Shown here: one piece after another, positions 1-48,672 of the stretch
How the letters are laid out: each line of letters begins with the position of its first letter
Position numbering within the stretch: position 1 is the stretch's first letter
DNA from: a virus
Length of the DNA stretch: 48,672 bases
Virus record (IMG/VR): IMGVR_UViG_3300028176_000006
Span: 1-48,672 of that record
Reading direction: 5' to 3' (one strand)
The notes under the pieces: generated by a model
The model's input: only the letters and a program-made list of their open reading frames with translations
Told to the model about the DNA's origin: nothing
Database searches by the model: none
Program-made: the position numbers and the translations under genes

Positions 1-626
1 AATGTCTCTTCTTCGGCTATATAAATGTTATTGAATCCACACTTATCAAGATTGTCATATAGCAAATCCGCATCATACATACAAAGATGGAAATCGCCAT
101 CGGTAAGCCCTTTATCGAAAGCGTTTGTAGATGAACCAGAATATATCTTATAATTCATCCATCTTTGAAAATCTGCATATTCACCAGTTAAATCTGGATG
201 CTCTTCAATAAGAAGCTGTGTATCTATCGAATTACGGTCAACATATTGCTGACATATCCATCTCAGGTTTGGTGTTTCGATAAATAAACTGCTTGGTGTT
301 TGCATTAAAGAATAGACCCATTCAAACATCCACTTCTGATATATCCATTCGATATGTTCTACTATATGCGACATCTTGATAAACTGGAAACGCACTCTTT
401 CAATGCCAAGTATCTGTTTGTATTGCTTAGCCTTATCCCTATAAACAGGTGCAAAGGCAACACGTATATCTCCAGATATATCAGCTTTAGAATGTTTATC
501 TAGTGTGGTAAAGTCTTTGCTTGTTCCGCCAGAACCAATGTCAAGTCTATATTTCTTTTCGGAATTAGCAATCAACGACTCCACCATTGAATAAATATCT
601 TTTCCAGAACATTTACTATAACTCAT
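1..626 (-). CDS. SAM-dependent methyltransferase (type 11-like), continues across the map junction
   Basis: A frame open from the ATG at 626 to position 1 (208 codons). The N-terminal third has the class I methyltransferase glycine motif LDIGSGGTSKDF followed by an acidic LD, then SHIVEHI and IETPNL, the pattern of Methyltransf_11/23 enzymes. It is a paralogue of the gene at 48157-48645 (LNLGCGN, DIIEHL, IQTPDL). The start overlaps the stop of the upstream glycosyltransferase as TAATG, so translation is probably coupled. If the window is circular, the last codon TT plus C(48672) gives Phe, then TGA at 48671-48669, for a 209-aa protein. The probable role is modification of a sugar or glycan made by the neighbouring transferases; the substrate is not visible. 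Confidence 0.8.
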   Translation of the reverse strand, partial: MSYSKCSGKDIYSMVESLIANSEKKYRLDIGSGGTSKDFTTLDKHSKADISGDIRVAFAPVYRDKAKQYKQILGIERVRFQFIKMSHIVEHIEWIYQKWMFEWVYSLMQTPSSLFIETPNLRWICQQYVDRNSIDTQLLIEEHPDLTGEYADFQRWMNYKIYSGSSTNAFDKGLTDGDFHLCMYDADLLYDNLDKCGFNNIYIAEEET

Positions 627-1567
627 TATAACCCCCCTAAGAAAATTAGAAACTTTTCAGCTACGTCTTTAATGTTAATAGCATTAAGACAAAACCTAAA
701 CAAACACGGATGATACCAACAATACTGTTTTTTGCATCTACGGTATCCAGAATACCATCCTGCTTTCTCATACAGCATCCTACATCTAGGATCAGTCATT
801 CCGAATACTCCATAACTAGGAATACCTAATGCACCAGCTACATGAACTCCCATAGAATCTGGACCGATTAGACCGATAGAATTATTTATAATTGCAATTA
901 TATGATTCATAGGAGAACTTATTATTCTGGTAACATTATCATGTCTACTGTATTTATATTTCCAGTCATGGGATATTAGCACGACACCTATTGGACTCAG
1001 TCTTTTTGCTAGATACTTTACTAAGAAGTCTACATGAGCATGTGGTAAACTTCTAAATTTAGAATTACTCGAACAGTGAATCACTATATATTTATCATAT
1101 CCAACTGACTTCTTCGCTATTTTATTATCTAGCTCAGACACAAACATCTTGTTGTTTTCAATTAGGAACTCTACACCGCAAGCCTCTGCAAATAACTCCT
1201 GTCTTGACTTTAATATATCTGGCTCGTGAGATGCTTCATACATAGAAGAAGGACATGGATCTGATAACTGTATAAATAAAGAACCAATATATTCAAAGAA
1301 TATTCTACATTCCAGTGTTGATTTGAATTGGTCAGTATTTACTATGTAATCAATGTCTGGATTGTTATAGAATACAGGCGCACAATACGAAACGGTTGCA
1401 ACTATAATTATAATATCTTTACCATATTGTTTTCTATAAGCAGTGATTGATGGAACGATCATCACTGCATCACCAATACCACCTACATTCCTGTAGAATA
1501 CAACCGATTCAAACTTGCCAACTAATGCTTTAATATTCTTGGCATCAGTAAACCCCCTGTTATACAT
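626..1567 (-). CDS. GT9-family glycosyltransferase (heptosyltransferase-like)
   Basis: About 313 aa. Near the N-terminus is VGGIGDAVMIVPSI, the acceptor-side glycine loop of ADP-heptose:LPS heptosyltransferases. Further on, IHCSSNSKFRSLP and then LIGPDSMGVHVAGALGIPSYGVFG match the GT9 nucleotide-sugar site (D-S-x-x-x-H-x-A). A cysteine cluster (CKKQYCWYHPC) lies near the C-terminus. I chose the ATG at 1567 because AAGGGAG lies at good spacing; a longer reading from TTG at 1603 would overlap the previous gene by 22 nt and lacks a site. By family it should transfer a heptose or similar sugar from a nucleotide donor. It belongs to a glycan cassette that continues at the right end of the map, where a second GT9 gene sits. 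Confidence 0.85.
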   Translation of the reverse strand: MYNRGFTDAKNIKALVGKFESVVFYRNVGGIGDAVMIVPSITAYRKQYGKDIIIIVATVSYCAPVFYNNPDIDYIVNTDQFKSTLECRIFFEYIGSLFIQLSDPCPSSMYEASHEPDILKSRQELFAEACGVEFLIENNKMFVSELDNKIAKKSVGYDKYIVIHCSSNSKFRSLPHAHVDFLVKYLAKRLSPIGVVLISHDWKYKYSRHDNVTRIISSPMNHIIAIINNSIGLIGPDSMGVHVAGALGIPSYGVFGMTDPRCRMLYEKAGWYSGYRRCKKQYCWYHPCLFRFCLNAINIKDVAEKFLIFLGGL

Positions 1568-1581
1568 AATTCCTGTCTCCC

Positions 1582-2013
1582 TTAGGTCAGCGTAATAGCG
1601 CAACGTATCACTATATTATCTTCTTCGCCTTTCTCTACATCTTCAACAAGCAACCATCTAGCACCCATATCTCCGCCAGATAAAGCATTGAATATACCAA
1701 CTTCTCTAAAGGTGCATCCACCTATAGGTTCATCAATTCCAAAGGTTACTTCGACAAAGTAAGTATTAGCAATTACAGTAACAGTTCCTTCTTTGCGATA
1801 CAGTTCGCTTTCCAAAGATTCATCAACAGAAGATGGCGCAACAAGACCAACACCAATAGCTATAAAGGGCATCCATGCTTGGCTATTATATGGAGAACCT
1901 AGCATTGACGCCGCAGTCTGAACACCTTTATCGGTTACTAAGTCTATCGCATCTACCGTAACTTCAGATACAATTACCTCTGTTTTACTAATACTTATTT
2001 TGTCTTGAAACAC
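1582..2013 (-). CDS. Virion-associated beta-rich protein, paralogue of the 10662-11174 product
   Basis: 143 aa, GTG start at 2013 preceded by GAGGG; upstream stop TAG is 5 nt away. No named family recognised. Its second half aligns by eye with the 170-aa protein at 10662-11174: both have an I/A-x-G-V/T-G segment, then ESEL-R or ETEL-R, an alternating beta strand stretch, then F-x-E-V-G-I-F-N or V-E-A-G-V-F-N, and a closing strand ending in an Ile/Thr-rich tail. That shared fold is common in phage baseplate, tail-fibre and decoration proteins. Its place between capsid genes and the glycan cassette supports a structural role. Exact position in the virion is unknown. Confidence 0.65.
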   Translation of the reverse strand: MFQDKISISKTEVIVSEVTVDAIDLVTDKGVQTAASMLGSPYNSQAWMPFIAIGVGLVAPSSVDESLESELYRKEGTVTVIANTYFVEVTFGIDEPIGGCTFREVGIFNALSGGDMGARWLLVEDVEKGEEDNIVIRCAITLT

Positions 2014-2017
2014 AGCA

Positions 2018-2491
2018 CTACCCTCTTCTCATTTGAAGTTCCAAAGACTGCTCTTTAGACATCATGTTTTTACCTAAAGACAACTTCGACTTGCCCTCTT
2101 CAACTATTGTGTAACTACATTCATCTGGATCAGCCAAGTCGTTAAAGATTACTGGGAATCTGTATCTTTTGTAAAGACCCTGAATTGTAATGTATGTTGA
2201 TTCATCTGGTTCAAAATCTTTATCTATTCCCTGCATCCATTCGGTGTATTGCTCTGGAGTAAGTTCATAATAACCATTAGTGCCGTCCCACCTCTCCATA
2301 GCATTTGCACCAATGTTTAGTATAGCAACATAACCATCAACATAAATTATGTTACTTTCATGCTTCTTCCGCTGTTCGTCCATCCATTTATGTATGTCTG
2401 GTTTTGCTAATTCAATTCTATCAAGGATAGATTCGAGAACACCTGCAGTAAGCGATGCATCAGTTGAAACCTTTTTTTCTTCGTCTGGCAT
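2018..2491 (-). CDS. Hypothetical late protein, 157 aa
   Basis: ATG at 2491 after GGGAGTTTTCA. No family recognised. The first third is charged and probably helical (LESILDRIELAKPDIHKWMDEQRKK); the middle has a short hydrophobic strand (IIYVDGYVAILNIG) and an aromatic, acidic stretch; the end is basic (LQMRRG). No signal peptide or membrane segment. It sits 5 nt upstream of the next gene in the late transcription unit, directly after the 279-aa virion protein, so a minor structural or assembly role is likely but unproven. Confidence 0.6.
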   Translation of the reverse strand: MPDEEKKVSTDASLTAGVLESILDRIELAKPDIHKWMDEQRKKHESNIIYVDGYVAILNIGANAMERWDGTNGYYELTPEQYTEWMQGIDKDFEPDESTYITIQGLYKRYRFPVIFNDLADPDECSYTIVEEGKSKLSLGKNMMSKEQSLELQMRRG

Positions 2492-2556
2492 TGAAAACTC
2501 CCTTCATTAAAATGGGCGGAACTGACGTCCCGCCCTGAGTGTTAAACATATAAACG

Positions 2557-3396
2557 TTATGCTGATGCCGCATACGCAAAATTAGGATTAAGCGCACACA
2601 TCAAGTATCGAGCTACAGTATCTGTAGTCAAACTTGATAAAGCATAAGCAAGTGTTACTTCTTGTAACGCAGTTGAGCCATTGGTGAACAGAGCAGTTCC
2701 AGCTATCAAACCTTCATGGGTTGTGATTGCTGTTCCAGCTGCTACACACTTGACCTTGACAGCTGGGGCTTTAATGCACGCCCAACCCATATACCCATCT
2801 GGTATTCCAGTCGATTTGACAGGCACACCTCTAAAATCACACAACTTCGCACCTGCTGCTGCGGCAAGAACGTGTGAGTTATAGATAAGTTGGGCTGTAT
2901 CGCCAACCGCTAATGCTGCAGCAACATCTGGTTGGAAGTCAATCCTTGTTGCAATGTTGCTTATAACCTTAGCCCAACTACCCTCTGGTGCAGCTCCAGC
3001 AGCACCTGCGTCATCAAGAACCTGCAACAGTGCGCCATACTCTTTATCGGCAGTAAGACCTGTGCATGTTAAATAATTAACATCGCCTGTAACCACAGTC
3101 ACAGCTGTGTCAGCCCTACGAACCATTGGAACACCAACCCCGATATCACTACCAGAGTTATTCCATACCCACATGAATAGTGCCTGACCATCAACAACTA
3201 TGTTCTTATAAACACCGCCACCCATGATGGCATTTTCCCATCTAAGTGCGCCCAACGGAGGTGTGAATGGTTCTTCTCCACTACCCATTCTTGCGAAATA
3301 CTTAGCAGCCTCTACTGTTTCATCAAGAGCTGTTCTCCATTGCACTGGTTGAAACATGTGCTGTTCATTTTTGTCTACATCTATCCAGTATCCCAT
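2557..3396 (-). CDS. Probable capsid-associated virion protein, 279 aa
   Basis: ATG at 3396 behind an ideal site (GGAGGTGA, 6 nt). The product is acidic, Ala/Gly/Val-rich and low in Lys and Arg, with repeated beta-strand patterns, for example VYKNIVVDGQALFMWVWNN and a small-residue tail ending FAYAASA. This composition is typical of phage head decoration or head-fibre proteins. It is the first gene downstream of the major capsid protein, 17 nt away, and its very strong ribosome site implies high expression. I do not recognise a named family, so the decoration call rests on position and composition. Confidence 0.6.
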   Translation of the reverse strand: MGYWIDVDKNEQHMFQPVQWRTALDETVEAAKYFARMGSGEEPFTPPLGALRWENAIMGGGVYKNIVVDGQALFMWVWNNSGSDIGVGVPMVRRADTAVTVVTGDVNYLTCTGLTADKEYGALLQVLDDAGAAGAAPEGSWAKVISNIATRIDFQPDVAAALAVGDTAQLIYNSHVLAAAAGAKLCDFRGVPVKSTGIPDGYMGWACIKAPAVKVKCVAAGTAITTHEGLIAGTALFTNGSTALQEVTLAYALSSLTTDTVARYLMCALNPNFAYAASA

Positions 3397-3412
3397 TACA
3401 ATTCACCTCCAA

Positions 3413-4519
3413 TTATGCCCAAGCAGTGATGCCCTGAAGCACCCCATGTTTAGACGGTAAAGTGTTAATGATCTGACCACGAAGCATCAAGTATCTAACC
3501 TTAGCAAATTGGTTATATGGATGTCTCATTTCAGACCATGTGAACCACGCACCAGAGTCACTAACCAGTTTGAAATACTTCATGTTCATAAATCTCATAA
3601 CTCCAGCTTCAGCACCATTCTCGACAGTATCGTAATTAATACGAATACCTCTGAACAGTGCGTTACCAAAGTTCCATTGAACAGTGTCATCATCTTTGCT
3701 GTAGGCAACATTAAACGTGCCCATATGCTGAGCAATGTCGCAATACTGTTCATATACAAGTTGGTCGGTTAGGATTACATAATCTTGCAATCTCTCGCTT
3801 GTGGCTATTGAGTTTAAGCAAGTCCCCATCTTTTTGAGACAGTCGGAATACTTGTTACTCACACTACCAAAAGCACCAACCGCTGTTGGAGTTCCACCAG
3901 TTGAATCGATTGGATGGCGACCATAGGATACTGCTGAGTTATCCCAATACCAGTTTCTCCACCAGTATCGTGATGCCCTATCCCATCCCGCCATAACACC
4001 TGTGCGTGGATCTGTGGGAACTAGAAATGGAATACCATTAAAGTTCTTTCCGTTGTTTCCCACTGAGGATTCCCAAATCATAGCATTGAGCTTCTCTCTG
4101 GTATCTTCAACAAGCGCATCAATTCTGGTCTGAAGCAAATCAACGATATTTCCACCGCCAGCCTGCTCTCTTTCTTCGACCCAATCTATTGACCATTCAC
4201 CTGCACCTTGTTTCAAATTCCAGTATGAAAAACCTACGAGTTTTGACTGAGATGGAGTTCTAGTTTCACCCTTTGAAAACGTAGAGAATGTATCATTCTT
4301 CCCATATCTCAAAGGCTGACGAACCCTAGACCCGCCATTTCTTTCCTCTCGATACTGTGATGTTTCCAGTATGTTCCAGACTGGATTTCCCAAGAGAACC
4401 TGGTTATACATGTCCGGCATAATGTCATCCAACACAGTAGCAACTCGTTCATCTGTCAACGAATCGGTTATGTCTGTATCACCCATTATCGCAAGTAGAT
4501 GACTTCCGTATAGTAACAT
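3413..4519 (-). CDS. Major capsid protein
   Basis: 368 aa, ATG at 4519 with AAGGATG upstream. Called from context and shape: it follows the acidic scaffold-like protein and precedes a decoration-like protein, in the classic portal, scaffold, capsid order. An N-terminal helical arm (residues about 15-45, SLTDERVATVLDDIMPDM) leads into a segment rich in Gly, Asn and aromatic residues. A long helix around ILLQTRIDALVEDTREKLNAMIW would fit the HK97-fold spine helix, with a P-domain/A-domain-like second half (YVILTDQLVYEQY, then FRGIRINYD). No protease gene is seen nearby, so maturation by cleavage is not indicated. HK97 fold is an inference. Confidence 0.8.
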   Translation of the reverse strand: MLLYGSHLLAIMGDTDITDSLTDERVATVLDDIMPDMYNQVLLGNPVWNILETSQYREERNGGSRVRQPLRYGKNDTFSTFSKGETRTPSQSKLVGFSYWNLKQGAGEWSIDWVEEREQAGGGNIVDLLQTRIDALVEDTREKLNAMIWESSVGNNGKNFNGIPFLVPTDPRTGVMAGWDRASRYWWRNWYWDNSAVSYGRHPIDSTGGTPTAVGAFGSVSNKYSDCLKKMGTCLNSIATSERLQDYVILTDQLVYEQYCDIAQHMGTFNVAYSKDDDTVQWNFGNALFRGIRINYDTVENGAEAGVMRFMNMKYFKLVSDSGAWFTWSEMRHPYNQFAKVRYLMLRGQIINTLPSKHGVLQGITAWA

Positions 4520-4541
4520 TTCAATTCACATCCTTTTGCAG

Positions 4542-5216
4542 TTATTTAGAGAAAGCATCCATTAGCTTTCCTCTTATACCTCTAGTTCCTTCTGATTTCT
4601 TAGCACCCTCTAGCAGAGACCTAAGTCTTGTTGGGTTTGATACCGACAATGGATTATCTCCAGCAGTTTTGCTACTTGATTTCCCTACTGTAGGAGGAAT
4701 CTTTTTTGTTCCTGTATTGCCGACCAGTAACTCTGGTTTAGTAACCGCAACAGCATCCCTTATACTGAGTTCGGGGCGTGCCGACCTGATTTTAGATACT
4801 TCCACAAAAGTCATTGCGCTTGCCTTAGGATTACTAGCAATGAAAGTATCATACTCTGCTCTAGCAGAACTTTGCTTGCTTTCAGAAATCAGTGGATTAA
4901 GTTCTCCCAATAAACGATTGGTTACTGATTCAACAATTGATTCTGTTGAACTAACTATAGATCTATCAATCATTTGCTTTACCGCACCAATCGGGTCTTG
5001 TTCTGGATCAATGTCCGGTTCGCCACTCTGTGGGCTTTTATTACCTCCATCTAGGATTATTCTACGAACATCCTCATTTGCTAACAATTCATTAAGAAGT
5101 TCTCTATCAGAGTTTGCTTCGGCAAGTTCTGATTCAAGTGCCTGTAGCCTTACAGATACATCTGGCTCTTCTTCTTCAATAATTTCTTCTTCTTCAATAA
5201 TTTCTTCTTCTGGCAA
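4542..5216 (-). CDS. Scaffolding protein
   Basis: 224 aa. Starts at TTG 5216 with AAAGGAA seven nt upstream; no ATG is available in the frame nearby. The N-terminus is a strikingly acidic repeat (EEEIIEEEEIIEEEEP) followed by a predicted coiled coil (about residues 20-50, heptad-like LQALESELAEANSDRELLNELL). The middle is a charged helical region, and the C-terminus is basic and Ser/Gly-rich (SEGTRGIRGKLMDAFSK), which is the usual coat-binding end in P22- and T7-type scaffolds. It lies immediately upstream of the capsid gene. Function is inferred from these features; there is no catalytic motif. Confidence 0.75.
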   Translation of the reverse strand: MPEEEIIEEEEIIEEEEPDVSVRLQALESELAEANSDRELLNELLANEDVRRIILDGGNKSPQSGEPDIDPEQDPIGAVKQMIDRSIVSSTESIVESVTNRLLGELNPLISESKQSSARAEYDTFIASNPKASAMTFVEVSKIRSARPELSIRDAVAVTKPELLVGNTGTKKIPPTVGKSSSKTAGDNPLSVSNPTRLRSLLEGAKKSEGTRGIRGKLMDAFSK

Positions 5217-5237
5217 TTTAATTTCCTTTCAGCCCCA

Positions 5238-5318
5238 CAATATTAAAATATTGCTGGACTCCTGTCGCAGTATCTTCGATACTGTGATTGCAAATCAATC
5301 AATAGTAATTACTATTGA
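5238..5318. repeat. Cluster of three palindromes between scaffold and membrane-protein genes
   Basis: Three stem-loops fill this gap. CAATATT-AA-AATATTG is at 5238-5253; GCAGTATC-TTC-GATACTGT at 5267-5285; and TCAATAGTAA joined to TTACTATTGA at 5299-5318. The middle one and its 3' flank GTGATTGCA match copies at 11188 and 18938, on the same DNA strand although the local genes run on opposite strands. Confidence 0.8.
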
Positions 5319-5323
5319 AAAGA

Positions 5324-5638
5324 TCAAGCTTTACCATTTTTTATTCTACCAATAATAACTGTTCCCTCAGTCCCTATTAGTATTCCAAATACAATCTTAG
5401 CCACCCAACTCATAATACCAGTATCCTTTGATATAGATATTAACGCTTTCTCATTGTTAGTTATACATAAATCCTGCTTATCATCTATTGATTTCTGTGT
5501 CTTAATAAAGTCATTTATTAACCCTTGAGTATTAGCTTGGGATGATGCAAGATTGCTTATCTTCTCCAAGACCAGAGCTTCATCAGCAAATACCAATGCA
5601 GGAATGAGAAATAGTAATATAAATATCAAACATTTCAT
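5324..5638 (-). CDS. Small exported/membrane protein, holin-like candidate
   Basis: 104 aa, ATG at 5638 with GGAGAG five nt upstream. The N-terminus is a clear signal sequence or membrane helix (MKCLIFILLFLIPALVFA then DEA, a plausible signal peptidase site). A helical middle follows with Gln, Asn and Lys, and a second hydrophobic helix at the C-terminus (SWVAKIVFGILIGTEGTVIIG) ends in a short basic tail. Two membrane segments in a protein of this size fit a holin or other lysis or infection membrane protein, but no family is recognised. It stands in the head-gene block between the tRNA-like gene and the scaffold. The endolysin is far away, in the early arm. Confidence 0.6.
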   Translation of the reverse strand: MKCLIFILLFLIPALVFADEALVLEKISNLASSQANTQGLINDFIKTQKSIDDKQDLCITNNEKALISISKDTGIMSWVAKIVFGILIGTEGTVIIGRIKNGKA

Positions 5639-5658
5639 AAAGGCTCTCCATTTATTAT

Positions 5659-5736
5659 TGGTTGCAGCGACAGGAATCGAACCTGTTTAAGCAATTTGAT
5701 TTCGCTTCACCGTAGACCACTTGGGTCACTACTGCA
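5659..5736 (-). tRNA. tRNA or tRNA-like gene, anticodon ambiguous (UCA or CAA), CCA encoded
   Basis: Read on the minus strand, the 3' end encodes CCA. The T arm is perfect (ACAGG stem, loop TTCGATT, CCTGT). The D loop has the usual AAGTGGT with a 3-bp ACC/GGT stem. The acceptor pairs TGCAGTA with CGCTGCA: five Watson-Crick pairs, one G-T and one A-C mismatch. The anticodon arm is odd. The best pairing is a 6-bp stem (AAGCGA with TTGCTT) and loop AATCAAA, which places UCA, a UGA-reading triplet, at the centre but lacks the conserved U33. Placing U33 normally gives CAA (Leu) but a poor stem. The variable loop is very short. Clearly tRNA-derived; function uncertain. Confidence 0.75.
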
Positions 5737-5761
5737 GAAACAATAGCATCAATACAAGCTA

Positions 5762-6145
5762 TTATAGATTTTTATATCCCTTCATCTCTGACTGGAGTTC
5801 AAAATCCGACTTTGTTTCAGAAACCATATCTGCTGATATATGCAAGGTTCCTGTGGTAGTAGTTCCCTTAACACTTATAGATGTTATTACCCCACTCCTC
5901 TCGACAACCGTTGCCTTTGGAACTACCATACTATTAATATTAGTAGCCTCATTAAACTCAACAAGCATTGCATCGTCTGCTGAATACAAAACAACTTTAC
6001 CAGCAGCACCTGTAAAAGCGAATGTTCCATCTGCTTTACTTGTAAAGTTTGCATACCCATCAACCTGAACTGAATCAGATATTGTTGGAATAGTATTCAC
6101 CACCATTGATAGAAACTCATAAAACCAACTAACAATTCTTCCCAT
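5762..6145 (-). CDS. Hypothetical late protein with C-terminal beta domain, 127 aa
   Basis: ATG at 6145; GGAGG lies 10-13 nt upstream, with AAAGGA immediately before the ATG. An amphipathic, aromatic N-terminus (MGRIVSWFYEFLSMVVN) could contact membrane or a partner. The rest is Val/Thr/Ser/Ala-rich with alternating strands and Gly turns (FAFTGAAGKVVLYSADDAMLVEF), like small phage beta-sandwich proteins. No family recognised. It sits between the zinc-ribbon gene and the tRNA-like gene in the late unit, so a minor virion or assembly part is the best guess. Confidence 0.55.
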   Translation of the reverse strand: MGRIVSWFYEFLSMVVNTIPTISDSVQVDGYANFTSKADGTFAFTGAAGKVVLYSADDAMLVEFNEATNINSMVVPKATVVERSGVITSISVKGTTTTGTLHISADMVSETKSDFELQSEMKGYKNL

Positions 6146-6169
6146 GTCCTTTCATCCTCCAACCCCCAG

Positions 6170-6568
6170 TTATTCTGAATAGAGTCCATCCTCTGGTGAA
6201 GATGGGTTAGTATCCCAAAATGGTTCTTTACGTCTTTCAAATACTGTCTTGCCTCTTGGTAGTGTATCCCCACGCATTTCAGCACGTTCCTCTTTAGTCA
6301 ATCCACCTTTGGGATCAATCGTTTCTGTCCTAGCATTATTCTCCCAAAGTTTTGCACGTAAGTCTCTACCAGACTTTACCCAACAACCCAATGATTCATT
6401 GTAGTGCTCTGGAACATCGCCATGAACAACAGTCTTTATAGTAGAATAATCCTTACGCATGGGAGTATTACACTTCTTACATGGTGGACTTGTATCTACT
6501 GATATAGGTATATCAACGTCTTTCTCAAACGCACCACACTTATCACAAATTAAATCCCATAGTGCCAT
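6170..6568 (-). CDS. FmdB-like zinc-ribbon protein
   Basis: 132 aa, ATG at 6568 with AAGGGGGG upstream. The first 45 residues form a zinc ribbon of the FmdB/putative regulatory type: LICDKCGAFEKDVDI, then PPCKKCNTPMRKDYS. The four cysteines form two CxxC knuckles separated by about 20 residues. The rest is charged and hydrophilic with several Glu/Arg-rich stretches (LTKEERAEMRGD, FERRKEPFW), probably disordered or helical. Proteins like this are common beside phage portal genes; their role is not established. Here it lies directly downstream of the portal gene. A DNA-, RNA- or protein-binding role in packaging or head assembly is an inference. Confidence 0.7.
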   Translation of the reverse strand: MALWDLICDKCGAFEKDVDIPISVDTSPPCKKCNTPMRKDYSTIKTVVHGDVPEHYNESLGCWVKSGRDLRAKLWENNARTETIDPKGGLTKEERAEMRGDTLPRGKTVFERRKEPFWDTNPSSPEDGLYSE

Positions 6569-6586
6569 AATTAAAACCCCCCTTTA

Positions 6587-8212
6587 CTAGAACGGACTAC
6601 CACTTGGTGGCATCTGTTCGCCTTGCTGTTGAACTTGTTGTTCCTGTGGAGTAGGTTGCGCTTGCATCAGCAAGTCTTGATCTTTCATACCAAACCCAAG
6701 AGCAGTCATAAACTTCTGCATAAGATTAAACCTATTAACAATATCAGGAAACGCTTGAGCCACAGTCATTAGCTTCTGCATATACATCTGTCTCGCCTCA
6801 ATAGCGGTTGACCCAAACTTAACCGATAGTTTCATTCCATCAAATGGCTCTATCATCCAAGCATCTTCTTTAGGTATTCCAACAATCTCTGCTATTCTTT
6901 CGGGTTGCATAAAGTCGGATGATAGCTTCAACATCTTTCTCATTATATTCTGCGTAAACATAGAAAGCAGTAATGCTCTATCTTGATTGCGTGTTTCAGA
7001 TGAAGCCTTTAACATCTCCGCTTCGGCTTTTGTCTCTACTCCCGGCTCGTGTGTTCCACGTTCCTGCATTGTAGAACCCGATATACCACGTATCTGTCTT
7101 TCTATTATGCCCATTACAGAACTCCACTGAAATACATTTGCCGATGTGGTTATTTCTCGAACAGGTTCTGCCATCATAGATGTTAGTCCATCAATAGGAA
7201 GTATAATTCTTGGTGAATCTGATTCTAATAATGCTATAACATTACGACCAATGGAGGTATCAGCTTCAAATATCTTTCTAGCCGCTTGTTTAACATCTTC
7301 ATCCATATAATGATTTGCATACGCAAGTCTAACTAAATGATTCTCAATATCCTGAGTAACTGATTTACCCCAAAATCTCTGCGGTCTTGTCTTGGTGAAA
7401 ATTAGTTGGTCGTATATTTCAAGACCATAGTCATCATCATACTGTAAAAATTTATCGTGCCCTTGAGTAAAGGTCATTATCTTTCCATTAGTCAAATCGT
7501 GTAATTCAATAAGAGTAACCATGTCCTGTAAATCAGATGCCCTGAATTGGGTCTGCATGTGCTTTGGAAGCTCTTCTAGTGAAGACAGGTTTGATTTAAG
7601 ATTTGCTGTATTCTCGTATATATTACTATCTTTTACCTCGTCAACTGGCTTAATTATTTCTTCAGCAAACCACCGCTTCTCTTTCCATGAAGAATATCTA
7701 TGATCCCATAGAGAATTCATAGGACTAACTCTTTGCGACATCGGCATTTCGTTACTGATAGTAAACTGCGATAGATTATACTTTGAAACTTCGACATCGT
7801 AAAGTATGCCAGTTTTGTGAACTCCTCCACCTAGTATTAATGTGTCTAATATAATTTCACGAATAGTATCGAACATATCTAAATATTCAAATAATTTCAA
7901 AGCGTAAGTTTCATATACTAGTGCGGCTAGGGAATTACCAGATACCATGTCGTCAACATCGAATACAGGAAAGTTAAAGTCTATCTTCGGAAGAATATTA
8001 TTTATGATTGGGTCTAGTTCATTTATAACTACTGGCTTATCTTTATTCGTTAATGGATTGACAGACATGAACTTCTGATTACCCCAAAGGTTACCATCAT
8101 AGATTTCTTCCCAATATTTCCAGTGCGATATAAATGGTTTTCTATATTCCCTTGAAATCTTTATAGTTTTCTTCCATTCTTCTAGTTGTTCTTTCTTACT
8201 TTTAATAGCCAC
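6587..8212 (-). CDS. Portal protein
   Basis: 541 aa, GTG start at 8212; the ribosome site GGTGA overlaps the previous stop. The N-terminal half (WKYWEEIYDGNLW, VINELDPIINNILPKIDFNFPVF, then LILGGGVHKTGILYD) has the layout of podovirus portal proteins that form the dodecameric head vertex. A helical stem region and an Ala/Met-rich segment follow (ETKAEAEMLKASSETRN). The tail is rich in Gln and Pro (QPTPQEQQVQQQGEQMPP), as is usual for this family. Length fits the T7/P22-like range (500-725 aa). It acts with the terminase at the packaging vertex and binds the adaptor encoded at 43849-44553. Confidence 0.8.
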   Translation of the reverse strand: MAIKSKKEQLEEWKKTIKISREYRKPFISHWKYWEEIYDGNLWGNQKFMSVNPLTNKDKPVVINELDPIINNILPKIDFNFPVFDVDDMVSGNSLAALVYETYALKLFEYLDMFDTIREIILDTLILGGGVHKTGILYDVEVSKYNLSQFTISNEMPMSQRVSPMNSLWDHRYSSWKEKRWFAEEIIKPVDEVKDSNIYENTANLKSNLSSLEELPKHMQTQFRASDLQDMVTLIELHDLTNGKIMTFTQGHDKFLQYDDDYGLEIYDQLIFTKTRPQRFWGKSVTQDIENHLVRLAYANHYMDEDVKQAARKIFEADTSIGRNVIALLESDSPRIILPIDGLTSMMAEPVREITTSANVFQWSSVMGIIERQIRGISGSTMQERGTHEPGVETKAEAEMLKASSETRNQDRALLLSMFTQNIMRKMLKLSSDFMQPERIAEIVGIPKEDAWMIEPFDGMKLSVKFGSTAIEARQMYMQKLMTVAQAFPDIVNRFNLMQKFMTALGFGMKDQDLLMQAQPTPQEQQVQQQGEQMPPSGSPF

Positions 8213-8217
8213 TTATA

Positions 8218-10260
8218 TCACCGCCTTTTAACTTCAAAGTGAACATGCAATACAGTTGAGGAGGTTCCTTTAGTTGCCTTTACCCTAGCATACCAATCAC
8301 CAGCAACGACAGTATCAGGAACGGTGAACGCATATTTATAATGACCAGTAGACTCTTTAACTAGTTTGGAAGAGTCATAAGCCACTCGTCTAGAGTTCCT
8401 GCAATCGTATATCTCTACAGTGTGTGAATCTGGGTCATAAAGAGTTTCCGTTTCAAAATCCCTAATATCCCATTCAACAATGCAAGTCTGACTTGGAAAT
8501 ACGTGCATTTCAGCACCTCCGTAGAAATGAATACCGGTTACAATATATTCGGGATATATTTCAGCGTTGTCAAAATAAACAATTTCGGAAAATAGAGTGG
8601 ATGGTGATTCAGTAATGTCAATTACTTCAGTAATATTTTTACCAATCGTCTTTACAATTTCATCAGTTAATGCTATGTTATCTTGGAATATTAAAGTGTT
8701 GCCAGTGAATACTGTTATTATAAGACCTATTACATCGCCTTTTGGTGCATACACAATCTTCTCTATAACTTCGGACAATCTTTCCTGCTCGTTAATATAT
8801 AGCCAATACTCACCTAATCCATTATACTTTAGCAATCTTAGATGTTGCCATAATTCAAACCAACTACGCACAGGTCTTGCAAACAACTTGGCAACTGAGT
8901 CTGATAAAGAAAGCGCAGACTCGAAAAATCTTAAATGACCTGATGTAAGGATTGCCAAGAACTCTGAAAGATTAAACGAATCACTTACGTATTTCTGTAT
9001 TCCCTTTATATTATAATCAGTTAGATAGAAGTAATCAAATACTGCAAGTGGTTTGGTATTTAGACCATGAAAACTATCAATAACATTGACATAGTCTACT
9101 ATATACTTTGTTACTCTTTTACCGATTGTATCTAGTAAAGGGATGACATCATTAGGATATGGATAATCACCGAGTATCCTAACTACATCAGCGTTATCGT
9201 TAAGGATAATATTGTCTATATAAGATGGCGACCAAGAAGTATTAAGAGATGATAAAGATGCTAATGATAGAGATTCATTAATTGGTTTTGAAGGACTCTT
9301 GGATGATAATTCTGATAATGACAATGACTCCACTGGGGAAAGTGTATGAATTACTGCAAATGGCGTATTAGTTCCAGCGAATATCATGTGCTTATTTGAT
9401 AGACCATATAATAAAAAAGCACCATTCGTTCCAGAAGCACGAGCACCTACTTTATCAGTAGAGTTTGCCGCAGAATCAGTAAACGCAATGCCCTGCACTC
9501 CAAATGTGCCCCATACATATAATCCACTAGCATTGGTGTCATCCCATAACTCCGAATAATACCCACTAATTACTTCGGTGGACGACCACTGCGCCCCAGC
9601 AACGGCATATATAGTTGTAGGATTTACATTAAATACAGCACCGCTTTTATAGTAACCGTTAAGTAGAAACTTAACATCTGTATGAGCTATATACCCTTCA
9701 AAAATCTCATCTTCATCCACCCCAATAGTAAATGAGCCTTGACTTTTTAGGGAAGCGCCAGAAAGTGGCGGATCTGTTGTCGATCCATTTGGTCTAACTT
9801 TAAAGTTATCTGTGCCGGCGACTGACCATATTTGAAGTATAGCCGCTATAGCTACCTCTGTTGTATGTGCCGATATATCAATATCTTGATATGATCCAGT
9901 GGTGCCTAAAGATATACTCACTCCATTAACAAACATATCTACTTCATCTTCGACATACCCAAGAAGATATATTTTGAAAGTATTGTTCTCTAGTTTAGCC
10001 TCGAAACATTTATCCCCATCAATACCTATTGTCATCCATAAAGTGCTTCTTCCGACTGTATCAATATATATTGCATCAGTAGACCCTTTACATCTAATAT
10101 CCCAAGAATACAGACTCGATGTTGATTGAGAGCATCCTGCAAGTATAACACCCCTTGCGTCTGCAGATACATATGCAGACACGTCTATAGTCTGATACGA
10201 CCCATATGCGGCAGGAATTAACTCTATTACATCAGCACCCTGTAAAAGGACGGTAGCCAT
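8218..10260 (-). CDS. Large repeat-containing virion appendage/tail protein, 680 aa
   Basis: ATG at 10260, following the previous stop as TAAATG. Three tandem beta domains of about 100 residues start the protein. Repeats 1 and 2 are clear by eye: GSYQTIDVSAYV against GSYQDIDISAHT, then CKGSTD against PNGSTTD, then TIGIDGDKCFEAKLEN against TIGVDEDEIFEGYIAH. Repeat 3 is more diverged. The middle (about 310-560) has short repeats around S-L-S-L-S-E and I-x-L-T-D-E-I-x-K, common in phage tail appendages. The last 100 residues look like an Ig-like domain (HTVEIYDC, YAFTVPDTVVAGDWYARVKA). Called a receptor-facing or head/tail appendage by composition and position; no catalytic site is seen. Confidence 0.6.
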   Translation of the reverse strand: MATVLLQGADVIELIPAAYGSYQTIDVSAYVSADARGVILAGCSQSTSSLYSWDIRCKGSTDAIYIDTVGRSTLWMTIGIDGDKCFEAKLENNTFKIYLLGYVEDEVDMFVNGVSISLGTTGSYQDIDISAHTTEVAIAAILQIWSVAGTDNFKVRPNGSTTDPPLSGASLKSQGSFTIGVDEDEIFEGYIAHTDVKFLLNGYYKSGAVFNVNPTTIYAVAGAQWSSTEVISGYYSELWDDTNASGLYVWGTFGVQGIAFTDSAANSTDKVGARASGTNGAFLLYGLSNKHMIFAGTNTPFAVIHTLSPVESLSLSELSSKSPSKPINESLSLASLSSLNTSWSPSYIDNIILNDNADVVRILGDYPYPNDVIPLLDTIGKRVTKYIVDYVNVIDSFHGLNTKPLAVFDYFYLTDYNIKGIQKYVSDSFNLSEFLAILTSGHLRFFESALSLSDSVAKLFARPVRSWFELWQHLRLLKYNGLGEYWLYINEQERLSEVIEKIVYAPKGDVIGLIITVFTGNTLIFQDNIALTDEIVKTIGKNITEVIDITESPSTLFSEIVYFDNAEIYPEYIVTGIHFYGGAEMHVFPSQTCIVEWDIRDFETETLYDPDSHTVEIYDCRNSRRVAYDSSKLVKESTGHYKYAFTVPDTVVAGDWYARVKATKGTSSTVLHVHFEVKRR

Positions 10261-10659
10261 TTATACAATCACCTTTATAACTCTTTCTCTTAGTTTGCCA
10301 AGAGTCTCTTCATCTATATAAAATAATTCCGAATTACCACTCTTCTCATTTTCATCTAACAACGCTAATTGCATCTGGTCATACAAATCGTTACATAGTT
10401 CATTGTAAAGGGCTTCGCTTTTCTCTTTGGTGGAGAGCACATCAAACTTCTGGAACTTATAACTATCCCCATACTTCCAAAACACACGATACGCATATTG
10501 CAGTTCAGCTAGTAACATTGTGTATTTCGGCTCAACACTTCTACGAATACCCTCATGCTGTATTTTATCGTAGTTTATTCTGCCAATATAGTCTTTTATA
10601 TATTGCTCTTTTGGGTTTTCACCAGAAAGAACTAATTTCCTAGCATCATCTGATTTCAT
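10261..10659 (-). CDS. Hypothetical late protein, helical, 132 aa
   Basis: ATG at 10659, just after the TAA of the upstream gene; its own TAA abuts the ATG of the 680-aa gene. The sequence is mostly helix-forming and charged (YIKDYIGRINYDKIQ, LLAELQYAYRVFWKYG, ALYNELCNDLYDQMQLALLDENE) with no membrane segment or motif I recognise. Its tight spacing to both neighbours shows it belongs to the packaging-to-portal part of the late unit. A chaperone or minor structural protein for the 680-aa appendage is possible but is only a guess. Confidence 0.55.
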   Translation of the reverse strand: MKSDDARKLVLSGENPKEQYIKDYIGRINYDKIQHEGIRRSVEPKYTMLLAELQYAYRVFWKYGDSYKFQKFDVLSTKEKSEALYNELCNDLYDQMQLALLDENEKSGNSELFYIDEETLGKLRERVIKVIV

Positions 10660-10661
10660 GT

Positions 10662-11174
10662 TTAGCTAGCTCCGCATGTTAAAGTCCATGTTATTACCAG
10701 TGAATCAGATGCACCCTTGTTGATTACACTGAAGTCGGTATAAGTCATCATTGTTCCAGCAGATGCGTCGTTGAATACCCCAGCCTCTACCAATGCACCA
10801 GTGCCTGTTCCAGCTGGGAATGTAGCCACCCATACTACATCATTGTCGGATGCCCCAGTTCCCTGGGTTGTAGAGTCCAATGCAACACGGGCAAGTTCTG
10901 TTTCAAGAGTAGTTGATGCTGTTGATTTTCCACCTGTTGCAGTTCCAACCGCCATGTGTGTGGGAAGGGCAACACCTCTGTCAGACATAGCATCTGCCAC
11001 CAAAGCATCGCCAAGCACTGTTACTGCGTTCTTCTGGTGTCTTTCGTCTTTCAGGTTACCATACTTATCAAAGAGTAAAGCATGAACCCAACCTTCGAGA
11101 GGGAATTTAGACCGCAGTCCTTTATTGAAACCTAATACCGCTAAATCTCTTACGCCTACATTACTGTTTGCCAT
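10662..11174 (-). CDS. Virion-associated protein, 170 aa, paralogue of the 1582-2013 product
   Basis: ATG at 11174 with AAAGGAA upstream. Begins with a mobile helical segment (VRDLAVLGFNKGLRSKF), then a short tail-type strand (WVHALLFDKYGNLKDE). From residue 60 it is a Thr/Ala/Gly-rich beta domain: MAVGTATGGKSTAS, ETELARVALDS, VVWVATFPAGTG, VEAGVFNDASAGTMM, VITWTLT. The same order of motifs occurs in the 143-aa protein at 1582-2013, so the two probably arose by duplication and occupy related sites in the particle. Similar domains are found in podovirus head or tail fibre proteins. It is separated from the terminase gene by a 94-nt gap that holds two palindromes. Confidence 0.65.
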   Translation of the reverse strand: MANSNVGVRDLAVLGFNKGLRSKFPLEGWVHALLFDKYGNLKDERHQKNAVTVLGDALVADAMSDRGVALPTHMAVGTATGGKSTASTTLETELARVALDSTTQGTGASDNDVVWVATFPAGTGTGALVEAGVFNDASAGTMMTYTDFSVINKGASDSLVITWTLTCGAS

Positions 11175-11187
11175 TTCTATTCCTTTC

Positions 11188-11246
11188 GCAGTATCTTCGA
11201 TACTGTAATTGCAGACTGAATCCTTGACTGAATCTTAGATTCAGTC
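11188..11246. repeat. Double palindromic element between terminase and virion protein genes
   Basis: First stem-loop GCAGTATC-TTC-GATACTGT at 11188-11206, then the spacer AATTGCAGACTGAATCC. The second, GACTGAATC-TTA-GATTCAGTC at 11226-11246, is a perfect 9-3-9 palindrome. The first hairpin is identical to the one at 5267-5285, and its 3' flank recurs at 18938. No T-run follows on either strand, so a plain terminator is unlikely. Confidence 0.85.
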
Positions 11247-11268
11247 TGGCTTTCAGAATTAAATCTTG

Positions 11269-12831
11269 TTAAACTGCTGCACGCCTGTAATAGGGGTCTT
11301 TTTCATATCGTTGCCTTGAACCGTTTGTATCTGAAACTCTTTCCAACAAACTGAACATATCTTCTTCGCCGTCAGCAAACCGAATCGCTTCCACCCTTTC
11401 CACCGATGGCGTTAAATTACTCATACATAAATAGCGAATTACATCTGCAGGATGTTTGTATTTATCATTAGCTGGTTTCCTTATATCAGCCCCACGTTTG
11501 TCTCCCCACGAATGATACTGCATTGCCTCTATAGCCACTGGGGTTTCGGCTGAAAAGTAAAGTGAGGGATGAGGCTTCGCCAATCTTTGTTCGACAGCGT
11601 TTATTCCTATGTGAACATTGTTATCAGCTGATAAACCCATCAATCCATACTCACGCATCTCTGCGAGAAACTGGGGATCTTCGGGGTCAATATAAAGATT
11701 GCAGAGGGACGGTGCTTGTCCATTGCTTTGAGCATTGCGCCACGTAGTAAGGTTTCTATTCTCTTGGGGATTTCGGAAGGGTCTGAATGTCAGATTATAG
11801 GCTGCCAACCTTTTCTGCCATATTACGTTAGCCCTATCGATGTATTTAGTTTCCGTGTCGTAATACTCGTCAGTAATATACAAGCACCCGTCATAACCAG
11901 TAACACCTGATGCCCAATAAAACATACCAGAGTAGCCAGGGTCTATAGCTTCCCATCTGTTCCAGTTCGTGGGAGTCGAAAACGGTTTAATCACATGAGT
12001 TAGAGTATCGAACGATTTGAAGATTGCACCAGAGATTACAACGAACTGCCCTTCGTATTGCTCAGCAAATATTAAGGGATTCATCCATGACCGAATCCAG
12101 TATGGATCATCTTTGAAGTCAGGGTTTTCCCAGCTAGGCCAGATGTTGGTAAAATACATAGGGTCGTAATTTTCATGCCCTAGTATGCCTTTCTCCGTAA
12201 AGTTGAGCAGCCACCCATCTGGGTCATTAGGCGGTGCTTTACCTGCTGGTGTTCCAGAATTGAGAACCCCTCCCATTCTTGATGCTAGACGACCATGTAG
12301 TATTCTTTCATAAAGTTCTTTGGGTCGTTTAATTTGCGCCGGTTCGCAGAATACAAGTAGGTCTACTTCTTCTCCAAAGGCTGAAGTGCCCGCCCTCTCC
12401 AAAGAGATGCAGGTTACTTCACTACCCCACTCGGTCATTATCTGCATGTTACCAGACGAAGGACTGTAAACAGCTCTTGTTAATACACTGTTGACATCCC
12501 CGAACACCTCATAAAAGGCTTCGGAATGGTAGGAGTCCCATATATAGCGAAATTCCTTTTCGGTAGTATCATACGTTTGACCTACCAGCCATATTCTAGT
12601 CGGACCGATTAGTGATAAAGCAGTTGCTTCTTCACCAGAACATCTGGATTTGCCACCTCTTGTTCCAGCTATTGCAGAACGAAAACGAGCTTCCGAAAGA
12701 TGTATCGGTATCTGACCTGTATGAGGTGAATAGCCTATTCTTTCAAACCATCCCCACTTAAAAGCCGCAAAGGCTTCAGCACGCTCATTAGGTGCTAGAG
12801 GTTTGGTTGTAATAGCTCGTTGTGTGTGCAT
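11269..12831 (-). CDS. terL: Terminase large subunit
   Basis: 520 aa from ATG 12831, which overlaps the upstream stop as TGATG (the frame also has a TTG one codon earlier). The ATPase domain shows a Walker A variant AGTRGGKSR (about residues 55-63), Walker B LLVFCE (about 158-163, catalytic Glu 163) and the coupling-type SGTP (about 192). The RNase H-like nuclease half starts with EAIDPGYSG (Asp about 297) and has further acidic positions at YIDPEDP and near KHPADVIRYL. The enzyme pumps DNA into the prohead through the portal and cuts the concatemer. Length is normal. The gene is second in the late unit, right behind the likely small subunit. Confidence 0.92.
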   Translation of the reverse strand: MHTQRAITTKPLAPNERAEAFAAFKWGWFERIGYSPHTGQIPIHLSEARFRSAIAGTRGGKSRCSGEEATALSLIGPTRIWLVGQTYDTTEKEFRYIWDSYHSEAFYEVFGDVNSVLTRAVYSPSSGNMQIMTEWGSEVTCISLERAGTSAFGEEVDLLVFCEPAQIKRPKELYERILHGRLASRMGGVLNSGTPAGKAPPNDPDGWLLNFTEKGILGHENYDPMYFTNIWPSWENPDFKDDPYWIRSWMNPLIFAEQYEGQFVVISGAIFKSFDTLTHVIKPFSTPTNWNRWEAIDPGYSGMFYWASGVTGYDGCLYITDEYYDTETKYIDRANVIWQKRLAAYNLTFRPFRNPQENRNLTTWRNAQSNGQAPSLCNLYIDPEDPQFLAEMREYGLMGLSADNNVHIGINAVEQRLAKPHPSLYFSAETPVAIEAMQYHSWGDKRGADIRKPANDKYKHPADVIRYLCMSNLTPSVERVEAIRFADGEEDMFSLLERVSDTNGSRQRYEKDPYYRRAAV

Positions 12832-13331
12832 CAATTCTCTTTTCTAATATTAACTATCTCATCTGGTTCATCGCCCTTATTTTTATCTACCGCATCATGT
12901 GATGGATTTAGTCTTAGTATGTTATCTGTTCCATGCTTTTCAATTACTAGTGCCCTAGCCTTTTCTGCTGCTGTTAGGGTGTTTGATAAAGCGTCAGGAT
13001 TGTTTTTAATGATTTCATTCACGGATTTTGTAAAGTTAAGATTCTTGTTTTCAGTCTTTTGAACTGGTGATGCCGTCTTTGTTATAGCCATTCGACTTAA
13101 AAAGGAATAAGACGCACCTTCTGATACATCACCATCTGCTACTTGCTTTAATATAGTAGCCATGCTTAAATCACCAGCGAGTTCAGATAAAGGTTTATCG
13201 TTTGCATCAAGAGACTCTTCAGTCTTTTTTGCGATTGCATCTGCAATTCTTCCCATCTGTTCACTGTAAGGAGTTACAATATGTTCTGGGTATATCTTTT
13301 CCCAGTAAACTTTTCTTGTCATCTTAATCAT
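12831..13331 (-). CDS. Probable terminase small subunit
   Basis: 166 aa from ATG 13331; an in-frame ATG at 13322 is also possible, and neither has a strong ribosome site. First gene after the minus-strand promoter and coupled (TGATG) to the large terminase. The protein is helical and charged. The N-terminal part (MGRIADAIAKKTEES, LSELAGDLSMATILKQVADGDVSEGASYSFLSRM) could hold the DNA-binding helices, the C-terminal third is Lys/Glu-rich with a central helix (LTAAEKARALVIEKHG), and the tail is acidic. Small terminases are poorly conserved, so the call rests on position, size and helical character. Confidence 0.55.
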   Translation of the reverse strand: MIKMTRKVYWEKIYPEHIVTPYSEQMGRIADAIAKKTEESLDANDKPLSELAGDLSMATILKQVADGDVSEGASYSFLSRMAITKTASPVQKTENKNLNFTKSVNEIIKNNPDALSNTLTAAEKARALVIEKHGTDNILRLNPSHDAVDKNKGDEPDEIVNIRKEN

Positions 13332-13379
13332 CCAATTTATTAATCTATTGTAAATCGTTACACTTTGCCTTACGTAATC

Positions 13380-13408
13380 ATTATATCATAAAGTGAATGA
13401 AATGTCAA
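13380..13408 (-). promoter_or_regulatory. Consensus sigma70 promoter of the late (minus) arm
   Basis: On the minus strand TTGACA (13408-13403), a 17-nt spacer and TATAAT (13385-13380): both hexamers perfect and the spacing ideal. Transcription would start near 13373, about 40 nt before the first late gene. Host RNA polymerase can therefore read the whole minus arm directly; no phage polymerase gene is present. Confidence 0.9.
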
Positions 13409-13739
13409 ACTTTATTTTGAGGGAATTGGAAGTGGTTCAATCTATTTATAGATTGCGTTATTTAGGATTTTTATAATATGGGAATAAAGGATATACTGTT
13501 CTATGATGGGGATTATTAGTCTATTGCCATTTTAATGCGACAGATGCTAGGGTGTGTATTATACCCGCTTGTGGCTAGATGGACGCACCGACGCTTTTGC
13601 TTTTCGGCTTGCCGATTATAGCATTATGCAAGCTGTCAAGTCTATAGAGTATGGCATTATCAATGCTTATGTGGTGCCACTATAGATTAATACATCACTT
13701 CTTAACGTCCCATATATAAGGATATACTCAATACCATAT

Positions 13740-14175
13740 TACAATACACCATAAACGCCCAACGTTGGCATGTAAGCTCATGGAATACCATAAGCCATTG
13801 AATACACACAAAGGTTATATAAAGGCTTATATGGGCATATTCAAAGTGTGGCATATATACAAAGGATATCCGGAACCATGCATCCGGAACATGTCATAAA
13901 CGATTGACGTTGACATGTAAGCTCATGGAATACCATAAGCCATTGAATACACCATTACACCATATAAAGGCTTACAAGGGCAAATTCAAACGCTTGCATA
14001 TCTCAAAGTATAATCCAATACCATATCATACAATACACCACAAACGATTGACGTTGACATGTAATGGCATACTTTGGCACGTGTTCATGTATGCACGTAT
14101 ATCAAACGTAAAGCTTACAAGGGCAAATTGGATGGTCTTTTGTTGAAATCGTGTTACCAATTCTTATACTTAACA
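13740..14175. repeat. Three imperfect tandem repeats of about 145 bp (iteron-like)
   Basis: A 39-nt block starting CATGTAAGCTCATGG is identical at 13769-13807 and 13914-13952. A 23-nt block, AAACGATTGACGTTGACATG plus TAA, is identical at 13898-13920 and 14042-14064, with a diverged copy at 13753-13775. A third block, AAAGGCTTACAAGGGCAAAT in its full form, occurs near 13821 (variant), 13966 and 14109 (variant). Each recurs at 144-145 bp, so the whole unit was duplicated twice and then diverged, the third unit most. Confidence 0.85.
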
Positions 14176-14240
14176 CTTGTGAAGTATATCGTGGAACAAT
14201 TTCACCGTGGAACAAAGTGTATCTTTTTTACCACAGAGGT

Positions 14241-14255
14241 GTGTCAATATGACAC
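14241..14255. promoter_or_regulatory. Palindromic operator-like site 1
   Basis: GTGTCA-ATA-TGACAC, a perfect 6-3-6 palindrome, followed by ATGGGGTGTGCCATTTTG. The flank resembles the reverse complement of the site cluster at 14395-14432, so the two places look like copies of one binding module. Upstream, CGTGGAACAA occurs twice (14190 and 14206). Confidence 0.6.
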
Positions 14256-14394
14256 ATGGGGTGTGCCATTTTGTCGCCACACTTCGCAAAGGAAATGTAT
14301 GACCAATAACGCAAGATTTTATAAATCTATATATATATAAATAAATAAATAAGAAGTTGTATTATTGTCTTACTTAATTATATTGAGTCCACTA

Positions 14395-14432
14395 GTGCCA
14401 AAATGGCACATGGGTGTGTCAAATTGACACAC
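14395..14432. promoter_or_regulatory. Pair of palindromic operator-like sites 2 and 3
   Basis: GTGCCA-AAA-TGGCAC at 14395-14409 is followed five bases later by GTGTGTCAA-A-TTGACACAC at 14414-14432. Both are perfect. They lie about 250 bp upstream of the early promoter and share the TGACAC/GTGTCA half-site with 14241-14255. Binding by a phage or host regulator is an inference. Confidence 0.6.
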
Positions 14433-14676
14433 CATTTTCTCACTATTGGGAAATTTTTCATAGCAATAATCATGCCAACCTTGCAAATCCTTTATTGACG
14501 CCATTCTACAAGGTTTTGAAAAATTCTCATTTTTGAGAATCATGTTCCAGAATGATACACTTTACCACAGCAATAATCATACCAACTTTACTCAATCGTT
14601 GTCAATCGTTTATTCATGCGGATTCACATGATTTTGAAATAAATCAATATATTTGTATATTAATGTATTATTTCCC

Positions 14677-14705
14677 TTGACATTGGCATTATTTTATGGT
14701 ATAAT
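14677..14705 (+). promoter_or_regulatory. Consensus sigma70 promoter of the early (plus) arm
   Basis: TTGACA (14677-14682), a 17-nt spacer, TATAAT (14700-14705): a perfect consensus promoter. Start expected near 14712, giving a leader of about 55 nt that ends in AAAGGAG before the ATG at 14768. It mirrors the minus-strand promoter at 13408-13380. Confidence 0.93.
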
Positions 14706-14767
14706 TATGGCATCAACCAATTTATGGTTCAACCGGTTCTAAACTATTCAATTAAAGGAGTATTACA

Positions 14768-15346
14768 ATGGACTACAAAGCAATTACAGACCAAGTTAAA
14801 TCAATTGTTAAAACTGATGAGCCAAAAGCACTTTCACTTTTGGAATTACTTAACAACGGTGATAATGAGAAAGCAAACGCCCAACTATCCGAGATCAAGG
14901 CAGAAATATCACTTGACGCAAAGAAAGAGCAGGCACTGAGTCTGTCTAAATCATATTTAGACATACTTCGGACAACGATTGAAAGTTTACCGCTTCCTGA
15001 AACTTTGCAGGAATATTCAAGGGTATCGTTGAATATTACGCTGATGAGAAAAACGACCAAAGATAAAGAGACACAGATTGAGACAACGGTTGAATCATGG
15101 ACGCCGTCAGTAGTCATAAATCCCAAAGGTGATAAGATGAAAGCGGACAAAGTTTCCACTTCAAACGGTTCATCCGATGCACCGGATGGTATATCATGGA
15201 ACCAATTTGTGAAAGACACTGCTCCTCAAACATTTCAAAAGTATGAGGGTAAAAGTGTCAATATGCGAGAAGTGGCAAAGCGTTTGCTCAAGGTTGGATA
15301 TTATAATGACAATTTTGAAGTGATCGGTGATAACGAGCCTGAGTAA
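14768..15346 (+). CDS. First early-arm protein, hypothetical, 192 aa
   Basis: ATG at 14768 with AAAGGAG eight nt upstream, directly behind the consensus promoter. It should be the most strongly and earliest expressed plus-arm gene. No family recognised. Residues 1-75 are helical (ALSLLELLNNGDNEKANAQLSEI). The middle is a short beta region (SRVSLNITLMRKTTKD, ESWTPSVVINPKGD), then a Ser/Gly linker, then a C-terminal helix region (GISWNQFVKDTAPQTFQKYEG, MREVAKRLLKVGYY). A terminator follows at once, so it forms its own short transcript as well as leading the arm. Its place suggests host takeover or a DNA-binding regulator, but nothing proves that. Confidence 0.75.
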   Translation: MDYKAITDQVKSIVKTDEPKALSLLELLNNGDNEKANAQLSEIKAEISLDAKKEQALSLSKSYLDILRTTIESLPLPETLQEYSRVSLNITLMRKTTKDKETQIETTVESWTPSVVINPKGDKMKADKVSTSNGSSDAPDGISWNQFVKDTAPQTFQKYEGKSVNMREVAKRLLKVGYYNDNFEVIGDNEPE

Positions 15347-15372
15347 GACATAATCACTTTATAACTTCTTTT

Positions 15373-15405
15373 GGCATCAAGTCTACGGATTTGATGCCAT
15401 TTTTT
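15373..15405 (+). terminator. Rho-independent terminator after the first early gene
   Basis: GGCATCAA (15373-15380) pairs with TTGATGCC (15391-15398), with a 10-nt loop and six T residues from 15400. It ends or attenuates transcription from the early promoter 27 nt after the stop. Confidence 0.85.
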
Positions 15406-15421
15406 ATGAGAACATTTATAT

Positions 15422-15444
15422 CGACATAATCTTCGATTATGTCG
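15422..15444. repeat. Palindromic element CGACATAATC-TTC-GATTATGTCG
   Basis: Perfect 10-3-10 stem-loop, flanked by GTGTCGGAC on the right. A near-identical copy (one changed base) is at 17429-17451, and related CGACATTAG forms lie at 23589 and 23717. It sits between two terminators, so it is not itself needed as one. Confidence 0.85.
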
Positions 15445-15489
15445 TGTCGGACTTTATAATTGCAACACTTTATTAATGTATCAATTCAT

Positions 15490-15519
15490 AGCTCGATAGC
15501 TTCTGCTGTCGGGCTTTTT
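15490..15519 (+). terminator. Second terminator before the next early gene
   Basis: AGCTCGATAGC pairs with GCTGTCGGGCT across a TTCT loop (11 bp, two or three of them G-T), followed by TTTTT. It resembles the terminator at 17523-17553, which ends in the same CGGGCTTTTTC. Confidence 0.75.
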
Positions 15520-15574
15520 CTATTAGTGAAAGAACAATTCAAATATCTTCAACTATAGTCCACACTCACACTTT

Positions 15575-15596
15575 TTGTAGATTAACTAATCTACAA
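15575..15596. repeat. Palindrome TTGTAGATTA-AC-TAATCTACAA upstream of the 186-aa gene
   Basis: A perfect 10-bp stem with a 2-nt loop lies 38 nt before the ATG at 15634. It could fold in the leader of that mRNA or be an operator. The arms differ from all other copies of the palindrome family. Confidence 0.7.
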
Positions 15597-15633
15597 TTTG
15601 TGTCGAGCATATCGGACTGAAAGGAACTTTACA

Positions 15634-16194
15634 ATGGATAAAAAAACAATGCAGAATCTTTCAAGTTCTACCATGGCAAGCATAATCGAAGACTTGTCTA
15701 CTACTCTCAATTTTAGAGAAGCAGAGGTAGAAACTCTTCAAAATTATTGTGAATCAGAAATTGAACAGCTCCGAACAGACCACACCTACAACATTCAAAA
15801 ACTCCATAAAGAGTATTGCGAAACTATAACAATACTAAAAGATAATCAGGACGAGGAGAGAGAACTCCATAAATGTCTAATAAAAGATTTAGAAGAGAAA
15901 AGAGGTCTGGATATTCACAATGCCGAGTATAGCCTGTGCAAAGGGTTTGAAACTCAAATAGTCAACACAATGACTATAATTCTTGAGGGAACTGACTATT
16001 CTGACGGAATCTCTGATTCCGTCGGGTCGGATTCTCAAAGAGAATCCAGAAATCTCGAATCTCACGCCTACAAGTCTTTACTTTATCTTGTAGAGGTTAT
16101 GGACACACAGCTTATCTCTATGAACATAACCAACAACTTTCAGGGTCGCATTATGAATAGTATAAAAGAAATACTGTCTGTGAGCAAAAAATGA
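15634..16194 (+). CDS. Hypothetical coiled-coil protein carrying an in-frame double palindrome, 186 aa
   Basis: I start it at ATG 15634, nine bases after AAAGGAA; a longer frame from 15598 lacks a site. The first 110 residues are strongly helical, with coiled-coil character (LQNYCESEIEQLRTDHTYNIQKLHKEYCETI) and many Glu, Lys and Leu. No family recognised. Codons from 16003 fall in a palindromic double element and spell SDGISDSVGSDSQRES, a hydrophilic insert between two helical regions, best explained as an inserted element tolerated in a loop. The stop overlaps the next start as ATGA. Confidence 0.65.
   Translation: MDKKTMQNLSSSTMASIIEDLSTTLNFREAEVETLQNYCESEIEQLRTDHTYNIQKLHKEYCETITILKDNQDEERELHKCLIKDLEEKRGLDIHNAEYSLCKGFETQIVNTMTIILEGTDYSDGISDSVGSDSQRESRNLESHAYKSLLYLVEVMDTQLISMNITNNFQGRIMNSIKEILSVSKK
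16001..16050. repeat. In-gene double palindromic element
   Basis: GACGGAATC-TCT-GATTCCGTC (16003-16023, with a C-G and a T-G pair outside it), the spacer GGGTC, then GGATTCTC-AAA-GAGAATCC (16029-16047). The first copy is in codon phase and encodes D-G-I-S-D-S-V. The spacer and the order match the double element at 38368-38415 read on its coding strand, where the protein is also D-S-V-G-S-D. Confidence 0.9.
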
Positions 16195-16910
16195 AAACTC
16201 TGAAACCAAAAATAAACTTAACGAACACGACCCTTTATAATTCATCGCATCTGGTCGGACTTCTGTCCGACCTTTCTCTATTCCAGTCAGACATTTCCGA
16301 TGAAGATATAGACGGTTTGCGGCTTCAGGTTAAATACTGCCAAAACCGAAAAGGCTGGACGTTGAAAACTGAAATGCCCTATGGTAGAGCATACTTAAAC
16401 GAAAAAGAAATGTTCCTCTATCTACCGCATCCCTGTTCTACCTTTAATAAGCCTTTACTTGTTCAGCTATTCTACCATGAATTGTTGCACACTAAGGGGC
16501 TTCAACATTATCAAATGAACCTAGTCCAGCATTGCAAAGATGGCTACGATCAGTTCTTCTGGGCTAATTCCTACCCTTTACATTTTGGGCGCAAAACTCC
16601 ATCAGGTGATTACACTGCTGACTATTACGATGTGGCTCTTATAAGCTATAGTGTGCCAAAAAGTATAACTAATTCTATCGAAATAAACATGATGGAGTAT
16701 ATGGTTAGAAACCTTGCGCCATTGATAGGCTATGATGTAAACCTGCAGTATATGACTGCTTCTATTGACCCACGCAAGTCCACTTTGTCCAACGGACACT
16801 GGCAACATCAGGCTGTTGAAGAGCATCGGACTTTCAACAGCATCTACGAGATGTATGTGTTTTTCTTAACTAAAATCTATAGCTCTACTACTGAGGAGGC
16901 TGAAGTATAA
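16191..16910 (+). CDS. Metzincin-motif metalloprotease-like protein, 239 aa
   Basis: ATG at 16191 overlaps the previous stop. Residues around 98-108 read HELLHTKGLQH, which is exactly HExxHxxGxxH, the zinc-binding signature of metzincin-type peptidases (three His ligands, Glu as general base). The hydrophobic run LLVQLFY just before it fits the active-site helix. No signal peptide, so any activity would be inside the host cell. A Met-turn may be supplied by NMMEYMVRN further on, but this is uncertain. No named family recognised. In the early arm, such an enzyme could cut a host protein; that is an inference. A perfect palindrome lies inside the gene at 16253-16272. Confidence 0.6.
   Translation: MKTLKPKINLTNTTLYNSSHLVGLLSDLSLFQSDISDEDIDGLRLQVKYCQNRKGWTLKTEMPYGRAYLNEKEMFLYLPHPCSTFNKPLLVQLFYHELLHTKGLQHYQMNLVQHCKDGYDQFFWANSYPLHFGRKTPSGDYTADYYDVALISYSVPKSITNSIEINMMEYMVRNLAPLIGYDVNLQYMTASIDPRKSTLSNGHWQHQAVEEHRTFNSIYEMYVFFLTKIYSSTTEEAEV
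16253..16272. repeat. In-gene palindrome GGTCGGAC-TTCT-GTCCGACC
   Basis: An 8-bp, 4-nt-loop perfect stem-loop inside the metzincin-like gene, coding for V-G-L-L-S-D-L. It is more GC-rich than the 9-3-9 copies and may be a relative or an independent hairpin. Confidence 0.65.
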
Positions 16911-17119
16911 TGGGCGACAAAAAGAACATTTCTTTGAAATGTCCTGTCGACGGAATTAGAGATTCCGTCTATCTACTTATAAGTCATAACAAACTGAGAG
17001 CAGAGCTAATGGCTCTTGCTTTAAGAATCTGGATAACCGACTCAAATGAAACTGGTGCAATCTCAAAAGCTATAGACTTAATACTAAGCAAGTATATCAT
17101 TGCTGAGAGGGAGAAATAG
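16910..17119 (+). CDS. Small hypothetical early protein with in-frame palindrome, 69 aa
   Basis: ATG at 16910 overlaps the TAA of the upstream gene (TAATG), with GAGGAGG nine nt before. Residues 14-20 (DGIRDSV) are encoded by a 9-3-9 palindrome at 16949-16969, in the same codon phase as the copies in other genes. The rest is helical and Ala/Leu/Ile-rich (LRAELMALALRIWITDS, ISKAIDLILSKYIIAEREK) with no recognised domain. The CPVDGIRDSVYLLIS start leads into a helix, so the element has become part of the N-terminus. Confidence 0.6.
   Translation: MGDKKNISLKCPVDGIRDSVYLLISHNKLRAELMALALRIWITDSNETGAISKAIDLILSKYIIAEREK
16949..16969. repeat. In-gene palindromic element GACGGAATT-AGA-GATTCCGTC
   Basis: 9-3-9 stem-loop with one G-T pair at the loop end, in codon phase (D-G-I-R-D-S-V). 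It differs at one base from GACGGAATT-AGA-AATTCCGTC at 17456-17476. Confidence 0.85.
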
Positions 17120-17121
17120 AC

Positions 17122-17382
17122 ATGCCGGCATATCTTGAAAAAGCTATAATCGAAGAGCTACCCAGCGATCTGAAACTTATAACCAACAGTCGTGAATTCG
17201 ACGAGGTAATAGATGCCATAGGTCTAACCGATGACGAGGATATAGAAGGTATGGGTGGACTGATGGTAAAATTGGACAGCATTGGCTTTCCTGAAGAAGT
17301 CTGGGGATTCTTTGGTTCAGTTCCCTATAACCATAAGGGTTGCTGGTGCTTATTCAGCATAACCGAGGAGTTTGTGAAGTGA
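17122..17382 (+). CDS. Small acidic early protein, 86 aa
   Basis: ATG at 17122, two nt after the previous stop; the GAGAGGGAG upstream is a good site. Acidic (pI clearly low), with a helical first half (YLEKAIIEELPSDLKLI, FDEVIDAIGLTDDEDIEGMGGLMVKLDS) and an aromatic, Gly- and Cys-containing end (VWGFFGSVPYNHKGCWCLFSI). No family recognised. Small acidic early phage proteins often act as inhibitors of host enzymes or DNA mimics; here that is only a possibility. Its stop overlaps a possible GTG start for a 36-aa frame. Confidence 0.6.
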   Translation: MPAYLEKAIIEELPSDLKLITNSREFDEVIDAIGLTDDEDIEGMGGLMVKLDSIGFPEEVWGFFGSVPYNHKGCWCLFSITEEFVK

Positions 17383-17489
17383 ATCTCTACTCAGATGGAA
17401 TTTTAATTCCATCAGATATAGCCCTTGTCGACATAATATTCGATTATGTCGTGCTGACGGAATTAGAAATTCCGTCTACGTTGTTTTAG
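17379..17489 (+). CDS. Possible 36-aa frame made largely of palindromic elements
   Basis: GTG at 17379 overlaps the previous stop (GTGA) with GAGGAG eight nt upstream. The frame stays open for 36 codons through three palindromes to TAG at 17487-17489. It encodes NLYSDGILIPSDIA and then LVDIIFDYVVLTELEI. The first palindrome gives D-G-I, in the phase used in other genes. It may be a true small gene, the remnant of a longer one invaded by elements, or chance. I favour remnant or chance slightly over a working gene. Confidence 0.35.
   Translation: MNLYSDGILIPSDIALVDIIFDYVVLTELEIPSTLF
17394..17476. repeat. Cluster of three palindromic elements
   Basis: GATGGAATT-TT-AATTCCATC (17394-17413); CGACATAAT-ATTCG-ATTATGTCG (17429-17451); GACGGAATT-AGA-AATTCCGTC (17456-17476). 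All stems are 9 bp and perfect. The second is a one-base variant of the 15422 copy, and the third a one-base variant of the 16949 copy. Confidence 0.9.
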
Positions 17490-17522
17490 CCTTTAAGTAT
17501 CTATAATCCCCCATTTTTTTAC

Positions 17523-17553
17523 AGCCCGACAGTGAATACTGTTCGGGCTTTTT
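17523..17553 (+). terminator. Rho-independent terminator
   Basis: AGCCCGACAGT pairs with ACTGTTCGGGCT (one bulged T) around loop GAAT, followed by a T-run. It closes the first block of early genes 70 nt before the next ribosome site. The rest of the 241-nt gap (17383-17623) holds the palindrome cluster and nothing else I can name. Confidence 0.85.
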
Positions 17554-17623
17554 CAGCTGTAAAATCAACTCAACAACAAAGTTGTGAGTCTAAATTCAAA
17601 ACAACCTACCAAAGGAGTTAAAG

Positions 17624-17824
17624 ATGTCTAATGCAAAAAGCACTATTGAATCCTCGATACTGGATGGACTTACAGGAAATGTTAAAGTAGCTATAGCAAT
17701 AAGACCTGATGATATTGCAGAACTAGCCATTAAAGACGTAATTGATGCTATGTTTCATAGTTCTGTTCGATGGTCTGTAATACAATATGCAAAGGAGCTA
17801 GAATTATGCACCAAAGAGATGTAG
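17624..17824 (+). CDS. Small hypothetical early protein, 66 aa
   Basis: ATG at 17624 with AAAGGAG at ideal spacing. Ser/Ile/Ala-rich and helical (STIESSILDGLTG, DIAELAIKDVIDAMFH, WSVIQYAKELELCTKEM). No motif recognised and no membrane segment. It starts a new gene block after the terminator; the next gene begins inside its last codons, so the two are translated together. That coupling to a DenV-like repair gene hints at a shared process but does not define one. Confidence 0.6.
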   Translation: MSNAKSTIESSILDGLTGNVKVAIAIRPDDIAELAIKDVIDAMFHSSVRWSVIQYAKELELCTKEM

Positions 17825-18174
17825 ACCCAGCTATTATTTGCCGTAAGCACTTAATCGCAGAACACGCTGAAATACACATGTTTGTTGGGACTATTGAAGT
17901 CAAAAAGCAGTTGGACGGTTATGCTACTGGTAACTGCTTGGACATTTCAAAGTTAAAGCATAGACATGATGTGCTAGCGGCTGAGATGCTTAAGCGAAAC
18001 TACCAACACTACTCACCTTTACCACAAGGAAGAATTAATGAACTAGACCTGTCCTACTTACCCGAGTGGGTAGTCGAAACTACCATTGACGCTGACGTAA
18101 GTCTATTTCAGTTACTTAACTGTAAAGAGTGCTGCGAACTCTATTACTTGAAGGAGAATTCAAATGAAAGATAA
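17806..18174 (+). CDS. Pyrimidine-dimer DNA glycosylase, T4 DenV-like
   Basis: 122 aa from ATG 17806, chosen because AGGAG lies 9 nt upstream; a longer frame from 17770 has no site. The segment ICRKHLIAEHAEIHMFVGTI (about residues 10-30) matches the DenV core (QHLMAEYRELPRVFGAV in T4), keeping His15 and both acidic positions; Glu22 would be the catalytic Glu23 of T4. LAAEMLKRNYQHYSP further on matches the T4 IAECLKRGF region. In this family the free N-terminal amine attacks the damaged base after Met removal; here residue 2 is His rather than Thr. The enzyme nicks UV-damaged DNA. Match is by eye, so moderately sure. Confidence 0.6.
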   Translation: MHQRDVDPAIICRKHLIAEHAEIHMFVGTIEVKKQLDGYATGNCLDISKLKHRHDVLAAEMLKRNYQHYSPLPQGRINELDLSYLPEWVVETTIDADVSLFQLLNCKECCELYYLKENSNER

Positions 18175-18523
18175 ACCTATTTCTATAAACCCAAAACATG
18201 CACCAAAACCTGAGCCTCAAATATCTTTAACAGACGCTTCATCCGTAGCTGTTGAGTGCTTGCTTCAAGCACTGGATGAGTCAGAAAACGAAGCGATTAT
18301 AGAGCTAAGAACAAGTTTCAAAGTAAAATTCTATTCGGCTCTTATTGCAAACACCCGAATGACTATGGATGCTGGATTTCAAACAGGCAATAAACAATTA
18401 ATGCAAATAGCATCAGCTCAAGCAGACGGACTAATGAAGAGAATTATTGCTGAGGGACTCTTCGAGCTTATTGACCTAGAAATAATGAACGTGCTATCGT
18501 CTATGGGGGCAAAAAGTAATTAA
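18164..18523 (+). CDS. Hypothetical early protein, 119 aa
   Basis: ATG at 18164 overlaps the previous gene by 11 nt; AAGGAG lies 8 nt upstream. Pro-rich start (ISINPKHAPKPEPQIS), then a mainly helical, Ala/Glu/Met-rich body (SVAVECLLQALDESENEAIIELR, QLMQIASAQADGLMKRIIAEGLFELIDLEIM). No recognised family, signal or membrane segment. The next gene is 125 nt away across a cluster of palindromes, so this gene ends a translational group. Confidence 0.6.
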   Translation: MKDKPISINPKHAPKPEPQISLTDASSVAVECLLQALDESENEAIIELRTSFKVKFYSALIANTRMTMDAGFQTGNKQLMQIASAQADGLMKRIIAEGLFELIDLEIMNVLSSMGAKSN

Positions 18524-18629
18524 GACACTAAATTTGGCAGAATCATAAATTCTGCCTATAAAAAGTGTCTGATTGATATAGTCTGACAGTATTTTAATAC
18601 TGTCGACACGACAGTTCTTTGAACTGTCG
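18523..18629. repeat. Palindrome cluster with nested outer stem
   Basis: An outer pair AGACACT (18523-18529) with AGTGTCT (18564-18570) encloses GGCAGAAT-CATAA-ATTCTGCC (18536-18556). Then come GACAGTATT-TT-AATACTGTC (18585-18604) and CGACAGTTC-TTT-GAACTGTCG (18609-18629), four bases apart. All arms pair perfectly though no two arms are alike. They fill the gap before the 90-aa gene. Confidence 0.9.
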
Positions 18630-18647
18630 ATATCGGAGATTAAATCA

Positions 18648-18920
18648 ATGAAAAACTTATCTGACCAGGAACTCAGCATCCTTTATCGTTCACACATGGA
18701 ATACTATAAGGCATCTGTAGAACAGATGAAACTCATTTCAACCGAACAAAGAGTGAGGACATTAGAAGCTAGAAGGCATAGGGCAAAAGAGTATTATGCT
18801 AAATGCCAAGCAGACCTTAATGTTTTAATGAATAGTTATATATTTCAAAAGAGAAGAGATAGAGACGAAACACGTGAAGCTCGTAGGGCTAAAAAATCTA
18901 GCAAAAGAATAGGAGGCTAA
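18648..18920 (+). CDS. Small basic coiled-coil protein, 90 aa
   Basis: ATG at 18648; CGGAGA lies 11 nt upstream. Almost entirely helical and basic: ILYRSHMEYYKASVEQMKL, RVRTLEARRHRAKEYYAKCQ, then a very Arg/Lys-rich C-terminus (KRRDRDETREARRAKKSSKR). The basic tail suggests nucleic-acid binding. No family recognised. It precedes the SNF2-like helicase gene by about 110 nt that hold another double palindrome. Confidence 0.6.
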   Translation: MKNLSDQELSILYRSHMEYYKASVEQMKLISTEQRVRTLEARRHRAKEYYAKCQADLNVLMNSYIFQKRRDRDETREARRAKKSSKRIGG

Positions 18921-18937
18921 TTATCGACTGTATCTGT

Positions 18938-18984
18938 GCAGTATCTATGATACTGTGATTGCAGACTGAATTTTCAATTCAGTC
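18938..18984. repeat. Double palindromic element before the helicase gene
   Basis: GCAGTATC-TAT-GATACTGT (18938-18956), the spacer GATTGCA, then GACTGAATT-TTC-AATTCAGTC (18964-18984). The first stem-loop and spacer match 5267 and 11188; the second stem-loop matches 23232-23252 except in the loop. The remnant TTTGATACTGTC and the 10-bp palindrome GTGTCGACAC (19001-19010) follow. Confidence 0.9.
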
Positions 18985-19028
18985 AATCTTTGATACTGTC
19001 GTGTCGACACCTGAAAGGAGTCAGACCA

Positions 19029-20981
19029 ATGCCTTTAGTAATTGACCGAAAAGAAACTGGAAAGATGCCAGCTATAGGCATAAGAGGCTATCTCAACTTT
19101 AATGACGAATATCAAATCCAGCATTTAGGGGCAGTCTTTCGTTCTAAGAATCGCAAGAACTTTATGGAGGGCGAGGACTTCAGCTGGAGGAATAAACATC
19201 ATTATGAGATGCCATTACCCATAGCCAAAAGGCTCTTTTTTCCGAATGGCACAACAGTTCCTCCAGATTTCATGACCGCTAATAGCTGGCAGGATAAAGT
19301 CGAACCTGACAACCTTTATGAAGATGATGAAAGTCAGTGGGCTAAAGATACACGACTTAGACTACAGAATTTCAGGGTAACTAAAGAAGCACTAGATATG
19401 ATAACCGACTTTGAAACCTTCGAAGAGTCTATGCTTTTAATCAAGGCTAACGATGAATTCTTTATAGACTGCATACTCCAAGAAGCTGGAATAGAAGAGG
19501 ACTGGTTTAATCGAAAACCCAAGATACACCAAAAAGCAGGTCTAGCTTTCTTTCTTCTATGTCTAAAACATGGATGGGGTCATATATGCCTGTTTGATGA
19601 AATGAGAACTGGAAAGACCAAGCAAGCGATAGATATATCAACCCACCTATTACAGAATGAAATGGTGAAGTCTGCATTGGTTATAGTTCCTAATACTATA
19701 AAGAGGGTATGGCGTGAAGAAGTAAGACTGGACTCGCCGTTATACGGTAGCTTTCTACAAATAGTAGAGGGAACTAAAGCAAAGAAGAGGGCAAGCTGGA
19801 ATCAGAGGGCTTTCTTCTACGTTGTAAACTATGAAGGTGCAAGGGCTGATTCCGAAGAACTTTATAAGTGGGAAGAATCAGTAGGAAATGACTACATACT
19901 AATATGCGATGAAGCTCATAAACTGAAGAATCCCAATTCTCAGCAGTCTGAAGTAATCCGAAAGCTCAATCCCAAGTATTCTATTCTACTTACAGGAACT
20001 CCTGTATCCAACAGACCAGAAGATATATGGAGTATGACCGACTTTGTATCACCTGCTTTATTAGGTAAATCAATAGAAGATTTCTATGAAAGATTCGCCG
20101 ATAGAGGTGGCTACAATGGTAAAGCTATATCAGGCTATCATGACCTAGACGAGATTAAATACCGCATAGAAAGAATATCTATGCGTAGGTTACGAAAAGA
20201 TGTAGTATTCGATAAAGTTATGCGCCAATCCAGACTTGGAACTATGGGTAAGAAGCAATCTGAAGCATATGAAAAGATGAGAGATGAGTTGTGGGCTGAA
20301 CTAACCAATGAAGATTTGGAATGGACTAGCGTTACAGCACGTAACAAGCTGGTTCAGATTATGCGTCTGCAACAGATAACTTCTGGTTTTTTATCTTCAG
20401 TAGCTGGCGATGCCGTTTGGTTTGATGATGCAGATAACTGGAAATTCAAAGAACTCGATGACTTTATAGATGAGTATTTGGATGATATAGGTGGCAAACT
20501 AGTTATATGGTCAAGATTTGTAGCACCCATAACCCGGCTGACTGAACGATATGAAAAGTATGGAGCTACCTGTATCTATGGTGCTGTCTCAACTGATGAA
20601 CGCTTTGAGAGGATGCACCGATTTCAGACAGATACTGACACCCAAATAATGGTAGCGCAAATACAATCAGCGGGGCTTGGTCTAGGATTCCAACCTGCAA
20701 CCTTTGAAATCTTCATTGACAAATGGTGGAGTCCAGCTGCAAACAAACAAGCCGAAGATAGAATTGTTGGAATACAAAATCCTGTTCCAGTTACAGTTAT
20801 AAGTCTTATAACCGAAGAGACTATTGATGAAAGACTCGAAACTATACTAGAACAAAAGATGGATTGGGCTAGGTCTATTACAGGCGATACTAACGAAGAT
20901 ATACATCTACCTGTATTGGATAAGAACACCCTATTCTATCTTTTAGCCAAGCCATCTGAGGCTGACAGATACAGAGCTTGA
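19029..20981 (+). CDS. SNF2/SWI2-type DNA helicase
   Basis: 650 aa from ATG 19029, which has AAAGGAG nine nt upstream; a longer frame from 18990 lacks a site. Helicase motifs in order: Q-like HQKAGLAFFL, motif I FDEMRTGKTKQA (about 188-198), motif Ia LVIVPNTIKRVW, motif II DEAHKLKN (about 293), motif III LLTGTPVSN (about 321), IV LVIWSRFVAPITRL, V AGLGLGFQPAT, VI QAEDRIVGIQNPV. The SNF2 arginine finger pattern QAxxRxxRxGQ is altered to EDRIVGIQN, so one arginine is missing. Phage SNF2 proteins help replication forks, recombination or branch migration using ATP. It likely works with the primase-helicase at 27713. Confidence 0.88.
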   Translation: MPLVIDRKETGKMPAIGIRGYLNFNDEYQIQHLGAVFRSKNRKNFMEGEDFSWRNKHHYEMPLPIAKRLFFPNGTTVPPDFMTANSWQDKVEPDNLYEDDESQWAKDTRLRLQNFRVTKEALDMITDFETFEESMLLIKANDEFFIDCILQEAGIEEDWFNRKPKIHQKAGLAFFLLCLKHGWGHICLFDEMRTGKTKQAIDISTHLLQNEMVKSALVIVPNTIKRVWREEVRLDSPLYGSFLQIVEGTKAKKRASWNQRAFFYVVNYEGARADSEELYKWEESVGNDYILICDEAHKLKNPNSQQSEVIRKLNPKYSILLTGTPVSNRPEDIWSMTDFVSPALLGKSIEDFYERFADRGGYNGKAISGYHDLDEIKYRIERISMRRLRKDVVFDKVMRQSRLGTMGKKQSEAYEKMRDELWAELTNEDLEWTSVTARNKLVQIMRLQQITSGFLSSVAGDAVWFDDADNWKFKELDDFIDEYLDDIGGKLVIWSRFVAPITRLTERYEKYGATCIYGAVSTDERFERMHRFQTDTDTQIMVAQIQSAGLGLGFQPATFEIFIDKWWSPAANKQAEDRIVGIQNPVPVTVISLITEETIDERLETILEQKMDWARSITGDTNEDIHLPVLDKNTLFYLLAKPSEADRYRA

Positions 20982-21011
20982 AAAGCTCTGCAGACACTGC
21001 ATCTATGATGC
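20972..21011. repeat. Palindromes overlapping the helicase stop codon
   Basis: CAGAGCTT-GAA-AAGCTCTG (20972-20990) spans the TGA stop at 20979-20981. It is followed by GCATC-TAT-GATGC (20999-21011 region). Similar stop-overlapping stem-loops occur at 23158-23180 and 24535-24555. Confidence 0.75.
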
Positions 21012-21025
21012 GGAGGGTATAAGGC

Positions 21026-21442
21026 ATGAGCACTAAAGACGATATGGAAAAAGGACTCGAAGCATTAGATAAACTACAAAAAGAGTTATCTAAAGAGATG
21101 AACAAATCTCTATTCAAGGAGGGCAGGGATAAAGCCGTAGAGGATATCGAAGAAAAGGTAGCTGAAATTATAAATTTCAGCAGTGTCGACAGAATCAAAG
21201 ATTCTGACGAAATAGAGAAGAGTGTGTTTTCTAGCGGTAGATTTGAAGTAAAATTAATTACTAATGAACCCGCCTATTATCCAATAGAAATAATAGATAA
21301 TAGCGGAGCTCCGTTTCGCAAACCAGTTCAGATAAACATGCGTATTTCAGACGCTGAGGAGCTAATATTAAAACTGCAAAAAGCAGTAATGGATGGCAAG
21401 TTTCTAGCTAAGCTAGATTCTAAACAAATGGAGGAGCTATGA
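21026..21442 (+). CDS. Hypothetical early protein with two in-frame palindromes, 138 aa
   Basis: ATG at 21026 with GGAGGG eight nt upstream. N-terminal half helical and charged (MEKGLEALDKLQKELSKEMNKSLFKEG). Residues 46-61 (AEIINFSSVDRIKDSD) are encoded by two 9-3-9 palindromes in codon phase. After this comes a compact alpha/beta part (FEVKLITNEPAYYPIEIIDNSG, VQINMRISDAEELILKLQKAVMDGK). The element thus marks a linker between a coiled-coil and a folded domain. No family recognised. Stop overlaps the next start. Confidence 0.65.
   Translation: MSTKDDMEKGLEALDKLQKELSKEMNKSLFKEGRDKAVEDIEEKVAEIINFSSVDRIKDSDEIEKSVFSSGRFEVKLITNEPAYYPIEIIDNSGAPFRKPVQINMRISDAEELILKLQKAVMDGKFLAKLDSKQMEEL
21161..21208. 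repeat. In-gene double palindromic element
   Basis: GCTGAAATT-ATA-AATTTCAGC (21161-21181, perfect 9-3-9) and GACAGAATC-AAA-GATTCTGAC (21188-21208, one mismatch). Both start on codon boundaries and give A-E-I-I-N-F-S and D-R-I-K-D-S-D. Confidence 0.9.
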
Positions 21443-21915
21443 TGGGATTTGATGCTGCAGCTAAAGAACTAGATGAAATGTCTAGGGAATTTCTTAAAAT
21501 CTATGACGAATACCTAGAACTAGAGTTGAGAACTAAACAAGTTAAAGAGATGATGGGTATGAAGAAAGAGGAAATCATATCAGCTATGAATACTTTGGGG
21601 ATGACATCTAGAGACATAGATGGTGCTAAACTAGTAAAGTGTTCTTCGACCCATCCATCGGTAAGAAACTTCAAGGCTTTAGAGAACTACATCAGGGATG
21701 TTCTTAATGAGCCTATATCGGCTTATCAAACTACATCTTTTGATAGAAAAGCCCTTAAGCAAATGGTAGACAATGCTATGAAAGATAGCGTAAGTCAAAA
21801 TGTTCCTATATCCGAGTTACTACCTGACGGCTTGGATATAAGCATGACCACGTATCTACAAGTCAGGGGCTACAAAAAGTCAGGCAATTCGCCTGATGAT
21901 GAAGCACCGTTTTAA
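21442..21915 (+). CDS. Hypothetical early protein with SSB-like acidic C-terminal tip, about 157 aa
   Basis: Two adjacent ATGs (21439, 21442) follow GGAGGAG; 21442 has the better spacing. The N-terminal half is a long coiled-coil-like helix (LDEMSREFLKIYDEYLELELRTKQVKEMM), followed by a helix-turn motif area (EEIISAMNTLGMTSRDIDGAKLVK). The end is short and acidic: NSPDDEAPF. Acidic residues followed by Pro-Phe at the very C-terminus are how bacterial SSB proteins recruit partners (DDDIPF in E. coli). The next gene also ends in an acidic stretch plus Phe. A role in replication is therefore plausible, but no fold is recognised. Confidence 0.65.
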   Translation: MGFDAAAKELDEMSREFLKIYDEYLELELRTKQVKEMMGMKKEEIISAMNTLGMTSRDIDGAKLVKCSSTHPSVRNFKALENYIRDVLNEPISAYQTTSFDRKALKQMVDNAMKDSVSQNVPISELLPDGLDISMTTYLQVRGYKKSGNSPDDEAPF

Positions 21916-21941
21916 TTCAATTCAAAGAGGAGTAATTCAAA

Positions 21942-22808
21942 ATGACAACTTCAAACGTTCCTGTTTCAGTAAACGACCAAGAACTAGACGACATTCTAGA
22001 TTCTGGTTCACAAAACTCGTTCAATCCTGTAATGGTTACTGTTGGAATCGTCCATCAATCTGGTAAGTTTTCAATCGAGGGTATGCCAGACCAAGCAAGG
22101 CTATCGGCTGTTATAATTGCTGGTAGGAAAACAAGGGTCGAATTTCCAAAGTATGAAAAGCATATCCAGCATGGCTCTCTAACTGGCGATGACTTGAATA
22201 ACGAAATAACTGTCTTTACAAAGAAGCGTCCATTCTGTTCATCAGAAGATGGGGTCAATGGTAAACTTGCTGATGTTGATTGGGATGAAGCTGAATCAAG
22301 TAAAGCAAAAGATGCTATTAAAATCATCAAAGGCAAGATAGCGGAGGGCGGTCTGAAATGCGCCATGTGCCCACTAGCCAAGTGGGGTAGCGTAGAGTTC
22401 TTTGGTTCTAATGGTAGAGGAATGGCTTGCAAAGAAATGCGTAAGCTACTCCTTTATAGAGGCACACCAATTCCTATGATACTGAACGTTCCCACAAGCT
22501 CTATAAGGGCATGGGATCAGTATTGCTCATCACTTTCAGTTGCCAACAAACAATACACCAAAGTCCATACAGAGCTTGCACTGGACATAATCGAAAGGAG
22601 TCAGACCAAATATAGCGTAATGACCTTTGCGTATCTCAGGGATATAGAGCCTGAATTGAAACAAGAACTGATGCAACCAGTCATCGATGCTAATGGTATT
22701 GAAATGCCTCTAGCAAAGGCTATAATTAATATGTTCTTAGGAACTGGTGTTAGCTTGGAGGACTACATTGGAGATGCCGATGAAAAACCTGCGGATGATA
22801 AGTTTTAA
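21942..22808 (+). CDS. Candidate single-strand DNA-binding/replication protein, 288 aa
   Basis: ATG at 21942 with AGAGGAG upstream. Central beta strands (NPVMVTVGIVHQSGKFSI, LSAVIIAGRKTRVEF) could be an OB-like core. A Cys cluster (CAMCPLAKWGS, then MACKEMRKLL, about residues 137-165) may bind zinc. The C-terminus is acidic and ends in Phe (DADEKPADDKF), as in phage SSBs such as T7 gp2.5. It lies between the SNF2 helicase block and the endolysin. I do not recognise the family by name; the SSB idea rests on size, strand pattern and tail, so treat it as a candidate. Confidence 0.6.
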   Translation: MTTSNVPVSVNDQELDDILDSGSQNSFNPVMVTVGIVHQSGKFSIEGMPDQARLSAVIIAGRKTRVEFPKYEKHIQHGSLTGDDLNNEITVFTKKRPFCSSEDGVNGKLADVDWDEAESSKAKDAIKIIKGKIAEGGLKCAMCPLAKWGSVEFFGSNGRGMACKEMRKLLLYRGTPIPMILNVPTSSIRAWDQYCSSLSVANKQYTKVHTELALDIIERSQTKYSVMTFAYLRDIEPELKQELMQPVIDANGIEMPLAKAIINMFLGTGVSLEDYIGDADEKPADDKF

Positions 22809-23172
22809 ACTTGATGTAGAAGACCGTAAGATTCTGTATATACTAGTAGTATTCGCTATAGTCTGTTGTATCGGGATGGGTATTACTGCAAAATATGCTT
22901 ACGTGGAGGGAGGTGATAAGATGGCAACAAGAGTATGGGTAGACTACGATGTTCAACCAGATGGAACATTCAAAAAAGCTATTCCTATTGATGAGATTCA
23001 TCGAATTGAGATATGGGAATACAATAGTGTATCTTTTGAGATTCACATGTATCAGTCTGGAGAAACTGATGACTACGAAGTCTACGATGTCGGTGCTGAT
23101 AATGATGATGGCGAAACATTCAGCACTTTAGCTTTGGCACAGGCAGCTGTGGCAGTATTGGAAGCCCTTTAG
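22780..23172 (+). CDS. Small protein with optional membrane anchor (two possible starts), 130 or 83 aa
   Basis: One frame, two well-supported starts. ATG 22780 (GGAG six nt upstream, overlapping the previous gene) gives a basic N-terminus and a clear membrane helix (ILYILVVFAIVCCIGMGITA). ATG 22921 has a much stronger site (GGAGGGAGGTGATAAG) and gives a soluble 83-aa form beginning MATRVWVDYDVQ. The soluble part is acidic with beta strands (IHRIEIWEYNSVSFEIHMYQ) and an Ala-rich C-terminal helix (LALAQAAVAVLEAL). No family recognised. The stop TAG is embedded in a 9-bp palindrome at 23158-23180. Confidence 0.55.
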   Translation: MKNLRMISFKLDVEDRKILYILVVFAIVCCIGMGITAKYAYVEGGDKMATRVWVDYDVQPDGTFKKAIPIDEIHRIEIWEYNSVSFEIHMYQSGETDDYEVYDVGADNDDGETFSTLALAQAAVAVLEAL

Positions 23173-23302
23173 GCTTCCAACTGGATTATAGTTTCTATAA
23201 TCCTTAATTCAAGCACTCTAAACGAAATCTTGACTGAATTTTTAATTCAGTCCGCAACCACAGTTTTTGTAGTCAGGTGGATTGTAAATCCACTAGACTA
23301 CA
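23158..23302. repeat. Run of four stem-loops after the 22780 gene
   Basis: TTGGAAGCC-CTTTA-GGCTTCCAA (23158-23180, contains the stop); GGATTATAG-TTT-CTATAATCC (23183-23203); GACTGAATT-TTT-AATTCAGTC (23232-23252); and a long one at 23268-23302 with inner GTGGATT-GTA-AATCCAC and outer TGTAGTC/GACTACA. The last ends 22 nt before the next ATG. Three are perfect 9-bp stems. Confidence 0.88.
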
Positions 23303-23324
23303 TTCACTGCGAAAGGAAAGCATT

Positions 23325-23561
23325 ATGTCAAGACCAGAACCTACAGTGGCTCCAAAAGAGTCGACTAGTAGTTATTTAGAACAACTCGACTTCTGCACTA
23401 AGAAGTTGATAACACTTCGTAACACACTTAGCCCTGTTCTTACGGATGAGTCAAACATGGTAGAGAAGGAGGAGGATATTAGAGTAAGAACCAAAATGGA
23501 GCATCAGATTATTGTGCTCGAAACTATAATTGACGATATAAACAATCGTCTAGTCATTTAA
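23325..23561 (+). CDS. Small helical early protein, 78 aa
   Basis: ATG at 23325 with AAAGGAA eight nt upstream; the longer frame from 23277 starts inside a hairpin and lacks a site. Two helices are visible (SSYLEQLDFCTKKLITLRNTLSP and IRVRTKMEHQIIVLETIIDDINNRL), with a Pro/Thr-rich N-terminus. Probably a helical hairpin or coiled coil; no family recognised. It lies between two hairpin-rich gaps and shares a transcript with the endolysin gene. Confidence 0.6.
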   Translation: MSRPEPTVAPKESTSSYLEQLDFCTKKLITLRNTLSPVLTDESNMVEKEEDIRVRTKMEHQIIVLETIIDDINNRLVI

Positions 23562-23588
23562 CAGAAAGGAATAGCGTTCCATTTATAT

Positions 23589-23637
23589 CGACATTAGTTC
23601 CTAGTGTCGTGTCAGAATATCTGGAAGATATTCCAGA
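23589..23637. repeat. Double palindromic element, first copy of a duplicated unit
   Basis: CGACATTAG-TTC-CTAGTGTCG (23589-23609, one G-T pair) then GTGTCA and GAATATCT-GGA-AGATATTC (23615-23633), closed by CAGAC. About 50 bp of this unit recur at 23717-23763. Confidence 0.9.
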
Positions 23638-23669
23638 CTATGTAGTTGAATAAGCAAGAAGATGCTCGG

Positions 23670-23797
23670 GTCGCACTACTAATTTTTAAGTATCTATTCT
23701 AGGGATAGGTTGTAATCGACATTAGTTCCTAATGTCGTGTCAGAATATCGAAGATATTCCAGACGATACTTTTATTTTTCCTATTAAGTAGTGCGAC
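23670..23797. repeat. Long-range inverted repeat enclosing the second double element
   Basis: GTCGCACTACT (23670-23680) is the exact reverse complement of AGTAGTGCGAC (23787-23797), 106 nt apart. The space between holds the second double palindrome. The right arm ends 20 nt before the endolysin ATG, so folding could affect that gene's leader. Confidence 0.75.
23717..23763. repeat. Double palindromic element, second copy of the duplicated unit
   Basis: CGACATTAG-TTC-CTAATGTCG (23717-23737, perfect) then TGTCA and GAATATC-GAA-GATATTC (23743-23759), closed by CAGAC. Compared with the copy at 23589 it differs by one arm base and by a change at the second loop, so pairing is kept. Confidence 0.9.
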
Positions 23798-23816
23798 TCT
23801 ATTTTAGGAGATTGAA

Positions 23817-24536
23817 ATGAAATATAAAATTCCGAGTGGGATGGATTACGAATTACAAAATATAATAGATGACATAGACAAGAGACTTACCGACAATCGT
23901 GAATTTGCTAAAGATATTGCTATAAATATTGGCGAAGATATGAAAACTCTTAATAATCTATGGACGAAGTTTGCTGTTAAACTAACACCTGAAACGTGTG
24001 CAATTTTATCTGGTATATCGGCATGGAGTGATACGCCGAAGACTGGCACACCTGTATGGGCATATCCACTATTCTTTTTTGACATAGAGCCTCCGCATGG
24101 TATTCTTAATATAAAACACCTTTATGGAAATCCAATAGATTACTATGAAGATGGGGAAATCAATGAAGCTAAATGGCGTGAAGCTATATTGGTTACGATA
24201 GAAACTGGATGGGCAATGCAACTGTCGTTTGCTAATATGCATACTAATAAAATAACATGCCATAAATTAATCGCACCGTTAATAGAACACATCTTCAAAG
24301 AGCATATCAAAACTGGTATGATTAAAAATTATGGTGGGTGCTATAATCTTCGACCAAAGAGTAGTAACAAGAAAGAACTTTCCGTTCATAGCTATGGGGC
24401 AGGATTTGATTTCAACGTTGGACTAAAACAAAACATGGATTTAGTAGCGGTAATGAAAGAGCATAAATTTCTATGGGGTGGGGACTGGTCAATAAGAACT
24501 GATCCAATGCACTTTCAATACTGCACTGGATACTGA
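23817..24536 (+). CDS. Endolysin, M15-family peptidoglycan peptidase
   Basis: 239 aa, ATG at 23817 with TAGGAG eight nt upstream. The C-terminal 60 residues carry the M15 zinc-peptidase pattern: ELSVHSYGAGFDFNVG (about 186-200; S-x-H-x-x-G-x-A-x-D type, His and Asp as zinc ligands) and RTDPMHFQYC (about 228-237; the third ligand His). This fits L-Ala-D-Glu or D-Ala-D-Ala-type cell wall peptidases used as phage lysins. The first half is helical with no known wall-binding motif. No signal peptide, so it needs a holin to reach the wall. Unusually for a lysin, it lies in the early arm. Confidence 0.85.
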   Translation: MKYKIPSGMDYELQNIIDDIDKRLTDNREFAKDIAINIGEDMKTLNNLWTKFAVKLTPETCAILSGISAWSDTPKTGTPVWAYPLFFFDIEPPHGILNIKHLYGNPIDYYEDGEINEAKWREAILVTIETGWAMQLSFANMHTNKITCHKLIAPLIEHIFKEHIKTGMIKNYGGCYNLRPKSSNKKELSVHSYGAGFDFNVGLKQNMDLVAVMKEHKFLWGGDWSIRTDPMHFQYCTGY

Positions 24537-24581
24537 TGGAATTGGAAATCCCATCAACCAGACTGTATCATAGATACAGTC
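24535..24581. repeat. Double palindromic element overlapping the endolysin stop
   Basis: GATGGAATT-GGA-AATCCCATC (24535-24555, one A-C mismatch), beginning in the TGA stop (24534-24536), then GACTGTATC-ATA-GATACAGTC (24561-24581, perfect). It ends 19 nt before the next ATG. Confidence 0.88.
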
Positions 24582-24600
24582 TTTATTAAGGAGAACTATA

Positions 24601-25536
24601 ATGAATGTATTAGTTATAGGCGATCTCGCCTTAGACGTTAATAGCTTCGGCAAGTATTCGGGCTACTCAAGAGAACTGGAGGGCTTGCCTGTATTTCATG
24701 TAACGCACCAAACCTTTAACGGAGGTGGGGCTGCTAATCTAGCAGGAAATCTAGCAAGTTTGGGGAATAAAGTCCATGTCGTTGGACTTCTAGGCGATGA
24801 ACTATATGGTATGCGCTTAAGAAGATGGTTTGATAGTATGGGTATATACACTGGATATACCATACGTTCTAACTCAACCCAAGTGTATGGGAAATATTGG
24901 TTATACCATCAGCACTTACTTAGAATAGATATTGATGCGGATTTTGCCAAACTAGATGATGAGATTGATGAAGATATGAAAGCTATAAAACTTAATATTG
25001 ATGCCATACTAGCGCACTCATCTAGCATTAAAAAACCTATAGACTGCATTATTGTAGCAGACTATAATGAGCTGGGTTATGATACAGTTGTAACTCCAGA
25101 GTTAGTTGAGTTTGTTAGTCATAAGCCATGCCTGAAAATAGGAACATCACGAACAAAACCTGAGATGTTCAGTGGTTTCGATTATGTAGTTGGAAACCAT
25201 GAGGAGCTGGAAGAGCCGCTAACTTATAACAACCTGTTGGACAATAACTCATTTGTAATTGAAACCAGAGGAATCAAGGGTGCGATACTAAAATCGAAAG
25301 GTTATGCAGAGATAATTGAAACCACTCCAGCTGAACCACCTATAGATCCATGCGGCTGTGGTGATACATTTCTTGCAGTGTTTGCTACTTCTATATGCAG
25401 CGGGGATAAAGAAACTGTTGCTATAAAATGCGCAAACGCTGGTGCAAGATGGACTTCAACACAGATTGGAACTACAGGTTACCCAACGATTGAACAGGTT
25501 GAGATTGAGTATAAGGAGGTATATGCGAATGAATGA
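24601..25536 (+). CDS. PfkB-family sugar kinase, HldE kinase domain-like
   Basis: 311 aa, ATG at 24601 with AAGGAG upstream. Opens with VLVIGDLALDVNSFGKYSG and continues FNGGGAANLAGNLASLGNKVHVVGLLGDE, the same order as the N-terminal domain of E. coli HldE/RfaE (heptose-7-phosphate kinase; GDVMLD, GGAANVAMNIASLGA). The ATP/anion-hole motif is DPCGCGDTFLAVFA (about 248-260, catalytic Asp in GCGD; the usual A is C). The nucleotidyltransferase half of HldE is absent. It would phosphorylate a heptose or related sugar phosphate. The late arm carries a GmhB-like phosphatase and two GT9 transferases, so the phage may steer ADP-heptose-type metabolism. Confidence 0.82.
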   Translation: MNVLVIGDLALDVNSFGKYSGYSRELEGLPVFHVTHQTFNGGGAANLAGNLASLGNKVHVVGLLGDELYGMRLRRWFDSMGIYTGYTIRSNSTQVYGKYWLYHQHLLRIDIDADFAKLDDEIDEDMKAIKLNIDAILAHSSSIKKPIDCIIVADYNELGYDTVVTPELVEFVSHKPCLKIGTSRTKPEMFSGFDYVVGNHEELEEPLTYNNLLDNNSFVIETRGIKGAILKSKGYAEIIETTPAEPPIDPCGCGDTFLAVFATSICSGDKETVAIKCANAGARWTSTQIGTTGYPTIEQVEIEYKEVYANE

Positions 25537-25693
25537 AGCGTGCTGTATATGCAAAAAAGAAATAAAACCGATGGAGTTCAGAAGATTGGTATATGATAAA
25601 AATTATAATACGCTTTACGTTCACGAAGAAAATTGCTATGATGTATGGAAAAACAATATAGTAATAAATATTATACGCAAACAAAGTTATTAG
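25529..25693 (+). CDS. Small Cys-rich (zinc-finger-like) protein, 54 aa
   Basis: ATG at 25529 (eight nt after AAGGAGGT) overlaps the kinase stop; an ATG at 25523 is too close to the site. Sequence starts MNEACCICKKEIKPMEFRR and continues YVHEENCYDVWKN. The CxxC plus a later His and Cys could form a small zinc knuckle. Basic C-terminus. No family recognised; could bind nucleic acid or a protein partner. Confidence 0.6.
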   Translation: MNEACCICKKEIKPMEFRRLVYDKNYNTLYVHEENCYDVWKNNIVINIIRKQSY

Positions 25694-25725
25694 GATTTAT
25701 AACCGAAGATGAGGAGAGAATTGAA

Positions 25726-26211
25726 ATGATAGACATTAAAGCTATAAACCTTGTGCTGGCTCAAGGCAATAAACTAACAATCGAAACATTCAAACAATTA
25801 GATGGTGCAGTTGTTCACTTAGAACTAAAGTGGTATGGCAAAATGATAATGAATGGTGATGCAACTATCTGGCACATCGTTGACAACGATACTGCCTTTG
25901 GCGAGATTACAGATGAGGATGATGGTAATGTATTCAGAGGTGCTATAGCACGAACTACCATTGATAAAATAATAAGTGTTCCGCAAACGACTGCTCAAAT
26001 AGTTCCGATGCCTGATGACTATGCTTTTCTTGAGAAAACAAATAACGAACTAAACAAAGAAAACGAATCATTGATAACAAAACTTAACGAAGCTAATAAA
26101 GAGAATGAATCACTAAGGAAAAAATTCAATGCTCATGTAATGTCTGTTAACTCTATTGAGGCGTATGCGAAACTTATAATAGAAGAAATACAAAGATGGA
26201 GAAGGCTATGA
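25726..26211 (+). CDS. Hypothetical protein with C-terminal coiled coil, 161 aa
   Basis: I use ATG 25726 because GAGGAGAG lies upstream; a longer frame from 25645 overlaps the previous gene. The first 100 residues form an alpha/beta domain with many strands (KLTIETFKQLDGAVVHLELKW, ATIWHIVDNDTAFGEITDED). The last 50 are a coiled coil with an internal repeat: N-K-E-N-E-S-L occurs twice (LNKENESLITKLNEANKEN then ESLRKK). No family recognised. It is translationally coupled to the DNA methyltransferase (ATGA). Confidence 0.6.
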   Translation: MIDIKAINLVLAQGNKLTIETFKQLDGAVVHLELKWYGKMIMNGDATIWHIVDNDTAFGEITDEDDGNVFRGAIARTTIDKIISVPQTTAQIVPMPDDYAFLEKTNNELNKENESLITKLNEANKENESLRKKFNAHVMSVNSIEAYAKLIIEEIQRWRRL

Positions 26212-27245
26212 AACAAGAATCTGTTAACAGTATCAAAGATACAGCCAACTACGATTGGATAGTAGAATCTGATACTCGTGCATGGCACGAAAGTTACTAT
26301 GCAGCACAAGCCCTTAGAGACCACCAAGCTAAGGGCATCCCCAATTTGTATTTGAAAATTCTAGAGCATATGAAGTCTAGGTATGGTATAAGAACTGACA
26401 AGCATATTATACTAGATCCTATGTGCGGGATTGGAACTACTTTAATAATTTCAAACCTTAATCAGATGGAGAGTATCGGGATTGAACTAGAAGATAAATA
26501 CTTTAATGATATGGTAGGGTATGACTATACTTTCAATGGAATCGATATGGGCAATGATAGTTTATTTGCTGTAAGCGATATTGAAATGAAACAGCACATA
26601 GAAGGAAACCTCGAACGTTTTGCAAAGGTTACAGGTAGGTTACAGGATGGCGTTCCTATGTATTGCAAATTAGTTGGCGAAAATGAAATTGAGTATTTGA
26701 ATACACCAGCTTATTACTACGGAGGTAGTCATCCAATAACTATCTTTAATCATGACTCTACAAAGCCATTCGACAAACTCATTCGAGACTACATCAGTCT
26801 TGAAAGTAAAGTGCCGATAGTAATTACATCACCGCCATACACCAGAATAACCGAACATGATGAAAAGCAAATAGCATCTCTACCTAAAGAAAAGATGCAC
26901 CATCATAAACCAGCAGGTTATGAGAATCCTAACAACATAGCCATGAAAATGCCTCACGAATATAGAATGGCTATGGGCGAAGTGTATCAAAACGTCTATG
27001 ATTTTGGAGTTGAGCTGTGTGTAATAGTTACAAGAGATTTCATAGACAAAGGTAAAGTGTTTGCACTATGGGCATGGAATAAAGAACGTCTAGAGTGGCA
27101 ACACAAGTATGAATTGATAGAACATATCAAGGCTAAGATACCAGACATGAGCTTGTTTAAGTCAATGAACTACAACAGGTTTCACAAAGCAAAGGGACTA
27201 CCGTTGATAGATTGGGAAGATATTTGTATTTATAAAAGGAGGTAA
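26208..27245 (+). CDS. DNA methyltransferase (N4-cytosine/N6-adenine type)
   Basis: 345 aa from ATG 26208, with AGAAGG six nt upstream and an ATGA overlap. Motif I LDPMCGIGTTLI (about 68-79; binds S-adenosylmethionine) precedes motif IV ITSPPYTRI (about 205-213; catalytic). TSPPY is the form usual in N4-cytosine enzymes, but N6-adenine cannot be excluded. Between the motifs is a long insert of 120 residues, likely part of target recognition. No restriction partner is seen, so it would be an orphan enzyme that protects phage DNA from host restriction or marks it. Residues 7-13 (NSIKDTA) come from a degenerate palindromic element. Confidence 0.85.
   Translation: MKQESVNSIKDTANYDWIVESDTRAWHESYYAAQALRDHQAKGIPNLYLKILEHMKSRYGIRTDKHIILDPMCGIGTTLIISNLNQMESIGIELEDKYFNDMVGYDYTFNGIDMGNDSLFAVSDIEMKQHIEGNLERFAKVTGRLQDGVPMYCKLVGENEIEYLNTPAYYYGGSHPITIFNHDSTKPFDKLIRDYISLESKVPIVITSPPYTRITEHDEKQIASLPKEKMHHHKPAGYENPNNIAMKMPHEYRMAMGEVYQNVYDFGVELCVIVTRDFIDKGKVFALWAWNKERLEWQHKYELIEHIKAKIPDMSLFKSMNYNRFHKAKGLPLIDWEDICIYKRR
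26226..26246. repeat. Degenerate in-gene palindromic element
   Basis: AACAGTATC-AAA-GATACAGCC keeps 5 bp next to the loop (GTATC/GATAC) and one outer pair. It starts on a codon boundary and encodes N-S-I-K-D-T-A, the same phase and peptide style as the intact copies. Probably an older, decaying copy. Confidence 0.65.
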
Positions 27246-27247
27246 TG

Positions 27248-27454
27248 ATGGAAAACTTTTGGATTAATGAATTTCGTAGCAAGTATGGTAATAAAGATTT
27301 TATAGATGGGATAACATCAGCAATGGAAATGTATGCTGTGTGGCGCAATGGAAAGCGATATATAGGAGTTATGGAACAGCCGCTTGATGAGGCAATTCAC
27401 GAAGTTAGAGAACAGTTAGGTCGTTATGATAATTCTATAGAAGGAGGTGAATAA
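27248..27454 (+). CDS. Small hypothetical early protein, 68 aa
   Basis: ATG 27248 is five nt after AAAGGAGG; ATG 27245, which overlaps the stop of the methyltransferase, is too close to the site. Sequence starts MENFWINEFRSKYGNKDFI, then VWRNGKRYIGVMEQPLDEAIHEVREQLGRY. The middle looks like a short strand pair (KRYIGV) before a helix. No family recognised. Overlap and spacing tie it to the methyltransferase and the ribbon-helix-helix gene. Confidence 0.6.
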   Translation: MENFWINEFRSKYGNKDFIDGITSAMEMYAVWRNGKRYIGVMEQPLDEAIHEVREQLGRYDNSIEGGE

Positions 27455-27455
27455 G

Positions 27456-27710
27456 ATGTTAAAAACTAGACAAGAAGAAGAAAAAGCTGTATGGCTACCC
27501 GAGTCTTTAATGGCTAAGATAACTCTAATAGCTAAAGTGAAAGAGGGTATATCCATCAAGGACTACATCAAGAAGGTGATGGAAGAACACGTAGAGCAGT
27601 ATGCAGAGATATTCGACATGATGGGATTAGACGATAACAAAGCCGAAACTATTAAAGATAGTTCCGTGTCAACAGAATCGAAGATTCTGTCAAACAATGG
27701 CGGAGAATAA
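27456..27710 (+). CDS. Ribbon-helix-helix-like DNA-binding protein, 84 aa
   Basis: ATG 27456 with AAGGAGGTGA at ideal spacing; the longer frame from 27447 is not needed. Residues 10-50 (AVWLPESLMAKITLIAKVKEG then SIKDYIKKVMEEHVEQY) have the Arc/CopG layout: a short beta strand followed by two helices with the usual Gly-x-Ser turn. The remainder is an acidic, probably disordered tail, part of it (STESKILS) encoded by a palindromic element. Such proteins bind operator palindromes as dimers. It is a candidate for binding the operators in the control region or the palindromes themselves; both are inference. Confidence 0.6.
   Translation: MLKTRQEEEKAVWLPESLMAKITLIAKVKEGISIKDYIKKVMEEHVEQYAEIFDMMGLDDNKAETIKDSSVSTESKILSNNGGE
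27672..27690. repeat. In-gene palindrome ACAGAATC-GAA-GATTCTGT
   Basis: Perfect 8-3-8 stem-loop near the 3' end of the ribbon-helix-helix gene. It is one of the few copies in another codon phase (T-E-S-K-I-L-S). Confidence 0.85.
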
Positions 27711-27712
27711 TA

Positions 27713-30700
27713 ATGTATAGAGAAGTGCATGGATTCAAGAATGGGAAACCGTTGCCCAGATGGAAGCGCATTTCCACTGAAGATATAGATTATTGGAGAA
27801 AGGAGAACCAAGAACTAGATACACTTCTTTATACGATCCAGCAATTTGATGACCCAAAACAGGCAGATGGTGAGTCGCATATAGCACCTTTATACTTTGA
27901 CTTAGATTGCAAAGAGGATGTGGGTAAAGCCTTAGAAGATTGCAAAACGTTAGTGGAATACTTTATAGCTAAGTATGAAGTATCGCCACTGGTTTGGTTT
28001 AGTGGAAGCAAAGGATTTCATGTTGAGATAGCACACGAATACTTTAATACTGTTCCGCACCCGAAGCTAACATACCATTGGAGATACTTGGCTGAATACT
28101 TTATGGAGGAACTGCATCTAAATACTATAGATTTAGGCGTATATACAATACCTAGAATGTGGAGAATTCCCAATACTAAAAATCCAAAGTCATCATTATA
28201 TAAAATACCTATAGGAATTGGGGAACTCAGAGCATTAGATATTGATGGTATAAAAGCTCTTGCTAAAAATCCAAGAGAGATGGATGAGATAGTAGAGGAA
28301 GTGCCTACTTCTATTGCCGAACTTGAAAGACTTTATAGTCAAGCGGTAGATAAGTATTCCGAATCTACTAAAGCCGACCTAACCTTTGTGGAAGCTAACC
28401 CAACAGAGTTTAACGATAACTTGCCGCCATGTATTCAGTATCTGTTCGATAACAAGGGCGTGGTAAAGTTAGGGTTTAGGAACAGAACGTCAATGGTGTT
28501 GGCTTCTTATTATAAAGATGCCGCAGTTCCAATAGAGCATGCGGCTGGATTCATGAATGAGTGGGTAAAAGTAATACCAGAAGTTTCAATCATGACAACT
28601 ATGGAGGGATACAATCTTAGAAAGACTGCGGCACTTGCTGTATTAAAGTCTGTTTACTCCAATCCAAAGTATCACTTTACTTGCGGTAGTATATTAGCAT
28701 GTGGTGTTCCCAATACTTTATGTGTTGGGTGTAAATCAATAGGTATTATAGCCGAAGAAGTAATGTTTGAAGATTACAGTAAGGCTGAGAATATAAGCAA
28801 GTATATATCAGTAGAAGCGGATGCTATTGGTAAAGATGAAAAGGAATTAATAGTTCCAAAGTCCATATCGGCATCATGTTTGGCTGACCCAAATAGAAAC
28901 AGCTGTCTAACTTGCCCAATGTCTATGTATTACAATCCAAAGTCTATGACAAATGAAAGGACAATAACTATTGATTCTAAAAATCCAGCGATACTTGAAA
29001 TTGTCGATGCTACTGCGGGTCATATAAACATAGTAATTCAAAAGATGTTTGGAGTTCAAAGCAAGCGGTGTGATATGTTTAGATATAACGTTGAATATGC
29101 CAATGCTCAGTATGTTCATCTAACTAATACCATCAACCAAGACTTTAGAATTGAAACCCAGCCCAAGAGAGCAAAGGCGGTGATACTATTTCATGGACTT
29201 GAATTAAACAGAAGCTATAAGTTCTTCGGTAGGGTATATCAGAATCCAAGAAGCAGAGCTGCTACGCTTGTCATTGACAAAGTAGAGCCAATGCAGACCA
29301 TGCTCGAGGTGTTTGTTGCTAGCAAAGAATCCCTTGAGCAGTTTAAGATGTTTCAAGCAGAGGGTGATGATGTTGATAGTATTATGTCAAAGATAAAAGA
29401 GATACATAGGATGTTTAGAGATTCATTTATCTATGTATTTGGCAGAGATGAATTGATACTTGCTATTGACATGGTATTTCATTCAGTAAGGTGGATGAAT
29501 TTTCAAAGGCAAAAGATAAAGGGATGGTTAGATATACTAGTTCTTGGAGATACCAGACAAGGGAAGTCTGACGTTGCCAAGAAACTAATGCGGTATTATA
29601 AGTTGGGAACTATGGCGGCTGGAGAATCAACATCAAGGACTGGTTTACTTTACTCAATACACATGGGAGGCAATGAGCCTCCGTCAGTAGTGTTTGGATT
29701 ACTACCAAGAAGTAATGGATATTTGGTAGTGGTGGACGAGATTCATGGGATGCCTGAAACAGACTTCAAAGAGTTTACACAGGTTAGAAGTGAAGGAATT
29801 GTAGATGTAAAGAAAGTGGCATACGGAACAGCGCATGCGGAGACGAGATTGATAAGTATAGCAAACGCAAAGTCTGGTATGACTTTGGGAAGCTATGGCT
29901 TTCCAGTTCAAGCCATAGTAGATATACCAGCGTTCAAATCTATGGAAGATGTATCTAGATTCGATTATGCTGTAGGAGTTAGGGCTGGTGATGTATCAAA
30001 TCTAGAGATAAACACAAACGTAAATGATATAGTTGATCCTAACAATCCATATACCCCAGAGATATGTCGAGAGCTAATACTTTGGATATGGACACGAACA
30101 CCTGAACAGATTATCATATCTGATGATACCGAGTCGTGGTGTCTTTTATATTCGCAAAAGATAGCTGAGGAATATGTAGATGACATACCACTGGTTGAAG
30201 TGGCGGATGTAAGGCATAAAATAATGAGAATGGCTATTGCGTTTGCAGGGAGGACATACAATTCACCCGATGGTGAAACACTTGTTGTAGAACCAGCTCA
30301 TATAATGTGCGCTTACAACATGCTCAACATACTTTATAAAAGCAAAGGCTTAGACTACTGGGGATACTCAGAAGAGCAAGCCCATCTTGTATTGACAAAC
30401 GACAACATTAAAGACATCATCTCTAGATTCCATGAGATGTTAAACTGGAGGGATGTTGCTAGTTATTTATTAGTTCAAACAGCTTTCACTAGACCAATCT
30501 TTATGCAGTCAACGGCATTGCCTAAAGAAACAGCTGATAAACTTATAACGTTGTTACTTAACTGTAGGTTAATTGAACCTGATACAAATATGAAAGGGGG
30601 CTTCTATAGAAAAACAACAGCTGGGAGGGGATTCTTAAAGAACTTGGTGGATGGTAAGTATGAACATGGAGTTGATGAAATAGTAGATGATGTAGTCGAG

Positions 30701-30727
30701 CAAACATACAGCGTGGAGGAATTCTAA
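27713..30727 (+). CDS. Primase-helicase: AEP primase domain fused to an AAA+ helicase
   Basis: 1004 aa, ATG at 27713 with GGCGGAG upstream. The N-terminal third is an archaeo-eukaryotic-type primase: LYFDLDCKED (about 59-68, metal-binding DxD) and WFSGSKGFHVEI (about 94-105, the sGSkGxH motif), then basic RMWRIPNTKN. Cysteine clusters at about 323-340 (CGSILACGVPNTLCVGC) and 388-402 (CLADPNRNSCLTC) may bind zinc. The C-terminal half has Walker A LVLGDTRQGKSD (about 609-620), Walker B YLVVVDEIHG (about 669-678) and a sensor-1-like ISIANAKSG, as in MCM-like AAA+ helicases. It should unwind and prime at the fork. No DNA polymerase gene is recognisable, so the AEP domain may also polymerise. Confidence 0.85.
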   Translation: MYREVHGFKNGKPLPRWKRISTEDIDYWRKENQELDTLLYTIQQFDDPKQADGESHIAPLYFDLDCKEDVGKALEDCKTLVEYFIAKYEVSPLVWFSGSKGFHVEIAHEYFNTVPHPKLTYHWRYLAEYFMEELHLNTIDLGVYTIPRMWRIPNTKNPKSSLYKIPIGIGELRALDIDGIKALAKNPREMDEIVEEVPTSIAELERLYSQAVDKYSESTKADLTFVEANPTEFNDNLPPCIQYLFDNKGVVKLGFRNRTSMVLASYYKDAAVPIEHAAGFMNEWVKVIPEVSIMTTMEGYNLRKTAALAVLKSVYSNPKYHFTCGSILACGVPNTLCVGCKSIGIIAEEVMFEDYSKAENISKYISVEADAIGKDEKELIVPKSISASCLADPNRNSCLTCPMSMYYNPKSMTNERTITIDSKNPAILEIVDATAGHINIVIQKMFGVQSKRCDMFRYNVEYANAQYVHLTNTINQDFRIETQPKRAKAVILFHGLELNRSYKFFGRVYQNPRSRAATLVIDKVEPMQTMLEVFVASKESLEQFKMFQAEGDDVDSIMSKIKEIHRMFRDSFIYVFGRDELILAIDMVFHSVRWMNFQRQKIKGWLDILVLGDTRQGKSDVAKKLMRYYKLGTMAAGESTSRTGLLYSIHMGGNEPPSVVFGLLPRSNGYLVVVDEIHGMPETDFKEFTQVRSEGIVDVKKVAYGTAHAETRLISIANAKSGMTLGSYGFPVQAIVDIPAFKSMEDVSRFDYAVGVRAGDVSNLEINTNVNDIVDPNNPYTPEICRELILWIWTRTPEQIIISDDTESWCLLYSQKIAEEYVDDIPLVEVADVRHKIMRMAIAFAGRTYNSPDGETLVVEPAHIMCAYNMLNILYKSKGLDYWGYSEEQAHLVLTNDNIKDIISRFHEMLNWRDVASYLLVQTAFTRPIFMQSTALPKETADKLITLLLNCRLIEPDTNMKGGFYRKTTAGRGFLKNLVDGKYEHGVDEIVDDVVEQTYSVEEF

Positions 30728-30939
30728 TGACACCGAATGAAGTTAAACTGAGAAATGAATTGCTTTATGGGATAAAATCAAATAGAAAAGCTGTAATAAA
30801 TATCGCACTAAACCATATACAGTCTGCTAGGGATTATTTAATAGATACCGACATTGGCGTAGTAAATGATTTACTAGTCATAATGCAGCGATTGTCGAAT
30901 AGACATGATATAGATTTTAAGTGGGAGGATTCTAAATGA
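30727..30939 (+). CDS. Small helical protein, 70 aa
   Basis: ATG at 30727 overlaps the stop of the primase-helicase (TAATG) with GGAGGA upstream. Helical throughout (VKLRNELLYGIKSNRKAVINIALNHI, LLVIMQRLSNRHD) with a net positive middle. No family recognised. Its overlap with both the primase-helicase and the ligase suggests a small replication accessory factor. Confidence 0.6.
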   Translation: MTPNEVKLRNELLYGIKSNRKAVINIALNHIQSARDYLIDTDIGVVNDLLVIMQRLSNRHDIDFKWEDSK

Positions 30940-32180
30940 AAGAAGCATTTGAATTGCTAGAGTTAATTGAGGCATCGTCCGGCACCAATGATAAGAAAGC
31001 ATTTATAGCTGCAGGTGCTGATAATGAAGTCTTTAAGTCTATATTGAAATGGACTTATGATTCCAGTTTGGTATTCAACATTAAGAAGATTCCACAGAGA
31101 GGCGCATCTAGTTCGGAAAGCAATGACTATAAATGTTTTTCAGATGCGCTATCAAATTTAGCTGAAAAGAAAATAACTGGAGATGATGCTAAACGTATGA
31201 TAGAATTCATACTACTTACTTCATCTTATGACGAATACAAGTGGTATTCAAAGATACTACAGAAAGACTTGCGTATAGGTATTGGAGTAAAGTTAATCAA
31301 TTCTGCTATACCAGATCTTATACCGGTATTTCAAGCGATGCTGGCTACCAAGTTTGAAAAGTATCCTGATGACTTTATAATGCAGGTTAAAGTAGATGGT
31401 GTAAGGGCTTTATATAATACTTCAACCGCAACACTGCATACTAGAAATGGTAAAGTGCTTGAAGGGTATGATGACATTATAGAAGCATACAAAGACACGC
31501 CAGCTGGGTATATGATTGATGGTGAATTAGCTGGAATTAGAAATTCCAACAGCATATCAAACAGTAACTTCCAATCTACAATGATGGATGTATTCAGAAA
31601 GTCTGATCATAAAGAAGGAGTTCACTATGTCTTTGATGCAATACCATTGGGTGATTTCTGGAATGGCAGATGCGAGATGCCATTGATGGATAGGATTGGA
31701 GAGCTTTATGGCATACACCCACGCTACAGTAATCATGTTCGGATGCTTAACTTTACAAAAAATATGCAACATTCTGGATGGAAAGACTATGTAAATGAAT
31801 TTTATACATCAGCACTGGAGAAAGGTTATGAGGGTATAATGATAAAGGATGCCTATGGTGCTTATGAGTGCAAGAGGTCTAAGTTATGGCAGAAGATGAA
31901 ACTCAAGGACACCTTCGACTTGCAGGTTATAGGCATAAACTATGGCGACCCCATGTCAAAGTATGACGGCATGGTTGGCAGTTTAATATGCAACTTCGAT
32001 GGAGTAGAGGTCGGTGTTGGTTCTGGCTTATCAGATGCCCAAAGAAAAGAATGGGCTGAAGATACTACTTTAATTGTGGGAAAGATAGTAGAAGTTGAAG
32101 CTCAAGAGGTTACTGAGAACTTGAAAGAAACACAGTCTCTACGCTTTCCAGTATTAAAATCTATAAGGGAGGATTTGTGA
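30936..32180 (+). CDS. ATP-dependent DNA ligase
   Basis: 414 aa, ATG at 30936 overlapping the previous stop, GGGAGG upstream. Motif I is MQVKVDGVRALY (nucleophile Lys about 152; K-x-D-G). Motif III region HYVFDAIPLGDF, motif IV YEGIMIKDAYGAYE (about 297-310) and motif V LWQKMKLKDTFDLQVIG follow in order, then an OB-fold C-terminus (VGSLICNFDGVEVGVGSG). The N-terminal 150 residues form the helical DNA-binding domain of longer ATP ligases. It seals nicks on lagging-strand and repair products. A palindromic element (A-G-I-R-N-S-N) lies in the adenylation domain at 31530-31550 without breaking the frame. Confidence 0.9.
   Translation: MKEAFELLELIEASSGTNDKKAFIAAGADNEVFKSILKWTYDSSLVFNIKKIPQRGASSSESNDYKCFSDALSNLAEKKITGDDAKRMIEFILLTSSYDEYKWYSKILQKDLRIGIGVKLINSAIPDLIPVFQAMLATKFEKYPDDFIMQVKVDGVRALYNTSTATLHTRNGKVLEGYDDIIEAYKDTPAGYMIDGELAGIRNSNSISNSNFQSTMMDVFRKSDHKEGVHYVFDAIPLGDFWNGRCEMPLMDRIGELYGIHPRYSNHVRMLNFTKNMQHSGWKDYVNEFYTSALEKGYEGIMIKDAYGAYECKRSKLWQKMKLKDTFDLQVIGINYGDPMSKYDGMVGSLICNFDGVEVGVGSGLSDAQRKEWAEDTTLIVGKIVEVEAQEVTENLKETQSLRFPVLKSIREDL
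31530..31550. repeat. In-gene palindromic element in the ligase gene
   Basis: TGGAATT-AGA-AATTCCA (31532-31548) is a perfect 7-bp core inside the 9-3-9 frame GCTGGAATT-AGA-AATTCCAAC. It starts on a codon boundary and encodes A-G-I-R-N-S-N between the GEL motif and the SNFQS segment. Confidence 0.8.
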
Positions 32181-32497
32181 TGTATTGTCCGTATTGTAGA
32201 AAGCATTTACGCAGTATGAGATATTCTATTGCGAAACCTATACCAATGGATTCGCCAACCAGAATCAAGGTTAACAAAAAGTATAGAAAATACTATGTAA
32301 GTCCGTATTGTAAAAGATGCGGATGGAGTAGTAAATATATCTATCATTTATCATATACAGGATTAAGAACTGATTATGTTAATGAAGATGTTATTCTAGA
32401 TGCCGAAGCGGTTGATACGTTAATGTCTAACAAGTATGAGTTTAAGAAAACTAATAGACTTATATCTAGTGAATATTCTTGGGAAGATAGGTTTTAA
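32180..32497 (+). CDS. Zinc-ribbon protein, 105 aa
   Basis: ATG 32180 after GGGAGGA; the stop of the ligase overlaps it. Starts MYCPYCRKHLRSM and later has VSPYCKRCGWSSKYIYHL: two CxxC knuckles about 45 residues apart form a classic zinc ribbon. The second half is strand/helix with Tyr-rich basic residues and no second domain recognised. Sits with replication genes, so DNA or RNA binding is likely. Exact family not identified. Confidence 0.65.
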   Translation: MYCPYCRKHLRSMRYSIAKPIPMDSPTRIKVNKKYRKYYVSPYCKRCGWSSKYIYHLSYTGLRTDYVNEDVILDAEAVDTLMSNKYEFKKTNRLISSEYSWEDRF

Positions 32498-32512
32498 GGG
32501 AGGACTTGTAAG

Positions 32513-32971
32513 ATGCTAAAGTTTGATATTCATGGAATAAATTACAGACATTCAGTAGGTATGGAAATTCAGAAAGATGCTAAAATTATCAACTTTGGAA
32601 ACAACAATATTATAGAAGTTGATAATGGCTCAGTTACAACAAATGTAAGAATCAACAGAGTGTGTATAGATAAAATTGATGGTGCTGATGCAAACCTGTC
32701 AATGAATATTACTATACTAGATACCCACCCAATGCACGTAACAAATCAACAATCTGCACCGAGAGGATTAGTATATAATATTCTTTCAGAAGAACTAGAT
32801 AGTCTTGTTTCTAATTTTGATTTCACTGAATGGGATGATGCCATTGCTTTAAGAAATGTTATTGACTTTGTAAAGAATAGGATAATGGCTAGGATAAAAC
32901 TAAACACTGATGTCCTTAATGGTTATAGCAAAGAAATGCTTGCTAAAGAATGGGGAGGACTTGTAAAGTGA
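32513..32971 (+). CDS. Hypothetical protein, beta-rich start, 152 aa
   Basis: ATG at 32513 with GGGAGGA upstream. First 90 residues are strands and turns (MLKFDIHGINYRHSVGMEI, IEVDNGSVTTNVRINRVCIDKI); the rest is helical (LDSLVSNFDFTEWDDAIALRNVIDFVKNRIM). No recognised domain, signal or membrane segment. Its stop overlaps a GTG start for the next gene, so both are co-translated. Confidence 0.6.
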   Translation: MLKFDIHGINYRHSVGMEIQKDAKIINFGNNNIIEVDNGSVTTNVRINRVCIDKIDGADANLSMNITILDTHPMHVTNQQSAPRGLVYNILSEELDSLVSNFDFTEWDDAIALRNVIDFVKNRIMARIKLNTDVLNGYSKEMLAKEWGGLVK

Positions 32972-33228
32972 ACGTAGCTGAGAAGATGTATGAGGCAAAG
33001 AGCAAGCAAGCACTTGAACTGCAGGAGGAAGAATGGGATATATACTACTTAAAACTCAAGGGAACTAAAGGCTTTTGGGACGAGTATGAATGGGATGCTT
33101 TAATAGAACTGCTTAAACCAGAGTTGGATTGGGTAGTTCCCATTCGTGCTGACGAGAAGTTCAGAAAATATTATTTCATCAAGAAAGAGATGGACGAGTT
33201 ATTACCTTTACTGGAGAGGTCGTTATAA
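32968..33228 (+). CDS. Small acidic helical protein, 86 aa
   Basis: GTG at 32968 overlaps the previous stop (GTGA) with GGGAGGA 8-10 nt upstream; ATG 32983 is an alternative. Charged helices with aromatic residues (MYEAKSKQALELQEEEWDIYYLKLKG, WDALIELLKPELDWVVP, YYFIKKEMDELLPLLERSL). No family recognised. Strong acidity and tight linkage to early genes allow, but do not show, a host-enzyme inhibitor role. Confidence 0.55.
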   Translation: MNVAEKMYEAKSKQALELQEEEWDIYYLKLKGTKGFWDEYEWDALIELLKPELDWVVPIRADEKFRKYYFIKKEMDELLPLLERSL

Positions 33229-33277
33229 ATTCAAGCTACTAGAGGTCGCTTGAAAGTCAGACACGAAGGAGTCTATC

Positions 33278-33469
33278 GTGATTGATTTAGAGTCAAGCCA
33301 ACGCAGTTTACAGTCGGTAAAAAAGTATTTGTTAGAGACACTTAACAGCGTTGATTCTTTCTATATGATAATGTGGATATTTCCAGATTGTATAGAAAAG
33401 AAAAAATATCCAAGACTGTTACATCCAGAATACTATTATGTATTTATACATTGTTGGAGGGAAATATAA
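33278..33469 (+). CDS. Small hypothetical protein, 63 aa
   Basis: GTG start at 33278 with AAGGAG six nt upstream, so the start is well supported despite the rare codon. The site itself lies in a possible hairpin (CACGA at 33262 region and TCGTG at 33276), which could limit translation. Sequence MIDLESSQRSLQSVKKYLLETL, then aromatic and cysteine-containing (MIMWIFPDCIEKKKYPRLLHPEYYYVFIHCWREI). No family recognised. Confidence 0.5.
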   Translation: MIDLESSQRSLQSVKKYLLETLNSVDSFYMIMWIFPDCIEKKKYPRLLHPEYYYVFIHCWREI

Positions 33470-33470
33470 A

Positions 33471-33845
33471 ATGGTAAGTAATAAAAGACATGCTAATAAT
33501 AAAGAAGTAGATATGGAAAAACAGTTCCTTGATAAAGGTTTTGAACTTGTAGAAGATACGGCTAGAAGAACACAGAAGCAGGGTGATAAGATAATGCAGA
33601 TGCCCTACGTTAAAGAGCCTTTGTTGGTTATAGATCACAAATCTACTTTAAGCAAGGCTGAGTTTAAGGTGAACAAGAAAGCAATGCTGGATAAGATAGC
33701 GCATGAAGCTGACCTAGCTTCAAAGCGTTTGCGTAAAGAGTGCATCCCAGCTATAACATTCAGCATCTTCGATTCAAAGAAAAAGTATATCATACTTGAT
33801 ATAGAAGATTTCTGTGATTTAATTTGGAAGGCTGTAGGGAGCTAG
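33471..33845 (+). CDS. Candidate PD-(D/E)XK nuclease or Holliday-junction resolvase, 124 aa
   Basis: ATG 33471 with GGAGGG upstream; the longer frame from 33438 has no site. Residues 15-30 (FLDKGFELVEDTARRTQKQGDK) lead to EPLLVIDHKSTLSKAEF (about 47-63), where I-D-H-K-S matches the (D/E)-x-K core of PD-(D/E)XK nucleases such as phage resolvases. A following helix (MLDKIAHEADLASKRL) and strand ITFSIFDSKKKYIILDI fit the usual beta-alpha-beta end. No DNA polymerase or other nuclease is seen, so a resolvase to trim branches before packaging would make sense. The family assignment is by motif only. Confidence 0.5.
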   Translation: MVSNKRHANNKEVDMEKQFLDKGFELVEDTARRTQKQGDKIMQMPYVKEPLLVIDHKSTLSKAEFKVNKKAMLDKIAHEADLASKRLRKECIPAITFSIFDSKKKYIILDIEDFCDLIWKAVGS

Positions 33846-33846
33846 C

Positions 33847-34065
33847 ATGATTAGTCATTGGGTGCTATCAAACATAATAAAAGCTCGCCAGCTTGCACAC
33901 AGTCAGGGGGTTAAGCTATACTGTTGCAAGATTACTAGCGAGCAAGTCAACCAATTTTTACATTCAATTAATTCGCCTAGAAAGGACGACTACTTAATTA
34001 CAAAGACAGGCGAGGTAGTTATACTTCATGGACTACCTGCCCACCCTTCCACTACTTCTTCTTGA
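33847..34065 (+). CDS. Last early-arm protein, hypothetical, 72 aa
   Basis: ATG at 33847, one base after the previous stop, with AGGGAG upstream. Contains a helix (WVLSNIIKARQLAHSQGVKLYCC), a strand-turn part and a second helix (QVNQFLHSINSP). No family recognised. Its 3' end overlaps the end of the giant minus-strand gene by 33 nt, tail to tail, and a hairpin covers both ends. Confidence 0.55.
   Translation: MISHWVLSNIIKARQLAHSQGVKLYCCKITSEQVNQFLHSINSPRKDDYLITKTGEVVILHGLPAHPSTTSS
34009..34041. terminator. Hairpin at the convergent gene ends
   Basis: GGC-(G)-AGGTAGT (34009-34019) pairs with ACTACCTGCC (34032-34041): 10 bp with one bulge and a 12-nt loop. It covers the minus-strand stop (34035-34033). 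No T-run on either side, so it may act as a weak bidirectional terminator or transcript end protector. Confidence 0.45.
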
Positions 34066-37000
34066 ACGAGTGGCTCTTTTAGTTCTACCACCAGTTGCAT
34101 CTTTATCCTTTAGCGGAACAACAAACAATGCTTCTGGTGGTTTCTCCCCAACAGCAACGCCAACCGCATTTCGTATCGCAACTCCAGCTGGAACAGCCGT
34201 AAAGAAGTCATACTGCGATAATCTTCTCCACCCCTCATCTAACACACCATCATTATTAGTTAAAGCACCATACACTATTTGACCCAAATCTAATGCCATA
34301 GCTACTGGCGGAGACACTGGAAAGAATACTTGCTTACCTGCCACCCTACCTGCTGGATACTGCATTGTTGGTAGCATCCAAGACACATCAACACCCATCT
34401 CTTTTGCTGTGTAAAATATAGCAGCTGTTGCTCCAGCGTGCCAAAGTATCGCATACCTTTCAGGATCTGTCCACTTTAATGGTTCACCGAGAACAGATTT
34501 ACCACCCATCAACTGCTTCATTAGTTGAGGGAAGTAAGATGTAAAGTAGTTCATTGTCCAGTTCTGATACATCAATGCTTGACTCGCAACACTACTTTGA
34601 AGTAGCGGAGGTAAGTCCATCTTATGATAAGACCACTGAGTAAAGCGGATATTCCTATCAGCTATCTCGAGTTCAGTCTTAAATCTACCTACCCCAACAG
34701 CTTCATCTAGCACATCCCAAAAACCAGTGCCCGCTAGCATCTTCTTACTGTAACCATTCTCAACTGCAAACTCAGCCAACTCTTTCATTCTTGAAGGACT
34801 ATCTTTAAATAGCCGATACATCGCACCGTTACCTGCTGATGCAACATTCCAGTATCTTTCAATCAAAGTATTGGGCATTAATCCTACTTGGTCTATCTTT
34901 CCAATGACTCCATGCATCCTGAAATCTTCCAAAGGAACACGACCATAGGCAGATATGTATTTGTTTAATAGATTCCTACCTCCTTTGGTGTGCATGGATT
35001 TAATACCCTCAACTGTAGACTTCATACCTATTGTTGATACTGTGTGCATTGGCTGAAACAAGTTCTTTACAACAGGACGCATGTTGCCCTGCATAGTTCC
35101 ACGCAAGAAACCACGCTTAATCATAGATGCAAACTTATCATAAGCCCTAGTGTTCGGATTCATTGTATTAGCTAAATCTTTTAACCCAACTCTAGGCATT
35201 ATATCTTCAATAACTTCTTTGCTTATATAGTATGCACCCTTGTTAAATGCTTCATCTATTTTACCTAGCATTGTTTCAGGGTCAAGACCCATACCTCTAT
35301 GAACACGAATTGCTCTCCTGTAATGCTTATCAATCGAGTTCTTTACAGTTGATTCTGGCATAGCCTTTATAAAGGATTCGCCACGCTTGATTACAGGCTC
35401 AAGATAAATCTTGCGAACTTCAGAACGATACGCTGACTCGGTTACCTGTCGCCAATCTCTAGCAAACAGGTCATCATCTCTAATTCTCTTATGGAAGTTA
35501 GATATGTTTATATCAGTAGGCATCCTCTTAAAGGTCTTACGCCCATACATATTTATCAGATCTTGATCTAAACTAGACTTAAACTTGGCGTTAAGCTCTT
35601 TATACTTTGCAATATCCGTAGCATCCCTTGACATCTGCATTTTTATAACATCATCTAATTCATAGCCATACTTCTCTTTGAACGCTTTCTTATATTCACC
35701 AGTGATGTTATCCTTTAATGCTCTAACATGGGGATAATAGTTCTCGATGAATAAAGGCATACCAGTTTCCATTGACTTAACTCTACTCTTTGTCATTAAC
35801 CCCTGCGATACCGCTACTTCGCCAAGCTCATTCCACATTGTTCTATCGCCAGCAACTGTCTTTCTTATGTGGTCAATCTGGTCTTCGCTAAATTGAGCAA
35901 GTATATTAGCAGGTATAATAGCTGCATCGCCTTCTTCAGCAAAGTAAACCGCAACTTCGTCCTCCATCTTAGCCCACTTCTTTTTGAATGTTTCACTATA
36001 CGCATGCTCCTGTGTTTTTATAAACTTGTTTCTTTCTTTAAGCAGTCCTTCTGATAATCTCCAGTAGTTTCTCAAGTCTGCATTAAGATGTGGAACACCT
36101 AGCTTCTCAAAGATTCTCCAGTCTGGCTGAGCTTCCATAACTGCACGATTCCATACTCGTAAAGTTTCAGGCATCTCAGCCATTGTAGTCTTTATATTCT
36201 CATGCAATCTAGATAATTCATACCTATCTAACTTTTCCCAATCTTTAACACTACCCATCGACTGCCTCTTTGCATAATCATTAAGTGCGTTTCTATCCCA
36301 CAACTTTACACTTTGTCGAGCCTTCACTGCTGCTTTAGTAGTGCCCTCCGCCTCAGCAATCTGCTTCATCTTTGTATCTGAATCTCTGAGTATGCGCCTT
36401 ATATCACCAATCTTTATAGTTCTTTCAATCTCACCTGCCAAGTTTTCTTGCAGGTCATCGGCATACTTCATTGCATCATCTATATTCTTCAGACGTTTCT
36501 TTAATTCATTTTCATAGAAAGGTAAAGCAGGTATGGTCTCTTTGGTTACTGTTTTGAATTCTTCAAACTGTTTAAGTGCATCGTCAGTTATAGCAACATA
36601 TACATCGTGTGGAGAATCGCCAGCACGAATACCGCCTTTATGTTTCCAGAAGTCATATCCCAACTCTTGAATCTTTGATATCGCAGATTCTTTAGCCATA
36701 TCTCTTTTAAGCATATCATCCACTACTCCAGCTGGATAATTTTTTTCTATTATTAAATCCGCAACTCTTGTTTCGTATTCAACTGGACTGGATTTCCATA
36801 TAGCTAATCCATCTATTTCATTTTGAGTGATACCAAATTCTTTTAATGTTTTATTAGAAGCAGTATTAATATCAAACACTTTAGCATTTTTGGGCTTCTC
36901 AAATTTGAATAGTTTTTTACCATAAGACTTGGCAATTTCTTCATCCGATGTAGTGAATACGCCCTTACCGAATAGTATATTGCCAACCACATCCGAATCA

Positions 37001-38481
37001 GCTACTTTACGAAGTTCTTCAAACTGCTCAGATTGCCCTCTATAAAGTAGTCCCTCCTTTGGTGTTGGAGTTTGGGTAGTGGTAGTAGTAACCTTGATTG
37101 GTCTTTCAAGTGTAGAATCGAGACCTGCTATTACATCATCCAAATCTTTCTGCGCACCAATGGAAACTTTTAGATTCGCAAACGATTCTTTTACTGCTTT
37201 ATCAGCTGTTGTTCCTATCTCATCCAAAGTTTCTTGCGGTATGTTTTTTCGGAGAACATTGAGTGCGTTCTCTTTACCATCTATATCTTCCAGCACTTCA
37301 CTAAGTATTCGCTTAGTCTCTGGAGTTATCCGCTTTATATGCTCTCCCATTTCCTTATTTTGAGATACAACTTGTTTCCTCAATGCCGTTTTTTGAGCCG
37401 TCAGGGCATCAATACTTGATTTGTTTTCAACAAGCCCCTTGTTTATGGCATCAACAGACATCAACGGTGTAATGCCATTTTCCGAAGCCGATAATGCCAT
37501 TGTAAGCCCTTGATTCAATTCCGCTTGTTTGGATGCCAATTCCGATATTTGACCGTTGATTGACCCCATCTTGGCTTGATTTGACCCCTTTGAAACGCTT
37601 ATTTCGTTTGACCGTCTTATTATGTCGTCAACCGCTTTTCTATTGTCTATTACCTGTGTCTGCCTTGCGTGTAATTTTACAACTTCAGCTTTCTTTATCT
37701 TCAGATAATCGGATGCAGATGGTAAAGTATTGCCCAATAAATCAGTGAGTTCTTTTGCAGGTGTCAAACTCTTTCTTGCTATATCAATAACGTCTGGAAC
37801 AAACATATCAATGGACATTTCTTCTATGGCTCGTTCAAAACCAATAAGAGAATTAATAGCTTTCCACTTAGGAGATTCAAGTTTGCGTTCAGCTATATCA
37901 TTAAGTTTCTTTTCCCAATTAGCAGTTCCACCAGACAACATCGAACCGATTGGATCTGATACTGTTCCATAATAATTCCCGAATACAGGTTTACTATATT
38001 TTGTTTTGCCCTCAGCAAGAATTACATCACGAAGCATGGCTGGATATGATACACCGTTTGGCTTAGACCTGATGTCTTTGAATGTAAGGAATGCTAGTTT
38101 GGAATCAGACTTCATAGCTATTTCTTCTGCATCAATATGCCAGCGTAAAGCACCAACAATTACTCTAGGTGTAAAGTCCAATACGTCTTGCGCTATTCTT
38201 ACGGTAGGTCTGAATGGTGGAAGTATAAACTTCTCAAAGGTAGTCTGAGCTTTATATGGGTCATACTTTTCTATAGTTTCATTGACTTTCTTATTATATT
38301 CATTCTCAGCGTAATCAGGAACTTTGGCATTTTGTTCAGCATAAGCAGATGAGAAGTCTGGTAGTTGGATGGAATCTTTGATTCCATCTGACCCGACAGA
38401 ATCATAGATTCTGTCAAGTTCGGCATCCTTTTTATAAGCACCACTAAAATCTGGTAGTTCTATTTTCTTTTTGTTTTCCAT
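34033..38481 (-). CDS. Giant internal virion (ejection) protein with ADP-ribosyltransferase-like domain, 1482 aa
   Basis: ATG at 38481, TAATG overlap, AGAGGTA upstream. Last and largest of three ejection-type genes after the nozzle gene, the place of T7 gp16. Near the start LPDFS-x-AY occurs twice, separated by a double palindromic element (DRIYDSVGSDGIKDSI). Residues about 240-470 are coiled coil. Residues about 475-635 start LLYRGQSEQF and continue LFGKGVFTTSDEEIAKSYGKKLF, ending HDVYVAITDDALKQFEEF, the order of an ADP-ribosyltransferase fold. The C-terminal part has hydrophobic stretches (ATAAIFYTAKEMG, VAMALDLGQIVYGAL). It would be injected with the DNA, form a conduit and perhaps modify host proteins. 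Confidence 0.75.
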   Translation of the reverse strand: MENKKKIELPDFSGAYKKDAELDRIYDSVGSDGIKDSIQLPDFSSAYAEQNAKVPDYAENEYNKKVNETIEKYDPYKAQTTFEKFILPPFRPTVRIAQDVLDFTPRVIVGALRWHIDAEEIAMKSDSKLAFLTFKDIRSKPNGVSYPAMLRDVILAEGKTKYSKPVFGNYYGTVSDPIGSMLSGGTANWEKKLNDIAERKLESPKWKAINSLIGFERAIEEMSIDMFVPDVIDIARKSLTPAKELTDLLGNTLPSASDYLKIKKAEVVKLHARQTQVIDNRKAVDDIIRRSNEISVSKGSNQAKMGSINGQISELASKQAELNQGLTMALSASENGITPLMSVDAINKGLVENKSSIDALTAQKTALRKQVVSQNKEMGEHIKRITPETKRILSEVLEDIDGKENALNVLRKNIPQETLDEIGTTADKAVKESFANLKVSIGAQKDLDDVIAGLDSTLERPIKVTTTTTQTPTPKEGLLYRGQSEQFEELRKVADSDVVGNILFGKGVFTTSDEEIAKSYGKKLFKFEKPKNAKVFDINTASNKTLKEFGITQNEIDGLAIWKSSPVEYETRVADLIIEKNYPAGVVDDMLKRDMAKESAISKIQELGYDFWKHKGGIRAGDSPHDVYVAITDDALKQFEEFKTVTKETIPALPFYENELKKRLKNIDDAMKYADDLQENLAGEIERTIKIGDIRRILRDSDTKMKQIAEAEGTTKAAVKARQSVKLWDRNALNDYAKRQSMGSVKDWEKLDRYELSRLHENIKTTMAEMPETLRVWNRAVMEAQPDWRIFEKLGVPHLNADLRNYWRLSEGLLKERNKFIKTQEHAYSETFKKKWAKMEDEVAVYFAEEGDAAIIPANILAQFSEDQIDHIRKTVAGDRTMWNELGEVAVSQGLMTKSRVKSMETGMPLFIENYYPHVRALKDNITGEYKKAFKEKYGYELDDVIKMQMSRDATDIAKYKELNAKFKSSLDQDLINMYGRKTFKRMPTDINISNFHKRIRDDDLFARDWRQVTESAYRSEVRKIYLEPVIKRGESFIKAMPESTVKNSIDKHYRRAIRVHRGMGLDPETMLGKIDEAFNKGAYYISKEVIEDIMPRVGLKDLANTMNPNTRAYDKFASMIKRGFLRGTMQGNMRPVVKNLFQPMHTVSTIGMKSTVEGIKSMHTKGGRNLLNKYISAYGRVPLEDFRMHGVIGKIDQVGLMPNTLIERYWNVASAGNGAMYRLFKDSPSRMKELAEFAVENGYSKKMLAGTGFWDVLDEAVGVGRFKTELEIADRNIRFTQWSYHKMDLPPLLQSSVASQALMYQNWTMNYFTSYFPQLMKQLMGGKSVLGEPLKWTDPERYAILWHAGATAAIFYTAKEMGVDVSWMLPTMQYPAGRVAGKQVFFPVSPPVAMALDLGQIVYGALTNNDGVLDEGWRRLSQYDFFTAVPAGVAIRNAVGVAVGEKPPEALFVVPLKDKDATGGRTKRATRSRRSSGRVGR
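38368..38415. repeat. In-gene double palindromic element in the giant internal protein gene
   Basis: GATGGAATC-TTT-GATTCCATC (38368-38388) and GACAGAATC-ATA-GATTCTGTC (38395-38415), both perfect 9-3-9, six nt apart. On the coding strand both are in phase: D-R-I-Y-D-S-V, G-S, D-G-I-K-D-S-I. The same GTCGGGTC spacer occurs at 16021-16028. L-P-D-F-S-x-A-Y is found on both sides of the element, as if a short target was duplicated. Confidence 0.92.
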
Positions 38482-39674
38482 TACCTCTTATCCAATCGCT
38501 TTATTGCTTCCAACCTATCAGCGTCTGTCATCTCTTTAGAAGTAGCCAAAGCATCTGAAACCTGCTTAAGAGTCCACCCATCACTATCCATTCTTGCCTT
38601 GCCCCAAGTATATCCAATTTTTACTGCGCTTTCATTTATTGTAGATTCGTTTGCAGACCGAACAAGTCCTCTGCCTGTATCGGCAATGGTTGGTTCTTCG
38701 GCACTGTATGATATACTGCCTTCAGTTCTTTTTCTAAACCATCCTTTGTCCTCTATCGACACCTCAGGTTTCAAAGGTTGAGCAATACCACGTATAACTG
38801 CTTTTTGTTTATCAGTTAAACTAGGATCAGAAAGTAAAGTGCCTTGATTAATCATTAGTCTGTCATACATCTGCTCGGCAAGTTTCAAATCATCTACATT
38901 ATATTTACCTTTTTTGTCTGGAACTACTGACTGAATAAATTCCATATAATCTTTTTGACCATCAATGTATGATTTAACTAATGGACTAGCTCCTTCAGAT
39001 GCTTTATCTAAATCCCTCATTCTAGCATCAACAAGATTGGCTCTATCGTTACGACCCATCTCATTCATGGTAGCGATATCCCACTGATTAGCTATGGATT
39101 TGTTTAGTCTTGTTGACATACCTGCTTGTTCAATTCCAACAATTTCTTTACGACCCTGCTGCTCAGCAACAAATTTCTTCATGCCGAGCTCAGATTCAAC
39201 ACCTGCCATTTCTAACTTACCAGCTTGCTGAATATTCTGCTCATATCCAAAGGTTCTTTTATCAACAGCATCTTTAGCTTTATAACCCTTTATGTCATAG
39301 TCATACTCAATCTCTTTTGTAGCCCTTTCGTATGCTAGTTTATTTTCAGGATCACTAAGTGCCATGTCGTTCAGTATCTTCATGGTGCTTGCCTTTGAAT
39401 TTTCCATAGATATTTGAGCAGACTTAAAAGCTATTTCTTCTGTTGCTTGATGACTTCTCTCTACTTCATCCTGCTTGCGAACATCTAGCTCATGAGCCCT
39501 CTCGCCTTTGAGCATAGATATTACTTTATCTGCCATCTTGATTTTGTTTTCTTGCTCAGCTAGTTCCTTTTCTTCAAGCTCTTTCTTTCTAGTTGACAGA
39601 CCTTTGGCAAGACCAGAGATGATTGCAAGCTCTTTACTTGGTGCTAGTTTACTTGTTGCTACTGTTCCTGCCAT
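38481..39674 (-). CDS. Internal virion protein, coiled-coil, 397 aa
   Basis: I use ATG 39674, five nt after GGAGGTGA; the longer frame from 39701 overlaps the previous gene. Residues 1-200 are rich in Lys, Glu, Gln and Ala with long heptad patterns (LSTRKKELEEKELAEQENKIKM, IEQAGMSTRLNKSIANQWDIATMNEM). The C-terminal third is more compact. By position and makeup it corresponds to the gp14/gp15-type ejection proteins of podoviruses, which leave the head with the DNA. No enzyme motif seen. Confidence 0.65.
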   Translation of the reverse strand: MAGTVATSKLAPSKELAIISGLAKGLSTRKKELEEKELAEQENKIKMADKVISMLKGERAHELDVRKQDEVERSHQATEEIAFKSAQISMENSKASTMKILNDMALSDPENKLAYERATKEIEYDYDIKGYKAKDAVDKRTFGYEQNIQQAGKLEMAGVESELGMKKFVAEQQGRKEIVGIEQAGMSTRLNKSIANQWDIATMNEMGRNDRANLVDARMRDLDKASEGASPLVKSYIDGQKDYMEFIQSVVPDKKGKYNVDDLKLAEQMYDRLMINQGTLLSDPSLTDKQKAVIRGIAQPLKPEVSIEDKGWFRKRTEGSISYSAEEPTIADTGRGLVRSANESTINESAVKIGYTWGKARMDSDGWTLKQVSDALATSKEMTDADRLEAIKRLDKR

Positions 39675-39675
39675 G

Positions 39676-40581
39676 TTATTCACCTCCGAATACTTCAGCA
39701 AGTATCTTACTTAGATCTATATCCTGCCCTGTGTATGGGTCTTTAACAAATTGAGAACCATAGGAAGATGCTCCACTAGTGTTAGCATTATACCAACTAG
39801 CTTGGGCAGGTGCTTCTTGTTCTGCACCACCAAATAAACTTGACATTGTAAAACCACCCTTGCTAGCTTGGTTATAATCAGACGCAGGTTGCATTGCTTC
39901 TGGATTAAAGGGGAACCCCATGCTCGAAACTCCGCCAGACATCTCTTCTGGATTAGCAGATATACCTGCTTCTGGTGCTGCTTCGGGTGAAAGACCCAAC
40001 AACTTATCAAGGAAACCAGATGAACCAATCGCTTCAGATATCAGACCCATCGACTCAGCATCACCTGCTTGCTTTGCAGCTTCCAACTGAGAGAGCTTCA
40101 AGTCAAAGTTCTTGACATCGCCCTCGTAACCCAAACCTGCAAGTTTAGCTTGCAATGCGTTTTGTGCTGACGTAGAGGCGACAGCCTCTCCAGCCTGACG
40201 AGTCATATCCTTTGTATCTTTTATTGTAGCACCAGTTCTTAATGAACCACTGCTAGCCCTTTGCTGATTCATCGTCTTAATTGATTCTCTTAACTGTCTG
40301 TTAATTATTTGACGCTGTGCTTCTGTTTGGTTACCAGCTAAATCCATGAGTTCGCCCTGAACGCCACGAATGTTTTCTCTTGCTACACCAGCAGCCTGTC
40401 TTTCCATTTTTGTGTCAAGATAATTAGCAGATAAAGATGGGTCAACCCATCCTAGTGCACCAACCTTAGCTTTCTCCCACCACCCCATTTTATTGGGCAT
40501 AGCGTTAATCTTTTGCTGGTCGGATTGGAAACCACTACCACGCCTCATTGCCTGAAGTGCAAGTGCTTTATACGCACCCAT
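39676..40581 (-). CDS. Internal virion/ejection protein, Ala/Gln/Ser-rich, 301 aa
   Basis: ATG at 40581 follows the stop of the 42-aa gene directly (TAAATG) with GGTGGTGG upstream. The N-terminal half is helical and Gln/Arg-rich (LDTKMERQAAGVARENIRGVQGELMDL, RQIINRQLRESIKTMNQQRASSGS). The C-terminal half is Gly/Ser/Ala/Pro-rich with little structure. This is the usual look of the smallest podovirus ejection protein (gp14-like). It is the first of three in a row, followed by coiled-coil and giant proteins. Confidence 0.65.
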   Translation of the reverse strand: MGAYKALALQAMRRGSGFQSDQQKINAMPNKMGWWEKAKVGALGWVDPSLSANYLDTKMERQAAGVARENIRGVQGELMDLAGNQTEAQRQIINRQLRESIKTMNQQRASSGSLRTGATIKDTKDMTRQAGEAVASTSAQNALQAKLAGLGYEGDVKNFDLKLSQLEAAKQAGDAESMGLISEAIGSSGFLDKLLGLSPEAAPEAGISANPEEMSGGVSSMGFPFNPEAMQPASDYNQASKGGFTMSSLFGGAEQEAPAQASWYNANTSGASSYGSQFVKDPYTGQDIDLSKILAEVFGGE

Positions 40582-40710
40582 TTATTCCACCACCTGTTCT
40601 ATTACAATACATATCTTTAGTTTATTTTCTTCTGTAACATCTAAAGATATGCTTGCATGTTTACCTACCAACTTTACAAACTCGAATACTATCTTTAGTA
40701 TTTTATCCAT
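40582..40710 (-). CDS. Small late protein, 42 aa
   Basis: ATG 40710 to TAA 40584-40582, ending exactly at the next ATG. Sequence MDKILKIVFEFVKLVGKH then ASISLDVTEENKLKICIVIEQVVE: an amphipathic helix followed by two strands. The ribosome site is weak (GAGGACGG about 14 nt upstream). Perfect abutment with both neighbours supports it as a real small gene. Confidence 0.5.
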   Translation of the reverse strand: MDKILKIVFEFVKLVGKHASISLDVTEENKLKICIVIEQVVE

Positions 40711-40711
40711 T

Positions 40712-40855
40712 TTATTTATCCGTCCTCATTACATGAACCTGTGTTATAGTTGTAGGGGTTGCATAAGTTTTAGTTAATACCTCTTTCCTGTCTGGAGGGC
40801 TATGTCTATCCGCTAACGATTTAATCTGTCTTGGTTTCTTATTCTTTCTAGGCAA
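40712..40855 (-). CDS. Possible small basic late protein, 47 aa
   Basis: TTG start at 40855 overlaps the end of the membrane protein gene, with AAGGGGTGG about 10 nt upstream, and ends TAA at 40714-40712, one base before the next ATG. Strongly basic (MPRKNKKPRQIKSLADRH, then SPPDRKEVLTKTYATPTT). It fills a gap of 130 nt exactly, which is why I list it, but the TTG start leaves doubt. Confidence 0.4.
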   Translation of the reverse strand: MPRKNKKPRQIKSLADRHSPPDRKEVLTKTYATPTTITQVHVMRTDK

Positions 40856-41087
40856 AGATGCCACCACCCCTTAATATCAATCCTACTACATACCCAATAG
40901 GAAAACCTATCATCCATCCCCGAACATCTAAATAACTGTTATCTTTTATACGCCAATCTTCTAATGTTTCGTAAAAGAAAAATCCAGCTGAAAATAATAT
41001 TCCAGCCGTGCAACTGAATGGCGTAAATACACCTGACAAAAATCCATGAGGAATATGTATAATCATTCTTACTGTGTTATTCAACAT
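40848..41087 (-). CDS. Small membrane protein with two or three hydrophobic segments, 79 aa
   Basis: ATG at 41087 with GAGGT seven nt upstream. Hydrophobic stretches FLSGVFTPFSCTAGILFSAGFFFYE and WMIGFPIGYVVGLILRGGGI flank a charged loop (LEDWRIKDNSYLDVRG). Size and topology fit a phage holin, or a membrane part of the ejection machinery given its place between the nozzle and the ejection proteins. No family recognised. With the genes at 5324 and 44747 it is one of three candidates for the holin that the endolysin needs. Confidence 0.6.
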   Translation of the reverse strand: MLNNTVRMIIHIPHGFLSGVFTPFSCTAGILFSAGFFFYETLEDWRIKDNSYLDVRGWMIGFPIGYVVGLILRGGGIFA

Positions 41088-41091
41088 TACA

Positions 41092-42924
41092 CTACCTCAG
41101 TGGTTGCTTTAGATATCTTAATACCAATCGTTCTATTTCACCACTCTGAAAATAAAACGAGAAAGAACAAAGTCTGGATGGCTCTCCCATTAAGTCAGTT
41201 TCGTATTCATTGGATGGAATAGCAAAGTTGTCATACGGTTGTTCACTGTTCTCATTATACATTTGTATAGTGAAGAAGCCTGATTGGTCTTTGGCATAGA
41301 CATCCAACTTTCGTGGAAGCCCAATAAGGTGTCCATCAGATAAATCTATCCAATGAAATCTGAAGTAAGAATCAATTTCTACATCATCATTATCATACTT
41401 GCAGTCTGGTTCATAATACCTATTAATATATCCCGCTTTACCACCTAGAAGATAACCATTGCTGTCAACTAAGAAGCACTTTGGATTAACGTTAGTATCA
41501 TTTACCCATGCATTAGTTGAAAGGTTACAGACCCAAGCATTACCTGATTGAGGTGCAAGAACATAATACAGTATTCCATCTTCTGCACGATAGATTCCAC
41601 CTGCTACATCATCCAATCCAATGATAGAATCTGCAACCTGATTACTTATACACTGGAGTCCCGTGTTTCTGCTGATTTTATAAACGCCATGAACCTTTGA
41701 GTAAAAGATTAAAGCATCGCCAATAGATACAAGGCTTCTAGGTGATGTGCATCCGACTCCCAAATCAGTTTGATTTGGTGTCTGGTCGCCGCCAACCTCT
41801 ACTTGAATTATTGGAACAGCATCGGGGTCGCCTGTTATCGACCAAACTGAACGATTCTTGAATACGAGTAGTGAATTGCCAAGCACCCCACAAATAGTAA
41901 TAACATCCCCATCATCCCTCTTTATGTCTATCCATGAATCATCATCTACTTCTTCGGGTCTACCAAGTTCGGAATACCAAAGTAGTGATGGGTCAAAGTC
42001 CTCACGAATCCAATACATTCTATCATGATAGACTATTGGTTTATTAGCTCCAGCAAAACGAGATATAGAATTCTCAAGTATTTCTTCTGTATGGTATGTC
42101 CTAAGAACTTCATCAGATATATTATCATCATCAGAACTGTTTGCATTTGGAACAGAGAACAATCTAAAGTATTGCGTGTTAGGCGATAAGGGGTCGGTAT
42201 ATGTTTCAGTTGCCCATATTTCTATTCCATTTGTATTCACATCACCAGATGTAACGTATTCTATATTAACAAGTTTATTTACCAACAACGCTGTCGGTTG
42301 TGCGGTATAAAATTCAGACTTATAGGTTATTAAATCTACACCAGCAACTTTATGAACATATCTATATTTGTAATCTCTGTATCCATTCAAAGCACCAGTA
42401 TCATAAGTCAATGCCAAAGGAACTGATGGAGCAGTGATATCATCATCCATCGTGAGTAAAGTAGTTCCAGATGTTGTTCCATCTGTCTTTACAATTTCAT
42501 GACCATTAGCAATATACATATAATCTAAATAAGTGCAACACCAGATATCATCATCTGTTAAAGTAAAGGCTAACGCATCTGTTATATCCCATTCAGTATC
42601 ATCGGCATATCCATCCCAAAGATAAAGTTTGTCCTCAGCACCGAAGATGTAACACGAATAAGTAGCTATTGCGCCGCCAACTGCATTGTATTGACGCACA
42701 TACTGATAAAGTCCGTTGATAACCTCATCAACATAGACATCATACTCGCCATAATCGGTTAGATAGAACTGACCTTTTCTTTTCTTTATAGAACCATCAG
42801 ATACCCTGACATTACGTGCCTCTAAGAATGACCCTATTGACGCTTCGCCTCTGGATATAGCTGTTATAATACCAAAGGCAAACTTATCAATAGTTCTATA
42901 ATAGAAACCTCCGCCTCTTCTCAT
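41092..42924 (-). CDS. Tail nozzle protein (beta-propeller, T7 gp12/P22 gp10-like)
   Basis: 610 aa, ATG at 42924 overlapping the previous stop (ATGA). Starts with a hub-like segment (GEASIGSFLEARNVRVSDGSIKKRKG) typical of podovirus tail tubular protein B, where ARN plus R near the start is common. Repeats of W- and G-containing four-strand blades follow (KLYLWDGYADDTEWDIT, DYMYIANGHEIVKTDG, RMYWIREDFDPSLLWYSELG, VFKNRSVWSITGD, DALIFYSKVHGVYKISR, YLLGGKAGYINRYYEP). This is a propeller that closes the tail end and stabilises packaged DNA. Length fits the P22 gp10/T7 gp12 range. Six copies would sit below the adaptor encoded two genes upstream. Confidence 0.75.
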   Translation of the reverse strand: MRRGGGFYYRTIDKFAFGIITAISRGEASIGSFLEARNVRVSDGSIKKRKGQFYLTDYGEYDVYVDEVINGLYQYVRQYNAVGGAIATYSCYIFGAEDKLYLWDGYADDTEWDITDALAFTLTDDDIWCCTYLDYMYIANGHEIVKTDGTTSGTTLLTMDDDITAPSVPLALTYDTGALNGYRDYKYRYVHKVAGVDLITYKSEFYTAQPTALLVNKLVNIEYVTSGDVNTNGIEIWATETYTDPLSPNTQYFRLFSVPNANSSDDDNISDEVLRTYHTEEILENSISRFAGANKPIVYHDRMYWIREDFDPSLLWYSELGRPEEVDDDSWIDIKRDDGDVITICGVLGNSLLVFKNRSVWSITGDPDAVPIIQVEVGGDQTPNQTDLGVGCTSPRSLVSIGDALIFYSKVHGVYKISRNTGLQCISNQVADSIIGLDDVAGGIYRAEDGILYYVLAPQSGNAWVCNLSTNAWVNDTNVNPKCFLVDSNGYLLGGKAGYINRYYEPDCKYDNDDVEIDSYFRFHWIDLSDGHLIGLPRKLDVYAKDQSGFFTIQMYNENSEQPYDNFAIPSNEYETDLMGEPSRLCSFSFYFQSGEIERLVLRYLKQPLR

Positions 42925-43847
42925 TTGCTTTTATCCAATCGGTAAGTATCACTATCTTCGTGATACGTTGACGTCTCTAGAAACCAACACGGATGCCCAA
43001 TAGGATTCCAAAATCTGTGATATGTATTAGGTTTAATAACTACTGAATCGCCAGAATAATAAAGTTGGATGCTTTTGTCAATCTCGATAGCTAAAACCCC
43101 ACTTAACACAGTAAAGGTTTCGTGTTTGTTTTTGTGATAGTGCAAAGAGCATTTATGACCATAATCAGCGGTTATCATCTTTGTGCAGTAATTACCCTCT
43201 TTGGAATTGACTATCCAATACTCGGCTCCCCATACTTTTATAACTGATTCGTAGCGATAAAGAACAAATTCATCTATCGAATCGAAACACCCTAACAGTC
43301 CAAGAAGTCCGCCATATAAATCTTCAGAAGCATCGCATAGATAACATTCATCATCGCCAAACTCATTTAGTATCTGGAGCTTCTTTCCGATACCTGCTTT
43401 CTCGTATGCGAATATGTCATGGTGTCTATCGCCAACGCCTATTGAAAATGCAAGATTTATTTCGTGATTAACAGCCAAGTCCACTATTGCAAGAAACTTT
43501 GCATCAGCTTTTGATTCATCGGTCTCTTCTTCAGATACACATACTTCCCATCCGCTGACAGGAACTAGTGTTTCGAGGAATATTCTATCAGCCATAGTTT
43601 GAATTATATCCTTGACTGACTTATTACTAACCAATCCTTCTTTAATACAATTCTGCATGGTAACGAAGAATATTTCATATCCAGCATTATAAAGTAGTTT
43701 GATGGAATCAAATACACCATCACGAAACTCGACATCACTATAAGATAAACAGTAATAACAGCCGTCTTTCTTACTAGTATTGTTGTGTCTTATGACTCCA
43801 TCTAAATCTAGAAAAGCACCTCTCTTATCAAAACCCCCTGATGACAT
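42921..43847 (-). CDS. Fusion of a HAD phosphatase (GmhB-like) and a cupin domain
   Basis: 308 aa, ATG at 43847 with GGAGGAATAAA. N-terminal half: FLDLDGVIRHNN (about 12-23, HAD motif I, Asp nucleophile), FFVTMQNCIKEG (motif II Thr), IGVGDRHHDIFAYEKAGI (motif IV, G-D-x-x-x-D). The layout is that of heptose-1,7-bisphosphate or histidinol phosphatases, without the cysteine zinc loop of GmhB. C-terminal half: CSLHYHKNKHETFTVLSGVLAIEI (metal-binding His-x-His and Glu) and NTYHRFWNP, a cupin like the sugar isomerase part of ManC. Such a fusion would carry out two sugar steps. It lies between adaptor and nozzle genes and links to the HldE-like kinase at 24601. Confidence 0.8.
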   Translation of the reverse strand: MSSGGFDKRGAFLDLDGVIRHNNTSKKDGCYYCLSYSDVEFRDGVFDSIKLLYNAGYEIFFVTMQNCIKEGLVSNKSVKDIIQTMADRIFLETLVPVSGWEVCVSEEETDESKADAKFLAIVDLAVNHEINLAFSIGVGDRHHDIFAYEKAGIGKKLQILNEFGDDECYLCDASEDLYGGLLGLLGCFDSIDEFVLYRYESVIKVWGAEYWIVNSKEGNYCTKMITADYGHKCSLHYHKNKHETFTVLSGVLAIEIDKSIQLYYSGDSVVIKPNTYHRFWNPIGHPCWFLETSTYHEDSDTYRLDKSK

Positions 43848-43848
43848 T

Positions 43849-44553
43849 TTATTCCTCCCAATTAATTCCAGCTTGTGAATTATCTACCAAGCCAAAGTTT
43901 GAAAAAGCGTTAAAATTAGAACCATCTTTAGCAACCTGCGACCTATCTTGGATAACTGTTGAAGTTGTCTCTATCGACTTGCACTCATTGATAATGCTGT
44001 TATATAGTAACAACTCCTCACTAATAACAAGTTGTTCATCAACACGCCTTGTTCTGTTGATGCACGCCTCCACTAAATGTATGTGCATTTCAGCAGGAAG
44101 AATTGGTGTATCGTTCTCACTAGTAATTCTTGGAGGTGTTCCATAGAACCACATGAAAATGTCAACTGCTTCAGTATCAAAGATGGGATAAATCCAAAGC
44201 TCTTTACGACCAGACGACTCCCACACAAAACCTTTATATGGCGTTGCTGATGTAGTTGAATCTGGTGTTGAGTGTTTGCCATAGATTTCTCTTGGTGAAG
44301 CACAAAGGTTTATTTGTCCTTCGGCACCTGCATTACTATACCAAAGATACTCAATGGAAACATAGGTGAATGGCATGAGATAACGCTGTTCAGTTGAAGA
44401 TTCAAACTTGTAGAAATCCCTAACCATTAGCTTCAATGAAGAACACATCTTCATCTGAACAACGTTGATGAGATTAATTAGCCTCTCATCATTCCAGTAT
44501 CTTTTGGAATTTATGTCCGACTGAACATAATCTATTATATCACGTATTGTCAT
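43849..44553 (-). CDS. Head-to-tail adaptor protein
   Basis: 234 aa, ATG at 44553 overlapping the previous stop (ATGA). Opens MTIRDIIDYVQSDINSKRYWND, then ERLINLINVVQMKMCSSL, the helical start of podovirus adaptor proteins (T7 gp11, P22 gp4-like), followed by a beta region (YVSIEYLWYSNAGAEGQI, KELWIYPIFDTEAVDIFMWFYG) and helices (PAEMHIHLVEACINRTRRV). Size and place before the nozzle gene support it. It would join portal (6587-8212) to nozzle. Family match is by pattern, not search. Confidence 0.6.
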   Translation of the reverse strand: MTIRDIIDYVQSDINSKRYWNDERLINLINVVQMKMCSSLKLMVRDFYKFESSTEQRYLMPFTYVSIEYLWYSNAGAEGQINLCASPREIYGKHSTPDSTTSATPYKGFVWESSGRKELWIYPIFDTEAVDIFMWFYGTPPRITSENDTPILPAEMHIHLVEACINRTRRVDEQLVISEELLLYNSIINECKSIETTSTVIQDRSQVAKDGSNFNAFSNFGLVDNSQAGINWEE

Positions 44554-44732
44554 TTTGAAAACCTTGCCTTCATTTTATTTCTTTGAAGTAGTAGTTTAGT
44601 AGCCTCTTTACCAAACCCCATTGCTTCCGATGCCATCCTTGTCTTTATAGCTTTACGAGCTAGTTCCTTTATCTTGTTCCTATCCATACCTGCGAATCTT
44701 GACTTTGCTTTATTGCTAACCTTTACTGCCAT
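44550..44732 (-). CDS. Small basic late protein, 60 aa
   Basis: ATG at 44732 with GGAGGG seven nt upstream. Very basic and helical: MAVKVSNKAKSRFAGM, then RNKIKELARKAIKTRM, then KLLLQRNKMKARFSK. Likely binds nucleic acid or acts as a small head protein. No family recognised. Stop overlaps the adaptor start, so the two are co-translated. Confidence 0.6.
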   Translation of the reverse strand: MAVKVSNKAKSRFAGMDRNKIKELARKAIKTRMASEAMGFGKEATKLLLQRNKMKARFSK

Positions 44733-44746
44733 TGTAATCCCTCCTG

Positions 44747-44938
44747 CTATTGCCGTTTGAATCTTGTTGCTACTTTGCGTAACCGTTTGAAAACTGCTAC
44801 CCTAGACACCGTTGCTATCGCATCCGATAGGTAGATGTTGGAATACCCTCCAGCACCAAATACTATCAATGCTTGCAAGAACGAGCAATTAAATACTGAG
44901 TATATAATATAAGTTAAAGTGGAAAATAATCTAATCAT
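44747..44938 (-). CDS. Small membrane protein, 63 aa
   Basis: ATG at 44938 overlaps the pyruvyltransferase gene by 8 nt. A hydrophobic segment (TLTYIIYSVFNCSFLQALIVFGAGG) is followed by a basic tail (RVAVFKRLRKVATRFKRQ). One membrane helix with a positively charged C-terminus fits a holin or a glycan-cassette membrane partner. No family recognised. Confidence 0.55.
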   Translation of the reverse strand: MIRLFSTLTYIIYSVFNCSFLQALIVFGAGGYSNIYLSDAIATVSRVAVFKRLRKVATRFKRQ

Positions 44939-45857
44939 TTATAATACTCTCGACTTTCAACAGAAAATCACTGAATAGCTCGGTCAACTCTTTTGTTCTA
45001 GTATATATATAATATCTCATACGTTCTTTATCTGCAATAAATTTCTGAAGTTCGTCTGCAAATGTTTCAGTTACTAGATGATTGTCCGTCCAATGTTGCA
45101 TATCCGAAGCATATAAAAAACGCCTAACAAACCTATGTTTAATATTAGACTCAATAGAAAAACACGGTTTATGATAAGCAAAAGACAGCACCTGCCCATG
45201 AAATCTTTTAGAGATGGTAAAAGAGCAGTTAGCATATTGGTTAAATCTAAAAGATGTATCATCATGATTGATAAAAATAGGATTGTAATCATACTTGATT
45301 AGTTCCTTTTCGATAATAGATTTGCACCTGTCAGTATAAAGCGAAACACCGACATTGTAATTATCATATTGCTCAATCCTAGAGCCAATAAACAATAGTG
45401 GGTCTGGGCAAGTAAAAGTCTTTTTCCTATCAGCACCCAATGATATAGCCATCTCTTTGTCATCTTCAGTTCTAAAACCCATTAAATCTGCACGTCCAAA
45501 TAAAGCGTGCATACTCTCTTTCCAGTCATTCCTGAAATCGAACCTATCATAATCTCTATTAAAGCCTGTGGACATAATTATTAATGGGCATGATATATAT
45601 TTGTATAGTTCTGGGTCATAAGCAAACATTACTTTGCCGATATTGGCACTATGAAAACATCCACCAGTTCCTATAATAATAGTTTCCACTCCCTCGCAAA
45701 ATTTTTCAATATCCTCTTTGGTTTTGAACGCAGACCCTTCATAGCCGACAGTTACTACATTTTTATTAGTTATTGTATTAACATACCCATGAAGGATTTT
45801 GGCTGATTTGCTATCACCTATATTCATGTGATAAGCAGCAGATACTATTTTAATCAT
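44931..45857 (-). CDS. Polysaccharide pyruvyltransferase-family protein
   Basis: 308 aa, ATG at 45857 overlapping the previous stop. N-terminal Rossmann start (IKIVSAAYHMNIGDSKSAKIL) and IIIGTGGCFHSA, then RADLMGFRTEDDKEMAISLGA and a C-terminal site CSFTISKRFHGQVLSFAYHKPCF: the S-x-R-x-H-x-x-x-x-x-A pattern of the CsaB/WcaK pyruvyltransferase family (GT-B-like). It would add pyruvate ketals, or a sugar in related members, to a surface glycan. Together with the neighbours it forms a glycan-modifying set within the virion operon. Confidence 0.75.
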   Translation of the reverse strand: MIKIVSAAYHMNIGDSKSAKILHGYVNTITNKNVVTVGYEGSAFKTKEDIEKFCEGVETIIIGTGGCFHSANIGKVMFAYDPELYKYISCPLIIMSTGFNRDYDRFDFRNDWKESMHALFGRADLMGFRTEDDKEMAISLGADRKKTFTCPDPLLFIGSRIEQYDNYNVGVSLYTDRCKSIIEKELIKYDYNPIFINHDDTSFRFNQYANCSFTISKRFHGQVLSFAYHKPCFSIESNIKHRFVRRFLYASDMQHWTDNHLVTETFADELQKFIADKERMRYYIYTRTKELTELFSDFLLKVESIIND

Positions 45858-46627
45858 AGTTTGTATGCTCCCTTTAGATACTCACCAAACTTAATCCCAT
45901 CATAATCAGTTAATGTTGTCCCGCCAGTTATTTTATTTAACCACTGTTTGACTTCATCACTAAACAAAGAGCAAGACATCCTTTGCTCTAATGGTTGTCC
46001 TACTCCCCCAGCCCAATGAAGCAGTTTAACAACTCTTGGGTCTTTGTCGTCAACAGTATAGAGTTGGTCATATCTTGCCTCTAGTCTATTCCACCACTTG
46101 CGAGAACATTCATTATACCATACTCCTGAATCTTTGTCATCAAGAACTTTTATAATATTTTTACGCTGTTTCATATTATTAAAAACATACATAAATAGTG
46201 CATTATCTTCGCAAGCCCAAGCACGGTGGGAATAGAAGAACTCTTTAATAAACTCCAAATCTCTTGATGCCCATACGCCACAATTATAATATCCATCATA
46301 TGACTGACTACGACTTACGGCTGTATCATAATCATCCATGAGCATTTCGTCGCATCTACCAGTAATGATTATATCAGCATCGAAATATAATAGTAAGTCA
46401 TATTTCTCTACCATCATTTTCTGTATTGCATAGAATAAACCGACTATAACTGGATACTTTAATGGGTGTCTCGGCTCCTGATGAACCTCTATCATGTATG
46501 GTTTCCAATCCTCAGCTATTGCGATGTGCATTGGAATATCAGGATGAAAATAATCCCACGATGCCTTGCATCTTTTAGCAAGAGGTAACATATTGTTGGC
46601 TGTTTTAACTACTGGTAATATTTTCAT
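45854..46627 (-). CDS. DXD glycosyltransferase (GT-A fold)
   Basis: 257 aa from ATG 46627 (overlaps the previous stop as ATGA, AGGAGTGAGG upstream); a longer frame has no site. MKILPVVKTANNMLPLAKRC start, then LLLYFDADIIITG (about 77-89) with the DxD metal motif, SYDGYYNCGVWASRD, and a later LLHWAGGVGQPLEQ, typical of GT8/GT34-like galactosyl or glucosyl transferases (His near the C-terminus). Donor and acceptor unknown. Works with the GT9 and methyltransferase genes beside it. Confidence 0.7.
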   Translation of the reverse strand: MKILPVVKTANNMLPLAKRCKASWDYFHPDIPMHIAIAEDWKPYMIEVHQEPRHPLKYPVIVGLFYAIQKMMVEKYDLLLYFDADIIITGRCDEMLMDDYDTAVSRSQSYDGYYNCGVWASRDLEFIKEFFYSHRAWACEDNALFMYVFNNMKQRKNIIKVLDDKDSGVWYNECSRKWWNRLEARYDQLYTVDDKDPRVVKLLHWAGGVGQPLEQRMSCSLFSDEVKQWLNKITGGTTLTDYDGIKFGEYLKGAYKL

Positions 46628-47241
46628 GGATGCCTCACTCCTAGTTGAGGATATACAAAATAATGACAAGTAGCCCACAAATTAGGAAACTTCTGGTCAA
46701 CTGCTCTTGTAACCCCTATTGTAGATCCCCACTTATAATCATCAAATACCATATAACTATCTGTAACCATCCTAGACCAAAAGAAATCAATAGCCATCTT
46801 GGTCGGTTCGTATATATCAAGATCTATATATACCAAACTAAACTTCCTGTCTGATGCATTAACAAGAGTATCCGCTATCCACCCATCATACACCTTTACT
46901 CTATCGCCAAAGATGGATAAATACTTTATAGCCTTATCTCTGTCGGATGCAAAGTTTTTCGGTTTGAGTTGAAAATTACCAGCAGCATCTCTGTCCTGTT
47001 CTGTCATTTCGGATAAACCCTGAAAAGAATCAAAGGCAAACAGTTTCTTATCTGACTTCATAACCGATGCTAACATATAAGAAGTCCCACCGGCATGACA
47101 ACCGACTTCGGCAAAATCTCCTTCTAAAGAATTACAATGAATTGCCACATTATAAAGGGCGTTCAATCTGTCAGTTGTAAGTAGAGATTTTGGTCTTACT
47201 GTTTCTCTTATACTATCAAATCCTTCATGTTTAGGAAACAT
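46624..47241 (-). CDS. TylF-like SAM-dependent O-methyltransferase
   Basis: 205 aa, ATG at 47241, overlapping the upstream gene by 11 nt. Contains DFAEVGCHAGGTSYMLASVM (SAM-binding motif I), LFAFDSFQGLSEMTEQD, then SLVYIDLDIYEPTKMAIDFFW and YMVFDDYKWGSTIGVTRAVDQ, the metal-binding D-x-D and D-D-Y pattern of macrocin O-methyltransferase (TylF) enzymes. It would methylate a sugar hydroxyl, in line with a glycan cassette. Length (about 205) is slightly shorter than TylF itself. Confidence 0.82.
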   Translation of the reverse strand: MFPKHEGFDSIRETVRPKSLLTTDRLNALYNVAIHCNSLEGDFAEVGCHAGGTSYMLASVMKSDKKLFAFDSFQGLSEMTEQDRDAAGNFQLKPKNFASDRDKAIKYLSIFGDRVKVYDGWIADTLVNASDRKFSLVYIDLDIYEPTKMAIDFFWSRMVTDSYMVFDDYKWGSTIGVTRAVDQKFPNLWATCHYFVYPQLGVRHP

Positions 47242-48175
47242 TTATCCACTCCAGTATAGAACTATAATCAGGTTCAATATCTCTTTCGGTAATTATAGTT
47301 TTATTAAATGGTTGATTAAATCCCCATGCTGTTGGATTACCAGAAGATGCAAATTCTTCCCAAGACTGACCTCCATCATGAGTTGTTGGAACTATACATA
47401 CAGAACGTTTCCTTGCATACCACGCTGGTAACACCATTGAACTATGAGTTCCTACAAATCCATCGGAATTTAGAATAAGATGCAAGAATTCTCTAACAGA
47501 GAACCCAAGTAAATTGAAGAACTTACCATCTGATTTTCTATCCCATTCCTCAATCATCTCAATTTTATCATTAGTATTCTTTTTGAATGAAGAACCTATT
47601 GCAACAACTGCATATCCAGAGTCGATAAAGGTGTCCGCAATTTTATTATAAATATCAATGCCGACTGGTTCTCTATGCTTAAGCCCTGCAAATGGATGCA
47701 GGACAACATACTTCCTAGTATTTATAATAATACTTGCGTGGCACTTCTCATGATAGTCAAGATATATTTCTGGAGTAGTTGGCTCGTATTTCTCATAAGA
47801 TAGTTCATCATCATCTATGTATCTAATATATTTATAACCATCGTATTCTTTCATCCACCATTCACCATCTTCGTCTGCTGGTAAATGATAAGGCATTAAA
47901 TCAACATAATCTATTGCAGGATGAAGGTCAAATAACTGAGTTACTGCTGGATTATGGCAAGTAGCTTTAATTATTAAACTAGACAACGGATTCTTCTCTT
48001 TGAAATCTTCCAATCTACGAAACCATAAAGATGCGTAATTATCAGATGTAGGAAACTCATCTGGAGTATCATGCGATTGATTCCAATGATTAGGGGGGCT
48101 GGATAAATATGCCTGAATGGCATCGCCAAGTCCTCCGCCACAAGGTATGTATGCTTTTATTTTTGTGCTAGACAT
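47231..48175 (-). CDS. Second GT9-like glycosyltransferase
   Basis: 314 aa, ATG at 48175, GGGGGG upstream, overlapping the methyltransferase gene by 19 nt. Starts IKAYIPCGGGLGDAIQAYLSSPP (GT9 glycine loop), then YVVLHPFAGLKHREPVG and LILNSDGFVGTHSSMVLPAWYARKRSVCI, the D-x-x-x-x-T/S-x-S-x-x-x-H/P-x-A order of heptosyltransferases, although the usual His after S-S is a Val. It is more diverged than the GT9 at 626-1567, with which it shares the cassette across the map junction. Confidence 0.75.
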   Translation of the reverse strand: MSSTKIKAYIPCGGGLGDAIQAYLSSPPNHWNQSHDTPDEFPTSDNYASLWFRRLEDFKEKNPLSSLIIKATCHNPAVTQLFDLHPAIDYVDLMPYHLPADEDGEWWMKEYDGYKYIRYIDDDELSYEKYEPTTPEIYLDYHEKCHASIIINTRKYVVLHPFAGLKHREPVGIDIYNKIADTFIDSGYAVVAIGSSFKKNTNDKIEMIEEWDRKSDGKFFNLLGFSVREFLHLILNSDGFVGTHSSMVLPAWYARKRSVCIVPTTHDGGQSWEEFASSGNPTAWGFNQPFNKTIITERDIEPDYSSILEWINVS

Positions 48176-48645
48176 AATAAGTTTTGCCCCCCATCAGAAC
48201 CTATAGACAGTATCGTAAAGCCCATGCCTTCTAATATTTCTCGTAAAGTGTATTGGTCATAAGCCCACTTGTGAGAATCATAGATGTTTGGATTAGCAAA
48301 AAGCGAACTTGCTAATTGATTACCAGTTAAGTCGTGCTGTAGTGGTGATGGATTTTCCAACACACCGCAATATCTTTTGCTTAGTGTTTCTAAGTCTGGC
48401 GTTTGTATATAAATCTGACCACCAACAATTAACTTATCATAGCAACGAGATAAAAACCACGCATGGCAGTTAACAAATAGGTGCTCTATAATATCTTGGC
48501 AATTAATATATTCAATAGAATCATCATCGAATGGCAAGTCATTGTTAGATAAATCCATAACAACATCTACACCATCATGCTGAATAGCATCTATATTGAT
48601 AAATCCATCTTTAATATCATTACCGCATCCTAAATTTAGTTTCAT
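48157..48645 (-). CDS. SAM-dependent methyltransferase (type 11-like), complete
   Basis: 162 aa, ATG at 48645 with GAGGGGG eight to nine nt upstream. Motif I MKLNLGCGNDIKDG, acidic end NIDAIQHDGVDVVMDLSNNDLPF, motif SIEYINCQDIIEHL, then QIYIQTPDL and a C-terminal VLSIGSDGG-type strand. All four blocks also occur in the partial gene at 1-626, so the two genes are tandem paralogues in the circular map. Likely a glycan- or small-molecule methyltransferase. Confidence 0.85.
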   Translation of the reverse strand: MKLNLGCGNDIKDGFINIDAIQHDGVDVVMDLSNNDLPFDDDSIEYINCQDIIEHLFVNCHAWFLSRCYDKLIVGGQIYIQTPDLETLSKRYCGVLENPSPLQHDLTGNQLASSLFANPNIYDSHKWAYDQYTLREILEGMGFTILSIGSDGGQNLLCLAQK

Positions 48646-48672
48646 TATCTAACCCCCTCTATTTCTTATCAG
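48646..48672 (-). other. Right map end: stop of the junction-spanning gene and the ribosome site
   Basis: On the minus strand the end reads CTGATAAGAAATAGAGGGGGTT and so on. If joined to position 1, TT plus C gives the last sense codon and TGA (48671-48669) the stop; GAGGGGG then serves the ATG at 48645. No other gene remnant is present. Confidence 0.6.

Follow-up and report, generated by a model that had tools for sequence, protein, structure and literature searches.

Divergent switches and the layout of the viral genome

Divergent phage switch regions are familiar. Like the lambda-type divergent early control region, the region described here has two diverging promoters and, between them, palindromes that are candidate operators; unlike lambda, it has a late operon rather than a repressor gene on one side, and a Pfam scan of the ORFs, which covered part of the small ones, gave neither a CI/Cro-type repressor nor an integrase. 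In HMO-2011-like podoviruses, too, the late arm and the early arm occupy opposite strands. A further point of comparison is the σ54 (RpoN) promoter, which works with bacterial enhancer-binding proteins (PMC12316311, PMC7057263) and is described by the consensus TGGCAC-N5-7-TTGCT (PMC12316311), with enhancer sites about 70-150 bp upstream (PMC3844500). Motifs in our region have the same consensus letters and the exact spacing, and palindromic sites lie near them; unlike σ54 promoters, these motifs sit in a phage control region, occur elsewhere in arrays, in face-to-face pairs and at phased spacing, and are carried by phages that encode no σ54 activator domain (AAA+) above cut-off. The NorR-type enhancer core is GTCA-N3-TGAC, which occurs within two of the window palindromes. 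Unlike NorR sites, the other two window palindromes and all those of the nearest relative lack this core, and most lie downstream of the motifs: in the window the site at 14544-14558 precedes the exact motif by about 66 nt on the minus strand and the other three are downstream. Iteron-type origins likewise have repeats beside an AT-rich block, and related arrays are phased, the phasing having been measured in the arrays of other phages and the window itself holding two motif copies only. Unlike the case of an iteron origin, no replication initiator family was recognised among the proteins scanned, no DnaA box (TTATNCACA) occurs in the window, and the motif is common to phages with different replication genes. 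A conserved σ54-like motif array at a divergent switch was not found in the open-access papers searched, where absence is weak evidence; here, such arrays span different replication genes and several environments.

The window analysed is the whole of the uncultivated viral record IMGVR_UViG_3300028176_000006 (48,672 bases). Leftward genes occupy 1-13331 and 34033-48645 and rightward genes 14768-34282, in two arms that diverge at 13.3-14.8 kb and converge near 34 kb. TerL, a major head protein and matches to SU10-like portal and adaptor proteins lie in the left arm; the right arm has a primase-MCM-like protein, an SNF2-type helicase and an ATP ligase. Because packaging and capsid genes are on the minus strand and primase, ligase and helicase genes on the plus strand, we take the left (-) arm to be late and the right (+) arm early, presumptive labels drawn purely from gene content. 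At the record ends, a minus-strand frame (3-626) crosses the junction and stops one codon on (1-626 / 48645-48672), and past the junction comes the next gene with a good ribosome site; since a frame closes across the ends, the record probably represents a near-complete genome that is circular or permuted. The late arm also carries genes of surface-sugar type (626-1603, 42921-48645), namely glycosyltransferase 9, polysaccharide pyruvyl transferase, TylF and other methyltransferases, and a cupin isomerase-like protein. In the replication arm, an M15 endolysin-like gene adjoins a pfkB-family kinase (23817-25536), and a pyrimidine dimer DNA glycosylase (Pfam Pyr_excise) is found at 17770-18174.

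Positions 12500-17500, searched as DNA against the phage collection, matched nothing there closely, and scans with single proteins (primase, first early protein, TerL) gave no relatives; relatives were reached through a four-sequence primase alignment and the capsid protein. Five control regions were compared, that of the window and those of G001, G002, G003 and G005, the last being the nearest relative. In G001 a WD40-like repeat ORF, noted only on visual inspection of the sequence, lies near the start of the early arm (L094 5337-5720). Rfam searches of the window and of a set of array loci detected no known RNA.

Promoters, palindromes and terminators of the control region

The two arms are separated by 1.4 kb of gene-free DNA flanked by the first late and the first early gene (Table 1). 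The sequence-only reading had placed two perfect outward σ70 promoters here, and both proved exact at 12 of 12 positions, the only such sites in the window, where 0.05 would be expected under a Markov-2 null. Each has TGn before the -10 element (TTTATGGTATAAT and TTTATGATATAAT), and transcripts are predicted to start at ~14712 (+) and ~13373 (-). The internal σ70-like site at 14605-14576(-) is absent from the sequence-only reading. Both divergent 12/12 promoters are also present in G002, with TATGGTATAAT, where one aligns with the early promoter of the window, and G003 has a 12/12 site on the late side. The proposal of a divergent early/late control region with strong outward promoters is supported, and such outward promoters recur in relatives and in the array phages described below. 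The promoter layout of the window is an instance of a recurrent phage layout, and the architecture of the region is well supported. A short box at 13584-13606 (CACCGACGCTTTTGCTT) recurs in G001 (95% over 20 nt), and GACGCC boxes resembling it are found in G002 and G005.

Table 1. Features of the control region and its flanks, in window positions
Feature	Position	Strand	Details
First late gene	12831..13331	-	166 aa; adjacent to TerL; relatives have related genes at this position
Divergent non-coding control region	13332..14767	.	between late (-) and early (+) arms; without credible ORF
Late-arm σ70 promoter	13380..13408	-	12/12; TTGACA 13408-13403, 17-nt spacer, TATAAT ending at 13380; TGn extended -10
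Direct repeats, period ~145 nt	13740..14129	.	three partial copies (families D1-D4)
Palindrome site A, GTGTCAATATGACAC	14241..14255	.	exact
AT-rich block	14316..14365	.	46/50 A/T; candidate unwinding element
Palindrome site B1, GTGCCAAAATGGCAC	14395..14409	.	exact
Palindrome site B2, GGTGTGTCAAATTGACACACC	14413..14433	.	exact; palindrome position 14416
Direct repeat, period ~110 nt	14454..14639	.	two copies (families D5, D8)
σ54-like -24/-12 motif, TTGGCATGATTATTGC	14463..14478	-	exact match
Fourth palindrome-class site, GTATCATTCTGGAAC	14544..14558	-	imperfect; matches three G005 sites
σ54-like motif, TTGGTATGATTATTGC	14570..14585	-	one mismatch; 107 nt away from the exact motif
Internal σ70-like site	14576..14605	-	11/12; 18-nt spacer; TGn; overlaps the second σ54-like motif
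Early-arm σ70 promoter	14677..14705	+	12/12; TTGACA 14677-14682, 17-nt spacer, TATAAT ending at 14705; TGn extended -10
First early gene	14768..15346	+	192 aa; good ribosome site AAAGGAG
Intrinsic terminator after first early gene	15372..15399	+	-19.3 kcal/mol; z -6.7
Second intrinsic terminator	15490..15515	+	-18.3 kcal/mol; z -5.8

The palindromes belong to the class GTnnCA-N3-TGnnAC, which has four matches in 48.7 kb, all of them in the control region; 0.46 would be expected per window and ~0.02 in the control region alone, and none of 100 shuffles reached four. The control region of G005 has three matches, and those of G001, G002 and G003 have none and carry other palindromes. A class that occurs nowhere else in the window and appears again in the nearest relative makes the palindromes good operator candidates, as had been suggested from the sequence. 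The ribbon-helix-helix ORF at 27447, whose product the sequence-only reading had put forward, with the first early protein, for binding tests on the palindromes, has Pfam matches below cut-off only.

The earlier interpretation holds in part, for the divergent region, the candidate operators and the presence of the terminators, but it had missed the AT-rich block and the σ54-like motifs. The block lies with palindrome site A on one side and B1/B2 on the other, and AT-rich maxima are present in 5/5 of the control regions compared (null ≤0.005 in each). Each copy of the ~110-nt repeat carries one σ54-like motif on the minus strand.

The first early gene has divergent positional counterparts in G002, G003 and G005, and the predicted structure of its protein (pLDDT 56, pTM 0.30) is too poor for use. 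Besides the two terminators that follow it, further hairpins occur at ~15422-15444 and ~15575-15596, and hairpins also stand 3' of its counterparts in G003 and G005. The terminators had been thought to suggest attenuation or antitermination of the plus arm. The hairpins are real and placed alike in two relatives, but strong expression of the first gene as a transcript of its own, with limited read-through, explains them as well as antitermination does and is the simplest reading. These observations bear on the possibility that the region is an ordinary divergent σ70 pair, with a repressor acting on the palindromes, antitermination after the first gene and σ54-like motifs that are idle. The perfect promoters, the palindromes confined to the region and common to G005, and the terminators would all fit; we nevertheless consider this reading unlikely, since it leaves the enrichment and conserved placement of the motifs unexplained and since no repressor or antiterminator gene was identified among the ORFs scanned.

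A σ54-like motif in the window, in its relatives and in other phages

Copies of TTGGCAY-N5-TTGC, which equals the σ54 -24/-12 consensus, occur in 5/5 control regions. For TGGCAY-N5-TTGC there are 14 exact matches in the five control regions vs 0.05 expected, and none elsewhere in the window; other spacings give 0-1 matches and scrambled motifs a mean of 0.003. In the window motif GG and GC are 10 bp apart, as σ54 promoters require. Since the motif was first spotted by eye and tested afterwards, the weight rests on the independently defined consensus and on recurrence elsewhere.

Pattern scans of the collections for two motif copies returned 11 viral contigs at 82-110 nt between copies and 83 at 20-50 nt, and a much larger bacterial and archaeal collection gave 5 contigs with tandem motifs. 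We analysed 93 loci holding 395 motifs (16 outside clusters), which reduce to 71 distinct arrays of 2-12 motifs, at 31-60% GC and from dozens of phages; 122 motifs fall within ORFs of ≥100 aa from an uncurated set, and a few of the clusters may therefore be coding sequence. Where TerL is present it is directed away from the array (51/51 loci), as is the primase-helicase (16/16), and the two are on opposite strands in all eight contigs that hold both. Strong σ70 sites are found within 700 bp of the arrays 26 times vs 3.6 expected; those flanking the arrays point outward in 24/24, and many share the TATGnTATAAT form. Unpaired motifs aim at the early arm by 158 to 33, or 13:3 with one tie when counted by TerL cluster (17 clusters at 80% identity); related contigs are non-independent, and array counts therefore overstate the number of events. 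Contrary to the majority of arrays, the window motifs point to the late arm. Array spacings are helically phased (period ~9.5, power 22.6 vs a null maximum of 12), with tandem motifs at 25-30 bp and face-to-face pairs at offset ~20 in 16/71 arrays.

The same motif letters are conserved across all this range of GC, in phages with unrelated replication genes (the window group, the array group, Thalassavirus and Pakpunavirus). Because the consensus itself was used to collect sites for the motif logo, the logo core adds no independent support; less constrained by that choice are the spacing control, the enrichment and the W that follows TTGC. The array phages are related to HMO-2011-like podoviruses by primase and portal, but unlike them the cultured members of that group (HTVC103P in the part read, HMO-2011 and CRP-1) have no motif match.

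Candidate readers of the motif and cultured carriers

Our favoured explanation, to which we give an even chance, is that the region is a divergent early/late switch whose motifs would be bound by host σ54. The two outward σ70 promoters would drive the late/packaging arm leftward and the early/replication arm rightward, the four palindromes between them would act as operator- or enhancer-like sites, the AT-rich block could serve as an origin unwinding element, and the two motifs would be occupied by host σ54, most simply as σ54-RNA polymerase. As the motifs are leftward, one overlapping the internal σ70-like site, they could direct activator-dependent transcription across the AT-rich block or, alternatively, hold polymerase there and block the internal σ70-like promoter. 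The same letters across 31-60% GC and unrelated replication genes argue for a host-encoded reader, of which σ54 is the known one. The motif's letters, spacing, W after TTGC, early-arm direction bias, recurrence and cultured Pseudomonas and Vibrio carriers speak for σ54; against it, the 25-30 bp tandems and offset-~20 pairs are too close for two polymerases together, helical phasing is what a small protein binding cooperatively would be expected to give, activation would depend on a host protein since no activator domain is phage-encoded, the window motifs aim at the late arm, and the motif is absent in the cultured Roseobacter and Puniceispirillum relatives. We therefore put the σ54 assignment of the motif at about even odds.

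The phased spacing with its preferred face-to-face offset of 20 could also be that of iterons for a phage protein, or a conserved host protein, that assembles in phase, the likeness to σ54 being coincidental. Such iterons may open the AT-rich block as an origin or mark a packaging site by the terminase genes. The dense arrays, always between replication and terminase genes, the AT-rich block beside the motifs in the window group, the one-mismatch copy by DnaA-type boxes in a Vibrio phage, and a cumulative GC skew that is lowest at ~13-17 kb, though it also tracks gene strand, are compatible with this, and the control region is possibly also a replication origin. Yet the letters stay the same in phages whose replication and packaging genes are unrelated, where a phage-encoded reader should vary; both the conserved letters and their spacing are those of the σ54 consensus, most unpaired motifs share one direction, and the window lacks a DnaA box. 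We regard the iteron role as a serious rival, less probable than the σ54 reading.

It could further be supposed that the motifs are not promoters at all, but a decoy array titrating host σ54 once the phage genome has multiplied. Some phages have up to 12 sites per genome, and 26-29 bp tandems and face-to-face pairs would be too tight for neighbouring polymerases; but for a decoy the early-arm direction bias would be meaningless and a fixed place in the switch region would not be required, and the window has two sites only, which makes this very improbable.

Returning to the switch with σ54 sites, we hypothesise, with less than even confidence, that switches built around σ54-site arrays and flanked by strong outward σ70 promoters could be a widespread, undescribed phage strategy, which would read the state of host σ54 and its enhancer proteins (nitrogen, stress, quorum) or sequester σ54. 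If σ54 reads the motif, the timing of phage gene expression would be coupled to a host regulator of stress and nutrient responses; if another protein does, the motif would mark an origin or packaging element that these phages share and that has gone unrecognised.

The σ54 question is open to immediate test in phages already in culture, PAK_P1 and Thalassa among them. The cultured carriers of the motif are PAK_P1, PAK_P4 and vB_PpS_SYP in Pseudomonas and Thalassa and Brizo in Vibrio, and both of these bacterial genera possess σ54. Pelagibacter is not known to have σ54, and in a Pelagibacter-infecting relative the motif was not found in positions 1-30000 and 44000-54103. Cultured Roseobacter and Puniceispirillum relatives have no motif, and a Rhizobium phage has no exact motif and a single one-mismatch match within coding sequence. 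In Thalassavirus (Vibrio, T5-like; L205 500, 3561; L207 3899, 7456) the σ54-like motif is found upstream of A2, and DnaA-type boxes TTATCCACA adjoin a copy with one mismatch; a simple pattern search around the Vibrio motifs gave no site for LuxO or NtrC. In the Pakpunavirus phages PAK_P4 and PAK_P1 (L208, L209, 4004-4191) a face-to-face motif pair stands just upstream of a σ70-like promoter, and in PAK_P4 the pair sits at the start of the RNA-seq-based antisense RNA PAK_P4as16, whose boundary is mapped too coarsely to tell which promoter is used. For Pseudomonas phage K5, SrpA was considered as reader of the motif and ruled out, its site being TATC-N-GATA (PMC5945682).

Among bacterial MAGs, tandem motifs occur in Fibrobacter by proton-pumping antiporter/Nuo-type genes (L113 67-310), in a 383-kb contig of a Chitinophagales MAG (L112 340-579), and in a Cellulosilyticum MAG contig, where they adjoin a sulfate permease (L115 4248-4443).

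Follow-up and report, generated by a model that had tools for sequence, protein, structure and literature searches.

An apparently mobile ADP-ribosyltransferase-like domain in a giant, probably ejected protein of a podovirus-type phage

The giant protein P0001 encoded by the virus genome IMGVR_UViG_3300028176_000006 includes, at residues 476–642, a segment whose reading as a member of the ADP-ribosyltransferase (ART) superfamily is well supported by sequence comparison. As far as the alignments can tell, the domain is a discrete unit that is present in unrelated giant phage proteins, missing from some relatives, and fixed in its Arg, Phe and Asp set in the three members. The window, the whole stretch of DNA analyzed, is the full IMG/VR virus record of 48,672 bases, and according to PHROGs it encodes a major head protein, a large terminase, a primase/helicase and an ATP-dependent DNA ligase.

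P0001 (1482 aa; positions 34033–38481, this and all following features on the minus strand) begins with an ATG start, is encoded by the last gene of a putative ejection cassette and has homologs in six related phage contigs. Its conserved C-terminal core, residues 761–1482 (positions 34036–36201), is common to the relatives with and without the ART domain, and no match to this core was found in Pfam or PHROGs. When the whole P0001 served as query in direct protein searches of viral and phage collections, no relatives were found; these were reached only via an alignment of the primase, an alignment of the core, and degenerate DNA motifs.

Motifs and candidate active-site positions

The ART-like domain (positions 36556–37056) was identified from the alignment with its two relatives (L103/L105 and L104/L106) and from hhalign comparisons with the ART-like domains of the phages S-CBP42 and P60 and of vRNAPs. 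The three strings from which the first-pass annotation had read an ART fold, LLYRGQ (residues 478–483), GKGVFTTSDEEIAKSYG (505–521) and VYVAITDDALKQF (627–639), are all present in P0001 approximately where it had placed them. The strand-1 motif YRGQ (residues 480–483; positions 37033–37044) is invariant in all three members and aligns to LYHGT/LYHAT, while the strand-2 motif GKGVFTT (residues 505–511; positions 36949–36969), with an invariant G-x-G-V-F-T-T, aligns to GSGVYTA and GLFFT. In the alignment of the members strand 2 is followed by the helix motif AKSYG (residues 517–521; positions 36919–36933). Closer to the end of the domain, KHKGGIRAG (residues 613–621; positions 36619–36645) has the form KHxGGIRxG in three of three members and is special to this ART-like subfamily, and the closing-strand motif HDVY (residues 625–628; positions 36598–36609) is again invariant in all three. 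The three-member alignment included 42 invariant columns out of 166, and these cluster in the motifs, covering 25 of the 29 motif positions in comparison to 17 of the 137 positions elsewhere. The invariant residues of the domain are thus concentrated at the strands expected to form the active site.

R481 on strand 1 occupies the position of the His of polyvalent-protein ARTs, and since it is Arg in all three members the clade-typical His is lacking. On strand 2, F509 is invariant at the position of the Tyr of the H-Y-[EDQ] set, so that the Tyr is lacking as well; Phe is also found in this column in the vRNAP ARTs that were aligned. D626, invariant in HDVY, stands where other ARTs have Glu or Asp and is the candidate for the catalytic acid; it was matched to the acids of EEVFL and GEIMV by eye. 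K613, H614, R619 and H625 are invariant and particular to this subfamily. Because of the Arg on strand 1, the Phe on strand 2 and the Asp on the closing strand, transfer activity of the domain is not assured, and the change from His to Arg on strand 1 may in itself abolish ADP-ribose transfer. The loss of all catalytic positions in relatives, named beforehand as an outcome that would count against an ART, was not observed: the candidate positions are kept in both relatives found. Assignment to the R-S-E clade, to which T4 Alt and ModA belong, was rejected on the motifs, as the Arg fits but T-T-S/T-T-T and x-H-D stand in place of S-T-S and E-x-E.

Sequence evidence for homology to ADP-ribosyltransferases

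The profile of the three members matched the ART-like domains of S-CBP42 and P60 with an hhalign probability of 92 and an E-value of 6.7e-7. The S-CBP42/P60 domain reads LYHAT, GSGVYTA and EEVFLFD, by eye a standard H-Y-E set, and its profile produced no significant match against the PDB, the list consisting mostly of PARP-type and other H-Y-E ARTs. In the literature the polyvalent-protein ARTs have their prototype in Roseovarius Plymouth podovirus 1, whose vRNAP (CBX87992.1) includes an ART in which His lies on strand 1, Tyr on strand 2 and Asp on strand 5 (PMC5512222). When the window segment was aligned to this ART, as located in the record, the score was 57 and was equaled by none of 1000 shuffles (Z 5.8); the aligned blocks are LYRGQSEQFEELRKV with LYHGTGSRFEQFDVRKV, and GVFTTSDEEIAKSYGK with GLFFTNSLELARDYAK. 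The score against the S-CBP42 domain was likewise higher than in 1000 of 1000 shuffles. A profile of vRNAP ARTs from three roseophages, CBX87992.1 included, matched the family with an E-value of 1.8e-3, or 9.6e-5 with two cyanophage rows (five rows), and the profile scores against the S-CBP42/P60 and the vRNAP ARTs were reached by none of 150 column shuffles. In these comparisons the matched part is the N-terminal half of the domain, that is strands 1 and 2 and the helix after them, and the closing strand HDVY was placed against EEVF/GEIMV by eye.

Significant relation to known members of the superfamily was thus obtained with hhalign, while the curated cut-offs of Pfam were not reached. No match to the domain above a curated cut-off was found in Pfam, NCBIfam or PHROGs, the latter two giving nothing useful. 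The weak match to DUF3990, an ART-type family of Pfam, had an E-value of 0.07–0.08, or 0.002 with only the window's genome searched, and was always below the cut-off. Independently, DRAT, an ART-type model of Pfam, gave a weak match (0.039) to another member of the three-member family. Pfam ART-PolyVal (PF18760) did not match the domain, but this silence means little because the canonical-looking S-CBP42 domain also escapes the model. Sequence searches of the PDB with the segment or the three-member profile returned chance matches only (dehydrogenases and the like).

The ART-like reading proposed in the first-pass annotation therefore stands as regards homology, which the profile comparisons support, and requires correction at the active site, where the His of strand 1 and the Tyr of strand 2 are replaced by Arg and Phe. 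The strings it quoted also exceed chance, as the motif scan described below found true relatives only, the alignment scores lay above those of 1000 of 1000 shuffles, and invariance is concentrated in the motifs.

Relatives of the domain and of the phage

Viral contigs were scanned with the degenerate DNA pattern of GxG[VILM]FT[TS]x5Ax[ST-like]YG. In the viral collection the scan found only two other stretches, each encoding a relative that spans the entire segment, at 39 and 33% identity (tblastn E-values 4e-34 and 6e-24). The first relative, L103/L105, is a giant protein (1468 aa) homologous to P0001. The second, L104/L106, is a 1102-aa giant protein that is otherwise unrelated and has only the ART-like segment in common with P0001 (33%, E-value 2.5e-18). 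In comparison to L105 the ART-like segment is the best conserved part of P0001, since identity is 42.9% in the segment, 36.3% in the core and 21–26% in the flanks. Wider searches found neither a third relative of the domain in viral contigs nor any relative in bacterial and archaeal genomes.

The alignment of the primase led to four related contigs, with primases 41–48% identical, and all four include a homolog of the giant protein; the alignment of the giant-protein core added a fifth. In these five contigs the C-terminal core aligns, starting from about residue 660–760, and a counterpart of residues 476–642 is absent from all five. Two of the five domain-less relatives, L098 and L100, have instead an HELGH zincin-like (HExxH) segment N-terminal of the core. 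A tree built from the core groups L105 with a domain-less relative (support 93/95, slightly below the threshold of the tool); on this grouping the domain would have been lost or gained at least once.

Structure models

The AF2 model of residues 465–657 constructed without an alignment had a pLDDT of 36. With a five-row alignment the mean pLDDT was 58 and the pTM 0.50, the weakest parts being the loop before strand 2 and the closing region. When the latter model was compared with the PDB, Foldseek found no ART match; the myoglobin matches obtained were rejected, as they reflect only the helical part of the model. Against viral models there was no match below an E-value of 0.07, and seven of the 50 matches listed were named ADP-ribosylating or PARP-like. 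The list also includes a protein of the Gordonia phage GodonK that was likewise found by sequence. The viral list gives weak support for an ART fold.

Gene cassette and proposed delivery

P0001 comes last in a co-linear set of genes that starts with a 234-aa structural, adaptor-like protein (positions 43849–44553; phrog_399 structural protein, 2.2e-9) and a 610-aa tail nozzle/appendage-like protein (positions 41092–42924; phrog_8094 tail appendage, 1e-7, and phrog_511 internal virion protein, 3.9e-4), the latter 48% identical to a 618-aa protein of L105. Between these and P0001 are the first cassette member, a 301-aa protein (positions 39676–40581; 38% identical over 101 aa to a 251-aa protein of L105, E-value 1e-16), and the second, a 406-aa coiled-coil-like protein (positions 38481–39701; 24% identical to a 389-aa protein of L105, E-value 2e-8). 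The order of nozzle-like protein, two small proteins and giant protein is kept in L105, and the genes of L100 are alike in size and order. In comparison with T7 and P60, this is the gene order of podovirus ejection proteins, in which the nozzle and smaller proteins precede the giant one. Podovirus ejection proteins are also known to swap enzymatic domains (PMC8954989).

Homology of the P0001 core to the ejection protein of S-CBP42 was rejected, as hhalign detected none between the core and the ejection proteins of S-CBP42 and P60 (E-value 0.3–0.6), and ejection of P0001 is therefore inferred from the gene cassette, as is its packaging. On this basis P0001 is probably ejected into the host. The genes flanking the L106 giant protein showed no similarity to the nozzle and adaptor of the window, and the same cassette can thus not be claimed for that phage.

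Proposed function and alternative explanations

The explanation that we consider rather probable is that P0001 is a podovirus-type ejection protein with a mobile ART-superfamily domain that enters the cell and ADP-ribosylates a host macromolecule using NAD+. Residues 476–642 would be a mobile domain, akin to the H-Y-[EDQ] ARTs that phage polyvalent proteins contain, and would be inserted in the N-terminal, coiled-coil-like part of the protein. After packaging in the virion, P0001 would enter the cell together with the DNA or before it; within the first minutes of infection the domain would then bind NAD+ and move ADP-ribose onto a macromolecule of the host. In the predicted pocket R481 would replace the usual His in holding NAD+, F509 would stack on the nicotinamide, and D626 on the closing strand would act as the catalytic acid. 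NAD+ binding, catalysis and a host target are predictions.

The main alternative, to which we give perhaps a one-in-several chance, is a degenerate ART that has kept the fold and binds NAD+, ADP-ribose or nucleic acid without transferring ADP-ribose, for example sensing or sequestering NAD-derived immune signals, or anchoring DNA. It would account for the replacement of the clade-typical His in three of three members, phage ARTs evolve fast, and a pocket would be conserved under a binding role as well. Against such a pseudoenzyme, however, the Arg of strand 1 is not incompatible with the use of NAD+, because it is a hallmark of the R-S-E ART clade (PMC9503650); in addition the closing strand retains an acid, and 25 of the 29 motif residues do not vary between carrier proteins that are unrelated.

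Hydrolysis of NAD+ or of an NAD-derived signal, in place of modification of a macromolecule, appears improbable. ART-fold NADases are known in antiviral and toxin systems (PMC9503650, PMC13285283), but fast loss of NAD+ at entry would harm the replication of the phage itself, and the nearest relatives found lie in virion proteins of a class for which modification of host proteins has been predicted (PMC5512222). Least probable of all is a structural insertion in a virion protein with R-G and F-T-S strings by chance: although no curated family was reached and the AF2 model lacks a confident ART fold, the profile comparisons outscore all shuffles, and the segment both shows the best conservation within the gene and recurs by itself in a protein that is otherwise unrelated.

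Comparison with known systems

Carrying ARTs in the virion is regarded as a first-line strategy of phages and is best documented for contractile-tailed phages and N4-type polymerases. The window domain resembles the ARTs of vRNAPs and polyvalent proteins (Tox-ART-HYD2 group) in having, in matching register, LY[HR]G on strand 1, G[VL]F.T on strand 2 and an E-[IL]-A-[KR]-x-Y helix, and like the N4-type vRNAP ARTs it is set in a giant, in this case putative, virion protein of a podovirus-type phage. In contrast to the prototype CBX87992.1 it has Arg instead of His on strand 1 and a conserved KHxGGIRxG...HDVY closing region that the prototype lacks, and in contrast to the vRNAPs its carrier protein gave no match to a polymerase, Pfam or PHROG domain. 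It shares GxGV[FY]T and A[KR]SYG with the ART-like segments of the Synechococcus phages S-CBP42 (gp11) and P60 (gp34), whose carriers are giant internal virion proteins coming last after smaller ones, as P0001 is predicted to be, but their triad is H-Y-E by eye and the cores of the carrier proteins have no detectable homology to P0001.

The first-pass annotation had compared the domain to T4 Alt. The proposed strategy, a virion-borne ART acting at entry, is indeed similar to that of Alt (and ModA/ModB), as is the Arg on strand 1; the likeness does not extend to the clade, as the strand-2 and closing motifs differ from R-S-E. Moreover, T4 Alt is a separate head protein whose activity has been shown experimentally, and it has no sequence match to the window domain. 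In gene order and architecture P0001 resembles T7 gp16 and other podovirus ejection proteins, in which the giant protein comes last after the nozzle and two smaller proteins and a swappable enzymatic domain is N-terminal (PMC8954989). The swappable domain of T7 is, however, a transglycosylase, and no sequence homology between P0001 and T7 gp16 was shown.

As a general idea virion-borne phage ARTs are established (PMC5512222, PMC9503650). What seems to be new here is a subfamily whose strand-1 residue is fixed as Arg and which serves an ejection-type protein as a swappable module. A more far-reaching and tentative proposal, which we regard as possible but doubtful, is that of an undescribed ART subfamily defined by the fixed Arg-Phe-Asp set and KHxGGIRxG, mobile between unrelated giant proteins, acting on a host target by a chemistry mixed from H-Y-E and R-S-E, and occupying a swap zone that otherwise holds HExxH or is empty. 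In this phage the ART-like domain occurs as a module that can be removed, within an ejection cassette of the T7 type. Its fixed non-standard residue on strand 1 offers a compact test of how far the active site of an ART can drift and still work, and the relatives with the domain, without it, or with another domain in its place form natural controls.

ADP-ribosyltransferase (ART)-like motifs (LYRG...GNGTYAAT...ASHYG) were present in the 1479-aa giant protein of the Gordonia phages Phendrix and GodonK (L003:1539-5975), which came up in a tblastn search at E 2 and also stood at rank 6 among the Foldseek matches. This giant protein is portal-adjacent. An ART-like stretch, SFRGV...GPGVYTGGNPDMARTYG, was also seen within an unrelated 816-residue phage ORF of contig L110 (IMGVR_UViG_3300045999_000599), with the motif at 9961-10010 on the minus strand.

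The giant proteins related to the window protein on two contigs of related phages, L098:538-4203 (minus strand) and L100:4276-8019 (plus strand), have HELGH at residues 374 and 381, respectively. Their HExxH zincin-like segment is located N-terminal of the conserved core, in the zone occupied by the ART domain in the window protein, and was not recognized by Pfam.

In the window, the tail genes are adjoined by five consecutive minus-strand genes (44931-48645), whose products, judged by eye, look like sugar transferases, two methyltransferases and one pyruvyl-transferase-like protein, together a putative glycan-modification cluster. The adaptor gene is separated from the nozzle gene by that of a 308-aa protein (42921-43847, minus strand), which by eye resembles a HAD phosphatase joined to a cupin of the sugar isomerase type.
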